From Megaustenia siamemsis (Eukaryota > Mollusca > Gastropoda > Stylommatophora > Ariophantidae): a stretch of 64,000 bases of DNA. The translations under genes were made by a program, and so were the position numbers. The stretch's first letter is position 1. Each line of letters starts with the position of its first letter. The stretch spans positions 58,435,103-58,499,102 of the forward strand of contig JAVIAB010000059.1 of the NCBI GenBank assembly GCA_032433765.1. Direction: 5' to 3'. Of this stretch, positions 1 through 64,000 are shown piece after piece. The notes under the pieces were generated by a model, which ran no database searches, was not told where the DNA came from, and was given only the letters and a program-made list of their open reading frames with translations.

Positions 1-59
1 TACAGAAATAACTAACAGGCTTCTTTGCATAAAATGGCAGACCTGTTCCGAGTAAATCA
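1..59. other. Unassigned flank
   Basis: Short unique stretch before the 3' tail of the first LINE. Nothing recognisable is seen. Confidence 0.3.
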
Positions 60-2157
60 TAATCATCATCAAGTGTCATGCCTGCTGGCGTAAGTGATCA
101 CGTCTATCCACAACTTTCGATCTGGACAGTTATTTATCAATTCTTTTGTTGGCCTTCTGCCAAGCCATTCTCTTAAGCTGTCTGGAGTATTTTCTCTTTG
201 CTTTCCTCTATCTCTTCGTTCCTTAATTTTCCCAGTTGGTGTCTTTTCTCTTTGCTTCCCTCTATCTCTTCGACCCTCAATTTTCCCAGTTGTCATAATA
301 TATTCCAGCGATTTCCTTCTCATTGTATTACCCAAAAAATGATGATTGTTTCTTCCTAATTTTGGATATTAACTCTATTTTTGTTTTGGCCTCTTTCAGA
401 ACATTTTCATTACTCTTCTTATCTGCTCAAGGTATTCTCAACATTCTTCTGTACAACCACATTCTACAGCCTCCAGTGATTTTCTTGTCTGTTGTCCTAT
501 TGTCCATGATTCACATCCATATGTTAAAACTGGCTCTACATAACATTTAAGAGCTCTTTTTCTTGTTTCTATTGTCAAAAATGAATAGTACAGCATTTTC
601 CTCATTTTTTGGAAAACTGCTTTTGCCTGAGCCATTCTGCATCTCACCTCTGTTGTACATCTACCATCTGAGGTTAACAATGTTCCCAGATATTTAAATG
701 CATTTACCTGTTTTAATATTGTTCCACTTGTCTTTATTGTGCATTGCGGTTATTTCTTTTTCTTTCTTGTTACCATTACTTCTGTCTTTTTGCTATTAAG
801 GCTGTCCTTTTTTTTTTGCTTTCTTTCACTATAATATCTAGCATTTCTTGTAACTCATTTTCATTCTTAACGATTAAGACTGTATCATCAGCATACCTCA
901 TATTATTTATATTATGACCCCCAATTGTTATTCCAGGAATGCCCCTTATGGATCTTAAAGTAATCCCACTATGCATCTTAAATAAATCTGGTGACAGCAC
1001 ATAACCTTGCCCAACACCACTTTTATTTGTTGAAACATTCCCAATTGGTTTCCAGTTCTTATGGCCGCTATTTGTTGTCAGTACATGTTCTTTATTATTC
1101 TTAGATCTTTGCTGTTTACGTTTATGCTTTCTAAAATTTTGATTATTTCTGTGTGCTTTACTTTGTCAAATGCTTTGGTATAATCTATGAAACATAGGTA
1201 TAGATCTGTTTTCACCTCTATGGCTCTTTCTACTAAAGATCTTATGATGTATATGGCATTGCTCGTTCCTTTACTCCAACAAAACCACACTGTTCATCGC
1301 TAATTTCTGGACTGATTTTGTTTCGCACTCTTCGCATGATCATTCTTAGTAATATCTTAGTCATGTGACTCATAAGGCTTATTGTGCAATAATCATCGCA
1401 TTCAATCGGACCCGATTTCTTTGGCAGGGCTATAAATATTGATTTGAGCAGGTCGTCTGGTATATATCCGCTGTTGTAGATATATTCAATATTTTTGTTA
1501 TTATTTCTATTCCAGAATCACCCATGGCTTCAGTCTCTTCTTTAGTTACATTATCTGGTCCAAGAGCTTTGCATTGACGAAGTGTCATATTAAACTCGTG
1601 GTAAAATTTATCACCTGTTTCCTCTATACTGTCTGTATTTGATGCATAAACTTGAATGAGATTAATATCTATTGGCTTTCCATTTAATTTCACTAATAGG
1701 ACTCAGGCCTTCCTCTGTTCTTGCTCTTTTTGCATCTAAGATAATATCTACTCCTATTTGGTGGTCAGTACCTTCAGAATAGATGATTTTATGTTCGTCA
1801 GAACATATCACCCCTGACCCCGTGTATCTCATTTCACACAGTCGCACTAAATGTAAACCTATACTTTTCATTTCCTGTTGGATGTTTTATGGGTTTTCTT
1901 TTCTGCGTGAGTGTTCTTACGTTCCAAGTTTATATTTCCAGCGTCTGTTTTATCTGTATCTTGCTTACAGTAGCATGACGATCGGTATCAGGTGTAGCGC
2001 ATGATGTCACCTACCCAACGAGGATATTCTATTGGAATCCCCATAAACGTTGTTGTCGTGAATTCTATCATTGTGGCGATTCATGGTTATACTACGAAGT
2101 CACGACGGTGGTTTTCTGTTGCCTTCCGTCGGTTTGGTTACGGTTGACTCCGCTAGT
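60..2157 (-). mobile_element. LINE family A, near full length, decayed
   Basis: Non-LTR retrotransposon read on the minus strand. The 3' end at about 60 carries a (TGA)n tail, seen here as catcatcatcaag. Moving to higher coordinates come the C-terminal 'GRRDRGKQRE' region (69-335), a thumb segment with 'CTTEVRCRMAQAK' (438-680), the reverse-transcriptase catalytic block 'RYADDTVLIV' (776-1000), 'CFIDYTKAFDKVKH' (1078-1290) and the RT entry segment 'ALGPDNVTKEE' (1430-1693). The segment at 2050-2155 matches the 5' leader of the family A copies at 20858 and 49545. Frames are broken at many points, so this copy cannot encode an active protein. The enzyme would copy its own RNA at a nicked chromosomal site. 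The endonuclease domain is not clearly readable. The exact clade cannot be fixed by eye. Confidence 0.85.
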
Positions 2158-2171
2158 AAAAAAAAAAAAAA

Positions 2172-2419
2172 GTAAAGTACCCCAGTCACGCCAAGTGGCG
2201 TATAGGGAAATATGGTGTTAGTAACCCTATATTTTACAGACCTTTAACATGATTTTTGGGGTAATGTGGTCGGTATTACGCCCGTGCTGCTTTACTTTCC
2301 CAGAAAAAAATCCGGTACCCATTTAAGGCTGGGTGAACCCGGAAGCCGTCGATTGGGATCGAACCCTACCCTTTGTCCTTTGTAGTTCAGTTCACTAACC
2401 ACTGAGCTATCGCGGCTCC
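2172..2419 (-). repeat. SINE S1 (tRNA-derived), minus orientation
   Basis: Reverse copy of the S1 SINE. On the minus strand it begins with a tRNA-like head containing the A-box stretch 'tagctcagtggttag', then a B-box like 'gggttcgatccc', then a body that includes 'gttcacccagcc' and ends at 'ggcgtgactggggtac'. An A-run at 2158-2172 separates it from LINE A. Other S1 copies lie at 2631, 7546, 22685, 30325, 33247 and 41105. RNA polymerase III transcription from the internal boxes is the usual behaviour of such elements. Confidence 0.85.
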
Positions 2420-2420
2420 C

Positions 2421-3300
2421 ATTGGAAAGAGTAGACCACTATATATATCTTGGTAGTAATATAGATCAAGAAGGTGAAACAAATAAAGGGAACAAAAGCA
2501 GGATAGCAAAAGCAGCAATTAATTAAAAACCCTGGACAAAATATGGAAATAAAAATACTAATCAAGAAAACCAAACTTAGAAAATTCAACTCAAACGTAT
2601 TATAATAACCCTTATCCACACATGTGAAAGGAGCCGTGATAGCTCAGTGGTTAGTGAACTGGACTACCAAGGACAAGGAGTAGGGTTCGATCCCAACCGA
2701 CGGCTTCCGGGTTCACCCAGCCTTAAATGTGTACCGGATTTTTTTCTGGGAAAGTAAAGCAGCACGGGCGTAATACCGGACCACATTACCCCAAAAATCA
2801 TGTGCGTAAAATATAGGGTCACTAACACCATATTTCCCTATACGCCACTTGGCGTGACGGGGGTACTTTACTACTTTACTTACACATGTGAAAGCTGGAA
2901 AACATTAAAAGAGATTGAGAAAAAAAACGCTTTTAAAAACAAATGAAAATACTAAGAAAACTACTCTGTGTACAATGGAATGAACTCAAGACTAATATTG
3001 AAATAACAGAAATGGTCACGCAACCAAAGATCTCATCTACAATTAAGGAAAGCATGTGTACATATGTCGGATATGTAATGAGAAGAAACAACAAGAGAAT
3101 TCCAAAACAGGGTCTTCTATGGGAAACATCAAGATACAGAAAATGAGGAAGACCTAAAGAGACACTAAAATGAACACTTATAAGAGAAGCATAGTTGCCA
3201 GGCATAGACTCATTAGATAAAATTTGACTTGTTGCACAGAATAGCGATGGATGACGAAAAACACTACAAGCCCTATGTGACGTCACACGGTGCGGGAAGG
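2421..3300 (+). mobile_element. LINE family C 3' fragment, split by a SINE
   Basis: Two pieces of one LINE C-terminal region (2421-2630 and 2882-3300) separated by SINE S1. The first piece reads 'YIYLGSNIDQEGETNKG'. The second reads 'LLCVQWNELKTN' and 'YVGYVMRRNNKRIPKQ', matching the better preserved copy at 30845-31660. Several stops and frame changes show decay. Confidence 0.8.
2631..2881 (+). repeat. SINE S1 with a 13-bp target-site duplication
   Basis: Complete S1 copy inserted into LINE C. The same 13 bases, acacatgtgaaag, stand immediately before it (2618-2630) and after it (2882-2894). This defines the ends: the 5' end is the tRNA-like head 'gagccgtgatagctcagtgg' and the 3' end is a short 'tactttactactttactt' run rather than poly(A). 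Confidence 0.92.
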
Positions 3301-3464
3301 ATCAAGAACACACTTATTCAGATGAGTTATGAAGTGTAACTAAAGAACTGTGTGAATAAACGTCTGTACGAGACCTGGACGACGTCTTAAATCATCATAT
3401 AAGGTGTCGAACACAAGTGTTGTTCAGAACATTTGGATTTGCAGTTTCTGTGTTACGAGTTAAC
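3301..3464. other. Unassigned interval
   Basis: No coding region or known repeat is recognised here. Confidence 0.3.
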
Positions 3465-3803
3465 CATGGTTATGGTTATGGAAGGCCCCGGTATCACTGC
3501 AAACGAATTAAAATCCATAATTGCTCAACCGCCCGTCCAGTGGAATCATCCGAATTACTAACTCATCTCCCAAACAAAAGAAAGGTAGCTGTAGTTCCCT
3601 TTATAGCAGTCTCTGCACACGCCAAAAGACATAAGGCGATACCGCACAGAAAGTGAACACAGCCAACTGTTCCCTGTCATACGATATCATCATTCATCGT
3701 CAACAATTGGAATATCGAAACACGATGAAAACGGATGAAACACACAGCTCACGGTGTGCACAGATCGCTTAACTCAGTAGCTCATGCAACAAGCTGGAAG
3801 TTA
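3465..3803 (+). repeat. Dispersed repeat R4
   Basis: Unclassified interspersed repeat also present at 19262-19430 (partial), 26788-27190 and 40048-40500 (inverted). All copies share 'ggttatggaaggccccgg' near one end and 'cacacgccaaaagacataa' in the middle. A short open frame crosses it in several copies, but the similarity is at DNA level with indels that shift frame, so coding is unlikely. It has no tRNA head or obvious terminal repeats. Confidence 0.7.
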
Positions 3804-3954
3804 ATCATGTTGTGCTGAACTCAACCACAACGGGTGAATTGTAGCTCGTCACCCGGATTGTTTGGATTTACATATTATCTGCCCATTGTATATAATAATC
3901 GCATTGTGTTGCGCACTGACACACAATACATTATTAATAATTCATTTATATTTC

Positions 3955-3975
3955 TTTCTTTTTTCTTACAAACAG
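3955..3975 (+). promoter_or_regulatory. Splice acceptor of transporter copy 1 5' UTR exon
   Basis: Pyrimidine-rich tract ending in 'cttacaaacag', followed by 'atcgacaag'. The same arrangement, a T-rich tract, then AG, then 'attgacaag', lies at the same place upstream of copies 2 (exon from 27703) and 3 (exon from 62218). This points to an untranslated first exon further upstream and a conserved 5' UTR splice site. Confidence 0.7.
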
Positions 3976-4044
3976 ATCGACAAGTCAAGTTTAGGAGCAA
4001 AGCGGTACGCGTTATGAATATATGACAAGCAGAACTAGCACAGA

Positions 4045-5560
4045 ATGACGCAATCAAGTGTTCAACCAAAGAGGGCTGGTCTAAAGAAGCCTCAACTCCC
4101 AGTGGACAGAGGATGGGCGTGGCTGATCATGCTCGGTTCTTTTGTTATTATGATGTTGGGCACGAGTTTCGCTCGGGCGTTATCGATTCTTCTTTCATCC
4201 ATCCTGGACCGATACCAAGCACCCGCGACTGTGACGACGCTAGCATTCGGAATGAGCGATATTACTTGGTCTGTCATAAATATAGCGATACCTACACTAC
4301 TATTGCCACGGTTCAGTGTCAGAAATTTAGCTTTAGTTGGTTCTGTCCTTCACTGTCTGGGTGTTATTTCGGTAGCTTACTCGCCAAATATGATTACGTT
4401 TAATTGCGTCTTTGGAGTTTTAGGCGCTGCAGCTGGCCTTATGGTAGTTCCATCGTTTATCCACCTTGGCCACTTTTTTAAGAGACGTTTATCTTTCGCC
4501 AATTCGTTCTCAAGTGCAGGGGGAAGTATAGCGACTGTGTTCGTTCCTCTGTTGACTCAACAACTTATGGACATGTACGGTTTCCAGGGGGCCTTGCTAC
4601 TCATCGCTGGTGTAAGCTTCAACTGTGTGGCTGCCTCCATGTTGCTAAGACCGCTCTCGATGTATGACCAAGTCGTGGTTGTGAAGGAACCAAACGGACA
4701 TGCCCCGACTGACTTAGAACTTTCGTTCGTCAGTGATGCCCAGAAGCAGAATGGAAATTTGACTTACAACGACTGTGATGAAGACGAAATTAACGAAAAG
4801 TCAAAGTTTCTTGATGTCGACAATAAAAATAAACAATTCAACGATATACGTCTTCCACAAGATAACAATATAATCAGAAGTACTAACATAATTAATAGTA
4901 ACGCACAGCGTGTAGCAATGATTGACGTTGACGAAACGGCAGAACTTATTCCTAAAATTCAGTCAGAACAGCTACAATCGAATGAAAATAAAAACGATGA
5001 CAGCAAATCAAAAGATATATCCTTGTTACATCAGAGTCCGTCATCGGATAACACAGTCAATCTACAAACGGCAAGTGTTGTCCTAAACAACAGAGACATA
5101 GTTCCCTCTAGTAATGGAAGTATAGTTCCACGCTTTGAAGTTTATTCAAAATCAAAGAGCGTAGAAAATGGGCAAACTTGTCCTTCATCAGGTGATTGTA
5201 AGCAAGTTTGTGACTTCCACTCACAGGAGCGTATATTTACATCTAGCCTTTACCCAGAACTCATCTCTCAAGAAAAACATAAACTATCGCAGACAGAGGA
5301 CATCTTCAATGAAAAAGATAAGAACAGTAATAATGAATCTACTATTGAGGAGGACAACGCCCACATTCCATCAGGTTGTTGTGGGTGTATCAGAAAGATA
5401 AAAGAGTATTTAAGATCGTCTGTGTTCTTAAATCCAGTGGCGATCATGTTGATACTAGCTGGTGGAGTCAGCACACCAGGAGGGTCCATGTACTTGCCAG
5501 TCTTGGGACTGGAGAATGGACTCACTCCTGAAGAGGTTCCTTGGATGATAACCATTATAG
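4045..5560 (+). CDS. Monocarboxylate-transporter-like protein, copy 1, coding exon 1
   Basis: Member of the SLC16 branch of the major facilitator superfamily: a plasma-membrane carrier with 12 predicted helices that usually moves small monocarboxylates or related solutes. The substrate cannot be read from sequence. The start ATG at 4045 is shared with copies 2 and 3. Residues 15-35 carry the family signature (PVDRGWAWLIMLG) leading into helix 1, and six hydrophobic segments follow to about residue 205. The region from about 206 to 450 is a long hydrophilic, Asp/Glu/Lys/Asn-rich cytosolic loop. Helix 7 begins near 'VFLNPVAIMLILAGGV'. The exon ends after the first base of a Gly codon (phase 1) at the donor gtgaga (5561), and protein sequence continues directly in the exon at 10247. 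This exon has no internal stop. It is the most diverged of the three copies. Confidence 0.9.
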
Positions 5561-5689
5561 GTGAGAGTTATAGAACTTAGTTAATGTTTCGAGTTAGAAA
5601 GTTAGCAGGTACTTGTTTATCCGGTCAGTTAGTTGACTATATACAGCGCCACCCCCAGTGTAACGACTTTGGCTGGCTGGCTAAATACG

Positions 5690-6030
5690 TAGAACAAACT
5701 GAGGAGATAGTCACTTCTTCTATAGTACACAGTGCTACTGACAGAAAGAGCGGAAGACAGAACTGACGAAGGTCTCCGGAGCTGGAAAGGCCTGGCACCG
5801 GGCCCACGGCACAACAACACACCTTAGATGGTAAGTGGCCAGAAACAACCAGAAAGCAACGGCAAACGTCTGATTGTAGACTGTCGAGAAATCAAAGAAG
5901 GTGGTTTCAAGATATCAAAGCGACCTTGAACGTGACAACAGAAGTAGGATATCTAGCTAGAGACATTTATTTCAGGCGGGATGTGATGAATGCAACGTTT
6001 TTTAAAGGACATACGACATGATGATGACAT
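5690..6030 (+). mobile_element. Probable LINE 3' end fragment
   Basis: A short frame reads 'RRWFQDIKATLNVTTE' and '...YLARDIYFRRDVMN', the usual style of LINE C-termini (basic, Trp-rich, followed by an aspartate/arginine segment). It ends near a gatgatga tail at 6018-6025 like that of families A and B. The family was not assigned. Confidence 0.45.
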
Positions 6031-6627
6031 GTCATTCACTTAGTTAGCTAGTTACTTACAAAGATAATTGTTTAATTTTTTCACGAATTCTTTAGTTGTT
6101 TAGCTAATTAGTTGGTTAGATATTAGTTAATTTAGTAATTAATTAATTTAAATAATAGAAATAAATGCTAAAGTTGCAAGAGCAGCATTTGAAATATTTG
6201 CTTCTTAATCTTCTTTCTTTCTTCACTTATACTCGTTCCAGTGTCGAGGGAAGTACACAGTTACGGCTCTCGTCCTTTTGGCCGTTTCACTCATTGCCAC
6301 TTGATGTTGTTGTAACGTTTCTTTGAAGTTATCAGCATATCTTACTCTGGTCTGCCTCTTGTTCTTCCCCCTTCTCCTCATTTAATATATGCTTTGTATG
6401 GTAAGGAATCACACGACACTCTTTCGTTTCTTGAAAATGATGGTAATGGGTATTGCTTCGTGTTGAAATATAGGGGATAGCTGTATCAATATTTGGTTTG
6501 CTTTATCGCATCGTATGTCTGTTTAAGTAAATAAAACTAATGTTAACTTAAAATTGTTGGGAGTGGAGTGGGGACATTATCTTTAGATCCACGGAAACCA
6601 TAACCCCGTAGAACTGATACATATTCA

Positions 6628-7203
6628 GTAACAGTTTGTGTGTGTGTAGGGAAAAGCTACTCGTACAGCCACATATAGTGTGTGTAGGGGAAAGCTACTC
6701 GTACAGCCACATATAGTGTGTGTGTAGGGTAAAGCTACTCGTACAGCCACATATAGTGCGTGATTGTGTAGAGGAAAGCTACTCGTGCAGCCACATACAG
6801 TGTGTGTGTGTAGGGGAAAGCTACTCGTACAGCCACATATAGTGTGCGTGTGTGTAGGGGAAAGCTGCTCGTACAGCCACATATAGTGTGTGTGTGTGTA
6901 GGGGCAAGCTACTCGTACAGCCACATATAGTGTATGCGTGCGTGTGTGTAGGGGAAAGCTACTCGCACAGCCACATATAGTGTGTGTAGGGGCAAGCTAC
7001 TCGTACATCCACATATAGTGTGTGTTTGTGTAGGGTGAAGCTACTTGTACAGCCACATATAATGTATGTGTATCGGGGCTAGCTACTCGTACAGCCAGAT
7101 ATAGTGTATGTGTGTAGGGGCAAGCTACTCGTACAGCCGCATATAGTGTGTGTGTGTAGGGGCAAGCTACTCGTACAACCACATACAGTGTGTGCGTGTG
7201 TGT
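6628..7203. repeat. Minisatellite, about 40-bp unit
   Basis: About 14 imperfect tandem units, each with 'ctactcgtacagccacata' followed by a variable (GT)n run and 'aggggaaag' or 'aggggcaag'. Unit length varies because the GT run varies. The open frames crossing it are products of the repeat. Confidence 0.95.
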
Positions 7204-7454
7204 TTACTTTATGGTTTTAAACCTGTAGTGAGCCGTCCACTGTGGGCAACCACATATTTAACAAGCCACTGAAAGTTTCATATCTATATAGTCGTACGTA
7301 AGCTGGAAATCTAAGTTACAACTTAGAAAAATCAGGGGTGAAAGATACCAGGAAAGGCGAAGCAGAAAGATGCGAGACGAAATATAAATCCCATTTGGAT
7401 AACACAAATAATTGTAAGTACTGAGTTGTAAAAGTGAAAAAAAAAAAAAAAGAT

Positions 7455-7799
7455 ATAGAGCCCTATCACGCCACGTGACGTATAGGGAATATGGTGTTAG
7501 TGACTATAATTTTTACAGACTTTCGGCACATAATTTTTGGGGTAAGTAAAGTAAAGTACCCCCGTCACGCCAAGTGGCGTATAGGGAAATATGGTGTTAG
7601 TGACCCTATATTTTACAGACCTTCAGCACATGATTTTTGGGGTAATGTGGTCAGTATTACGCCCGTGTCGCTTTACTTTCCCTGAAAAAAATCCGGTAAC
7701 CATTAAGGCTGGGTGAACCCGGAAGCCGTCGATTGGGATCGAACCCTACCTCTTGTCCTTTGTAGTCCAGTTCACTAACCACTGAGCTATCGCCGCTCC
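7455..7799 (-). repeat. SINE S1, one full copy plus a partial 3' duplicate
   Basis: A full reverse S1 copy occupies 7546-7799 and ends with the tRNA-like head near 7799. A second, partial S1 3' end (7455-7545) is fused in front of it at 'gtaagtaaagtaaagtacc'. Either two insertions at the same tail or a tail duplication explains this. Confidence 0.8.
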
Positions 7800-8960
7800 A
7801 TATAACAGCATCTTTGGGACAGTATTAACAATGTACAGACATTAAACACAATCTTTGCGACAGTATTAACAATGTACAGACATTAAACACAATCTTTGGG
7901 ATAGTATTAACAATGTACAGACATTAAACAACATCTTTGGGATAGTATTAACAATGTACAGACATTAAACAAAATCTTTGGAATAGTATTAACAATGTAC
8001 AGACATTAAACAAAATCTTTGGGATAGTATTAACAATGTACAGACATTAAACACAATCTTTGCGACAGTATTAACAATGTACAGACATTAAACAAAATCT
8101 TTGGGACAGTATTAACAATGTACAGACATTAACAACATCTTTGGGACAGTATTAACAATGTACAGACATTAAACAAAATCTTTGGGACAGTATTAACAAT
8201 GTACAGACATTAAACAACATCTTTGAGACAGCATTAACAAAGTACAGACATTAAACAACATCTTTGGGACAGTATTAACAATGTACAGACATTAAACAAC
8301 ATCTTTGGGACAGTATTAACAATGTACAGACATTAAACAACATCTTTGGGACAGTATTAACAATGTACAGACATTAAACAACATCTTTGGGATAGTATTA
8401 ACAATGTACAGACATTAAACAACATCTTTGGGACAGTATTAACAATGTACAGACATTAAACAACATCTTTGGGATAGTATTAACAATGTACAGACATTAA
8501 ACAACATCTTTGGGATAGTATTAACAATGTACAGACATTAAACAACATCTTTGGGACAGCATTAACAAAGTACAGACATTAAACATCTTTGGGACAGTAT
8601 TAACAATGTACAGACATTAAACAACATCTTTGGGACAGTATTAACAATGTACAGACATTAAACAACATCTTTGGGACAGTATTAACAATGTACAGGCATT
8701 AAACAACATCTTTGGGATAGTATTAACAATGTACAGACATTAAACAACATCTTTGGGACAGTATTAACAATGTACAGACATTAAACAACATCTTTGGGAT
8801 AATATTAACAATGTACAGACATTAAACAACATCTTTGGGATAGTATTAACAATGTACAGACATTAAACAACATCTTTGGGATAGTATTAACAATGTACAG
8901 ACATTAAACAACATATTTGGGATAGTATTAACAATGTACAGACATTAAACAACATCTTTG
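7800..8960. repeat. Minisatellite, 39-40 bp unit
   Basis: About 29 tandem units containing 'gtattaacaatgtacagac' and 'atctttgggacag'. Units are highly alike, with single-base variants (gggaca/gggata) scattered through the array, suggesting recent expansion. Confidence 0.97.
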
Positions 8961-9024
8961 GGGCAGAGTTCACAATGTGGGAAGGATTGGTGACTCCGTC
9001 ATAGGGACAAACCAGCAATTCTAT

Positions 9025-9627
9025 CCATGGAGCCAGTTTCATTGCAGTCACGAGAAACCAGTTTCATTGCAGTCATAAGGAACCAGTTTCATTGCAGTCA
9101 CGAGGAACCAGTTTCATTGCAGTCACGAGAAACCAGTTTCATAGCAGTCATAATGAAACTACTTTCATTACAGTCACGAGAAACCAGTTTCATTGCAGTC
9201 ATAAGGAACCAGTTTCATTACAGTCATAAGGAACCAGTTTCATTGCAGTCACGAGGAACCAGTTTCATTGCAGTCACGAGAAACCAGTTTCATTGCAGTC
9301 ATAAGGAACCAGTTTCATTGCAGTCATAAGGAACCAGTTTCATTGCAGTCATAAGGAACCAGTTTCATTGCAGTCACGAGGAACCAGTTTCATTGCAGTC
9401 ACGAGAAACCAGTTTCATTGCAGTCATAAGGAACCAGTTTCATTGCAGTCATAAGGAACCAGTTTCATTGCAGTCATAAGGAACCAGTTTCATTGCAGTC
9501 ATAAGGAACCAGTTTCATTGCAGTCATAAGGAACCAGTTTCATTGCAGTCACGAGGAACCAGTTTCATTGCAGTCATAAGGAACCAGTTTCATTGCAGTC
9601 ATAAGGAACCAGTTTCATTGCAATCAT
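9025..9627. repeat. Minisatellite, 25-bp unit
   Basis: About 24 units built on 'cagtttcattgcagtca' followed by either 'taaggaac' or 'cgaggaac'/'cgagaaac'. The two endings alternate irregularly. A 25-bp period keeps shifting frame, so the open frame across it is incidental. Confidence 0.96.
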
Positions 9628-10246
9628 GAATTCCCCGTATCCGTTCTATCCCTTGTCGCAGCATTTCCCAAATTGATTGGGAAAATTCCGTTGACAAGGT
9701 CGCTCCTTGCACGTCCTGACTGCACAGGTGTAGACTCCAAACTTCCTTAGTCCCATGTTATGACATGCGGGGCAACAAGCAGTAGCTCTATTCTTTTCAT
9801 CCCCGAAAGATTTAGGCTCCTGTAGCCACGCAGTGTGCGGGTTTATTTTACAAGATAGATGCTTGAACTTCGAAGAAAAATGTCATCAAAACCACGCAAT
9901 GCTAGTTGTAAAGAGAAGGAACGTGAGACTGTGAGTTTTCTTTTTTTTAAAAAAAGATGACACGTTACACATTTGAGGTGGAAAAATAACGGCGCAAAAC
10001 AACTCGTTTCGGCTCAAAATACGTCTTCACACACTCTTCTCCTTAACTTATTATTACAATCATTTTTTTAAAGTGTCCATGATATACTGCTAATAGCAAC
10101 TGATAGTTTGTAGATAAATGCATACTGTTGATCGATTATTCTATCATATTACTCACATGATCGATCCTCATATTACTTACGTGATTTTCAAAGCTTCTTA
10201 GCATTGGATACGATAATTGAAACGCCTATAATTTATCTCTCTCCAG

Positions 10247-10733
10247 GTGTCGCTGATGTAATTGGAAAACTAACCATTGGTTACTTCGCCGATCTGGGTT
10301 ATCTCAGACCAATCAGAATCGTCTGCATGACCCAGTTCACTGTGGGCACGATGTGTCAGTTTACAATGTTCTATAAAGGCTTCGGTGCCATGGCAACGAT
10401 GGCAACCATCTTCGGACTGACCGCCGGTATCGTTCAGGCGCTTCTAACGCCTATGATAATTGAGATGGTTGGACTTCAATACCTAGGCAGGTGACGCCAA
10501 TCTACTTTCTGGGGATCGGATTGTCAACATTTATTTTTAATATTTCCGTCGGAGCGATTCGTGATGCTACAGGCTCTTTCACTGGCGGATTCAACTTTCT
10601 AGGAGCAATGATGTTGACAAGCTGTCTCGTGCTCTTGTTGGAGCCAGTGTTTGTACGGTGCAGAGACAGAAGAAGTTCCCGCTCAAAAAGTTCCATGAAA
10701 GTGCCTTCATTGATAAATGATATTTCCGTTTGA
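10247..10733 (+). pseudogene. Transporter copy 1, coding exon 2, frameshifted
   Basis: Last exon of the copy 1 transporter, encoding helices 8 to 12. It starts in phase 1 right after 'ctctctccag' and reads GVADVIGKLTIGYFADLGY. The frame stops at a TGA (10493-10495) just after 'GLQYLGR'. In another frame it resumes with 'TPIYFLGIGLSTFIFNISV' and runs to the TGA at 10731-10733. Compared with copy 2 at 34258-34300, one base is missing at 10486-10490. An assembly or sequencing error is possible, but the break sits exactly where the copy 1 and copy 2 sequences abruptly diverge. If real, the protein loses its last helices. Confidence 0.82.
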
Positions 10734-10738
10734 ATAAA
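10733..10738 (+). terminator. Candidate polyadenylation signal
   Basis: AATAAA overlaps the stop codon TGA of transporter copy 1 by its first A and is followed by an A-run. If used, the 3' UTR would be extremely short. The downstream 3' flank to about 10960 is also similar between copies 1 and 2, so a more distal signal may be the real one. Confidence 0.35.
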
Positions 10739-11000
10739 AAAAAAAGTTATTGTTTCCTTATAACCAGAAAGACACTGCCATCATTGTTTATTTTTTAAAT
10801 AATTATTTTGTGAACTGAACTTTGAATTCCAAACCAGGTTGTTTACAAATCTGGTCAGTTTAGTTTTCTTTAGAATCAACTTACTTGTCTGCTGTATTTC
10901 CTTTTTTAAAAATTGGATATGCAATATAATATAGACAATTTGTAATTTAAAAAAAATTTCTTTGTTACCATATAGGGACATATGTACTAAATTGATACGT

Positions 11001-11034
11001 GTGTGTGTGTGGGGGGGGGGGGTGGGGGGGGGGT
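11001..11034 (+). repeat. (GT)n followed by long G runs
   Basis: A GTGTGTGTG stretch passes into runs of 13 and 10 Gs separated by a single T. It could form a G-quadruplex on the plus strand. Confidence 0.8.
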
Positions 11035-11039
11035 GCTCG

Positions 11040-11464
11040 TTTCTGATGCAGAACACCCCGACACAAATCTTGCAGTCCGAGCAGCTAAAAAATGAGAACG
11101 TAACTTTTGATTTGAAAAGCCATTCAAGGAGAGAGCGTCGGGATCTGCTTCTTTAAATGAATCAACAAAGAGAATTCGAGACACGACGTTTTATTGACAA
11201 ATACATTAATGTTATTGGTGTCTGTATGTGAACATTTTGTTTATCAAATGTGACGCTCAGTTAGTCTCCGATATGAAGCTGAAGAAAGAGAACGAAAATT
11301 TGCTTGAGAAAACAAATTGCCGTTTTCAATGATGACATTATGTCGTTTTTTTTTTGGAAACAGACTAGGCCTCAAACACAAAGAACATTCCAAACAGCAA
11401 TTGAGTCACCTCATAAGCGAAGAACCTAATAAACTGTTGAAGCTACGCACTATCTCTATATTCC
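11040..11464. other. Unassigned interval after transporter copy 1
   Basis: No gene or repeat family is recognised. AT-rich sequence with no long conserved open frame. Confidence 0.3.
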
Positions 11465-12160
11465 GTGCCCAGGCAGAGTAGGCAAAGTGAAATGTGAAAG
11501 AAAGCATCAAACTCTTAATATATCAAACGTGTGTGCTTAGCACACTATTATATGGATCTGAAACCTGGACAACATACTCAAACCAGGAAAAAAGACTAAA
11601 TGTCTTCCATATGCGATGCACATCAAATGGCAATATAAAATAACCAAAGTAACTGTCCTGCAACGTGCTAAGATCCCAACAATCATGTCGATGCTCAGAT
11701 GTCGAAGACTAAGATGGCTGGGGCATGTCCAGCGAATGGAAGAAACACGCATCTCCAGGCAAATACTATATGGTGAACTAACACACGGAAAAAGACAAAT
11801 CAACAGGCCTAAACTACGATACAGAGATATCTGTAAATCATCTCTGAATGATTTCATATGTGAAAGTGACTGGGAACATCTGACAAGTGATTGCACATCA
11901 TGGAGAACATGTATAAGGAATGGTATAACATTATTTGAGACTGTGCTAAGGCAAAACTTAGAAGAGAAAAGACTCATGAAAAAGGATGGAAAAACCCTGT
12001 GGATCAGTGGGCCTGACTTGTTCATTCTGTGGCCACGTGTGTTTGTCAAACATTGGTAGAATTAGCCACGAGAGAAGCTGTTCGACAAAAACAAAACCTA
12101 AAAAAAATACACAGTAGCCTCCACTAGAGCGTCAGACACGACGAAAAGGGTCATATATGA
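11465..12160 (+). mobile_element. LINE family E 3' fragment
   Basis: The C-terminal part of a reverse-transcriptase protein: 'LLYGSETWTTY' near 11550, then an open frame at 11616-12059 with 'RCRRLRWLGHVQRMEETRI' and 'GKRQINRPKLRYRDICK'. These are the usual thumb and tail motifs of LINE proteins. The two parts are out of frame, so the copy is dead. Confidence 0.78.
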
Positions 12161-12164
12161 TCAG

Positions 12165-12320
12165 CTGTCACTGTGTGTATCCAGATACAGGAAGACCAAA
12201 AAGCAGATGAGCAGGAAGAAAAATCTCTCAGCGATACAGTTTAACAACTGTCAGTGAAAACATTTCTCTCAGGATGCAAATTTGCAGTTTCTCATAACGC
12301 TTTACGACATACACATGCAT
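12165..12320 (-). repeat. LINE 3'-end repeat J fragment
   Basis: Shares 'cgctttacgacatac' and flanking sequence with 38425-38600 (same direction). It probably derives from the 3' end of a LINE, since the 38.4-38.75 kb copy reads 'DRSLWRKLV' on the minus strand. Confidence 0.5.
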
Positions 12321-12794
12321 GGATGGACTAAATAAACTATTTCTTGCCCTATCCAGCAATATACGGGTGGTAGTCATTAAAAGTGGGTGAGTCTTGAGCT
12401 CGTTAGTTTCAAGGAAAAATTGTACTGGATCACCTATTACCGCGCAGTAGGCTCTACTCATGCATACTTTAGGAAAGGATTTCACATTTGTGGGGCAAAA
12501 GGCGAAATGAATTACTTAACAATAGGGGAAATATCCGGAGAAATAGAAGTAGATGAAGAGAAAAGATGTTGAATGAGTTGATGGCGTGGTACGGGAAAAT
12601 ATCAACAGTGAAACAGTTACACGGCACATAAGACCGGGGGTTATGGTGGAATATAATATCCAACGCCTGTCGGTATGTGCCGTGAATTAATAAGGTTCCC
12701 GCTAAGTCTAGAAACGTCACGTCGGAAAGGCTAGCTTAAAACGGGCCCTCACACCGGGCGTAACAATAAATGTGCAAATGATGATGTCTGACTG
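12321..12794. other. Unassigned interval
   Basis: Nothing recognisable. Short open frames on both strands lack family motifs. Confidence 0.3.
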
Positions 12795-13195
12795 GTCGAC
12801 CTCTTCTTCTACCTTTCAGCTCCCTGTGGAGCATAGGTCTTCAACAAACACTTTTCAATCCGACTGTTTTTTGCCATTCTTTTAAGATCATTCCATGTCT
12901 TCCCCATCATCTTCTTCTTTGCTTCCATCTGTTTTCTCCAAAAATATTTTGGTCTTCCTCTTTGTCTTCTTCCCTGGACATTCCAAAAAAGGGCCTGTTG
13001 TGTAATACTCTCAGTTGGCTTTCGCAGTGTGTCCCCAATCCAGCGCCATCGTCTACGTTGTATCTCTCTATCCACTGGTATTTGACTGGTACATTTCCAT
13101 AATTCTATGTTAGTGATTTTGCCCTGCCATTTCCATCCTTTTAATATGCGCAAACATCCATTAATTAAGGTCTGTGTATTCATGATTGTCGTTTT
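12795..13195 (-). mobile_element. LINE family D 3' part (sense on minus strand)
   Basis: Minus-strand frame with 'GCLRILKGWKWQGKITNIE', 'RRRWRWIGDTLRKP' and 'GRRQRGRPKYFWRKQMEA', matching the copy at 24600-25310. It ends in a GAA-type tail (cttcttctacc on the plus strand). It abuts an inverted 5' segment at 13196. Confidence 0.85.
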
Positions 13196-13410
13196 TGTAA
13201 AGCCATCAGGCTATTAGAAAATGGTGAAGCCAGACCCAGATAAAATTTCCTCAGAAGCCATCAAAGCAGATATTAACACCTCTACCAATATGTTACATAT
13301 TCTACTAGATAAAATATGGGAAAGGGAAGAAATACATAAAGACTGGAACGAAGATTATATGATCTAACTACCAAAGAAAGGAAGTTTACATGAGTGCACA
13401 AATTAAAGGA
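13196..13410 (+). mobile_element. LINE RT entry segment, inverted relative to its neighbour
   Basis: Plus-strand reading 'KAIRLLENGEARPR', then in another frame 'SSEAIKADINTSTNMLH' and 'KIWEREEIHKDWNE', the conserved segment ahead of the RT palm. It faces away from the adjoining family D 3' part, as in a twin-primed LINE insertion. Confidence 0.7.
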
Positions 13411-13441
13411 GTCTGGCTGGCGAATGTCTTATTTATGACTG

Positions 13442-13760
13442 CGGGGACTGGTTGATCTCGAGGCAAGACGCCAGCCTCGAGACAGAGAGGTTGTGGATTC
13501 AAATCCTGGCTACACCGGTTGGGATTTTATTTATGATTTCTCTCTGCGGCAACCACCCCCGGTCTCAACAGCGAGGCCCGGCTTGAAACGTCAATTACTC
13601 ATCGACGGAAAAAATATGAGTTACTCAGAAGTCGGAGTTATCTGCCTGTGCGACGTGGGATCCCTGTACACACGGCTGCCAGGAAAAAATGGATTAACAC
13701 GCAAAATTCAGTTCCTAGTCTCTAGGGACTTCATCAGAGGTAAAAGCTGGCGAACACAAA
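13442..13760 (+). repeat. SINE S3 (tRNA-derived)
   Basis: A tRNA-like head beginning 'ggggactggttgatctcga', a B-box like 'gattcaaatcctggc', and a body with 'gaaacgtcaattactcat' and 'cacacggctgccagg', ending near 'cagttcctagtctctaggg'. Other copies lie at 26481, 42561 and 46140 (inverted). Confidence 0.85.
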
Positions 13761-13924
13761 AAAAAATTATGACAGCGAGCATGTACTATAGAACAAGACC
13801 GTGTATTCATCTACATACATCCAAGACATGCGCAATTACATAAAAATACATTTTTTGTTGGTTTATTCTTAGCCAATTTACTCTCTTGGCACAATCAGGG
13901 TCGTTGTGGCAATGTCCATGGCTG

Positions 13925-14085
13925 CAGCCAGCTTTATCATTTTCTTCTGTTTGTGGCACCCCATTGTGAGCTAACTGAGTCGAGACCTGTCCATTCTCTG
14001 ATGTCCTCGCCCCGTCCTCTGCTTTGTCATCCACGGTTTTTTCCCCCGTCCAATTTACCGTTTCCTGAAAATTTATTTTGCGAGA
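13925..14085 (-). repeat. LINE 3'-end repeat J fragment
   Basis: Shares 'cattttcttctgtttgtg' and 'attgtgagctaact' with 38605-38680. On the minus strand it reads like a LINE C-terminus (ending QTEEND). Confidence 0.5.
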
Positions 14086-14117
14086 CCCAAACTAGCAGGA
14101 TGCTATGTTATGTTATG

Positions 14118-14200
14118 ATTATCATCATTGCACTCCGGACACATCCAAAGGTGCTCCGATCTTCTCATCAAAATGTTCACCAACAAACAGATTCTTACTC
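14118..14200 (-). mobile_element. LINE family F 3' terminal scrap
   Basis: Minus-strand reading ends 'HLWMCPECND', then a TGATGAT tail, the same terminal CxxC motif and tail as the copy at 45495. Confidence 0.65.
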
Positions 14201-14261
14201 TACCAGTCTGGTGGGGGGTGGTAATAAATAGCACAATCGGTCAGATCTGGCCTTGATGTTG

Positions 14262-14353
14262 CCGCTGTCCACCAATGTTGCCGCTGTCCACCAATGTTGC
14301 CGCTGTCCACCAATGTTGCCGCTGTCCACCAATGTTGCCGCTGTCCACCAATG
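14262..14353. repeat. Minisatellite, 19-bp unit x5
   Basis: Five near-perfect copies of tgttgccgctgtccaccaa. Confidence 0.97.
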
Positions 14354-14399
14354 AACGACCGAGGAGAACTATGATTCTCGTGTACGAACTTCATTTCAC

Positions 14400-15239
14400 G
14401 TTTTAAGCATCTTTAAAACTTTGATATGACCACAGATAGTCAATAACAATAATAATCTTCGATGATGATGTTACTTCGGGGGCGCATTCTGAAGAACACT
14501 TGTTCTGGTGACAGCTTTACAAAGAAGGAACACAACACATTACTGACGTTTCGGCCTGTGGCCTACTTCAGAAAACAGGGAGAATGACAACAAACGACGA
14601 AGCACAATTATCTATAACTACATGTTAGATGATCAGGTGAATGGAGAGGTGGGCAGAAAAGAAGAGAAGAAAGTAGGATGTTGAAATAAGAAAGGAGACT
14701 ACATGAGTGGAGGTAGGATGAGAGTCAAGATGTGTATAATAGAAAGATAAGATGTGGTTAAAACCACATTTCTGCAGCCTGGGCGCTTCTCGTTATCCAG
14801 ACGTGTTAGCTACCAAACTTTATTAAACCCAAACAAACGCGTGGTTAAAAAGAAAAAAAACACTTGAATGTTTAACTCTTTCCATACTAAAGCTTTCCGT
14901 ATCAATGTAACGGAATACACACAACATTTTTCATGGTTTTAAGAATCAATCTACATATTTATATTTATCTAACATATAATATATTATATATGAATTATTT
15001 AGATAATCGAACAACCATTAGATTTCATTATTAGATTTCACCAATACCAACATGATACAAAACATGTTAACAAAATATATAGTTTGATGGCGGTTCACAC
15101 TGATCAAATTGAGAGTGACGCACAATGCGGCGAAACGTACAGAAAGAGTTCAAGGTATGAACTAGACCGTAAAGTGAAAAAAAATAGTGTAGCTCTATTC
15201 AATAAATAAGCGTAAGAAGGAGATATCATAACGATTAGT
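14400..15239. other. Unassigned, AT-rich
   Basis: A segment near 14540 (gacgtttcggcctgtggcc) looks like the interspersed repeats common in invertebrates but could not be assigned. The rest is AT-rich without features. Confidence 0.3.
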
Positions 15240-15725
15240 AAATTATTTTTAAATATTAAATATTTTAACAAAAATGACCCCGTCCAATTAAATAACTTGT
15301 AAACCGCTGAAGCAAATCCATTAAGTCCTTAAAAGCCGTTCCAATAGTTTCTTCTTCCTCGTGACACATTCACAGATACGGACAACGTAAGGTAAGATAA
15401 ACCGCCTATTGTAGTGATAACAATACAAATCCTTGCTGTTTTTGTGATCGTATTTGTAAGCATTCGTTTCTTTTTTATTTTTTAATAGTATCATTACTGT
15501 GCTATGTTCTACATCATTTTGAAGGATTGTAAACTTTGGACTATCTGTATGGCATTTATTCAATTTATTGGGTGTTCGAGTTCGAGTTTATATCTTACCT
15601 TGAAATATTGTGAGAACATTGGTTATTTGGTTGGAGAAGAGCCAACGTTATCACAATATTGTGATAACATAATACAGTTAAACATTTATTGATTGCCGTT
15701 GTTTGCCCACTAGTATCGATAACAA
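15240..15725 (+). repeat. Duplicated block, copy 1
   Basis: Colinear with 44450-44930. Shared landmarks are 'taagataaa', 'gttccaa', and 'cactagtatcgataacaaa' against 'cactagtgtcgataacaaa'. Both copies lead into TTAGCTAGC-type satellites. Two LINE scraps (15728-16175) interrupt this copy before its satellite. Confidence 0.65.
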
Positions 15726-15727
15726 AT

Positions 15728-16175
15728 TAGCTGTTTTAGCACGAAAAAGATGGGTCGATGGAATATTAGAAGCACTATGAAACATAACAGCAACAGAGGC
15801 AAACAGAAGAGCAAAAGACCGCAGATTATATCTCCCCTCGACGCTGAAAGGCAGATGAGGAAGGAAAGAAGAAGATTTTCGTGGATGTCTGATAGGTATA
15901 CACGAGCCAGCAAGCGTCTGCAGCAATGAGAATATTAATCAATTGATGTTTTTATCAAAACAAAACACAACGAGCCTTTAATAAACGTTGCAAGAACACC
16001 AGATCCAAGGGCCGATCATGAAAAAGATGGACTGACGAAATATTAGAAACACTAGAAAACATAACAACAGGAGAAGTCAACAAAAAAGCAAAAGACCGCA
16101 ATTTATATCTCCCCTCGACGCTGAAAGGCAAATGAAGAAGGAAAGAAGAAGAAGTTTGGATGAGTTTTAACCTAT
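15728..16175 (+). mobile_element. Two LINE family H 3' ends
   Basis: Two similar segments (about 15728-15905 and 15960-16175), each reading 'DGILEALWNITATEANRRA' or 'DEILETLENITTGEVNKKA' and then 'AKDRxLYLPSTLKGK'. The basic-W-D pattern is that of LINE C-termini. Related copies at 32145 and 35240 are inverted. Confidence 0.7.
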
Positions 16176-16214
16176 TGGGGTAGATGATGTGTTGAAGTCT
16201 AATATGTAAAGTAA

Positions 16215-16797
16215 ACATTTCAGAGTTGGTTAGCTACTGAGTTGGTTAGCTAGATAGTTGTTAGGTAGCTGCTTAGTTGATTTGTGGTATAGTTGGTTAG
16301 CTAGATAGTTGTTAGGTAGCTACTTAGTTGATTTGTTAGTTAGTTAGCTAACTACTTAGTTGGTTACCTAGATAGTTAGCTAGCTATTTAGTTGGCTAGC
16401 TAGATAGTTAGCTAGCTACTTAGTTGGTTAGCTAGATAGTTAGCTAGCTACTTAGTTGGTTAACTAGATCGCTAGCTAGCTATTTAGTTGGCTAGCTAGA
16501 TAGTTAGCTAGCTACTTAGTTGGTTAGCTAGATAGTTAGCTAGCTACTTAGTTGGTTAACTAGATAGTTAGCTTGCTACTTAGTTGGTTAGCTAGATAGT
16601 CAGCTAGCTACTTAGTTGGTTAGCTAGATAGTTAGCTAGCTACTTAGTTGGTTAACTAGATAGTTAGCTTGCCTATTAGTTGGTTAGCTAGATAGTTAGC
16701 TAGCTACTTAGTTGGTTAGCTAGCTACTTAGTTGGTTAGCTAGATAGTTAGCTAGCTACTTAGTTGGTTACCTAGATAGTTAGCATGCTACTTAATT
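16215..16797. repeat. TTAGCTAGC satellite, about 32-bp unit
   Basis: About 18 units of 'cttagttggttagctagat' followed by 'agttagctagcta'. It resumes at 19084-19215 after nested LINEs. The core GCTAGC is palindromic. Confidence 0.95.
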
Positions 16798-19083
16798 GAT
16801 TAGCTAGATCATCATAATCATCAAGTACCGGGCCTGCTTGCGTTGGTGATCATGTCTCTCCACAACTTTCGATCTCGACAGTTATTTATCATTTCTGTTG
16901 TTGACCTTCTGCCAAGCCATTCTTTTAAGCTGTCTGGTTTTTTTTTTCTCTTTGCTTCCCTCTATCTCTTCGTCCCTCAATGTTTCCAGTTGTTACAATA
17001 GATATAATGCTATTGAGAAAATACAGGACGTACAGGAGCAGTGGGAAATACTCAAACAATCGATTCAACAAACATCAAAAGAAGTAATACCAGTGACTAA
17101 AAGAATCAACAAAAAGAAATGGATGACAGAAGAAATATTACAACTAATGGACGAAAGAAGAAAACATAATGGAAAAACAACAAAAGAAAGACTCAAAATT
17201 TATGCACAATCAGTTAAATGAATTAACAGGAAGAAAAGAAGTCAAAGTTTCAGGATGTGTGAAATCAAAGGAAGGAAATATAATAATGGGACAGGAGAAG
17301 ACAATGGAAAGATGGACAGAATATATCACTCAACTCTATGATGATGAAAGACCAGAATTTAACAATTCAAATGAAGACACAGGGCCACCAATAATGCAGA
17401 GCGAAGTGGAGGACGCAATTCAACACATAAAAAGAGGCAAAGCTCCAGGTCCCGACAATATAACAATCGAAGAGATAAATGCATTAGGAGAGCTAGGAGT
17501 ACAAGTCATAACAAAATTACTCAATGACATATATAACACTGGACACATACCCGAAGATCTACTAAAATCTATCTGTGTAGCCATACCGAAGAAGTCAGGA
17601 GCCACTGGTTGCGAAGACCATCGCACTATTAGTCTCATGAGCCATATGACTAAAATATTACTAAGAATAATCATGAGACGTGTAAGGAACAAAATAAAAC
17701 CGGAATTAAGTGAGGAACAATGTGGATTTGTGGAAGGAAAGGGCACCAATAATGCAATATACATATTAAGAACATTGATAGAAATATCTATAGAGGTAAA
17801 GAAAAATCTATATATGTGCTTTATAGACTACACAAAAGTATTTGACAAGGTAAAGCATGTGGAAAACATCAATATGCTGGAGAAATTAAACATTGATGGC
17901 AAGGATCTGCGAATCATAAAAAAACATGTACTGGCAACAAACAGCAGCTATACGAATTAACAACCAAACAGGACAATTCCAATATATAAAGCAAGGAGTC
18001 AGACAAGGCTGTGTTCTGTCATCGGATTTGTTTTCACTTTACAGCGAATATATTATGAGATCAATAGTAGACAAAAAAGGAATTGAAGTCAACGGTCATA
18101 ACATAAATAATTTACGATATGCGGATGACACAGTCTTGATAGCAGAGACAGAGAATGAACTACAAGAAATGATAGACATAATAGTGGAAGAAAGCAACAA
18201 GAAAGGTCTCAGTCTGAATAGTAAGAAAACAGAAGTAATGGTTATATCGAAGAAACAATCACCACCATAATGCAGCATAAAATAAACGAGACAAATCTGA
18301 AACAAGTGCAACGTTTCAAATACTTGGGCACAATAATAACATCAAATAGGAGATGCACCACAGAAATAAAAAGCAGAATAGCTCAGGCCAAAATAGCATT
18401 TCAGAAAATGAAAAATATCTTATGCAACAAATCTATGTCAATAAAAATGAGAAAGAGAGTTCATCGATGCTATATAGAACCAATTCTGACCTATGGAAGC
18501 GAATCATGGACAGTAGACAAACACATAAAAAAGACGATTAGAGGCCACAGAGATGGGATTTCTCAGAAGAATGTTGAAAGTTCCCTGGACAGCTAAAAAG
18601 ACCAATGAGGAAGTTCTCAAAGAGGTCAACACAAAAAGGGAGCTCTTAAAAAACATCAGAAAGAAGCAATCAACATTTTTCGGGCACATCATGAGAAGAG
18701 GAAAGTTGGAATACTTGGTTACAACTGGCAAAATAAAAGGAAAGTGAGATCGCGGACGACAAAGAGAGAAAATGCTGGATAGCTTTGTGTCATGGCATGG
18801 AAAACAGTCAACAACAGAACTGATACAATGCACTGTAGATAGAAGATTGTGGAGGGACATGATCGCCTACGCCAACCGTTATGGTACATGATGATAGTGT
18901 TACAATATATTCCAGCTGTTCTCTTCTCATTACATGGTCAAAAAATGATGATTGTTTCTTCCTAATATTGGAAATTAGTTCTCTTTTTGCTTTGACCTCT
19001 TTCATTACTCTTCTTAGCTGTCCATGGTATTCTCAACATTCTTCTGTAAAACCACATTTTTACAGACTGCAGATTAGCTAGAT
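16798..19083 (-). mobile_element. LINE family A (minus), 5'-truncated host copy of a nested insertion
   Basis: The outer LINE occupies 16810-17000 (3' end with TGA-type tail) and 18898-19071 (5' truncated). It is flanked by gattagctagat at 16798-16809 and 19072-19083, a 12-bp TSD in satellite sequence. Its two halves are separated by a plus-strand family A copy. The translated scraps 'FFDHVMRREQLEYIVT' and the C-terminal region match other family A ends. Confidence 0.82.
17001..18897 (+). mobile_element. LINE family A (plus), inserted in another family A copy
   Basis: About 1.9 kb encoding most of an RT protein in several frames. 17169-17960 holds 'GKAPGPDNITIEEINALGE', 'IPKKSG', 'EEQCGFVEGKGTNNAIY' and 'CFIDYTKVFDKVKH'. 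17926-18270 holds 'GVRQGCVLSSDLFSLYSE' and the catalytic 'RYADDTVLIAE'. 18270-18747 holds 'YLGTIITSNRRCTTEIKS' and the thumb and C-terminus. It ends with 'gatgatga'. The 10-bp TSD tgttacaata lies at 16991-17000 and 18898-18907. Three or four frame breaks make it inactive, though it is one of the youngest looking copies here. Confidence 0.9.
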
Positions 19084-19215
19084 AGTTAATTAGATAGTTG
19101 CTTAGTTGGTTTGTAAGTTAGTTAACTAGCTACTTGGTTGGTTTGTTAGTTTCTTAGCTACTTAGTTGGTTAGATAAATAATTACTTTAGTTACCCACTA
19201 AGTTAAGAAGTTAGT
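19084..19215. repeat. TTAGCTAGC satellite, continuation
   Basis: Right-hand continuation of the 16215-16797 satellite after the nested LINE insertion. Units are more degenerate. Confidence 0.8.
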
Positions 19216-19261
19216 TCGTTAATTCAGCTAGCTACATAATTAAATTATTGTTATTGTTATT

Positions 19262-19430
19262 GGCTATGGAAGGCCTCGGTCTCACAGCAAACGAATTAAA
19301 ATCCATAATTGCTCAACCGCCCGTGCCAGTGGAATCATCCGAATTACTAACTCATCTCCCAAACAAAGAAAGGTAACTGTAGTCCCCATCGTAGCAGTCT
19401 CAGCACACGCCAAAAGACATAAGGCTATAT
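19262..19430 (+). repeat. Dispersed repeat R4, partial
   Basis: Contains 'ggaaggcctcgg' through 'cacacgccaaaagacataa'. It stops there and passes into TATAGCTA sequence. Confidence 0.75.
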
Positions 19431-19524
19431 AATTAAATTATATAGCTATATAATAAAATTATATAGCTAACTAGATAGTTTACCTAGCTACTCAGCTATT
19501 AGTTAGTTAACTACTTTGTTGTTA

Positions 19525-19905
19525 AGAAAACAAAACAGAAAATTGAATCTTTTGAAATGTGGATTTATAGAAGAATTGTAAGGGAAGATTTGAATGGAAA
19601 GGAAAGAAAAGAAATTATAAAGTCTTAAACGAACTAAAAATGAAAAGAGAACTACTAAACACAATTAGAACAAGACAAACTAGATTTTTGGGGCATGTTA
19701 AAAGAACAACAGCCTACTAAAAGTAATCGTGGAATGGAAAATAGAAAATAAAAGAGGCAGAGGCAGATCAAGACTAACATGGACGAGTAACATCAAAAGA
19801 TGGACAAGTCAGCCTGTGACAATTTGCACTGTCATGGCGGTAGACAGAGCGAAATTGTGCTCCATTGTAGCACAAAATTCGATGCGGAGACGGCACTCAG
19901 TGATG
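19525..19905 (+). mobile_element. LINE family B 3' fragment
   Basis: Matches the end of the family B copy at 59511: 'FEMWIYRRI'-like start, the 'GRGRSRLTWTSNIKRWT' region and a TGATGATGATGA tail. Imperfect direct repeats (aactac[t/a]ttgtt) flank it. Confidence 0.82.
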
Positions 19906-19913
19906 ATGATGAT

Positions 19914-20565
19914 GAACTACATTGTTAGTTGGTTGGCTAGTTGCTTGGTTCGTTCGTTGTTTGTTTTGATGGTTGGTTGATTAGTTGGTTGGTTCGTTGG
20001 TTGATTGATTGGTTCGTTGGTTGATTGATTGGTTCGTTGGTTGGTCGGTTGGCTGGTTGTTTGGTTTGTTCGGTGGTTGGTTGGTTGGCTGGTTATTTTG
20101 ATGGTTGGTAGGTTGTTTGGTTTGTTCGGTGGTTGATTGGTTGGTTGGTTGATTGATTGGTTTGTTCGTTGGTTGATTGATTGGTTCGTTGGTTTGTCGG
20201 TTGGTTGGTCAGTTGGTTGGTTATTTGGTTTGTTCGGTGGTTGGTTGGTTCTTTGGTTTTTTCGGTGGTTGGTTGGTTGTTTGGTTTGTTTGGTAGTTGG
20301 TTGGTTGTTTGGTTTTGTTCTGTAGTTGGTTGGTTGTTTGGTTTGTTCGGTAGTTGGTTGGTTGGTTGTTTGGTTTGTTCGGTGCTTGGTTGGTTGTTTA
20401 CTGTGGTTGGTTGGTTGTTTGGTTTGTTGGGTGGTTGGTTGGTTGTTTGGTGTGTTCGGCAGTTGGTTGGTTGTTTGGTTTGTTCGGTAGTTGGTTGGTT
20501 GTTTGGTTTGTTCGGTGGTTGGTTGGTTGTTTGGTTTGTTCGGTGGTTGGTTGGTTGTTTGGTTT
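19914..20565. repeat. GGTT-rich minisatellite, about 30-bp unit
   Basis: Units built from 'ggttggttgtttggtttg' plus 'ttcggt', about 21 copies, less regular at the left. Open frames on both strands (Gly/Trp/Leu/Val and Asn/Gln/Pro/Thr peptides) are repeat products. Confidence 0.95.
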
Positions 20566-20572
20566 AATAAAT

Positions 20573-20758
20573 CCACGAACTCCACACACTACACAAACTC
20601 CACAAAATCCACGAACTCCACAAAATCCACGAACTCCACAAAATCCACAAACTCCACAAAATCCACGAACTCCACAAAATCCACAAACTCCACAAAATCC
20701 ACAAACTCAACAAAATCCACAAACTCCACAAAATCCACGAACTCCACAAATCCCACGA
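20573..20758. repeat. Minisatellite, 18-bp unit
   Basis: About 10 copies of aatccacgaactccacaa with a/g variation at one place. It starts within 10 bases of the end of the GGTT array but is unrelated to it. Confidence 0.96.
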
Positions 20759-20857
20759 ATTCTTCTCGCTTAAGTTCATTGTACAATTATTTCTTTGCTC
20801 ATCTGGCTTGCAAACCATCTGCTCGATCTATTCTTGAACTAATTGTGGCTGCCCTGT

Positions 20858-21903
20858 AAGCTCGAGAGAGTAAAAGGCTAAGGGCGGGTACCCCGAAGTA
20901 AAACAACCCCACTGCCTTGAGGGTGAGACTTTTTAGTCAAAGGCTAGCGGAGCCAACCGTAAACAAACCGACGGAAGGCAACAGAAAACCACCATCGTAA
21001 TTTCTTTGTACAATCATGAATCGCCACAACAGTAGAAATAACGACAAGAGTAAAATTGAAAACAACAAAACGAGCCTCAGTTAACATCAAGTTAACTTTA
21101 GATTTACTAAAATCAGACAAGAAGCTGCAAGACAAATAGAACCGGTACAATGCAATAGAGAAGATACAAAGCACTGATGAACAGTGGGAAATGCTAATAG
21201 AATCAATGCAGCAAACATCAAAAGAGTTCATACCACCAGTGAGGACAAATTAAAAAAAGAAATGGATGACAGACGACATTTTGCAGCTAATGGATACAAG
21301 AAGAAGAAATAAAGAAAATAAAGATGAGTATAAGAGATTAAATAAAGAAATTGTAGTAAAATGCAATGAAGCAAAAGGAGCATAGCTAAAAGAGAGATGC
21401 AAAGAGATTGAAATGCAACAAAAAGGAGATGCTAAAGATATATACAAATTGAGAAATTAACAGGAAGAAAAACGCAATAAAAAAATGGATGTCTAAGATC
21501 AAAGGAAAGAGAACTGTTGATTGATCAAGAAAACATAAGGAAACGATGGACAGAATACATTAAAGATCTTTATGATGAACGAACGGAAGTAAATATTAAG
21601 GATAATGGAGAAGGACCAGAAATACTCAGAGAAGAAGTGGAAGATGCCTTGCGCAATATGAAAGCAGACAAAGCTCATGGACTAGATAATATAACTAAAG
21701 AAGAGATTGAAGCCATGGGTGATTTTGGAATAGAAATAATAACAAAAATATTGAATGATATCTACAACAGCGGATATATACCAGACGACATGCCCAAATC
21801 AATATTCATAGCCCTACCAAAGAAATCGGGTACGATTGAATGCGATGATCAACGCAAAATAAGCCTTATGAGTCATGCGACTAAGATTATGGTACTTGAT
21901 GAT
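20858..21903 (+). mobile_element. LINE family A, 5' part fused to the terminal tail
   Basis: Starts with the family A leader ('aagctcgagagagtaaaagg'), has the presumed ORF start atgaatcgcc near 21016 and an open frame at 21517-21966 with 'KAHGLDNITKEEIEAMGD' and 'LPKKSGTIECDDQRK'. At about 21890 it jumps from the RT segment 'SHATKI' directly to the last bases of the element, gtacttgatgatgatga. About 1.3 kb of RT and C-terminus are missing. Confidence 0.82.
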
Positions 21904-22048
21904 GATGATGAATTGTGTGAGACACTAGTTATTGCTGACCCATATTGCTACACAATTTGTACATGAATGTCTATCCACCAATCTCAGCCTCCATCTTACC
22001 CCTGAAGCCAGATCGTCAGCTGTTATAGCACAGCTACGGTAGTTAATT
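21904..22048. other. Short unassigned interval
   Basis: Unique sequence between two LINEs. Its last 10 bases, gtagttaatt, are the TSD of the following element. Confidence 0.4.
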
Positions 22049-22633
22049 CATCATCATCGAGTGTCGTCTCCGCATCGAAGGTTGGCTACCATGGAGCGCC
22101 ATTCTGCTCTGTCTCTTGCTTTGATGGTGCAGGTTGTCATAGGCTGGTTTGCCCATCTTTTGATGTTACTCGTCCATGTTAGTCTTGGTCTGCCTCTGCC
22201 TCTTTTACCTTGTATTTTCCCCTCCAGGGTTACTTTTAGTAGGCTGTTGTGTCTTTTAACATGGCCCAAAAATCGCATTTGTCTTGTTTGAATTGTGTTT
22301 AGTAGTTCTCTTTTCATTTTTGATTATTTTAAGACTTCGTCGTTTGTTTTCTTTTCCTTCCATCCAATTCTACCTATTCTTCTATGTATCCACATTTCAA
22401 AGGCTTTTATTCTCTGTTCTGTTTTCTTGTCTAATGTCCATGTTTCTGCACCATATAGGACTATTGAGAAGACATAACATTTTGCTATTCTTAGTTTTAG
22501 CCCTGGTGTTATTTGTTTTGATGTTAGTATGTTCTTCATGGCATTAAAATTACTTTTTTCCATTCCTATTCTTTTGTTTATTTCAGCTGTACATTTTCCA
22601 TCACTGGTTATAGTATGTCCAAGGTAGGTGTAA
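22049..22633 (-). mobile_element. LINE family B 3' fragment with 10-bp TSD
   Basis: 5'-truncated family B insertion on the minus strand. Minus frames read 'GRGRPRLTWTSNIKRWANQP', 'RKIRIGWKEKKTNDEVLK'-type and 'LYGAETWTLDKKTEQRI', matching 59511-60712. Direct repeats gtagttaatt lie at 22039-22048 and 22634-22643. Confidence 0.9.
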
Positions 22634-22684
22634 GTAGTTAATTAAGTTCCTAAATTATTGGATTCTGTACTTGAAAAAAAAAAA

Positions 22685-22850
22685 AAAAGTACCACCGTCA
22701 CATCAAGTGGCGTATGGGGAATATGGTTTTAGTGACCATAAATTTTACAGACCTTCGGCGCATGATTTTTGGGGTAATGTGGTTGGTATTACGCCCGTGC
22801 CGCTTTACTTTCCCAGATAAAAAAAAAAAATCCAGTACCCATTAAAGGCT
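22685..22850 (-). repeat. SINE S1, 5'-truncated
   Basis: Reverse S1 body from 'accaccgtcacatcaagtgg' to 'tccagtacccattaaaggc'. The tRNA head is missing. Confidence 0.8.
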
Positions 22851-23149
22851 TCTGTACTACTAATGGATTCTGTACTACTCTTATTTTTTTGTCTTCGCAT
22901 TTTAAAAAAATAATTTTTCATCACAGCCATTAATTTACACCTAAAAGTGTCATTTTATTTCTAATCTTGGAATTTTTCTCATTTATGGCCATTGATGAGG
23001 GTGTCCGGAGCTTGATACATTCCACTCATTCTTAGAACTGATATGTTTGGAAGTGGTTTCAATTTGTGGTATTACTCACAATTCCTTAAATATTTTTAAT
23101 TCATCTTCCGCCACTAAAAGCATCATGTGGTTGTAGATAGCTGTACCGA
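22851..23149. other. Unassigned AT-rich interval
   Basis: Nothing recognisable. Confidence 0.3.
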
Positions 23150-23558
23150 GAGCCTCAGTGGCTGAGTGGTTAGTGTGCTTGCCTCAGTGGCTGAGTGGTT
23201 AGTATGCTCGCCTCAGTGGCTGGGTGGTTAGTGTACTTGCCTCAGTGGCTGAGTGGTTAGCGTGCTCGCCTCAGTGGCTGAGTGGTTAGTGTGCTCGCCT
23301 CAGTGGCTGGGTGGTTAGTGTGCTTGCCTCAGTGGCTGAGTGGTTAGTGTGCTCGCCTCAGTGGCTGAGTGGTTAGTGTGCTCGCCTCAGTGGCTGAGTG
23401 GTTAGTGTGCTCGCCTCAGTGGCTGAGTGGTTAGTGTGCTTGCCTCAGTGGTTGAGTGGTTAGTGTGCTTGCCTCAGTGGCTGAGTGGTTAGTGTGCTTG
23501 CCTCAGTGGCTGAGTGGTTAGTGTGCTTACCTCAGTGGCTGAGTGGTTAGTGTGTTCC
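23150..23558 (+). repeat. Tandem array of a SINE A-box unit, 29 bp x about 14
   Basis: The unit contains 'gtggctgagtggttagtgtg' followed by 'cttgcctca' or 'ctcgcctca'. The core tggctgagtgg fits the RNA polymerase III A-box. The array leads straight into the B-box and body of SINE S2, so the first part of the tRNA-like head has been multiplied. Confidence 0.9.
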
Positions 23559-23822
23559 TTTCCTGACTAGAGGGATCCGGGTTCGATAACAGCAGTGGCG
23601 GATTTTTTTTTCGGACTAACAAGGCCCCGGGGTTCACCCAGCCTCTAAAATTGGGTACTAGAGATTTTTCTGGGAAGTAAAAGTGGCTTGGCGTGATATC
23701 GATCACATCACCCAAAAATGTGCCGTGATCATAGAAAAATATGGTCACTAACACCATATTTCCCATACACCTAGTAAGGCGTGGAGGGAACTTCACGTTT
23801 TTTTTTTTTTTTTTTTTTTTTT
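23559..23822 (+). repeat. SINE S2 (tRNA-derived)
   Basis: Follows the array with 'gatccgggttcgataac' (B-box), 'cagcagtggcgg', a body with 'ggttcacccagcc' and 'tttttctgggaagtaa', and a 3' end 'gtaaggcgtggagggaact' followed by a long T run. The body is recognisably related to S1, but the head is different. Other copies lie at 38775 and 40505 (3' end only). Confidence 0.82.
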
Positions 23823-23829
23823 AGATAGC

Positions 23830-24599
23830 TGTGTTGCTATCTGTAACAAGTTGAAAACTTGGGCACAATACTCTTGTCGTCAACATGACAAGTTTGAGAA
23901 CCGAGTTGTCTTCCCCCTTCGCTCCCTACATGCTTTGATCAGATCTTCGTTAATGTTATCTCTGAACCTGCCCGCTGAGGGGATGAGGGTGGTTCAACCA
24001 ATAGTTGTGACGTTAGGAGCATTGTGAGTAGGGGGCGGTTGGGGGTAAAATTAGGTGCGCTCTATAACTCGAGACATCACAAGTATTGAGAACCACTGGG
24101 AAATATATGAACCCCACAGCAGGCAGGCTCTGAGATATAAGTGGCGACTATCAGTCCACCGCCACTTGAAATAGTCAGCCTGCATACTCAGCTTTGACAA
24201 CTGACGTCATTCCGGTGGTTCTACTAATCAACCAGATGTTAGCGGTTGTAGTTCATGCGATGAGAATTTCATAAAATGTTTATCGACAAAGAAACACCAC
24301 AGTAAAGTCTATTCAGGGGGCGGTTGTCAAACTTAGCCTGTAACTTCTCCCTAGCGAGAATTACGTTGCACTTCTACGTTCTACGTAAGTCCCCCCGGCA
24401 GACCCGAGTAATGGAAAAATGCTGTAAAGATAGTTTCTACGTTAGGAAAAAGGTTCAGACAATCGGATTATCCACCGGTTAAGTTAAAAGTGTAATGTGT
24501 TACAGTTTCGTTTGCTACTACAAAGTTGAGACACGATGGAGGAGCCAGTTTGTACAGATCCTCTACTAGTGACATTTTAAGACATAATAACCTTACTTT
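23830..24599. other. Unassigned interval
   Basis: Mostly unique sequence. No open frame with a family motif. Confidence 0.3.
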
Positions 24600-25310
24600 A
24601 CAGTAGAACATTGACAAGACCAACATTATGAGAATTAATGCAGTTGGCAATAACCAAATAAAATTAGGAGAAATACCTCTACTAGACGTACAATCTTACA
24701 TATATCTGGGCAGTAATATAGAGAAAGCGGGAGGAACAGAAAAGTTACCAAAATAAGGATATCAAAAGCAAGAGGAACTTTCATTGCACTGGGAAACATA
24801 TGGAAGTCCAAAGAAATTAGGTTAAATGCAAAAATAAAAATTTTCAACTCCAATGTTAAGTCAGTCCTATTATATGGCTGTGAAACATGGAGAGCAACAA
24901 AATTGACAATCATGAAGATACAGACTTTCATTGATGGATGCTTACGCAGAATAAAAGGATGGAAATGGCAGGACAAAATATCTAACATAGAATTATGGAA
25001 ATGTACCAGTCAAATACCAGTGGATAAAGAGATACAGCGAAAACGATGGCGCTGGATAGGACACACACTGCGGAAGCCAACTGAGAGTATTACACAACAG
25101 GCCCTTCTGTGAAATCCCCAGGGGAAAGACAAAGAGGAAGACCAAGAAATTCTTGGAGAAGACAGACAGAAGCAGAGATGAAGATGATGAGGAAGACATG
25201 GAATGATCTTAAAAGAATGACAAGAAACAGAACGGCTTGGAAAGTGTCTGTGGATATGCTCCACAGGGAGCTGAAAAGTAGAAAAAGAAGACAGTAGAAC
25301 ATTTTCTAGG
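24600..25310 (+). mobile_element. LINE family D 3' part
   Basis: C-terminal half of a LINE protein in broken frames: 'SYIYLGSNIEKAGGTEK', 'FIDGCLRRIKGWKWQDK', 'RKRWRWIGHTLRKPTESI', 'RQRGRPRNSWRRQTEAE' and 'LKRMTRNRTAWK'. It ends in a GAA-rich tail after 'ctccacagggagctgaaaag'. Related copies are at 12795 (minus) and 52232 (minus). Confidence 0.85.
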
Positions 25311-25694
25311 TTATAGTGTTGCATAGTATTAGATTTGATATTATCATGGGAAAGGACGGAAGCTAGAAATGGTTCAGCCACTGAATACTTAAAGAAACAA
25401 CAGACAAAATAGTTTCACCATATGATAAGACAGGAACAGGAAAAAAGGATACAACACAGATAACTTTTATTAAACACAAAGAAAGCATCAGACTCAAAGG
25501 AAGACCACGAAAATAAAGATGAATTGATGTAATGGTAAAACATTAGGAAATATAAAGCAGGAGAAACTAACATGAGGTGAATAGACCGCAGTGGCTACTT
25601 TTAATGTAGCTCAGCATCTCTTAATTTTGATTGGTCCATACACGGTAAACCTTTACATAATGGGTCTCGGTGACTCTACCACTCAGATTGCGAA

Positions 25695-25892
25695 GCACGC
25701 AAACAGACAAACAAACAAACAGACAAAAAGACATACAAACAAACAGACATATAGACAAACAGACATACAGACAAACAGACATACAGACAAACATATAAAC
25801 AGACATAAAGACATACAGACATACAAACATGCAAACAAACAGACAAACAGACGTACAAACAAACAGACATACAAACAAAGACATACAGACAT
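25695..25892. repeat. ACAGACAA/ACAGACATA microsatellite
   Basis: Irregular mixture of cagacaaa, cagacata and caaacaaa. The Cys/Leu/Val-rich minus-strand frames over it are artefacts. Confidence 0.95.
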
Positions 25893-25940
25893 ATCCAGCA
25901 AGAATGTACCACTTCAATCAGTCAAGCAATAAAATGATGC
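25893..25940 (+). repeat. Single copy of the 41-bp unit found upstream of transporter copy 3
   Basis: Contains 'agacatatccagcaagaatg', then 'taccact', then 'cagtcaagcaataaaatg'. The same order and the same 'caataaaatg' exit are seen at the right end of the 61350-61985 array, which marks the corresponding position upstream of copies 2 and 3. Confidence 0.8.
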
Positions 25941-26480
25941 GCCCCCCTCCCCGGTGTAACCTTTGAGTCAACAGCTGTATGGTCAATGCTGATAGGGGAA
26001 TAATATCAAATGGTCGGAACCAGCCCTAATGTGTTAGATCAAGGATGGTGAAGTGACGGTTTGCAGTGCGATTCTTGATTCCTTGTGTTTTCTTATCGCC
26101 ATCATGCAACATAAAAATAAACAGGACAAATATGAAACAAGTTCAACATTTCAAATACTTGGGCACAATAATAACATCAGATGGAAGATGCACCACAGAA
26201 ATAACAAGCAGAATAGCTTACGCCAAAATAGCATTTCAGAAAATGAAAAACGTTTTATGCAACACATCTATGTCAATAGGAAATAGAAAGAGAGTTCATC
26301 GGTGCTATATAGAGCCAATTCTGACCTATTGAATCGAATCATGAAGAGTAAACAAACAAATGAAAAAACGATTAGAGGCCACAGAGATGGGATTTCTCAG
26401 AAGAATGTTGAAAGTTCCATGGACAGCTAAAAAGACCAATGAGGAAGTTCTCAAAGAGGCCAACACAAAAAGGGAGCGGG

Positions 26481-26760
26481 GGACTGGCTGGTCTCGATGC
26501 AAGACGCCGGCCTCGAGACAGAGAGGTTGTGGGTTCAAATTCTGGCTACACCGGTTGGGATTTGTATTTATGATTTCTCTCTGCGGCAACTGGTCTCAGC
26601 AGCAAGGCCCGGCTTGAAACGTCAATTACTCAAGGACAGAAAAAATTTGAGTACCTCCGAAGATGGAGTTATCCGCCTTCAGTGCGTCAAGGGACCCGTG
26701 TGCACACGGTTGACAGGGAAAAAACGGATTAACACAAAATTCAGTTCCTAGTCTCTAGGT
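26481..26760 (+). repeat. SINE S3
   Basis: Full S3 copy with head 'ggggactggctggtctcgat', B-box 'gggttcaaattctgg' and end 'cagttcctagtctctagg'. It is inserted in LINE A together with R4. Confidence 0.88.
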
Positions 26761-26787
26761 AAAAAGATTGGTTATGGACCAAATATT

Positions 26788-27190
26788 TGGTTATGGAAGG
26801 CCCCGGTATCACTGCAAGCGAATTAAAATCCATAATTGCTCAGCCGCCCGTGCCAGCGTAATCATCCGAATTAATATCTCATCTCCCAAACAAAGAAAGG
26901 TAACTGTAGTCCCCATCGTTGCTGTTTCAGCACACGCCAAAAGACATAAGGCATAAGGCGAAACTGCGCAGAAAGTGAACACAAGCCAACTGTTCCCTGT
27001 CATACGATATCATCATTCATCGTAAACAATTGGATTATCGAAACATGATCAAAACGGATGAGACACACAGCTCACGGTGTGCACAGAGCACTTAACTCAG
27101 TAGCTCCTGCAACAAGCCGGACTTAGAATATGAGGAAACTGCAACAAGGAACATTTTTCATGTTCCCGCCGCCTATCCACCATATACCGG
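26788..27190 (+). repeat. Dispersed repeat R4, longest plus copy
   Basis: Runs from 'ggttatggaaggccccgg' to 'cgcctatccaccatatacc'. The inverted copy at 40048-40500 has the same extent, suggesting a unit of about 400-450 bp. 27191-27237 is AT-rich filler. Confidence 0.75.
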
Positions 27191-27680
27191 AAGTTCCATA
27201 TAAATATATATAAATATATATATAAATTAAAAAAAGCAATTCCTAAAAACATCAGAAAAACAGAGTCAACATTTTTCGGGCACATCTTGAGAAGAATAAA
27301 GTTAGAATTCTTGGTTACAACTGGCAAAATACAGTGAAAGAGAGAGCACCGATGACAAAGAGATATGATATTGATACTAATTAGCTTGGTGTCCAGACAT
27401 GGAAAACAGTCAAGAACAGAACTGATACGATGCGTGGTGGATAGAAGATTGTGGAAGGACATGATCGCCTACGCTAACCGGTATGGCACTTGATGATGAT
27501 AGGAATTGGCGTGGACCTTCAACGCTATGTCCGGTTTGTCATCCTTCATTATGTCCCTGTATAGCAGAAATTAATCGCTGAAAAAGAAGCTCATTGAATA
27601 ATCATCCCTCTCTAGATGCCCCAAATCTGCTCACACTGTTCAAACACTATATAACAAATATATTTGTTATATGTCCATTT

Positions 27681-27702
27681 ATTCTTTATTTTATACTACC
27701 AG
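27681..27702 (+). promoter_or_regulatory. Splice acceptor of transporter copy 2 5' UTR exon
   Basis: T-rich tract ending 'ttttatactaccag', followed by 'attgacaag'. Conserved with copies 1 and 3. Confidence 0.7.
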
Positions 27703-27774
27703 ATTGACAAGATCTTTGCAGTCAAGTGGATCGTATCACAGAAGTGTGTGTGTGTTTAGACGGACTGAATAATA

Positions 27775-29266
27775 ATGGCGCATTCAAATGTCATTCCAAA
27801 GAGGGCAGGTCTAAAGAAACCACCACTCCCAGTGGACAGAGGGTGGGCGTGGCTGATCATGCTTGGTGCTTCTGCCCTTATGATGTTGGGCTGGACATTT
27901 AGTCGGGCGATATCGATTCTTCTACCATCTATCCTGGACCGATACCAAGCACCGGCTGCAGTGACTACTTGAGCATTTGGAATCTCCGATATTTCTTGGG
28001 CTGTTATAAATATATTGATCCCCACAGTTCTATTGCCACGGTTCAGTGTCAGAAGTTTAGCTTTAGTCGGCTCTATCGCTCACACTCTGGGTGTCATTGC
28101 ACTAGCTTACTCGCCAAATATAATTACGTTTAACTGCATCTTCGGAGTGACAGGAACTGGCGGTGGACTCATGATAGTTACATCTTTAATCCACCTTGGT
28201 CACTTCTTTAAGAAACGTTTATCCTTCGCCAGTGCGTTTGCTTCTGCAGGGGGCAGCGCGTCGGCTGTGTTCGTTCCCATGTTGACTCAAAAACTGCTGG
28301 ACATCTACGGTCTTCAGGGGACCTTGCTAATTATCGGCGGTATTTGTTTCAATTGTGTAGCTGCCTCCATGCTACTAAGACCGCTCTCAATGTATGATCA
28401 TGTCGAGGATGTGAAGGAACCAAACGGAAATGTTGCGACAGACTTAGAATTGTCCGACTTCAGCAATATCCAGAAGCAGAATGGAAATTTGACTTACAAC
28501 GAATGTGATGAAGACGACATTAATGAAAAATCAAAGTTTCTAGATAATGTCGACGATAAAAATAAACAAATAAAGGAGCTATGTTGTTCACGTGATCACA
28601 AAATAACAGGAAGAACTCACGTAGTCAATGACAACATAACACATGAGGAAATGGACGGCATTCAAGAAACAACAAAACTGATTTCTGAATATGAACCAGA
28701 ACTATCTGATCAGCATAAAAAGAATGACAACGAACTAAAGGAAATACCTTCCTTGTTTCCAGAGACAACATCAGATAACACAGACTGTAACAAAACAAGA
28801 CGTGACGACCTAAACAATAAAAACATTGATTTCTCCAGTAATGACGTTGCTGCTTCCAACTACGATGTCTGTTCTAATAGTAGCAGCAGTAAACATTTTC
28901 TTACAGCAAGGGGCTGTATACAAACATCTAGCAGCTCTCAGGAGCTTAAATCTACTTCTGACATTAACCCAGAGCTCTTCTCTGGAGAAAAACACAAACT
29001 ATCGCTAGAGCACAACTTCAATCAGTCGTATCCAAGCAAAGAATCTAATATTGTAGTCAATGATGCTAATGCACCAGCAGGCCTATGTCGGGGTATTCGT
29101 AAGATGAAAGAATATATTCGATCGTCTGTTCTCTTAAATCCAGTGGCAGTGTTGTTGATCTTAGCCTGTGGGATCAGCAACCCAGGTGGAGCCTTGTACG
29201 TCCCCGTTTTAGGTCTGGAGAATGGACTTACCCCTGAGGAGGTGCCTTGGATGGTAACTATTATTG
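27775..29266 (+). pseudogene. Monocarboxylate-transporter-like protein, copy 2, coding exon 1 with in-frame TGA
   Basis: SLC16/MFS-type transporter nearly identical to copy 3 and the same length (1492 nt, phase 1 exit at gtgagg, 29267). The ATG at 27775 is shared. The family signature 'PVDRGWAWLIMLG' and six N-terminal helices are present. After 'YQAPAAVTT' a TGA (27970-27972) interrupts helix 2, where copy 3 has TTA (Leu). Past this codon the frame is open to the exon end with loop residues rich in Asp, Glu, Asn and Lys, then 'VLLNPVAVLLILACGIS'. A single substitution therefore explains the loss. If the TGA is real, only about 65 residues are made. Confidence 0.88.
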
Positions 29267-29330
29267 GTGAGGGATATTTGTCTGTGTATATGTACATGTG
29301 CGTCCAAATGTGTGTGCGTTTGTATGTATA

Positions 29331-29382
<52 letters not shown>

Positions 29383-29424
29383 TGTATGTATGTATGTATG
29401 TATGTATGTATGTATGTATGTATA
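29331..29424. repeat. (TA)n(GTAT)n microsatellite
   Basis: About 12 TA steps, then about 17 copies of gtat. In copy 3 the same intron place holds a GT-rich, less regular tract (63800-63895). Confidence 0.97.
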
Positions 29425-30324
29425 GTACTTTGCACACGACAAAACTGCAGTTTTCCTGCTAAATATGTTGAAATCTATTTAAATTTGCACGTTCTGCTCC
29501 CATATTTGTACTCCACTTAAGCGAATAAGTGTTCCATATTTTTTTTTAAAGGGCCATTAACTTTTCCCCCAATGGCCAATGAAAACGTGTAGGAAACAGT
29601 ACACGACCAAGAAAGAAAGCCCTACAGTTTCATCCAACAGTTTCATCCAACATTTTCATTTGTTACTGTCAACCACGATGCAAAGGCGGTTGACAGCAAC
29701 AGAGCAGGAGGATGTCAGCAACTCATAGCTGATGGTTTGCGCTAGGATCGTGAACCAGAACCATCCATACACTACTCCACTTCTTCGCGGTGCCTCTATA
29801 AATAGACTAACCGATTTAGTGTGACCAAGAGAGTAGTCATCGAAGTGGGAAAGCAACTCGGTACTCAAAAATGACGAGCTGAAGTCGGATGTATGGGACA
29901 AGAAAGGTGCAAATATCACAGTTCTACTGCAAAACTCAACACAACTTATACACGCTAACCTAACTTTCTGTTAAGGGCGGGTGACGAAGAGATCAAGCTA
30001 TTTATTTAGTAGTCATTGGATGAATCGCAGAAATAAAAAAAAAGAAAGAAAGGAAGAAAGAAAGAAAGATAGAAGGAGAGAAAGAAGAGTATATGTAAGT
30101 AAAATATATGTACTAGAGTAAACACGTATGACGGTATACAAATATAAAGTAGCTGCGGTATTGTACTAGTAAGGGGTCATACTAAAGGAACACCTGCCAC
30201 TCATGTAGGCCAGTTACTCCGATGGGTGAACACTTCAACAAGACGATAACAGAAAGCACACAGCACATACCAAGAAAGAATAGATGCAGGAGAATAAAGT
30301 CAAAGTAATGAAGTAAGTAAAAGA

Positions 30325-30577
30325 AAAGTAAAGTGCCCAGTCATGCCAAGTGGCGTTTAGAGTATATGGTGTTAGTGACCATAATTTGTATAGACCTTCG
30401 ACAAAATGATTTTTGGAGAAATGTGGTCAGTATTACGCCCAAGCCGCTTTACTTTACCAGAAAAAAATCCGGTACCCATTTAAGGCTGGGTGAACTCGGA
30501 AGCCATTGTTTAGGATCGAACCATACCTCTTGTCCTTTGTAGTCCAGTTCACTAACCACTGAGTTATCGCGGTTCCC
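30325..30577 (-). repeat. SINE S1, minus orientation
   Basis: Full S1 from 'gtgcccagtcatgccaagtgg' to the tRNA-like head 'tgagttatcgcggttcc'. Confidence 0.85.
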
Positions 30578-30699
30578 AAAGTAATGAAATCGTTTAAAAG
30601 AATTAAATGAGATTGAGTGTGTCAAAAACACAGCGAAGAAATCTCTATAAAAATTTACAAAAAACCAATTTAATGTCCGTTGACATAACAAAAACGAAA

Positions 30700-31765
30700 A
30701 ACAAAAATCATCATCAACAGTGAAAAACTTGAAAGTAACATAACAAACTATGAATTTTTGGGAACTGAATTAACTAACAATAGAGAACTGCAAGAAAGAG
30801 ATCTAAAGAAGATCACCAAAAGCAATACAAACATTCAATAACATATGGTGCAATACCAGCAAGGCAGTACAATTAAAGACCATTTGGAGGACCTCGACTT
30901 TGCTGATGACATAGTTCTCATCAGCAGTCAGATAAAAACGATGCAGGAAAATACAAATGAACTATCATCAATAGTCAGCAAAATTGGGCTAGAGATCAAT
31001 CATGAAAAGACTAAAGTCATGAAAAGTTTAATTCCAGCAGGTGGCAAAATATACATGGAAAACAAACCAGTAGAAGAGATCGATCACTTTATCTATCTTG
31101 GAAGTGACATTGATCGAGAAGGGGATACAAGTAAAGAAATTAGAATCAGAATGGCTAAAGCAGCAATGTCTTTCAGAAGCCTTGAAAAGTTGTGGAAATC
31201 AAAACTCATCAGCACAAACACAAAACTTAGGCTATTCAAATCAAATGTTCTATCAACTCTTACGTATGCGTGTGAAAGCTGGAAAACAACAAGAGATATA
31301 GAAACAAAGTTGAACGCATTCGAAAATAAATGTCTAAGGAAAATACTTGGTATAGCGTGGAACGAATTCAAAACAAACGAGGAAATTAGAGAAATCGCCA
31401 ATCAACCACTAATATCTTCAGTAATAAAGAAAAGACGATGGTCATATGTTGGACATGTGATGAGAAGAGATAATAACCGAATAGCAAAGCAAGCCCTCAT
31501 ATGGGAAACAACAGGTAAGAGAAAAAGAGGAAGACACAGGGAGACACTGAGAAGAACATTGATGAGAGAGGCAAGAGCAGCAGAAATCGGCTCCCTCAAT
31601 GAGATAGAGCTGCTTGCACAGAACAAAGACAGATGGCGAGATTTGATAAAATATCTTTAAAAGAAAACTGCTAGAACAAAAAATTCAGATAGGAGAAGGT
31701 GTATCTTGGTCTACGCCCTATGGGCCGGTTACGGCTCGAAAGGTCAATAGATAGATAGATAGTAC
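30700..31765 (+). mobile_element. LINE family C 3' half with a 271-residue open frame
   Basis: The open frame at 30845-31660 starts inside the RT palm: 'LEDLDFADDIVLISSQ' holds the catalytic FADD box. Then 'GLEINHEKTKVMK', 'YLGSDIDREGDTSKEI', the thumb 'LTYACESWKTTRDIE' and the C-terminus 'RRWSYVGHVMRRDNNRIAKQ' and 'KRKRGRHRETLRRTLMREA'. The uninterrupted frame makes it the best preserved family C copy. The 5' half, with the rest of RT and any endonuclease, is absent. It ends with (atag)4 at 31747-31762. Confidence 0.9.
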
Positions 31766-32144
31766 AATTAAAATCCCTTATCGCCTGGGTCTTCCCGATA
31801 ACAACACATGGTCGTGAATCACAGACAATCTCGCAAATAGCAAGGAAGAAAATTGATTCATTCGAAAGAAAATGTAGAAAAATCACGAAGATAAATATAT
31901 ATACTGGACAGTGTCTTGTTTCTTCTGATGTATCATTGTTTGTTTGTTGTAGCCCCCATTTGAAGACATTACTATGGAAATGTTGGTTCTGTTTTCATAG
32001 ATGAAATATATTGGTAGTCTTTAATTGCATCCAATTCAACATTGCCTCGACCCTGCATGGTTATCTATGTGTAATCCTATCAGACGCAACAAGTACACAT
32101 CACAATCGGGGATGATATATAAGATGACCCTGATAATCCTGTAA

Positions 32145-32340
32145 TCTTCTTCTTCTTTCCTTCCTCATTGCCTCTCAGCGCCGAGGAGAGATATAAATTG
32201 ATGTCTTTTTGCTGTTCAGTTTGCCTCTGCTGCCGATATGTTTCCGTGTGTTTCTAATACTCAATCTATCCATCTTTTTTTGTGATCGGCCCTTGGGTCT
32301 GGTGTTCTCCGCAACGTTTATTGAAGACTCGTTACAGACT
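32145..32340 (-). mobile_element. LINE family H 3' end
   Basis: Inverted copy of the 15728-16175 segments, from 'cttctttccttcctcattg' to 'caacgtttattgaag'. Confidence 0.7.
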
Positions 32341-32469
32341 AATCAGTTGTAGAAGTGACAGCGTATCATATTATGTTGCATGAGAGCTGACCACTGAGGA
32401 CCTCTGAGTCACCCCAATCGTTGTAGTGTCCCACAAAATGGGAGTCCACGTGGTGTGAGAATAAAGACC

Positions 32470-32950
32470 CAGAACATGATTTTTCTTTCAGTCACACTGA
32501 CCTGCGACACAAAACATGATTTTCCTTTGAGTCGCAATGACTCGCGACACAAAACATGATTTTCCTTTGAGTCGCAATGACTCGCGACACAAAACATGAT
32601 TTTCCTTTGAGTCGCAATGACTTGCGACACAAAACATGATTTTCCTTTGAATCGCAATGACTCGCGACACAAAACATGATTTTCCTTTGAGTCGCAATGA
32701 CTCGCGACACAAAACATGATTTTCCTTTGAGTCGCAATGACTTGCGACACAAAACATGATTTTCCTTTGAATCACAATGACTTGCGACACAAAACATGAT
32801 TTTCCTTTGAATCACAATGACTTACGACACAAAACATGATTTCCCATTGAATCACAATGACTTACGACACAAAACATGATTTTCCTTTGAGTCGCAATGA
32901 CTCGCGACACAAAACATGATTTCCCTTTCAGTCACACTGACCTGCAGCAC
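32470..32950. repeat. Minisatellite, 40-bp unit
   Basis: Twelve units with 'gacacaaaacatgattttcc' followed by 'tttgagtcgcaatgactcgc'. The first and last units carry 'ttcagtcacactgacctg', so the array edges are alike. Confidence 0.97.
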
Positions 32951-33246
32951 AAAACATGACGTGCATGTGTAGAAATGAAAGCAAATCTCTTTGGCTGCAG
33001 TTAGTGTGTGGACTGAACTTTGGACCATTTTATTGGCCACATATCTCATTCACATAACATGAGCTTGAACTGACAAGAACAATGGCAATGTAAAAAAACA
33101 AATGACACATGATAATGATAGCAGTAATGGTATAAGGATGGACATGGGTGCTCGCGTTGCAATGAAGCGCAATAAAGTAGAAAATAAAATGTAGCCTTTT
33201 CTATAAATAAATAAAAATAATAAAACGGTGGCTTGGCTGCATTCTA

Positions 33247-33590
33247 GAGAGCCGTGATAGCGCAGTGGTTAGTGAACTGGACTACAAAGAACAAGAGGTA
33301 GGGTTCGATCCCAACCGACGGCTTGCGGGTTCACCCAGCCTTTAATGGGTTGAGGATTTTTTTCTGGGAAAGTGAAGCAGCACGGGCGTAATACTAACAC
33401 ATTACCCCAAAAATCATGTGTCGAAGTCTGTAAAATTTATGGTCACTAACACCATATTCCCTATACGCCACTGGGCGTGACGGGTCACTAACACCATATT
33501 CCCTATACGCCACTTGGCGTGACAGGTAACTTACATCATATTCCCTACACGCCACTTGGCGTGACGGGGGCACTTTACTTTACTTTGGCT
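33247..33590 (+). repeat. SINE S1 with triplicated 3' end
   Basis: A full S1 from the head 'agagccgtgatagcgcagtgg'. Its last 50 or so bases ('accatattccctatacgcca') occur three times (about 33445, 33492 and 33535), a short tandem growth of the SINE tail. Confidence 0.85.
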
Positions 33591-34047
33591 GCATTTTAAC
33601 AACGAGAAGAAAAAATAACTGCCAAATACATCATATTCTCTGTAGGACATGTGTAGCACATCATCTTTCTGTTCCAAACTTTGTTATCCATAAGTTATTA
33701 GGAGAAAATGAGTATAGTTGCATTATTTATTGCAATAATATCAAATGACAAACTGAAGACAGATCAGCGACTCAGTGATAAAGCAACTGTTTTGCCAGTT
33801 CTGAGCAAAGCAAATACTGTGTCCCCACCTGCTATTTTTATCTTGAAATTTGGTCTACAAAATAATATTGCGTCCTGGGCAACCGTCATGAAGGCTTGTT
33901 ATCTGTCTCACTCCACGCCCTAGTGGTTTGTTTTTATCACCAATCACTTATTGCATCATACTACCTTCCTCATACTAGTTACGTGAATTAGAAGGTCTAA
34001 TTACCAGACACCATGATCTGTAACTTCTGTTATCTATATCCCTCCAG

Positions 34048-34499
34048 GTGTCGCTGACATAGTGGGAAAACTCGCCATTGGTTACTTCGCCGATCTGGGT
34101 TATCTCAGACCAATCAGAATCGTCTGCATGACCCAGTTCACTGTGGGCACGATGTGTCAGTTTACAATGTTCTATAAAGGCTTCGGTGCCATGGCAACGA
34201 TGGCAACCATCTTCGGACTGACCGCCGGTATCGTTCAGGCGCTTCTAACGCCTATGGTAATTGAGATGGTTGGACTTCAATACCTAGCTCAAATTACTCC
34301 AATATATTTTCTGGTCAGTGGTGTGTCAACATGCATTTTTAATATTTCCGTTGGAGTGATTCGTGATGCTACAGGCTCTTTCACAGGTGCGTTCAACTTT
34401 CTAGGAACAACGATGTTGATAAGTTTTGTCTTGCTCTTGTTGGAGCCAGTGTTTGTTCGGCGCAGAGACAAAGCTCCAGCTCAAATAATAGTTACGTGA
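34048..34499 (+). CDS. Transporter copy 2, coding exon 2
   Basis: Last exon of the copy 2 SLC16-like transporter, after the acceptor 'tatccctccag'. It reads GVADIVGKLAIGYFADLGY and then four more hydrophobic segments to 'LLLEPVFVRRRDK', ending at the TGA 34497-34499. Unlike copy 1 the frame is intact. It ends about 18 residues earlier than the copy 1 tail. The transcript would still carry the exon 1 TGA. Confidence 0.88.
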
Positions 34500-34800
34500 A
34501 AGTATCTTCACTGATAAACAGCAGTTCAGTATGAAACAAAAAAAAACCCAGTTACTAATTTGTTATAACCAAAGAGACGCTGCCATCGTCGTTTTTAAAA
34601 TAATTATTTTGTGAACTTAACATTGAATTGCAAAAGTGTTTCTTTATACTTTATGTCTAGTCAGTTCAGTTTTGCTTCCAGCCAGCTTGACTATCTGCAA
34701 TATTTACTTTTTTCATTTTAATATGGAATATATTAATGACAAATTGTATTTCTGAGGGTTTATTCCTTTGTTGTGATCTGAGAACAGGACTGCAACACTC
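34500..34800 (+). other. 3' UTR and flank of transporter copy 2
   Basis: Similar to 10735-10980 after copy 1: both contain 'aataattattttgtgaact'. It supports duplication of the whole transcription unit. 34800-35060 shows a poly(A) tract at 34988-35006 and nothing else. Confidence 0.6.
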
Positions 34801-35069
34801 TCAAAACGATAAGAACACAAACAGAAACAACCCGGCAAGACAAGTACAGACCTTGTATTGTTGACCCATGCTGGTCTAAATATCTAAACGCATATCAATA
34901 TGAGCTCGCTGAAGAATAAGAAGAATTTGAGGACGGATATAGCAAATTCGTAGATGGAATTGATAGGGGTAGCTAGTTTCTCCTACAAAAAAAAAAAAAA
35001 AAAAAAAACCGGTCCATAAAAAATCCTCATGTAACCTCCCTAAAACGAAAGACAGAAACACACACTCTT

Positions 35070-36010
35070 CAACCTGGAGAAGGGTGCGCACATTTGAGAG
35101 CAGAGGCAATGGCACACCACACAGCCATACAAACTCGCAACACACAAGAGATCACAGGTCCAAATTTGTCATACTCTCTGATGGTCAGTCATACATGCAA
35201 TGTCGTGCCCGAAATAGGAAAACCTCATCCAAGAAAAAAAGAACAATATATGTTGTTGTTCTTCTTTCCTTCCTCATTTGCAATTCAACGTCGGAGGGAG
35301 ATATAATTTGAGGTCCTTTGCTCTTCTGTTGTTCTCTCCTGCTGTTATGTTTCCTAGTATTTATAATATTCCATCAATCCACCCTTTTCGTTGTCGGCCC
35401 CATGGTTCTGGTGTTCTTTGGCGTTTATTGAAGGCTCGTTGTGTTGTTTCTTTGTTTATCTTTCTGCCTTATCACGTGGCTAAACCATTGTATCTGTTGT
35501 TTATATTTGTATTCCTTGGCGGTAATTATTCCTGGCTTTTTTTTTTCTCAGTTTTTCATTTCTGATCTTATCCTTCTGGCTGTTTCATGCACTTCGTCTA
35601 AATTGTTGTTAGACGAATGACAGGAAACATGTTCCGACATGGAAAAGACAGAAGTAGTTCAGCAGTGGATCCCAGCTGACTGTGGCATCCAAGGAAATGA
35701 GAAAGCATATGAACTCGAAAAAGCAGATGGGAGTCTTCAACAGTCCAATCAACTCACGAACCCCAAAGAAAAGAAGACAATTCTGGAACAACATACAAAA
35801 CAGAATGGAGGAAGTTGCATGGATAATATGAGCCAGAACATGACAGTTTAATAGATTCAGCAGACATGAACAGACTAAGATAGTTAGGTCACTGTGGCAT
35901 CTGAGCACATCTACACAAGATATCACTCAGTGACTTCGCAACACGTGACCGTGGAGCATCCAAACGAACTCCAGAACATACACTACAGGACTGCACTACG
36001 CTCAATAATA
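35070..36010 (+). mobile_element. LINE family G RNase H fragment, split
   Basis: 35070-35235 reads 'LRAEAMAHHTAIQT', an RNase H helix. 35640-35850 reads 'QQWIPADCGIQGNEKA', the RNase H C-terminal motif. A family H segment separates the parts. Stops and frame changes show decay. Family G has a better copy at 47870-48822. Confidence 0.7.
35240..35460 (-). mobile_element. LINE family H 3' end inside LINE G
   Basis: Inverted family H 3' end ('cttctttccttcctcattt' to 'gcgtttattgaaggctcg') lying between the two RNase H pieces of family G. Confidence 0.65.
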
Positions 36011-36158
36011 ATATATAACCTTTTTTTTATATATTTTTATCCCCTAAGAACACAAATATAGCCCACAAAAACAACACTGTATGACAATAGTGGAGAACCG
36101 GTGATCACCTCATACGCACCATCTTTATTGTGACCCAAACTTGCCTAAATGTCTAAAT

Positions 36159-36897
36159 CAGAGGTGGGGAACCTATGGCCCGCGGGTCAGAACCGGCCCG
36201 TCAAACTATTTTGACCGACTCTTGTACTTGATTTGAAAAATAAAAAAAAAATAACCCACAATGCACACAAATTCAGAACCCGGTTAGAAAAAATAGTAAT
36301 TTGATTAAGGAATTCGCCAAAACGAAATAATTTGTATAATATCTTTGATCTATTAGTCACTACGTGCTACAAGCCAAAACTTCCAAGTTCACTCGTTGTC
36401 TTTGACGATGGACACTATTCCGTCAGGCAATTCTTTTAATGTCACTGATTAGTCGACATCGCAATAGTGGTGTGGCCCTCTTTGTTCGTGCAGAATCGCT
36501 TGTGAATGTAAATTATATAATCTATATAATGGTTTCATGAAGCGATGGTATTTGGGCCTCGGAGTTATCATAGTTTTCAGATCTGGCCCTCGGAGTCATC
36601 ATGGTTTTCAGATCAATCCCTCGGAGTCATCATAGTTTTCAGATCTGGCCCTCGGAGTCATCATGATTTTCAGATCTGATCCTCGGAATCATCATAGTTT
36701 TGAGATCTGACCCTCGGAGTCATCATGGTTTTCAGATCAATCCCTCGCAGTCATCATAGTTTCCAGATCTGGCACCTTCGAGTCATCATAGTTTTCAGAT
36801 CTGGCCCTCGGAGTCATCATAGTTTTCAGATCTGGACCTCGGAGTCATCATAGTTTTCAGATCTGATCCTCAGAAAATAACAGATTGCCAACCCCTG
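36159..36897. mobile_element. Non-autonomous hAT-type element
   Basis: Terminal inverted repeats 'cagaggtggggaacc' at the left and the complement of 'caggggttggcaat' at the right have the CAG-GGTGG..AACC form typical of hAT elements. The 8-bp flanks gtctaaat (36151-36158) and atctaaat (36898-36905) match at 7 of 8 places, the expected TSD size. No transposase is encoded in the 739 bp. Removing it restores a continuous sequence resembling the flank at 34860. Confidence 0.82.
36545..36872. repeat. Minisatellite, 31-bp unit, inside the hAT element
   Basis: About 10 units around 'cctcggagtcatcatagttt' followed by 'tcagatctggc'. It makes up nearly half of the element. Confidence 0.93.
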
Positions 36898-36905
36898 ATC
36901 TAAAT

Positions 36906-37219
36906 GGATAGAAAATAGCTGATCGCGCAGGAAGGAAACAAATCCTCTCCAGTCGAATCAACTAAAATAAATGGGTACTTGATCTTTAGTTATAGAAGGA
37001 AAGCACTTCGAGGAGAGAGTGTTCAGACTCGTTCATCTAAATTACTTTGCTGGAGAATTGAGACACTATGTTCCAAAGACATTCATGTTTTAGTGTTTGT
37101 GTACATTTTGTTATTAAAGTCACACACAGTCTCCAATGTAAGGCTAGGAAAAGATAAAGAATCGCAGCATGTGAGGGGATCTGCTTAAAAGAACGATTAT
37201 TGTCACCAAAAAGTGACAT
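36906..37219. other. Unassigned interval
   Basis: No recognisable gene or repeat. Confidence 0.3.
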
Positions 37220-38300
37220 TTTACATTTTCTCTCTTATACTCTTCGTTCCGTTAAGTGCGCGTGAATGCGTGTTGTCGCTAGTTTACGACATAACCGCTG
37301 TATCAGCGCCTTTGGGCCTGATACATCCATCTTCGGGATAAGTGGGTAGATTTGCTTAATTTTTGCTTGGGCAACTTCCATGTTGGTCTGTTCTTTTCGA
37401 CTTTAAACTGTTACGGGTCATTTAACATACTCGAGTGCGCACGCGTCCTCCTGTTATTTGCCGTTTTTTCCGAGATGGCTAGACATCGGATCTCACTACC
37501 TAGAAATGGCTAGACATCGGATCTCACTACCCAGAGATGGATAGATATATGATCTCACTACCTAGAGATGGCTAGACATAGGATCTCTCTACCCAGAGAT
37601 GGATAGATATATGATCTCACTACCTAGAGATGGCTAGACATCGGATCTCACTACCCAGAGATGGATAGATATATGATCTCACTACCTAGAGATGGCTAGA
37701 CATCGGATCTCACTACCCAGAGATGGATAGATATATGATCTCACTACCTAGAGATGGCTGGACATAGGATCTCTCTACCCAGAGATGGATAGATATATGA
37801 TCTCACTACCTAGAGACGGCTAGACATAGGATCTCTCTACCCAGAGATGGATAGATATATGATCTCACTACCTAGAGATGGCTAGACATCGGATCTCACT
37901 ACCCAGAGATGGATAGATATATGATCTCACTACCTAGAGATGGCTAGACATAGGATCTCACTACGCAGAGATGGCTAGACATCGGATCTCACTACCCAGA
38001 GATGGCTAGACTTCGGATCTCACTACCCAGAGATGGCTAGACTTTGGATCTCACTACGCAGAGATGGCTAGACATAGGATCTCACTACGCAGAGATGGCT
38101 AGACTTCGGATCTCACTACGCAGAGATGGCTAGACATCGGATCTCACTACCTAGAGATGGCTAGACTTCGGATCTCACTACCTAGTTACCGGGGAACGTT
38201 AAATCGACGAAGAAACCACGGGTTCGATTTATGTAAAAATCCAACTAAATTTTTTGGTGGAAATCAACCCAGGTCCTTCCTGTCCAGGAGCCGACGTATG
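37220..38300 (-). repeat. SINE S4-like element expanded by an internal array
   Basis: Left part (37220-37474) and right part (38186-38300) match the two halves of the element at 47000-47425. Shared landmarks are the 'gttgtcgctagtt' and 'gatacatccatcttc' type sequence on the left and 'ggtggaaatcaacccaggtc' on the right. In the 47-kb copy these parts are joined through one unit. Here about 23 units intervene. Confidence 0.75.
37475..38185. repeat. Minisatellite, 31-bp unit in 62-bp dimers
   Basis: Two unit types, one with 'gagatggctagacatcggat' and one with 'gagatggatagatatatgat', both ending 'ctcactac'. They alternate strictly from about 37530 to 37950, then only the first type continues. That is a higher-order repeat with a homogeneous right side. 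Confidence 0.95.
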
Positions 38301-38424
38301 TCTATGTGTATATTACTCTTATGTAATTCTCGTCTTACGTAATTTTGTTGGAAATAAACTATGCATCAAACACATAGAGGCACATACAATAAAGCAATTC
38401 AACCACTTTGTAAGCAAAGAATCT

Positions 38425-38755
38425 ATCCAGCTATGATTGCGTGTCTCCAAGTACGGAAGGGAAAAAAAGCAGATTAGCAGAAAAAAAAAATAACAAAACA
38501 AATTCCTGCAGCGATGTGGACTAACAACTGTCAATACCACACACTTTCCCCAGAATATCAGAGTGCAGCTTCCCATCACGCTTTACGACATACTCGATGG
38601 CTGAAACATTTTCTTCTGTTTGTGACTGTATCATTGTGAGCTAACTAGGCAGAGACCTGTCCATTACCTGGCATTAATGCCCAATCTTGTCTCTATATCT
38701 GCGTGTTTTTCTCCCAATTTACCACTGTCTGAAGTTTTTTTCTTAGTTCAGTTAA
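38425..38755 (-). mobile_element. LINE 3'-end repeat J
   Basis: Minus strand reads 'DRSLWRKLVSQ'-type sequence and then 'EYVVKRDGKLHSDILGKV', in the style of a LINE C-terminus. Partial copies lie at 12165 and 13925. Confidence 0.5.
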
Positions 38756-38774
38756 GTCGACAAAGTTAAGCTCC

Positions 38775-38950
38775 TGTCCTGAATGGTTCGATCCCCAGCA
38801 GTGGCGGATATTTTTTTCGGACTGACAAGGATCCGGGGTTCACCCAGCCTATAAAAATGGGTACCAGTGATTTTTCTGGGAAGTAAGGACTGTCTGGCAT
38901 GATACCGACCACATCACCCAAAAATGTGCTGTGGTCATAGACAAATATTT
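38775..38950 (+). repeat. SINE S2, 5' and 3' incomplete
   Basis: Contains the B-box 'ggttcgatccccagcagtgg' and the S2 body to 'aaaatgtgctgtggtcatag'. The A-box head and the extreme 3' end are missing. Confidence 0.78.
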
Positions 38951-39186
38951 ATATTCGAGCTATGGACTAAGCAATGTTTAAATTGAAAACCACGATATAT
39001 GTTATTGCAGCGAGTTGGCAGATTTTTGAAAATGTTTTCAAGGGTTTGAACATAAATGTTTGTTCACAGTTCGTTAACCTTCGCTGTAGATAAAGTCGTT
39101 AATTAGATGGCTTCGTTTCGGACGTTTGGTAGCTAAGGACCTAACTTGTGCAAACGGATGGCATTGGCTAGTATCATTTTGAATCT
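38951..39186. other. Unassigned interval before the Cys-rich gene
   Basis: AT-rich. No signal peptide or earlier exon could be identified with confidence. Confidence 0.3.
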
Positions 39187-40049
39187 ATGAAGTGGGCTCA
39201 TTTTGTGTTTAACTCAAAAGCATATGTGCTTTTTAACCAAAGACCTTTTTTTTGGGTACTCAATGAAGATATCCCCGATGGAAGAATAAATTGTACTATT
39301 AGTCCCATAAATGATTCGCTTCCAGAGGTTTATGATGTAAAAACAAAGCAGTTTTGTCATTGCAAGTGAATAATGTCCACACCTATAATTGGTCAGGATT
39401 GTGTAGCAGCAGCAGCTTTATAGCGAACACAGAAAACATCACAGGATTGTGCTATTCTGAAACAGCTATGCCATGCTACCCTAGAATTGCCTTTAATGGG
39501 TTTACTGTGACCACAAACCACTCTCCATGTGTGTGCCACATATTTACACCCCAGAAAGAAACATTAAATATAACAACATCATGTGCCGCCTGTGATATTA
39601 ATGACCACAGACCAGGAGCCTCCTGTATGATTGATACAACTGTTGCACCAAGCATTTCATCAGCAGAGCCATATCTATGGAATGTTAATCTGACATTGTT
39701 CTTGAATGATGTCCAAGTTAATGAGACATCAGAATCGTGTGGCAGCAGCTACAAGACGGGAGCAGAGAGCATCATCAAGTTCTGCTGCTATAAAGGAGAC
39801 TTGCCTTGCTATCCCAGAATTGCCTTCAATGGGATCACTGTAGTTGAAAACTTCTCCTCTTGTGTAAACTACACATTCACATCCAAGAGTGAATCAGTGA
39901 AGGTCACAAAATCATATTCTCTCTGTGGTTTTACTAACTACAGGTCATGTGGCTTCTGTTGGATTGGAAATGATAACTTACCACCACTGTGTATCTATAT
40001 GTTTGGAATTGGAGTCATCAATGTGGCCTCACATCATCAAGTGCTATGA
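39187..40049 (+). pseudogene. Cys-rich protein with two related modules, frameshifted
   Basis: I do not recognise the family. Two overlapping frames (39187-39369 and 39354-40049) probably belong to one gene broken near 39355, since '...SLQVNNVHTYNWSGLC' continues the first part. Two modules of about 95-100 residues follow: one from about 39360 to 39640, the other from about 39680 to 39965. Both contain an early C, then 'PCYPRIAFNG[F/I]TV', then a Cys near 'FT' and a C-x(2)-C or C-x-C pair before a final Cys. Several N-glycosylation sequons are present (NVNLT, NETS, NFSS, NYTF). This suggests extracellular, disulphide-bonded modules. The sequence loses similarity near 40010 and runs into repeat R4. 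It could be an exon cluster of a surface protein or a decayed copy. Confidence 0.55.
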
Positions 40050-40500
40050 CGATCATCATTTTCGGGAGGACGTGAACTCCCATGGTATATGGTGGATAGG
40101 CGGTAGGAACCATTGAAGGCTATGTCTGAACAGTGTTCCTTCTTGCAGTTTCCTCATATTCCAAGTCCGGCTTGTTGCAGGAGCTACTGAGTTAAGTGCT
40201 CTGTGCACACCGTGAGCTGTGTGTCTCATCCGTTTTGATCCTGCTTCGATATCCCGCTTGTTTACGATGAATGATGATATCGTATGACAGGGAACAGTTG
40301 GCTGTGTTCACTTTCTGCGCGGTTTCGCCTTATGTCTTTTGGCGTGTGCTGAGTCTGCTACGATGGGGACTACAGTTACCTTTCTTTGTTTGGGAGATGA
40401 GTTAGTAATTCGGATGATTCCACTGGCACGGGCGGTTGAGCAATTATGGATTTTAATTCGTTTGCCGTGATACCGGGGCCTTCCATAACCAATAACCAAT
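40048..40500 (-). repeat. Dispersed repeat R4, inverted
   Basis: Starts with the complement of 'cgcctatccaccatatacc' (40084) and ends with that of 'ggttatggaaggccccgg' (40490). Confidence 0.75.
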
Positions 40501-40504
40501 AATC

Positions 40505-40580
40505 AATAATATGTTCACTATTATAGCACCATATTCCCCATACGCCTTACAAGGTGTGGAGGGAACCTTTACTTTTACTA
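40505..40580 (+). repeat. SINE S2 3' end
   Basis: Only the last part: 'caccatattccccatacgcc' through 'aaggtgtggagggaacc'. Confidence 0.65.
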
Positions 40581-41104
40581 AGTCGACAGGTCATACTGAC
40601 TGCATATCGAAAAGCCCATACATGTAAAGATCCCTCCCTAAGTATATCCACCAACATACTATTCTATTTATAGAATCAGTTTCACCGCGGTTTGGGTGTC
40701 CCCATACCCGCTGGACTGGCTGTCCCAGCATTTCTCGAAGCGTATACAGATTAACTTTTCCTGTAATGTATTAATTGTAGATATATCTGCTTTTCGTACT
40801 AAGCACTCCGGATACGACCAGACCCCATCTCCACCTCTAGACTCATCAGTCTCTCAATATATACATCATTGCCCTATTCACCTCCTTTTCTCTTAAGGAA
40901 TTAAGAACAAACTTGGCGATGTCCTCGATTGTTCAAGTAAGACCATACACATTAGCTGCCAGCAAGCTATAATTTCTAATAACATTTGGAAAATTTCAAA
41001 TGTTTTTAACAAATGTTTACTGCGTAATAGCGTTTTGAAGTTGGGCACATGATTTGAAACGAACTATAATTGGCTATTTTATTGTTTGTACACCAGAGTG
41101 CGTT
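40581..41104. other. Unassigned interval
   Basis: No gene or family recognised. Confidence 0.3.
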
Positions 41105-41312
41105 AGGGGTAGGGTTCGATCCCAACCTACTGCTTCCGGTTCACCCAGCCTTTAATGGGTACCGGTTTTTTTTCTGAGAAAATAAAGCGGCACGGGCGTA
41201 ATACCGACCACATTAATCCAGAAATCATGTGCCGAAGGTCTGTAAAATTTATGGTCACTAACACCATATTCCCTATACGCCACTTGGCGTGACGGGGGTA
41301 CTTTACTTTTTT
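41105..41312 (+). repeat. SINE S1, head truncated
   Basis: Starts at the B-box 'ggtagggttcgatccc' and runs to 'ggcgtgacgggggtacttt'. The short direct repeat acaccag lies on both sides. Confidence 0.8.
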
Positions 41313-41329
41313 ACACCAGCGTACATTGG

Positions 41330-44220
41330 ACTGTACACCGAGGTTAAGGTGCTCAATGTATAGCCACCTAAGAGCTGCATCCACTTCTTCCGCGGCCACT
41401 ATCTGTTCATCCTCTGTAGCATACTTTGTGAGTCCATAACTAAGACTGCGCGACCCACGTTCTGTGTAACCAAGTATGTTATCGTCGCCACATCTGTTTT
41501 TATCCCCATTCTCATGCTGAACACCGTAATACTTCAACTGCCAGATTCCCTAGCCACTTCTCTGCCATGTTGGTATGCCACAAAACCCCAACCGCTCCGC
41601 TGTCCGTTGAGTACATAACCATCAGTTTTGACGATAGGATCCTGAGGTGACGACACTTTTTTTCCATTGATTCCCTTATTACAACATATTACATACCCCG
41701 GTAGCACCATAGTTGCCTCACTCCCTGCCGCGGTGAATAATTACTTTGGTTAGCCTCTTTTCTTTTCGCTGTTATTTCTTCCCAATCCTTGCCAGCCCAA
41801 ATGTAATTCAGATAATATACTTTCCCAAGGCCCCCCCATCGAGTTCGTTTTTCAGTGTGGAGGCGATCACCCGTCTGTCTCTTCCCTGCCGACAAACTAT
41901 AATATCATCAGCAAACGTCATAGTTCTTCCCTTCCCATCCAGCTGTTGTTCCTTGATTGTTATTGTGTACACGTTAACACGTTAAATAGAACTGGTGACA
42001 AAGGTGAGTCTTGTGGGCTGCCCTGGAGAAATGGATGTTGGCTCGGATGACCATCTGAGTATCATCCTCCTAAGACACAGTGCTACAGCGATCCATCTGA
42101 CGAAGATGAGGTTCACAACCAGTTTGAGGAGCATGCGCATGAGGTACTCAAATGGTACCTTGTTGTATGCATCTTCTAGATCTATTGCAGCCGCACATAT
42201 CTCCTCTCGTCTTTGGACGCCCCCTTCGAGGACGCCATAGAGGAATACTGTCGCATTGAGTCATGTCACTTTGTTATATCTATAACCTCTGAGTGTGGGT
42301 GGGAATGCGTTTATTTGTTCATGGTCATAAGTGAGTACTCGGCAAACATTTTCTTCAGTACTTGTCCACAGTGTTCTGCATCGTGATGATTCTGCAGGCA
42401 CTGATCTGAGAATGGTCCTTGTTTAATTTCGTCAGAGGTAGGAAATAACTGTGTAACCACTCCTCCTTAATCTGACCACTTTGAATTTTAAACTCTTCGG
42501 CCAGTTCCTCCACGTCTTCGTCATCTAAATCGCTTATGTCGTCATATCGAATATAATACAGGGGACTGGTTGGTCTCGAAGCAAGACGCCGGCCTCGAGA
42601 CCCAGAGGTTGTGGGTTCAAATCCTGACTGCACCAGTTGGGATTTCTATCTATGATTTCTCTCTGCGGCAACCACCCTGGTCTCAGCAGTGAGGCCTGGC
42701 TTGAAACGTCAATTACTCATTGACGAAAAAAATATGAGTACCTCCGAAGACAGAGTTATCTGTCTGTTCGGTGAGGGACCCCTGTGCACACGGTTGCCAG
42801 GGATAAATGGATTAACATGCAAAATTCAGTTCCTAGCTAGTCTCTAGGGACTTCGTCAGAGGTCAAAGCTGGCGAACGCAAAAAAAAAAGAAAAAAATTT
42901 GGACCATGAACAGTGTTGCGTGACCTTTTAAGTGTTGTGCGAATGGCATCGGTTATGATCGTAAGGTCTTCTCTCAACATTACCTCTTTACACAATTCTG
43001 AGAGTGACCCCTGTATCCTCATTCAAACAGCATCATTTCTTTGGCCAGTCTACTGAATGTAGCGCGCAAGCAGAGCCTTACCTTTGCTCTCATCAGATTT
43101 GTGCCATGTCTGGCCTGTACTCTGGAGTCCAGGAATCCCCTGCGCCTGATATTCATGCTCTGATGAAGGCGCCTTAATGTGGCGAGGGAATTTTCTGAGA
43201 ACACTTTCTTTCTGAAATCATCTCACTTGGTATCCTTAACCTGCTTAGCGCATAGTTTAAAGGTGCATCATTTTATTATCACCATCTTCTTTCATACTCT
43301 TCAAGATCTCAGGTTGTCTTCTTCCATTCTTCACGACTTTCTGCTATGTCTTGGCCTATTGTCTCTTGTTCTGCCATGCTTCCTCGACCTCTTCGTCCCA
43401 CCAGGGCGGATGCATCCATCTCTCTTGCCTTCTACGAGAGGCGCTCTGTATGCTATGTTTTTATTTTGACAATGACGTCATGTTCTGTGCTCTCATTAAT
43501 AAATGTGTTGAGCTTGCCTTTCTGACTTCTATTTCTTCCCGTTGCTATTAGCATACCACATGAATAATGATCACTTCTATGAAAATGCAGTACACTCCCC
43601 TTGCATACTGATGCAGACGTGGAAGACACCAGTGCCAAGTCTATGACACTATCAGAGTCACCAATGAAACAATCAGAGTCCCTTGATCGAGTGGCAATTC
43701 TGGTTGTCCTTCCATTATTCAAGCAAACTAAATCGGCCGACACCAGTACTTCCTATAGGTCTTCTCCCTGCTTGTTGGTTAAAACCTTACTCCACTGGTT
43801 GCTTCTTGCATTAAAATCTCCGCAGCAAATGATATTCTACTCTTCGAGCTCAAAGAACGTCTGTCATCGTTGTGTGTCCACTTTCCCATCGAGGCTGATC
43901 CATTTACATTTCTAGTTTCCCTTCCCATAACACGCGCTCCCCGCCCCCTAAACAATAAAGATCGTTTACCATCTGATGATAACACTAAGCTTCTTTTTAT
44001 AGCTTTAGTTTCCATTAGAACGTCCTCACTACTCAATTTGGCTATTCTTGGTATCTCACAAATGTCCCCACTTGGTGAAGGATGAACACCTCTGTAGTAG
44101 ATTATATTAAGAGAAAGAATATTATAAATTTGAAGACAAATTCCATGAATGTACATCGTGATAGTAGGCCCCGCAAACAGTTTACTCAGAATCAAACACG
44201 CGTTATGCTTCACCGCTTCC
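41330..44220 (-). mobile_element. LINE family F (endonuclease plus RT), decayed
   Basis: Read from 44220 downward. 43779-44213 holds an endonuclease region with 'VHPSPSGDICEIPRIAKL' and a degenerate GDFNA-type box ('FAAEILMQEATSG'). 43453-43743 continues with 'LVCLNNGRTTRIATRSRDSD' and 'SVIDLALVSS', the APE-type endonuclease end. Below SINE S3, 42355-42560 holds the RT entry 'SACRIITMQNTVDKY'. 42000-42240 holds 'AAIDLEDAYNKVPFEYLM' and a Q-GSP-LSPVLFN box. 41850-41990 holds 'FADDIIVCRQGRDRR', the catalytic box. All frames are interrupted. This is an APE-type LINE whose 3' RNase H region is seen at 45495. Confidence 0.82.
42561..42865 (+). repeat. SINE S3 inside LINE F
   Basis: Complete S3: head 'ggggactggttggtctcgaa', B-box 'gggttcaaatcctgac', end 'tagctagtctctaggg'. 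It divides the LINE F RT entry segment from the linker. Confidence 0.9.
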
Positions 44221-44290
44221 GAAACTCTCTGTTTAGAATATCCGCATGCCCCAAATGAAGATTACACGCCCGTAAGATACGTCCGCGCTC

Positions 44291-44302
44291 CTCTCTCTCT
44301 CT

Positions 44303-44345
<43 letters not shown>
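44291..44345. repeat. (CT)n microsatellite
   Basis: About 27 CT steps with two CG interruptions. Confidence 0.97.
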
Positions 44346-44348
<3 letters not shown>

Positions 44349-44449
44349 GGTTATAAAATGTTAATGTTCAGTCCCTCAAATTTAAGATCACCATTTTATG
44401 TAATAGATGAAAAAATGCGTTCTTATATTTGTATGAAATAAAATGTTTT

Positions 44450-45060
44450 AAATAAAAAAGACCCCATCAAATTATATAATTTGTAAACCTCTGAATCAAA
44501 GTCATTGGCCCATAATAGCTGTTCCAACGTTTCCTTTTTCCTCGTGACCCATTACCGATACGGAGAAGAGAAGGTAAGATAAATGCAGTGTTAACAATAC
44601 TCATCCCTAGCCTGTTTTCTGTAAACCTTTACATAAGTACTGATTTCTGCTATGGTTTCATTAGTGTGTTAGGTACTATATAGTCTTTTTGAAGGATTGT
44701 CAACGTTGGTGTAACACTACTTGTAAGGTATTTATTAGAATTTGTAGGTGGGCGTTGCCGTGAAATGCGACGGAAGGGACATAACGCACTTGACAGTAAA
44801 GCCCATTGGAATCGTCACGAGCCGATCGAGTTAGAGTTAATATTTTATCATGGATTGATTTAATAACTAAATATAGTTTTACATTTATTGAAGGCTGTTG
44901 TTTGTCCACTAGTGTCGATAACAAACTGTCTGTGGTGGTTTTCTGTGTTCGTGGACAGTTAAACATGGACCCATGGGTGTCTGCTGGAATGAGGGAATCG
45001 ATTTGTTGTTATCTTGTAGGGTCGATGATGTTTTAAAATCTAACTTGCGAAGTGAAAGTT
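44450..45060 (+). repeat. Duplicated block, copy 2
   Basis: Colinear with 15240-15725 and with the short stretch just before the satellite at 16200. It lacks the LINE H segments that interrupt copy 1. Confidence 0.65.
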
Positions 45061-45064
45061 TCAG

Positions 45065-45480
45065 AGTTTGCTAACCAGCTAGCCAGTTAATTAGCTAGCT
45101 ATGTAATTAAGTTTGAAACTATTTAGTTAGCTAGCTAGTTAGTTTAGTTAGTTAGCCTGGTAGCTACTTCGTTAGCTAGCTAGTTAGTTAGTTTAGTTAG
45201 TTAGCCTGGTAGCTACTTCGTTAGCTAGCTAGTTAGTTAGTTTAGTTAGTTAGCCTGGTAGCTACTTCGTTAGCTAGCTAGTTAGTTAGCCTGGTAGCTA
45301 CTTCGTTAGCTAGCTAGTTAGTTAGCCTGGTAGCTACTTCGTTAGCTAGCTAGTTAGTTAGCATGGTAGCTACTTCGTTAGCTAGCTAGTTAGTTAGTTA
45401 GCCTGGTAGCTACTTCGTTAGCTAGCTTGTTAGTTAGTTTAGTTAGTTATTTAGTTAATTGGTTAGTTAGTTGAGTTATT
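45065..45480. repeat. TTAGCTAGC satellite, about 36-bp unit
   Basis: About nine units of 'cctggtagctacttcgttag' followed by 'ctagctagttagtta'. Related in word content to the 16215 satellite and in the same position relative to the duplicated block. Confidence 0.94.
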
Positions 45481-45494
45481 GAGTTATTAGCGGG

Positions 45495-46110
45495 TCATCA
45501 TCATTGCACTCCGAACATGTCCATAGGTGCTCAGGTCCCCTCCTCAACAAGTCCCGTAGTGTCCAGCGACTGACGACTCCAGTTCGTGTTGGTTGATAAA
45601 TCTTCTTACACGGCCCCTAAGTTTCTCATTTCTGGCTGTGCCCAACTTAACTCCCATTTCTTTAATCCGAAGTAGTGACGTGGATTTGTAGTTGTCGAAG
45701 TCCTATGCTCTTCCCGCATCTCGGAGGGCATTGATGATGTCCGCATGATCCATTGGTTGCCCGTCCTCAACGACAGCGCAGCTAGCCAACCTGTCCGCTC
45801 TTTCATTTCCCCGTACTCTCGCATGTTCAGGTACTTAGACCGTACGCATTTTTTACTTCTGCAATGACTCTAATCATTGCATGCGTACAGAGCCCGCCTC
45901 CACTTTTTTTATCATACTCATCGAATCATTCAGTATACATGCATGGGTATAGTCTTGTAACCCTAACCAATTGAATGCCTTGGTCACTGCCATCACCTCC
46001 ATCGCCATGCTACCCGTGGTCATAGCGTATGCACCATTGTCTTCTTTGACGTTTTCCCAAAAAAACAGAATTGATACTACAATGTTTTTGACAGTTCTCT
46101 AGTGTGTCCT
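45495..46110 (-). mobile_element. LINE family F RNase H and 3' end
   Basis: Minus strand: 'AMEVMAVTKAFNWLGLQDYT' and 'ACILNDSMSMIKKVEAG' are RNase H core motifs, then 'RGNERADRLAALSLRTGNQ', and at the end 'HLWTCSECNDD', a short Cys motif running into the TGATGA tail. Frames break at two or more places. Confidence 0.82.
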
Positions 46111-46139
46111 TGAATCTTTTCTGTTGTCTACCATTTTTT

Positions 46140-46425
46140 TGCTGACATTTCCTAGAGACTAGGAACTGAATTTTACATGTTAATTAGTTTCTCAATGGCA
46201 GCCGTGTGCACAGGGTTCCTTCGCGGCACAGACAGATAACTCCGACTTCGGAAGCACTCATATTTTTTTTTCCGTTCATGAGTAATTGACGTTTCAAGCT
46301 GGACCTCGCTGCTGAGACCAGGGGGTGGTTGCACGCAAACAGAAATTACAAATAACAATCTCATCTGATTAGCCGAGATTTGAACTTACAACCTTTCTGT
46401 TTCAAGGCCGAAATTATCTTCTCTA
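46140..46425 (-). repeat. SINE S3, inverted
   Basis: From the complement of 'cagttcctagtctctagg' to a degenerate head near 46425. Confidence 0.8.
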
Positions 46426-46574
46426 TCTATCTACCATGTGATCTACTCTTTTATGTTATGTTCTTTTTAAGAGAATCATCTATACACTCCGGGCACACCC
46501 GTAACTACCTCCATCATCTCCACACACAAAAAAACTGAGATCCTCCTTTGTGTCATTGAGTTATCATTTTTCGT

Positions 46575-46995
46575 GATGTGTGGTTGGTTATGTGTTGTTA
46601 TGTGTTGTCATGCGTTGTTATGTGTTGTTATATGTTGTCATGCGTTGTTATGTGCTGTTATGTGCTGCTATGTGTTGTCATGCGTTTTTATGTGCTGCTA
46701 TTGTTATGTGTTGTTATGTGTTGTTATGTGTTGTTATATGTTGTCATGCGTTGTTATGTGCTGTTATGTGCTGCTATGTGTTGTCATGCGTTTTTATGTG
46801 CTGCTATTGTTATGTGTTGTTATATGTTGTCATGCGTTGTTATGTGCTGTTATGTGCTGCTGTTGTTGTGTTGTTATGTACAGCTATGTGTTGTTATGTG
46901 TTATTATGTACAGTTATGTGCTGCTATGTGTTGTTATGTGCTGCTATGTAGTGCTAAGTGTTGTCAGTTATGTGCTGCCATATGTTGTTATGTGA
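46575..46995. repeat. TGTTATGTG minisatellite, 10-bp based
   Basis: Units of ttgttatgtg, ctgctatgtg and ttgtcatgcg, in larger repeats of roughly 110 bp. Since 10 is not a multiple of 3, all three frames stay open and give Cys/Val/Met peptides with no meaning. Confidence 0.95.
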
Positions 46996-46999
46996 CATT

Positions 47000-47425
47000 C
47001 ATCATTTCCTTGTTAGCGTTCCCCCGGTAAGTGGGTGTAGGTGAGTTGTGTCGCTAGTTGACAGCAAAGCCGCGATATGTACGCACTTCGACCCGACACA
47101 TCCGACTTCACCATGAAGGAGTAGACTTAATTAACAATTTTTACACAGACAACTGCCAATTTTTTTGCCAACTCTTTTTCGACAATAAACTGCCAAGTGA
47201 TCTTTAACGTGCGCGACCCACACATCATATTTTTCCGCTGCTTTTTCCTAGAAGGCTACACATCAGATCTCACTACGCAGAGACCAGGGGTGAGTAACGT
47301 CAGGAAGAAACAACGCATTCGGTTTTTTATACAAATTGCCTTTGGTGGGGATCAAACTCGGGACCTGCTTGTCCGGAGACAAGTCTCTTAGGTCTTACCT
47401 CTAGATCATCCAGTCGTCCCCCCCC
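47000..47425 (-). repeat. SINE S4 (tRNA-derived), single-unit form
   Basis: Minus strand begins 'gactggatgatctagaggta' and has 'gagtttgatccccacca', A-box and B-box like stretches of a tRNA-like head. The body contains a single 31-bp unit ('ggctacacatcagatctcac' and 'tacgcagagac', 47252-47283) that is multiplied at 37475-38185. Confidence 0.72.
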
Positions 47426-47523
47426 CCCCCTCAAATCCTCTCCCCCAATGAGACATTAATGATTTTCATCGTTTCATCCTAAATGTGTTGAAGTTCGTAT
47501 AATAAGAGCTTATGATAATATTA

Positions 47524-47750
47524 GGATTTTGAGGCCATTTTAAAAGATACAACAGCCTACTAAAAGTAATCCTGGAGGGGAAAATACAAGGTAAAAGAGG
47601 CAGAGGCAGACCAAGACTAACATGGATGAGTAACATTAAAAGATGGACAAATCAGCCTATGACAACCTGCACCTTCAAAGCAAGAGACAGAGCAGAATGG
47701 CGCTCCAGGGTAGCCAACCTTCGTTGCGGAGATGGCACTCGATGATGATG
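47524..47750 (+). mobile_element. LINE family B 3' end
   Basis: Matches the last 210 bases of 59511-60712, including 'GRGRPRLTW' coding sequence and a gatgatgatgat tail. Confidence 0.85.
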
Positions 47751-47869
47751 ATAGTAATCATGGTTCATTTTTGTTTAAACAGAGTGATGTGAAAATGCAG
47801 AGTTTATCATTTTTGTGACTATTCTCATTTGTATGTTTTCAAATTATTGTACATACCGAAACCCTTGGG

Positions 47870-48822
47870 CCCATCTGATATGTCTCCTCATGGGAAACAT
47901 AAAATACCAGAACTTAAGGAACATATAACAGAAATCATGAAAAAAAGGCACTCAATCAGACACAGAAAGAAAACACGTAGTAGAAAAACACATACACGAT
48001 ACCTACCCATATGACTCTTGGTCCCACATATACACAGATGGCTCTGCAACAAATGCCACCAGAAATGGAGGGGTAGGTGTGTTCTTGACGCTGAACAATC
48101 AAGACGAGATCACCAAGTCAATAGCTACTGGGAAATTCTCAAACAACTTTAAAGCAGAAACTGAGGCCCTCAAAGATGCTGCAACACTGGCTACTCAACA
48201 CAAAAATAACATGCACAATAAATTGGTGATTCTGACTGATGCCCTGTCAGTGCTATCAGCTTTAAAAAGCCCCAAGAACAATGAACTAGATGACTTGAGA
48301 ACAACCCTGGACCAACTATGCAATAACATCCAGAGAGTAGTCATTCGGTGGATACCATCACACTGTAATATACACGGTAACGAACGCGCAGACAAATTAG
48401 CTAAAGAGGGACAGAGATTACCACAAGAGAACCACCCGCTCAGTTATGATGAGGCCAAATCCATCCTCAAAGGTCAGTACCATGAAAAATGGAAACGAGA
48501 ACACCCAAAGCATAACAAGAGGGACAGATACCATCAATTATCAAGGAGAGATCAAGTCATCATACTTCGCCTACGCACTGGCCACAATAGAATGAGAAAT
48601 CACATGTTCACCAAATTCAAAATAGGTACAACCAGCCTATGCCACTGTACACTGGACAATATGACTACAAAACATGTTCTACAGGATTGCCCCCAGTACA
48701 CAGACCTGAGAAGAGCAATGTGGTCCTCACCCACCTTCCTGGAAGAGAAACTATATGGGGCAATCGATTCACTTAAACAGACAGCTGACTTCATGAGAGA
48801 GTCTGGAATCCTAGTATGATTG
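47870..48822 (+). mobile_element. LINE family G RNase H domain, mostly open
   Basis: The frame from about 48013 to the stop at 48817-48819 encodes a complete RNase H: 'HIYTDGSATNATRNGGVGV' (first catalytic Asp), 'KAETEALKDAATLAT' (Glu), 'LVILTDALSVLSAL' (Asp) and 'IRWIPSHCNIHGNERADKLA' (His/Asn/Asp). It is followed by 'LRTGHNRMRNHMFTKFKIG' and a Cys/His motif 'CHCTLDNMTTKHVLQDCP' common at the end of such LINE proteins. A frame change at about 48010 separates it from the linker (47829-48014). The RT is not present. All catalytic residues appear kept. Confidence 0.88.
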
Positions 48823-48889
48823 AGTCTTGATCGCAGAGAGAGAGAGAAATTATTGTACAGCTGCTATGTGACTACGTTGATTAACTTTT

Positions 48890-51850
48890 TATTACCTCAC
48901 TTCAATACAGCACTTCAAAACATCACTTCAATACATCACTTTAATACATCACTTCAATACATCACTTCAATACGTCACTTTAATACATCACTTTAAAAGC
49001 TCAATGTAATACCTTACTTTAATACCTCACTTTAATGCCTCACTTTAATGCCTAACTGTAATGTCTCACTTTAAAAGCTCACTTTAATGCCTCACTTTAA
49101 AAGCTCGATTTAATCATCACCATCATCAAGTACCGGGCCTAGTGGCGTAGGTGATCATGTCTCTCCACAACTTTCGATCTCGGCAGCTATTTATCATTTC
49201 TGTTGTTGACCTTCTGCCAAGCCATTCTCTTAAGTTTCCTGTTATTTTTTCTCTTTGCTTCCCTCTATCTCTTCGTCCCTCAATTTTTCCATTTGTTACA
49301 ATACATTCAAGTTGTTCTCTTCTCATTACATGGCCAAAAAATGATGCTTGTCTCTTCCTAACATTTGGCGATTCATGATTGTACAAAGAAATTACGACGG
49401 TGGTTTTCTGTAGCCTTCCGTCGGTTTGTTTACGGTTGACTCCGCTAGCCTTTGACTAAATAGTATCACCCACAAAGCAGTGGGGTTGTTTTACTTCGGG
49501 GTACCCTCCCTTAGCCTTTTACTCTCCCGAGCTTTAATTTAATAGCTCTAAATTTAATACCTCACTTGAATACCTCACTTGAATACCTCACTTAAATGCC
49601 TCACTTTAATGCCTCACTTTAAAAGCTCAATTTAATACCTAACTTTAAAGTCTCACTTTAATGCCTCACTTTAAAAGCTCAATTTAATACCTCACTTTAA
49701 TACCTCACTTTAATACCTCACTTTAAAGCCTCACTTTAAAAGCTCACTTTAATACCTCACTTTAATGCCTCACATTAAAAGCTCAATTTAATGCCTCACT
49801 TTAATGCCTCATTTTAAAAGCTCCCTTTAATGCCTCACTTTAAAAGCTCAAATTAATACCTCACTATAATGCTTCGCTTTAAAAGCTAAATTTAATACCT
49901 CACTTTAATGTCTCACTTGAATAACACACTTTAAAAGTTCACTTTAAAGTCTCACTTTAAAGCCTCACTTTAATGCCTCACTTTAATGTCTCACTTTAAT
50001 GCCTCACTTTAATGTCTCACTTAATGTCTCACTTTAATGTCTCACTTTAATGTCTCACTTAATGTCTCACTTTAATGTCTCACTTTAATGTCTCACTTTA
50101 ATGTCTCACTTTAATGTCTCACTTGAATAACACACTTTAAAAGTTCACTTTAAAGCCTCACTTTAAAGCCTCACTTTAATGTCTCACTTTAATGTATCAC
50201 TTAAATGCCTCACTTTAATGCCTCACTTTAATGTCTCACTTTAATGTCTCACTTTAATGTCTCACTTTAATGTCTCACTTTAATGCCTCACTTTAATGCC
50301 TCACTTTAATGTCTCACTTTAATGTCTCTCTTTAATGCCTCATTTTAATGTCTCACTTAATGTCTCTCTTTAATGTCTCACTTCAATGCCTCACTTAATG
50401 TCTCACTTTAAAAACTCACTTTAATGTCTCACTTTAAAAACTCACTTTAATGCCTCACTTTAATGTCTCACTTTAATGTCTCACTTTAATGTCTCACTTT
50501 AATGCCTCACTTTAATGCCTCACTTTAATGCCTCACTTTAATGTCTCACTTTAATGTCTCACTTTAATGCCTCACTTTAATGCCTCACTTTAATGCCTCA
50601 CTTAATGTCTCACTTTAAAAACTCACTTTAATGTCTCACTTTAAAAACTCACTTTAATGCCTCACTTTAATGTCTCACTTTAATGTCTCACTTTAATGTC
50701 TCACTTTAATGCCTCACTTTAATGCCTCACTTTAATGTCTCACTTTAATGTCTCACTTTAATGTCTCACTTTAATGCCTCACTTTAATGCCTCACTTTAA
50801 TGTCTCACTTTAAAAACTCACTTTAATGTCTCACTTTAATGCCTCACTTTAATGTCTCACTTTAAAAACTCACTTTAATGCCTCACTTTAATGCCTCACT
50901 TTAATGCCTCACTTTAATGTCTCACTTTAAAAACTCACTTTAATGTCTCACTTTAATGCCTCACTTTAATGTCTCACTTTAAAAACTCACTTTAATGTCT
51001 CACTTTAATGCCTCACTTTAATGTCTCACTTTAAAAACTCACTTTAATGCCTCACTTTAATGTCTCTCTTTAATGCCGCATTTTAATGTCTCACTTAATG
51101 TCTCACTTTAATGTCTCACTTTAATGTCTCACTTTAATGTCTCACTTTAATGTCTCACTTTAATACCTCACTTTAATATCTCACTTTAATGTCTCACTTT
51201 AATACCTCACTTTTATGTCTAACTTTAATGCCTCACTTTAATACCTGACTTTAATGTCTCACCTTTAATGTCTACCTTTTATAAGTTCAATTTAATGCCT
51301 CACTTTAAAGGCCCAATTTAATGCCTCACTTTAATGCTTCACTTTAAAAGCTCAATTTAATACCTCACTTTAATGCCTCACTTTAATGCCTTACTTTAAT
51401 ACATTACTTGAATGTCTCACTTTAATACCTCACTTTAATGCCTCACTTTAATACCTTACTTTAATACCTCACCTTAATACCTTACTTTAATACCTCTCTT
51501 TAATGCCTCACTTTAATACCTTACTTTAATGCCTCATTGTAATATATCACTTCAATACCTCACTTTAATACCTTACTTCAATAACTCCCTGTAATACCTC
51601 ACTTCAGTGCCTCACTTTAATACCTCACTTCAGTGTTTCACTTTAAATTCAGTGCCTCACTCTTATACCTCACTTCAGTGCCTCACTTTAATACCTCACT
51701 TCAGTGCCTCACTTTAATATCTCACTTCAATACCCCCACTTTAACGCTTCACTTCACAACATAAATTTAATACCTCACATTAATACCTCGGTTCAACACC
51801 TCTCACGAATACCGCAATTCAGTATCTCACTTTACTACTCACTTAAAGCT
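48890..51850. repeat. 13-bp satellite (TCACTTTAATGCC), about 2.9 kb
   Basis: Long tandem array of tcactttaatgcc and variants (tcactttaatgtc, tcactttaaaagc, tcactttaatacc). Blocks of 'actttaaaaactc' recur every 80-120 bases between 50400 and 51050, giving a higher-order pattern. The edges are degenerate. It is interrupted at 49115-49545 by a LINE A derivative. Confidence 0.97.
49115..49545 (-). mobile_element. Internally deleted LINE family A: leader fused to 3' end
   Basis: Minus strand: leader of about 170 bases from 'aagctcgggagagtaaaagg' to 'caatcatgaatcgcca', then directly the last 260 bases from 'gttaggaagagacaag' to the tail. All RT sequence is missing. The remaining frame reads 'VRKRQASFFGHVMRREQLE' to 'GRRDRGKQREKITGN'. 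Short direct repeats atttaat flank it in satellite DNA. Confidence 0.85.
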
Positions 51851-52140
51851 CTGGCGTCAGTGAACACCTACGACGACATCAGTCAACGACTAACAGGCGA
51901 CTGTTTACGACAGAATTAGCGACGAACTACTGATCAAGACCCTAATTCACCTCCTCGCGGCAGTCACAGATAAAGGCTAATTAGTCTGACCAATCAGAAT
52001 AGAGACCGATATTAAAGGCAAACCGCTACCCAAAAATTACATTATACTTGTCTGGTGTGTTGGGCTGAAAGGATATCTATATCTTTCTGCAAACGACAAC
52101 ACAGCACAGATGCGCCCACTTCTATCTCTTCTTCTTCGTC

Positions 52141-52231
52141 TTGTTCTTGTTCTTGTTCTTGTTCTTGTTCTTGTTCTTGTTCTTGTTCTTGTTCTTCTTC
52201 TTCTTCTTCTTCTTCTTCTTCTTCTTCTTCT
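52141..52231. repeat. (TTCTTG)n(CTT)n microsatellite at a LINE tail
   Basis: About nine steps of gttctt pass into about twelve cttctt steps and end exactly at the 3' boundary of LINE D. It is therefore an expanded form of that family's GAA tail. Confidence 0.93.
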
Positions 52232-52460
52232 ACCTTTCAGCTCCATGTGGAGCAAAAGTCCTAAACAAACACTTTCCAAGCCGTTCTGATTCTTGCCATT
52301 ATTTTATGATCATACCATGTCTTCCCCATCATCTTCATCTCTGCTTCCATCTACTTTCTCCAAGAATATCTTGGTATTCTTTCTCTTTGTCTTTTCCCGT
52401 GGGGATTCCAAAAAAGGGCCTGCATCGCCCACTTACGCCTGTTTAAATATGGACAACAAA
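52232..52460 (-). mobile_element. LINE family D 3' end
   Basis: Complement shows 'ctccacatggagctgaaagg', the end seen at 25255-25275, and further LINE D C-terminal sequence up to about 52430. Confidence 0.75.
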
Positions 52461-53080
52461 ACTCACACCTACTGGCTGAAAGCGAAAAATGTATGCTTTC
52501 TTCCTCCTTATTTGCTCTACACTAGCTTCTCTTCGTCTTTTGCCCTTAACAGGATGTTCGACGTTGATGCGCTTTGTTGTCCTTTGCAACGAGTTTGAAT
52601 AGTATAGACTTTTCGGCACATTAGTAGTAGAGGTGCATCTTTACGACGGACAAATGTTAGGCTCCCCGAACATTTACCCCTATATAAATAGTCTAACAGA
52701 ACATTTTTTTCCTTATATGAAAGTCTACCTGAACATGTCCAGAATTTTTCCTTATATGAGAGTCTATCCAAACATTAAAAAAAATATATATTTAGTAAAC
52801 CGGAGGGTCGTGGTGACCTCTCGTTGACCTCTCGTGGTGGGGGAAATGGGGTGACCTCTCGGGGTGGGGGAAATGGGGTGTGTGACTTGTTGTGAATGGG
52901 ACGCATGAAAGTAGGGTGGGCGGGTGACATAGCTTTCACATTCTTTCTTTGTACATTATCTCAAAACAGTCTTATTCAAGAAAACTTTTAATGTATACCT
53001 ACAATTTCGTTCCATCAAAAGGTAACAACTTACTCAGTACTTGTCCGTTACACATACGCAGGCCTAGGTATGTACACGAA
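52461..53080. other. Mostly unassigned; short local repeats
   Basis: A unit of about 44 bp ('ttccttatatgaaagtctac' type) occurs about three times at 52665-52775, and 'gggggaaatggggtg' twice at 52840-52880. No coding region. It may include the outer left end of the Polinton-like element, but no terminal repeat or TSD could be fixed. Confidence 0.4.
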
Positions 53081-53406
53081 GGCGCGTTAATGACTTTAGC
53101 ACTTGCCCGCCAAAATCGTAACCAAAACCTACAGAAACACACGAGGGCCGCATTAATGACTTTAGCAGGAACGCTATCAAAGACCCGTTTCTCTGTGAAA
53201 TTTCTCGCTTGAGTAACTTAAACCGCTCTAGCCGTCTACGTTGACTGCGCTAATGAGTTTAATACCTGAATGGCAGACGGACATTAAAGGGTAAATTGAG
53301 CGCTTGCTGCCCGCGAGACTGGCTGATGTGGCGCGCTAATGAGTTTAACACCTGAACGGGTTTGGCCGCGAGACTGGGGACCGTTAATGAGTTTAACATC
53401 TGAACT
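53081..53406 (+). promoter_or_regulatory. Iterated TAATGA-TTTA motif cluster
   Basis: Five copies of a motif like gcgctaatgagtttaacacc lie at about 53081, 53147, 53246, 53331 and 53384. The first two have 'taatgactttagc', the last three 'taatgagtttaa' followed by 'cctgaa' or 'tctgaa'. They stand 80-400 bases before a TATA box, a layout expected of an enhancer or replication control region. The function is inferred. Confidence 0.6.
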
Positions 53407-53488
53407 TGGCTGTTTTAAAGTGACACGTTTGGGGAAATTAATTGGCTTGTAATGGAAAGTAATTGCTTATACAGAGAGTCTTTAACTG

Positions 53489-53593
53489 TATATAAGTATA
53501 TTCAAGCCGCAAGTCAAATATTCTCACAACATTCTCTGAAGCAGTTTCAACAAGTGTCTTGTGTACAAGTTAATTTCTTTACAAACCGTAAGT
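53489..53593 (+). promoter_or_regulatory. TATA box and first splice donor
   Basis: TATATAAG at 53489-53496, then about 90 bases without an ATG, then a strong donor, ccGTAAGTA (GT at 53588). This looks like a promoter with a short untranslated first exon reading to the right. The matching acceptor was not identified. Confidence 0.5.
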
Positions 53594-53914
53594 AGAAACT
53601 TATTTTTATCATAGATTCTATAATGTTGATTATGTTAATACAACAAAATAGGAATAGTCTAAAATAATTTAAAATTAAAACAAATTAAAACAAGTCAAAT
53701 AAAACAAACAAATATGTTGCTTTTCTATTTAATTGTATTTTCACAACAAAACATAATTTATTTTAATACATCAACGTAGACAAAACATGTTACACATTCA
53801 AATATTTATAATTGAACAATGATGACTTAAATAGTACAAATATCAATACAACACAACTGAAAAGGTATACATATAACAACATAATAATTTATATAGGCTA
53901 AATAATAAAAAATG
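53594..53914. other. AT-rich non-coding interval
   Basis: Very AT-rich. No open frame or repeat is recognised. Confidence 0.4.
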
Positions 53915-54055
53915 TCACTGTTCGGCTGCAGAATTTATTAATTTTACTCGTCTGGGCTTCCTTGCTTTGTTGGAACTGTCTGTTTGAGTTAAATGTCTAT
54001 CAAACACTGGTGAATAGGAAGGTTGATTAGCGTTCAAAACACAACCACCCTCCAT
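53915..54055 (-). CDS. Small basic ORF beside the PC4-like gene
   Basis: 46-residue open frame with ATG at 54055, just past the stop of the PC4-like gene (54068) on the same strand. It has a Lys/Arg cluster (KARKPRRVKL) near the C-terminus that could bind nucleic acid or direct nuclear import. No family is recognised. The minus-strand order suggests a shared transcript with the PC4-like gene. Confidence 0.4.
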   Translation of the reverse strand: MEGGCVLNANQPSYSPVFDRHLTQTDSSNKARKPRRVKLINSAAEQ

Positions 54056-54067
54056 TTTGACAAATCC

Positions 54068-54444
54068 TTAATCAAAGACGGCATAGGTAACTGGCGACTG
54101 TGTGGAAATTGAATCAATCGGGGCATCCATGTCTCTAGGATCTTTCGGTTGGTTATCAAGAGGCGCGGTGTAGTTGAGGTTATCATAATCTGATAAAATG
54201 TCATCTCGCATATCAACTAGCGTGGTAAATTCATCTCTCGAGAGTGTTATTCCAGTTCTTGTAGGAAACCATCACCATGATATGTCCTTATGTTTAGCAA
54301 TGGTCTGTTATAAAAAGCAGAAACTTAGACTGCCTTAACACCATCTTTTGATAATGGAATTATATTCTCATTTTCACGAGACATTAAAATACGTTGACCA
54401 CAGACATCAAATGAAGCTGGCATATTAACGCTAGACGACTCCAT
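54068..54444 (-). pseudogene. PC4-like (p15 coactivator fold) gene, left arm
   Basis: ATG at 54444 on the minus strand, opening with MESSSVNMPASFDV, then a stop after 'DGVKAV'. Beyond it the reading 'NIRTYHGDGF' and, after a small frame change near 54255, 'LSRDEFTTLVDMRDDILSDY' follow. The pattern (IR-Y, a loop, then G-I-LS-DEF-L) is that of the single-strand DNA-binding PC4/p15 domain, found in several large DNA transposons and viruses. The C-terminal tail is acidic and ends at 54068. The early stop is shared with the right-arm copy. Most of this gene lies in the inverted arm. Confidence 0.6.
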
Positions 54445-54757
54445 TCTAAAAAACACACCACCATGTAGTAGGGCTCTGACTTTCTGTGTGTGTAGTAGCA
54501 CTGAGAACGGCTGCCCTTTATACGCTGTAACAAGGGGGCGTGGTCCGTCTATTTATAGTAACTAATGCAATACGTTATTGGTTGTGTTGAGACATGTTCA
54601 GAGAGCCGCCATATACGATGAGTCACGTGAAGTTTGCTCCACGAAGCCGATGCATCCATGGCGTCATCAACCGATAAATGATACGGTCGTTAATGTGTTG
54701 TCTCGTTGAAAATGGCATGAGAATTCTGTTAATGCTCGCACCACAACACTTTGAAAT
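54246..54757 (-). repeat. Left inverted arm
   Basis: About 512 bases that are the reverse complement of 60828-61349 with scattered differences and small indels. It contains the TATA elements, leader and 5' half of the PC4-like gene. At its inner end it holds sequence equivalent to the last 45 codons of the protease gene on the other side. Confidence 0.92.
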
Positions 54758-54880
54758 ATAGACTACAGAAATCAAGATTTTTCTGTGGTAACGCTGAATG
54801 AATGGATGTTTAGTGAGTGAATACATTTAGTATTCATCATGAAAGTGGGACACTGGTTTACCTTAGAGGCTGTTTCCGGT

Positions 54881-55290
54881 CTAGACTTCCCCTCTGATTC
54901 TTCTGAGCTCCCCATCTAGACTATGTACTAAAGGGTCATCAGCCTTGTGTTTTTTACTTGGAGGTGAATGTTCTTCGTCTATCTTTCGTTGGTCGTTGTA
55001 GAAGAGGTCGATGGCGCAGTGGGTGATGTTGCTGATGGTGAAGTGGGTGTTGTAGCAGGTCTCGATGGTGAAGTCGTTGATGCAGATGGTACTTGTGTAG
55101 AATATTTTAGTCACATATGTCTGGCTAAAGAACCACGAGTCATATACGTGTGTTGACAAATGTCAAACACGTGTTGTATAAGCTGATTAGCATCACGGGT
55201 GTGCTCCAACAAACCTCTGCGCCATTTAAACGTCTTTGGACACAATGGGCACGGATGATCATCAGAAGCTGCATCGTTATGAGAAATCAT
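54881..55290 (-). pseudogene. C2H2 zinc-finger protein of the element
   Basis: ATG at 55290, right after a splice-acceptor-like 'tatttttctacag' on the minus strand. The first 60 codons hold two C2H2-type fingers: 'CPLCPKTFKWRRGLLEHTRD' and 'CQHTYMTRGSLARHM'. The second lacks a clean full spacing. After a stop at 55111 a Ser/Thr/Pro-rich stretch continues in a second frame to about 54985. A third frame gives 'PPSKKHKADDPL', a likely nuclear localisation signal, ending at 54881. Two frame breaks make this a remnant. A DNA-binding regulatory role is inferred. Related finger proteins occur in Polinton-like elements. Confidence 0.6.
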
Positions 55291-55816
55291 CTGTAGAAAA
55301 ATAAATAACCCTTTGTCAACAATATTTACCATTTCTAGTTTAAATACATTAAGAAAATTAACCATCAACACTTAAAATACCTACTTTTATACATCCAACA
55401 AAATATGAAAAACGAAGGAATACTATATTCAACAATTCTTATCATAACTATATCATAACCACTTTAAACACATTAACATTATTAAAAAATGAATAACCTT
55501 TTATCGATAAGCTTGAACATATTTTAAGAGAAAACAAAAATATTCAAACTTACAGTGTAAAATATAGTCTCAATCCTCTAGACTGAACAGTAGTATGACC
55601 TTCCTTGAATCAACCAAACTTATAAGATGAAATCTCTCATGGGTCTAGTTTAAATATTAACTGGTATCAGATCTATAAATTAACAAATTAGGGACTGAGT
55701 ATGACGGACATCTGAACTAACCAATCTGAAAAGAGCATTAGCATGGGAGGCGGAGCAAAGAAATGACTGACAGGTGGATTTACCAATCAGAGAGAAGCAT
55801 TAAGTGAATACTGACC
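55291..55816. other. AT-rich spacer within the element
   Basis: No open frame. It could be the intron or leader of the minus-strand zinc-finger gene, since an acceptor stands at 55291-55305. Confidence 0.4.
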
Positions 55817-56219
55817 TCATGTAGTGGCTGTCGTAGCAGCGGTGGGGCCAGGTAATACTGCTGGGGGTGGTGAGTTACATGAAATTGAACTGACCCTTAG
55901 TGCAATTCCAGTCTCTTTTGCTTCGTTTATGTCACAAAGAACTGTGGAGGGTGGTACAGAGTTAACTCCTTCCCAATTGATGTATTCCTTTATTCTTTGG
56001 GTTATGTTTTCTGCACAAGAAAACCACATCCTCTTTCGTGAACTCATGATATAAAATATTATTTATTTGCGCGCTAAGGCGCTCCTCAAACTCTAGAAGA
56101 CACGAGTGAGGTAACTGGTTGTCATGTTTCACCTGACACCCTTTACATAAGTCGTATGGCTGACACTGTAAGATACACAACACCTTCTCAAATAAAAGGT
56201 ATGGTCTGTTAGATGCCAT
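55817..56219 (-). pseudogene. Cys-rich Polinton-associated protein
   Basis: ATG at 56219 (MASNRPYLLF). The exon starts just before, at 56230, after an acceptor-like 'ttcttgttttacag'. Residues 15-45 contain CILQCQPYDLCKGCQVKHD and then HSCL, a C-x3-C...C-x2-C...H-x-C arrangement that could bind zinc. I recall similar proteins beside packaging ATPases in animal Polinton-like elements. The frame ends at 55962. A second frame (55817-56047) overlaps and continues with 'YINWEGVNSVPPSTVLCDIN' and a Pro/Ala/Thr tail, so a single frameshift near 56010-56040 is likely. The function is unknown. Confidence 0.6.
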
Positions 56220-56338
56220 TTTACGGTGATCTGTAAAACAAGAAAACCACATCACATACATTTGGAAAGGGACAGAAAATGTAGTACATGATAAAAATAC
56301 TTTAAAAGTGATAATACCGAATCAAAGTGTCATTAGTG

Positions 56339-56958
56339 ATGATGGACCTTCGGTGGAAACACCCCTTCACTGCTCTGATAGCTAGTCCCACGGGATGTGG
56401 AAAAACAGTATTTGTTCAAAAGTTTCTACAGAATCTACAAGAGATAACTGCCCCCGTACACGAGGAAGTTATATGGTGTTACGAGGAATGGCAGCCAATT
56501 ATGAGACTATGGAGAAAGTGAGATTTATCGAGGGTCTACCAAATATCGATAACTTGGAAGCGGTAAAAAGAGAAGATTCGTCATTATCGACGACTTGATG
56601 TCAGAAACGGATGAGAGAGTAACAAAATTATTCATCAAAGGTAGCCATCACAGAGATATGAGTGTGATCTACATTCTACAAAACCTATTTGGAAAAAAAT
56701 AAGGAACATCGCACTGTAAGCCTCAATACCCATTATATAGTCCTTTTTAAGAACCCGAGAGACGGAAGTCAAATTACCAATCTGGCTAAGCAAATGTACC
56801 CGGGCCAAGTGGCGTACCTCCAAGACAGTTTTAAGGAAGCGACAGCGTCTCCCCACTGTTATTTGTTGGTTGGTCTTCGACAGGAAACATCGGATCATCT
56901 GAGGCTGAGAACAAAGATATTCCCAGGGGTTAGACAAATCGTCTACGTTCCAAAGTAA
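56339..56958 (+). pseudogene. A32/FtsK-type genome-packaging ATPase, frameshifted
   Basis: P-loop ATPase of the type that pumps DNA into the capsid of Polinton-like and related viruses. Walker A (ASPTGCGKT) is at residues 17-25 from the ATG at 56339. Walker B (FVIIDD) is at about 56579-56596. The sensor-like 'YILQNLF' follows, then 'NTHYIVLFKNPRD', 'LAKQMYPG' and 'LRLRTKIFPG', a conserved C-terminal block. These lie in different frames, with breaks near 56515, 56575 and 56690. The total of about 205 codons fits the family. An ORF start at 56327 would need GTG, so the ATGs at 56339 or 56342 are preferred. Adjacent genes follow closely on the same strand. Confidence 0.85.
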
Positions 56959-56962
56959 CAGA

Positions 56963-57287
56963 ATGATAGCTTCACTTAGACGACACTGTGAAATGTTGAA
57001 ATGTCTGCGCTCTGCCACGCCGAGTAGTTTTAGAGCTTTATTGAAAACGGCCTCCCCTGAACTCATTCGCTTCTTGTGTAAGTGTTGTCATAACATATTA
57101 AAAGGTAATGTTAGATTCACTCAGCAACAGAAGTGCGAGCTACGTCGACACAAGAACAAGCTGAGACTCCTCACTAAAATGAAACCGAATTCTTAAGCAG
57201 AGGAAAGCGATTCTACAAACTGGTGGATTCATAGGTACTTTGATCAAACCTATATTAAGTGTTCTCGGGGGTGTATTAGTTCTTTAA
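56963..57287 (+). pseudogene. Small basic 'GGF' protein of the element
   Basis: ATG at 56963, five bases after the ATPase stop. It opens with a helical, Cys-containing region ('ELIRFLCKCCHNILKGNV'), then a strongly basic stretch ('QQKCELRRHKNKLRLL'), and after a frame change near 57195 a hydrophobic Gly-rich end ('ILQTGGFIGTLIKPIL') stopping at 57285-57287. The layout (Cys, basic stretch, GGF, hydrophobic end) is one I recall for small proteins between ATPase and capsid genes in animal Polinton-like elements. A virion or core role is a guess. Confidence 0.62.
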
Positions 57288-57289
57288 AC

Positions 57290-57442
57290 ATGGCCAAAAA
57301 TGATCTTGATGGATCCTCGGTTATTAGAGGGTTTGAAACAGACTTTCACGTATACCCCACTGTGGAAATCTTTTTAGCCAACGAACACGGAAAAACCATC
57401 TCATTTCCCAGCGGAACGTCGGTGCTAACGGTACACTTTTGA
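57290..57442 (+). CDS. 50-residue ORF of unknown function
   Basis: ATG at 57290, two bases after the previous stop. It reads MAKNDLDGSSVIRGFETDFH, then a beta-strand-like end (TVEIFLANE, TSVLTVHF). It could be the start of a longer broken gene. No family is recognised. Confidence 0.4.
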   Translation: MAKNDLDGSSVIRGFETDFHVYPTVEIFLANEHGKTISFPSGTSVLTVHF

Positions 57443-57534
57443 ACGAGAAAACATCTTGAGCTGCCATAATGGTGAGACCCATTCAGCACAATCCCATGCT
57501 ATATTAAGACTTTTATTGCTGTCAGGCAGGTGAT

Positions 57535-57965
57535 GGGATGCCTGTGTTTATAGGTGATCGAAATCAACGAGGATGAGGAATCCGTAGTTTCTTTGGTGAA
57601 ATCGGGAGGGCAATTTTACCTGGCTAAAAACGGGGGGTTGGGGGGGGGGAGAGGAGCCTTACTCAGAGAAGTCGTGGGGACCGGTCTGCAGGTCGCCCAG
57701 GACGCATTAGCCGGCAGAAATATCGGCGACGCTTACAAATCACGAGCTAAGTTCTGCTGTTCTTAGACGGGGCCGTAGACCACCTGACTGGTAATAACCA
57801 ACCAGGAAGTGGTTTACAACGTCGAATCAGAAAGCGAGTCGGGAAGGCGGCACCTTCTATAGAAACTGTTACGAAGAGAATAAAACCAGCAGCTAGACAG
57901 TCCCGCCTTCATTCTACAACAAAGAGGAGGACGAAGTTCTCGGTACTAAAGGATATTTTCGATTA
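57535..57965 (+). pseudogene. Gly-rich/basic virion-type protein, broken
   Basis: Begins near ATG 57539 (MPVFIGDRNQRG), with a stop soon after. It then has 'IRSFFGEIGRAILP', a frame change at the G-run 57636-57650, 'VAQDALAGRNIGDAYKSRAK', and a Lys/Arg-rich tail ending at a TAA at 57963-57965. The order of a Gly-rich start, FF-x(4)-R-x(3)-P and a basic tail matches what I recall of the protein just upstream of F54H12.2-like capsid genes. Several stops show decay. Confidence 0.5.
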
Positions 57966-59271
57966 ATGATGTCTCTCGTTCACCCCAGGTCATGTGAATG
58001 TCTTCATTCTGGTTGGATTTACTTAGCATTCCACCGACTCAGACTGCTGTAGACTCGGGCCAATTTACTGAAATTCGACCTCTTGCCTCCTTAGCGCATC
58101 GAGCTCCCATCGAGTTTTTCATTTCTGGAAACACTGAAGAGTATCTAGATCTTTTCAACACGTTTTTGCATCTGCCGGCCATGATCACCCTCCCCAACGG
58201 TGAAAATTTACCGTTGGATGCCCAGGTAGGACCAGTCAACAATTATCTTCACAGTCTATTTTCTCAAGTCGACGTATCTCTGAATGACACATTGATTACA
58301 CCGTCTGAGAATACCTATAAATTTAGAGCAGTGTTCGAGACTACACTAAACTATGGGGAGGATGCGAAAACAGGGCACTTGACGGCCGCTCTATTCTACA
58401 AAGATACAGCAGGCCACCATGATGATATGCAGGATAACGAGGGATTAAAAATACGACGTGCTTTGATTTCGGGTAGTAAAGAGGTTGAAATGATGGGTCG
58501 TTTGCACTCTGATGTTTTTTGCAGGACCGTTACATGTTAAACAGAGTGGATGTAACGATCAAAATCACATCCTCTAAGGACGAGTTCAACATCATGGCTA
58601 AGGATAAGTCTGTTGATTATAAGAGTGTGATCACTTATGCTGCCCTCGTGGTCAGGAAAGCTAAGCTAAACCCAGCAATTTCTCTGGCCCACGAAAAGGC
58701 TCTTTTACGTGGGAATTCGCGGTACACTATCAAGCGGGTTGCCATCAAAACATTTGCCATTGGTAGCGGTATGTTTTCCCTCAACCAAGACAATTTATTC
58801 TTGTCTCAAAAGCCAACACGCATAGTAATAGGTCTGATTACCGCCAGTGCTTTTACTGGCGTTTATAACACTAACCCGTTCAATTTTCAACACTTTGGGT
58901 TGACTTATATGAACCTAACGATTGACGGGAGATGTGTTTCCGGAAAGCCCCTAACTATGGACTTCGAACGTAATCACTATGCGCGAGCCTTTTTTGGTAC
59001 AAATTTGGCTATGGGACTGATTGGTAGAGACGCTGGAAATGGTGTTGATTATCAACAGTTCAAAGACGGCTTTTGTCTATTAGGTTTAGACCTCTCCCCC
59101 AGTATGCTAGACGGATACCAGTTTAAGCTTGCCACAAGTAGATCCTTGTCGATAGTGCTCAAGTTCGCCACTCCCACAACAACTCCCCTACAAGTTATTG
59201 TCTACCCAGAGTTGGATTCAGTACTTGAGGTGTCCAATACACGACAGGTTCTAACAGACTACGCTATTTGA
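57966..59271 (+). pseudogene. F54H12.2-like putative capsid protein, frameshifted
   Basis: About 435 codons in three frames. It starts at ATG 57966/57969 (MSLVHPRSCECLHS), shifts near 58010 to 'LDLLSIPPTQTAVDSGQ', and shifts again near 58520 to 'VDVTIKITSSKDEFNIM', ending at 59269-59271. Conserved blocks are 'PLASLAHRAPIEFFISG', 'NNYLHSLFSQVDVSLND', 'NPFNFQHFGL', 'KPLTMDF' and 'FCLLGLDLSP'. Beta-rich alternation through both halves is compatible with jelly-roll domains. Proteins of this kind are usually labelled only as F54H12.2-like in animal genomes. Their place between packaging ATPase and protease argues for a capsid protein. This is an inference not tested here. It is the longest and best preserved gene of the element. 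Confidence 0.72.
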
Positions 59272-59277
59272 GAAAAT

Positions 59278-60962
59278 GAACACGGGGGATATTTACAATT
59301 TTTTTATGTCCGATGTTGCTCCCTTGTTAGTGTCCTCCCGCGAAACCACTTACCGCTCATCATCGACCCAATCAAGACTGCAGCCTTTATCATAAACACC
59401 GACCCTACCCACAAAACAGGTGAACACTGGGTGGCCCTCTTTTACAACGGCTTTGGACAAATAAAGTATTTCGATGCCCACGGTTTACCCCCGGGCACAT
59501 TGATATTTTAGATCATTAGATGAGCAGCAATTTGGATTTAGGAAAAATAGCGGGACAAAAGAAGCCATATTCTGCATGAGAACATTAATCGAAAAATACA
59601 CAGAAGTAAACAAACAAATATATGCCTGCTTCATAGACTACACCAAAGCTTTTGATAGAGTACACCACAAACAACTTATAGAATGCCTAAAAGAGATACA
59701 TCTAGATGACATGGATATACGACTAATATGCAATCTATACTGGGAGCAAACAGAAATAATAAAATATAACAAAGAGTTCTCTACACCCATTGATATAAAA
59801 AGAGGAGTAAGACAAGGATGCATCCTATCACCAAGCTTGTTCAATCTATACACTGAGCAAATCTTTAAAAACATCATAGAGATGCCAGGCCTACAAATTA
59901 ATGGAAAGATAATCAATAACCTAAGATATGCTGACGATACTGTACTACTAGCAGAAAATCATAAAGACCTACAAGAATTACTTAATGAAATAAACACGAC
60001 AAGCAAAAAATATGGACTAGATATGAATATCAAAAAGACTAAAACTATGATCATAAACAAAGAAAATACTCAAAACCCACAAGTGGATATCAAAATTGAA
60101 GGAATAGACCTTGAGACAGTTCAGAACTATAACTACCTTGGACATACTATAACCAGTGATGGAAAATGTACAACTGAAATAAACAAAAGAATAGGAATGG
60201 CAAAAAGTAATTTTAATGTCATGAAGGACATACTAACATCAAAACAAATAACACCAGAGCTAAAACTAAGAATAGCAAAATGTTACATCTTCTCAATATT
60301 CCTATATGGTGCTGAAACATGGACATTAGACAAGAAAACAGAACAGAGAATTGAAGCCTTTGAAATGTGGATATATAGAAGAATAGGTAGAATTGGATGG
60401 AAGGAAAAGAAAACAAATGACAAAGTCTTAAAACAACTAAAAATGAAAAGAGAACTTCTGAACACAATTAGAACAAGACAAATGCGATTCTTAGGCCATG
60501 TTAAAAGACACAACAGCCTACTGAAAGTGATCCTGGAGGGGAAAATACAAGGTAAAAGAGGCAGAGGCAGACCAAGATTAACATGGACGAGTAACATCAA
60601 AAGATGGACAAATCAACCGATGACAACCTGCACCATCAAAGCAAGAGATAGAGCAAAATGGCGCTCCATGGTAGCCAACCTTCGTTGCGGAGACGGCACT
60701 CAATGATGATGACATTGATATTTTAAATTTTATCGACAGGAATTCACATGTTCCATTTGTATACAACCCACGAGTGTTACAAAAATTGTTTAGCTACACA
60801 CGTGGTCTACATTGTGTTTATTATATAATTTTAAAGTGTCGTAGTGCGAGCATTAACAGAATTCTCATGCCATTTTCAACGAGACAACATATTAACGACC
60901 GTATCATTTATCAGTTAATGGCGCCATGGATGCATCGGCTTCGTGGAACAAACTTCACGTGA
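59278..60962 (+). pseudogene. Adenain-like cysteine protease, split by a LINE
   Basis: Maturation protease of the adenovirus/Polinton type. ATG at 59278 (MNTGDIYNFF), a frame change near 59335, then 'FIINTDPTHKTGEHWVALF' with the catalytic His, 'KYFDAHG' with the Asp, interrupted after 'PPG' by LINE B (59511-60712). Past the insertion the frame resumes: 'NFIDRNSHVPFVYNPRVLQ' and 'RGLHCVYYIILKC', which holds the likely catalytic Cys, and ends at TGA 60960-60962. The last 45 codons are inside the right inverted arm. The His, Asp and Cys positions are all recognisable. Confidence 0.8.
59511..60712 (+). mobile_element. LINE family B, 5'-truncated, open frame intact
   Basis: 1202-bp insertion with the exact 13-bp duplication cattgatatttta at 59498-59510 and 60713-60725. 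An uninterrupted frame from 59513 to the stop at 60704-60706 (376 residues from the ATG at 59576) starts inside RT: 'CFIDYTKAFDRVHHKQLIE', 'RGVRQGCILSPSLFNLYTE', 'LRYADDTVLLAENHKDLQ' (catalytic), 'YLGHTITSDGKCTTEINKR', 'LYGAETWTLDKKTEQRIEA' and 'GKRGRGRPRLTWTSNIKRW'. The 3' end carries TGATGATGA and no poly(A). The intact frame marks a recent insertion. Confidence 0.95.
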
Positions 60963-61027
60963 CTCATCGTATATGGCGGCTCTCTGAACATGTCTCAACA
61001 CGTCCAATAACGTATTGTATTAGTTAC

Positions 61028-61086
61028 TATAAATAGACGGACCACACCGCCTTGTTACAGCGTATAAAGGGCAGCCGTTCTCAGTG
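61028..61086 (+). promoter_or_regulatory. Promoter of the PC4-like gene (right arm)
   Basis: TATAAATA at 61028-61035 and TATAAAGG at 61063-61070, then TCAGTG at 61081-61086, similar to an initiator, and a 55-base leader before ATG 61141. The same boxes occur inverted in the left arm. Confidence 0.5.
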
Positions 61087-61140
61087 CTACTACACACACA
61101 GAAAGTCAGAGCCCTGCTACTTAGTGGTGTGTTTTTTAGA

Positions 61141-61349
61141 ATGGAGTCGTCTAGCGTTAATATGCCAGCTTCATTTGATGTCTGTGATCAACGTATTTTC
61201 ATGTCTCGTTGAAATGAGAATATAATTCCATTATCAAAAGATGGTGTTAAGGCAGTCTAAGTTTCTGCTTTTCATAACAGACCATTGCTAAACATAAGGA
61301 CATATCGTGGTGAGAGTCTGCTTAAGTTTCCTACCAGAACTGGAATAAC
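61141..61349 (+). pseudogene. PC4-like gene, right arm, truncated
   Basis: ATG at 61141 opening with MESSSVNMPASFDV. A frame change gives an early TGA at 61210-61212. Then the same TAA after 'GVKAV' as in the left copy, then 'NIRTYRGE' and 'PTRTGIT', where PC4-type similarity ends because the sequence is replaced by minisatellite DNA. Confidence 0.6.
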
Positions 61350-61985
61350 CACTCCAAACAGTCAAGTAGACATATCCTACACGAATGTACCACCTCAAAC
61401 AGTCAAGTAGACATATCCAACAAGAATGTACCACTCCAAACAATCAAGTAGACATATCAAACAAGAATGTACCACTCCAAATAACCAAGTAGACATATCC
61501 TACACGAATGTACCACTCCAAACAATCAAGTAGACATATCCTACACGAATGTATCACCCCAAACAGTCAAGTAGACATGTCCAACAAGAATGTTCCACTC
61601 CAAACAGTCAAGTAGACATATCCAACAAGAATGTACCACTCCAAACAGTCAAGTAGACATATCCAACAAGAATGTACCAGCCCAAACAGTCAAGTAGACA
61701 TATCCAACAAGAATGTTCCACTCCAAACAATCAAGTAGACATATCCAACAAGAATGTACCACTCCAAACAATCAAGTAGACATATCCAACAAAAATGTAC
61801 CACTCCAAACAGTCAAGTAGACATATCCAGCAAGAATTCACCACCCCAAACAATCAAGTAGGCAAATCCAACAAGAATGTACCACTCCAAACAATCAAGT
61901 AGACATATCCAACAAAAATGTACCACCCCAAACAGTCAAGTAGACATATCCAACAAGAATGTTCCACTCCAAACAATCAAACAAT
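61350..61985. repeat. Minisatellite, 41-bp unit
   Basis: About 15 units of 'cagtcaagtagacatatcca' and 'acaagaatgtaccactcca'. The array ends in 'caatcaaacaataaaatgg', as does the single unit at 25893-25940. Confidence 0.96.
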
Positions 61986-62195
61986 AAAATGGGATCCCTC
62001 CTCACTGAAATAACACTGTACGACAAACTATAGGAACCAGCGTGTCCACTATGTAATCCTTCCTGGTGTAGAGGTATAGCGGAAATTAATCACTGGTAAT
62101 GAACCTCGTTGAATAATCATTCCTCTCTGGGTGCCCCAAATCTGCTCACACTGTTTATACACTGTATTTAACGTGTATGCTTAACTTTTCTTTTA

Positions 62196-62217
62196 TTTCT
62201 TTGTTTTATACAACCAG
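62196..62217 (+). promoter_or_regulatory. Splice acceptor of transporter copy 3 5' UTR exon
   Basis: T-rich tract ending 'ttatacaaccag', followed by 'attgacaag'. Conserved with copies 1 and 2. Confidence 0.7.
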
Positions 62218-62295
62218 ATTGACAAGAATCAATATAGATGCCAAGTTGATCCTATCACATAAGTGTGTGTGTGTGTTTAGACGGACTGAATAATA

Positions 62296-63787
62296 ATGAC
62301 GCATTCAAATGTCATTCCAAAGAGGGCAGGTCTAAAGAAACCACCACTCCCAGTGGACAGGGGGTGGGCGTGGCTGATCATGCTCGGTGCTTTTGCCATT
62401 TTGATGTTGGGCTGGACATTTGGTCGGGCCTTATCGATTCTTCTTCCATACTTCCTATACCGATACCAAGCACCGGCTGCAGTGACTACTTTAGCTTTCG
62501 GAATCGCCGATATTTCTTGGGCTGTTATAAATATATTGATCCCCACAGTTCTATTGCCACGGTTCAGTGTCAGAAGTTTAGCTTTAGTCGGCTCTATCGC
62601 TCACACTCTGAGTGTTATTGCACTAGCTTATTCGCCAAATATAATTACGTTTAACTGCATCTTCGGAGTGATAGGAACTGCAGGTGGGCTCATGATAGTT
62701 ACATCTTTAATCCACCTTGGTCACTTCTTTAAGAAACGTTTATCCTTCGCCAGTGCGTTTGCTTCTGCAGGGGGCAGCGCGTCGGCTGTGTTCGTTCCCA
62801 TGTTGACTCAAAAACTGCTGGACATCTACGGTCTGCAGGGGACCTTGCTAATTATCGGGGGTATTAGTTTCAACTGTGTGGCTGCCTCCATGCTGCTAAG
62901 ACCGCTCTCGATGTATGATCATGTCGAGGATGTAAAGGAACCAAACGGAAATGTTTCGACAGACTTAGAATTGTCTGACTTCAGCAATATCCAGAAGCAG
63001 AATGGACATTTGACTTACAACGAATGTGATGAAGACGACATTAATGAAAAATCAAAGTTTATAGATAATGTCGACGATAAAAATAAACAAATAAAGGAGC
63101 TATGTTGTTCACGTGATCACAAAATAACAGGAAGAACTCACGTAGTCAATGACAACATAACACATGAGGAAATGGACGGCATTCAAGAAACAACAAAACT
63201 GATTTCTGAATATGAACCAGAACTATCAGATCAACATAAAAAGAATGACAACGAACTAAAAGAAATACCTTCCTTGTTTCCAGAGACAACATCAGATAAC
63301 ACAGACTGTAACGAAACAAGAAGTGACGACATAAACAATAAAAGCATTAATTTCTCCAGTAATGACGTTGCTGCTTCCAACTACCATGTCTGTTCTAATG
63401 GTAGCAGCAGTGAACATTTTCTTACAGCAAGTGGCTGTATACAAACATCTAGCAGCTCTCAGGAGCTTCAATCTACTTCTGACATTAACCCAGAGCTCTT
63501 CTCTGAAGAAAAACACAAACTATCGCTAGAGCACAACTTCAATCAGTCGTATCCAAGCAAAGAATCTAATATTGTAGTCAATGATGCTAATGCCCCAGCA
63601 GGCCTATGTCGGGGTATTCGTAAGATGAAAGAATATATTCGATCGTCTGTTCTCTTAAATCCAGTGGCACTGTTGTTGATCTTAGCCTGTGGGATCAGCA
63701 CCCAAGGAGGATCCTTGTACGTCCCCGTTTTAGGTCTGGAGAATGGACTTACCCCTGAGGAGGTGCCTTGGATGATAACTATTATTG
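62296..63787 (+). CDS. Monocarboxylate-transporter-like protein, copy 3, coding exon 1 (intact)
   Basis: SLC16/MFS-type carrier. The ATG at 62296 lies in the same context as copy 2 (tgaataataatg). The signature 'PVDRGWAWLIMLG' is followed by six hydrophobic segments to about residue 205, with 'GHFFKKRLSFASAFASAGGS' between helices 4 and 5. An acidic and Asn/Lys/Ser-rich loop of about 240 residues follows, then 'VLLNPVALLLILACGIS' (helix 7). The exon is 1492 nt and exits in phase 1 at gtgagg (63788). No stop or frameshift is present. The expected second exon with helices 8-12 is beyond the window. Among the three copies this one is most likely functional. The substrate is unknown. Confidence 0.92.
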
Positions 63788-64000
63788 GTGAGGGATATTT
63801 GTCTGTGTATATGTGTATGTGCGTGCAAATGTGTGTGTGCATGTTTATACGTGTGTGTGCATGTGTGTTCATGTGTGTGTATGTACGTACGCTATGTGTG
63901 TGGTATTTTGCACATTTATTGCAAATTTACTGCAGATTTATTGCTAAGCTAAATACGTTGACTTAATTGTAAACTTGCATGTTCTTCAAATTTTCACACC
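63788..64000 (+). other. Start of the copy 3 intron
   Basis: GT-rich low-complexity sequence (63800-63895), then AT-rich sequence similar to the first part of the copy 2 intron (29430-29490). The frame reading through the donor into it is not coding. Confidence 0.7.

What the first reader, a model, noticed from the sequence alone, without database searches (positions are those of the whole stretch)
53081..61349. Endogenous Polinton/adintovirus-like element with a full morphogenesis set but no visible polymerase or integrase
Seen: packaging ATPase (Walker A and B), a F54H12.2-like putative capsid protein, an adenain-like protease, small basic proteins, a zinc-finger protein, a Cys-rich protein and PC4-like genes, all within about 7 kb between inverted arms. 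Established: Polintons and adintoviruses normally add a protein-primed polymerase B and often a retroviral-type integrase. Inference: this is either a lineage that lacks them, a satellite-like element using a helper, or a copy that lost one end by recombination. A compact element with capsid genes and duplicated regulatory genes in its arms is not a layout I know.
Basis: partly seen in the sequence, partly recalled or inferred. Interest (0 to 1): 0.86.

Follow-up and report, generated by a model that had tools for sequence, protein, structure and literature searches.

The report
Broken Maverick virus with mirrored end
This is a dead copy of a Maverick (Polinton), a virus-like transposon with many relatives in the same genome: it has no DNA polymerase or integrase because this copy was damaged, one end being replaced by a mirror image of the other, although a sister group of copies does seem to spread without a polymerase of its own.

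Summary
The puzzle, no polymerase or integrase, has an ordinary answer. Full copies of about 14-15 kb elsewhere in this genome carry both (5 of 8 copies read). In the window copy (a) the 'zinc-finger gene' is the first ~140 residues of the family PolB, the rest being gone; (b) integrase and most of the penton fell to one internal deletion (junction 57359/57360); (c) the inverted arms are not the family's native terminal repeats: the left arm is an inverted copy of the family's right end (protease tail, PC4, terminus), standing where PolB's body and the native left end were. The element runs from 52,623 to about 61,354; its right terminus is lost to a satellite, and a retroelement fragment splits the protease.

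The parts
52623..53406 (-). Outer left end: AGTAGT terminus at 52623 (preceded by cacatt); stretches at 52678-52880 match the family terminal repeat; 52881-53406 mostly unmatched to the element
   Evidence: several pieces of 18-100 columns at 70-100% identity to positions 2319-2737 of the family right end, inverted
53407..54757 (-). Mirror copy (reverse complement) of the family right end: protease tail, PC4 and beyond
   Evidence: inverted match to right-end positions 359-1745, 79.5-80.9% over 1426-1429 columns in 4 of 4 PolB-bearing copies compared (c41, c73, c59b, c123)
53915..54444 (-). PC4-like gene, left (mirror) copy, broken
   Evidence: intact homologue in L024 passes Pfam PC4 (31.7 vs 25 bits)
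54758..54925 (.). Junction interval between mirror arm and PolB remnant; matches neither side
54926..55325 (-). N-terminus of PolB with zinc fingers (about 140 residues), rest of PolB missing
   Evidence: E=1.2e-28
55820..56261 (-). Cys-rich protein, in two broken pieces (one 190-aa frame in copies c41 and c50)
56342..56958 (+). Packaging ATPase, frame-broken
56963..57283 (+). Small basic protein (my label 'PY')
   Evidence: 1.4e-14 to L003
57292..57360 (+). Start of the next gene (my label 'PX'), cut off by the deletion
57359..57463 (+). C-terminal end of penton, after the deletion of 2.4 kb (rest of 'PX', integrase, membrane protein, most of penton)
   Evidence: family -3560 joined to -1162 in 5 of 5 copies compared; (0.015-0.2 to distant pentons)
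57496..57966 (+). Minor basic protein (my label 'PW')
   Evidence: (1.7e-10)
57967..59271 (+). Major capsid protein, frame-broken
   Evidence: fold of intact homologue:
59276..59510 (+). Adenain-like protease, first part, frame-broken
59511..60711 (+). Inserted reverse-transcriptase fragment (not part of the virus), 14-bp direct repeats at 59497-59510 and 60712-60725
   Evidence: a 234-nt stretch at 47525-47758 is 91% alike
60712..60962 (+). Adenain-like protease, last part; the right arm begins inside it
60824..61354 (+). Right arm: the family's native right end (protease tail, start of PC4), broken off
   Evidence: 60712-61354 to c41 right-end positions 243-910, 86%
61349..61990 (.). 41-bp satellite array in place of the lost right terminus

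Best explanation
The element is a dead, rearranged copy of a Maverick/Polinton family that has many copies in this genome. Full copies are about 14-15 kb, with AGTAGT...ACTACT ends, 6-bp target duplications and the order [terminus] PolB(-), Cys-rich(-), ATPase, small basic protein, a further gene, integrase, membrane protein, penton, minor protein, capsid, protease, PC4 [terminus]. In the window copy the native left end and nearly all of PolB are replaced by an inverted copy of the right end (shown by homology and orientation; that this arose by copying from the opposite end, through template switching in replication or repair of a break, is inferred). A separate deletion removed integrase and most of penton (shown). 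A retroelement fragment split the protease (shown) and the right terminus was lost to a satellite (shown). With its PolB, integrase and several frames broken it cannot move by itself (inferred).
For: Capsid search of the same genome: 3592 first-look candidates, 150 scored, all 150 of those match. Of 8 copies read in pieces, 5 have PolB + integrase + penton, 1 has PolB and a different deletion, 2 of a sister group have integrase but no PolB. Terminal repeats of the 6 PolB-bearing copies are 365-547 columns long and hold neither PC4 nor protease. Window 53407-54757 is the inverted family right end in 4 of 4 PolB-bearing copies compared. The c41 PolB frame matches the window in residues 4-140 only and nowhere else in the 64 kb at E<=0.1. 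Deletion junction the same in 5 of 5 copies compared. AGTAGT ends and perfect 6-bp target duplications in 7 of 7 copies checked, as passages of PMC8097293 state for vertebrate Mavericks.
Against: The right terminus is gone, so the window copy's own target duplication cannot be tested. The mirror junction is known only to 54758-54925. 52881-53406 of the left arm is mostly unmatched to the element, and two stretches there match the right flank of copy c41, which I did not explain. Divergence from the family is uneven (about 72% identity at the PolB remnant, 88-92% around ATPase, 83-86% in the capsid and protease part). The window copy is an outlier (next best 86% in the capsid piece) and a genome search for its junction did not complete, so a second copy with the same structure is neither seen nor excluded.
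Confidence: 0.93

Rival explanations
1. The window copy is a normal member of a PolB-less, integrase-less subfamily whose native terminal repeats carry PC4, and which depends on a helper.
For: A PolB-less sister group with PC4 at the left exists in this genome.
Against: The window copy keeps a PolB N-terminus and the Cys-rich gene, which were not found in the sister copies read. Its capsid piece is 84-86% identical to the PolB-bearing group and 80-81% to the sister group. The arms begin inside the protease gene. The integrase loss is a deletion scar between remnants of two genes. PC4 at the left in 0 of 6 PolB-bearing copies.
Confidence: 0.03
2. The left arm is an assembly or sequencing artefact (an inverted chimera).
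For: Inverted copies of one end are a known kind of artefact (recalled); no reads were available here.
Against: The arms differ at 23 of 519 aligned bases and have 12 gap columns, and the left arm reaches about 1.8 kb further out than the surviving right arm, down to an AGTAGT terminus; an artefact would copy the neighbour exactly.
Confidence: 0.02
3. Same rearranged copy, but the mirror end formed during virus replication before insertion, so that the genome inserted here already had two right ends.
For: The left arm ends in a proper AGTAGT terminus; three head-to-head pairs of capsid hits hint at further mirror forms (centres not read).
Against: Both arms share an in-frame stop in PC4 which the open PC4 frames of c41 and c47 lack, so the arm was copied, or evened out with its partner, after PC4 had broken.
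Confidence: 0.4

Closest known systems
Maverick/Polinton elements of animals
   Same: The gene set of the full copies, AGT-type ends and 6-bp target duplications (passages of PMC4028283 and PMC8097293). Passages of PMC8097293 also report that 96% of vertebrate copies are eroded.
   Different: The window copy lacks the PolB body, integrase and most of penton, and has two right ends.
Adintoviruses and other 'meldviruses' (PMC11071296, section 16 and passages)
   Same: Adenovirus-class virion genes; that paper reports genomes with such genes that lack recognisable PolB and integrase.
   Different: There the loss is stated for virus genomes; here the window copy lost both by damage, and the sister group keeps integrase. 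No direct sequence comparison with adintovirus references was made.
L001, contig QGON01000029.1 (binned as an Escarpia laminata endosymbiont)
   Same: Same gene block with PolB, integrase and penton in line.
   Different: PolB lies on the same strand as the ATPase; in the window family it is on the opposite strand.
Mirror-image replacement of one terminus in poxviruses (recalled, not looked up)
   Same: One end replaced by an inverted copy of the other.
   Different: Mechanism here is not shown.

Membership tests
Maverick/Polinton | Double-jelly-roll major capsid protein | tested here: met
   Window pieces match homologues; intact homologue P0001 models at pLDDT 81.5 and matches iridovirus 1.4e-16, Sputnik 1.9e-14, mavirus 5.2e-13 by Foldseek
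Maverick/Polinton | Packaging ATPase and adenain-like protease | tested here: met
   As broken pieces:
Maverick/Polinton | Protein-primed DNA polymerase B | tested here: not met
   Window copy: first ~140 residues only. Met in 6 of 8 copies of the same genome
Maverick/Polinton | Retroviral-type integrase | tested here: not met
   Window copy: deleted. Present in 7 of 8 copies read
Maverick/Polinton | Penton protein | tested here: inconclusive
   Window copy: C-terminal remnant only. Present in 7 of 8 copies read
Maverick/Polinton | AGT-type terminal inverted repeats with 6-bp target duplication | tested here: inconclusive
   Window copy: left end only, right end lost. Met in 7 of 7 copies checked
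Adintovirus | PolB with OTU-like domain, adintovirus-type hexon, integrase with chromodomain (definition in PMC11071296) | not tested
   Only the L001 relative was seen to have rve plus chromodomain; no adintovirus reference was compared
Helper-dependent satellite (sister group, not the window copy) | No PolB of its own | tested here: met
   PolB in 0 of 22 right sides (c47, c100: 8 kb; L033-L052: 4 kb) and 0 of 6 left sides (c47, c100: 10 kb; L053-L056: 1.2 kb only) out of 42 rows at 80-81%
Helper-dependent satellite (sister group, not the window copy) | Copied by the polymerase of a helper | not testable with these tools

The most novel reading that the evidence does not exclude
The same genome holds a compact Maverick lineage (10.3 kb in copy c47) with PC4, ATPase, integrase, penton, capsid and protease genes but no DNA polymerase, which multiplied beside a full-length PolB-bearing relative with the same AGTAGT ends: a satellite Maverick that borrows a polymerase. 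The window copy, whose PolB end was overwritten by a mirror image of its PC4 end, shows the kind of accident that can found such a lineage, since in the sister group too PC4 stands at the left, on the minus strand, where PolB should be.
Probability: 0.5. Interest if true: 0.6.

Novelty: new member of a known kind. Interest (0 to 1): 0.36.

Why it matters
For the window copy: it shows how a Maverick can look like a polymerase-free virus through ordinary rearrangements, so absence of a gene in a single endogenous copy has to be checked against other copies of the same genome. For the sister group: if it really lives without PolB, animals carry Maverick satellites beside possible helpers, and helper dependence among Mavericks would become testable in one host.

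Tried and rejected
Profile libraries: Pfam and PHROGs did not recognise the capsid or penton; what they gave for the element was P-loop ATPase hits, Peptidase_C5, a zinc finger and PC4, mostly below the curated cut-offs. A capsid profile against PDB sequences found nothing convincing (a capsid chain only at E=0.74), so a model was folded and compared. IMG/VR scans with the capsid and PolB found no relative in 5 of 5 scans. The one GTDB scan gave L001-L003.

Rejected: the Dna2_Rift hit of the arm frame (E=0.003, below cut-off), which runs through the leader before the ATG; PC4 explains the gene. Rejected: a PolB fragment at 15994-16101 suggested by weak hits of distant PolBs (E about 0.05-0.2); the c41 PolB frame gave no hit there at E<=0.1. 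Rejected: the arms as native terminal repeats.

Results against or outside the reading: c59b has lost integrase as well, by another deletion; neither c47 nor c100, the two sister copies read over 10 kb, has every gene intact (integrase broken in c100, protease hit in two overlapping frames in c47); L043 carries the last 20 residues of PC4 on its right side; no ORF X ('PX') hit was seen in c47 or c100.

Not achieved: genome-wide counts of PolB and of the PC4-left arrangement, and a search for the window's junctions; the genome search answered once. The copies read were picked from the top of that list, not at random: 6 of 104 rows at 84-86% and, of 42 rows at 80-81%, 22 right sides and 6 left sides. 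One search scored 150 of 3592 candidates, so row counts are lower bounds.

Literature searches. In their listings I saw no title or abstract about a PolB-less, integrase-bearing Maverick beside its relative. Seen: PMC11071296 outline, section 16, passages; PMC11071308 outline and abstract; PMC4028283, PMC8097293, PMC6431247 passages. Starrett et al. 2021 was not held and not read.
Full report
What was checked. The window lies in a 2.59-Gb assembly of 155 contigs (G000:C59:58435103-58499102, + strand), eukaryotic and probably an animal's (inference). The finding claims an element with virion genes but no polymerase or integrase between inverted arms. The arms are real: 54242-54760 and 60824-61354 align over 531 columns, 496 identical, 12 with gaps. 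Between them lie broken frames.

Identity of the genes. The C-terminal capsid frame (250 aa) has 77 homologues at E<=1e-3 among 575 candidates, the best 67% identical; one is named 'uncharacterized protein F54H12.2-like [Pomacea canaliculata]'. A model of the intact homologue P0001 (mean pLDDT 81.5) matches double-jelly-roll capsids: iridovirus 1.4e-16, PBCV-1, Sputnik 1.9e-14, mavirus 5.2e-13. Three contigs of named records carry relatives. L001 shows PolB, ATPase, a small basic protein, a further gene, integrase (rve 3.5e-13, chromodomain 3.2e-08), a membrane protein, penton, a minor protein, capsid and protease in that order. tblastn of these proteins on the window finds ATPase (4e-39), small basic protein (1.4e-14 with L003's), minor protein (1.7e-10), capsid (3e-89) and protease (1e-8 and 2e-4), in the same order; integrase queries gave nothing in the element better than E 5.6, and penton only a weak C-terminal match at 57308-57463 (0.015-0.2). 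My labels PX, PY and PW are not those of PMC4028283, where PY is the capsid and PX the penton (passages).

Other copies in the genome. The capsid piece gave 3592 first-look candidates; 150 were scored and all 150 match. By my count of that table 1 row is the window itself, 104 are 84-86% identical to it, 3 are 82% and 42 are 80-81%. Many have open frames of 436 or about 491 aa. I read 8 copies in separate pieces, picked from the list and not at random. Five (c123, c73, c116, c50, c41) have PolB and a Cys-rich gene on the minus strand, then ATPase, small basic protein, further gene, integrase, membrane protein, penton, minor protein, capsid, protease and PC4 on the plus strand. A sixth (c59b) has PolB but a deletion from ATPase to the minor protein. 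Two (c100, c47) have integrase and penton but no PolB in the 10 kb left and 8 kb right of the capsid piece. In c41 the PolB frame is open for at least 1360 aa, from its ATG to the edge of the piece. Terminal repeats of the six PolB-bearing copies measure 365-547 columns. From the coordinates the five full copies are about 14-15 kb (c41 14.7 kb). All 7 copies whose ends I checked (c41, c59b, c73, c123, c50, c116, c47; c100 was not checked) begin AGTAGT, end ACTACT and have a perfect 6-bp target duplication, the features that passages of PMC8097293 give for vertebrate Mavericks.

Why the window copy lacks polymerase. Against 120 distant PolBs it gave E 9.9e-5 at best; with the c41 PolB frame the match is E=1.2e-28, residues 4 to 140, at 55325-54926 on the minus strand, with no hit to later residues anywhere in the 64 kb at E<=0.1. 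Left of it lies the reverse complement of the family's right end: 53407-54757 matches positions 359 to about 1745 right of the capsid piece, inverted, at 79.5-80.9% over 1426-1429 columns in c41, c73, c59b and c123. 52678-52880 matches pieces of the terminal repeat, and an AGTAGT stands at 52623. In the six PolB-bearing copies PC4 lies only at the right and inside of the terminal repeat. So the arms of the window are two right ends. The switch lies between 54757 and 54926; that interval matches neither side. The arms are closer to each other (23 mismatches in 519 aligned bases, 4.4%) than to the family (about 14% right, 20% left), so the copying belongs to this copy or its own branch. Both arms share an in-frame stop in PC4 where the PC4 frames of c41 and c47 are open: the arm was copied, or was last evened out with its partner, after PC4 had broken. 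That leans towards formation in the chromosome but does not prove it. Unexplained: two stretches of the left arm (52915-53264, 53411-53820) also match the right flank of copy c41, beyond its terminus.

Why it lacks integrase. Window 56901-57360 follows the family up to -3560 and 57359-58000 resumes at -1162, in 5 of 5 copies compared, with a 2-bp overlap. The missing 2.4 kb holds most of the gene after the small basic protein, integrase, membrane protein and most of penton. Identity is 90-92% before the junction and 83-84% after it.

Later damage. A 1.2-kb reverse-transcriptase fragment (RVT_1, 7.2e-34) sits in the protease between 14-bp direct repeats. The right arm stops at about 61354 in a 41-bp satellite, so the right terminus and any target duplication are lost.

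The sister group. c47 and c100 are 98.3% identical from ATPase to capsid and c47 is 85% identical to c41 there. c47 spans about 10.3 kb with terminal repeats of about 1.65 kb (95.6% identical) and a CACAGT target duplication. Its frames for PC4 (226 aa, minus strand, beside the ATPase), ATPase (205), integrase (356), penton (265) and minor protein (164) are open, but its protease is hit in two overlapping frames. c100 has the same PC4 and a 162-aa protease frame but a broken integrase. So neither is intact throughout. The PC4 protein passes Pfam's cut-off (31.7 against 25 bits). I read 20 further right sides (L033-L052, 4 kb each): 20 of 20 have a protease match and none has a PolB match at E<=1e-3; 19 of 20 have no PC4 match, L043 has its last 20 residues. 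I read 4 further left sides (L053-L056, 1.2 kb each): 4 of 4 are 94-99.9% identical to c47, have PC4 beside the ATPase and no PolB, zinc-finger or Cys-rich match. With c47 and c100 that is PolB in 0 of 22 right and 0 of 6 left sides, both sides having been read in 6 copies. In the 4 short left pieces PolB further out is excluded only by their likeness to c47. By blastn at E<=0.1 the terminal repeats of c41 and c47 share nothing, but both begin AGTAGTATA. I infer a lineage that multiplies with a polymerase supplied by others. Whether its left end arose by the same kind of mirror event as in the window copy is a suggestion: PC4 stands in the same orientation on the left, but the sequence beyond it no longer matches.

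How the family most likely works (established for Mavericks, from the literature and recall, not shown here): PolB copies the linear element from protein-primed ends, integrase inserts it with a 6-bp duplication, and ATPase, capsid, penton and protease make a particle. The window copy can no longer do this alone (inferred from its broken and missing genes).

Verdict. That makes the finding itself ordinary. The PolB-less sister group is the part worth a specialist's time.

Noticed in passing
G000: C8:47235118-47241508, C154:9923266-9930808, C124:74211170-74215918: Three pairs of capsid hits with only 3-6 kb between them, each head to head (minus, then plus) in the table.
   Followed up: no
L022-L025, L033-L056: Sister group of Mavericks with integrase and virion genes but no PolB, PC4 at the left on the minus strand (described in the report).
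   Followed up: partly
L021 (right flank of copy c41, 3239-3807 and 7545-7995 right of the capsid piece): Two stretches outside that copy's terminus match window 52915-53264 and 53411-53820 in direct orientation; perhaps fragments of another copy or a repeat within the window's left arm.
   Followed up: no
L003 2559-3077, minus strand: Beside the ATPase of this contig lies a 172-aa frame that looks to me like a TATA-binding protein (by eye; no search run).
   Followed up: no
L002 4819-5529 and 7589-8566: Two broken integrase-like stretches in a contig binned as a Bathymodiolus symbiont; no PolB match in the 21 kb held.
   Followed up: partly
window about 48,800-52,000: A 13-bp tandem array with strong GC skew left of the element.
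   Followed up: no
window 62296-63966: A 556-aa frame with MFS_1 similarity (2.8e-07, just below the curated cut-off) right of the satellite, probably a host exon.
   Followed up: no
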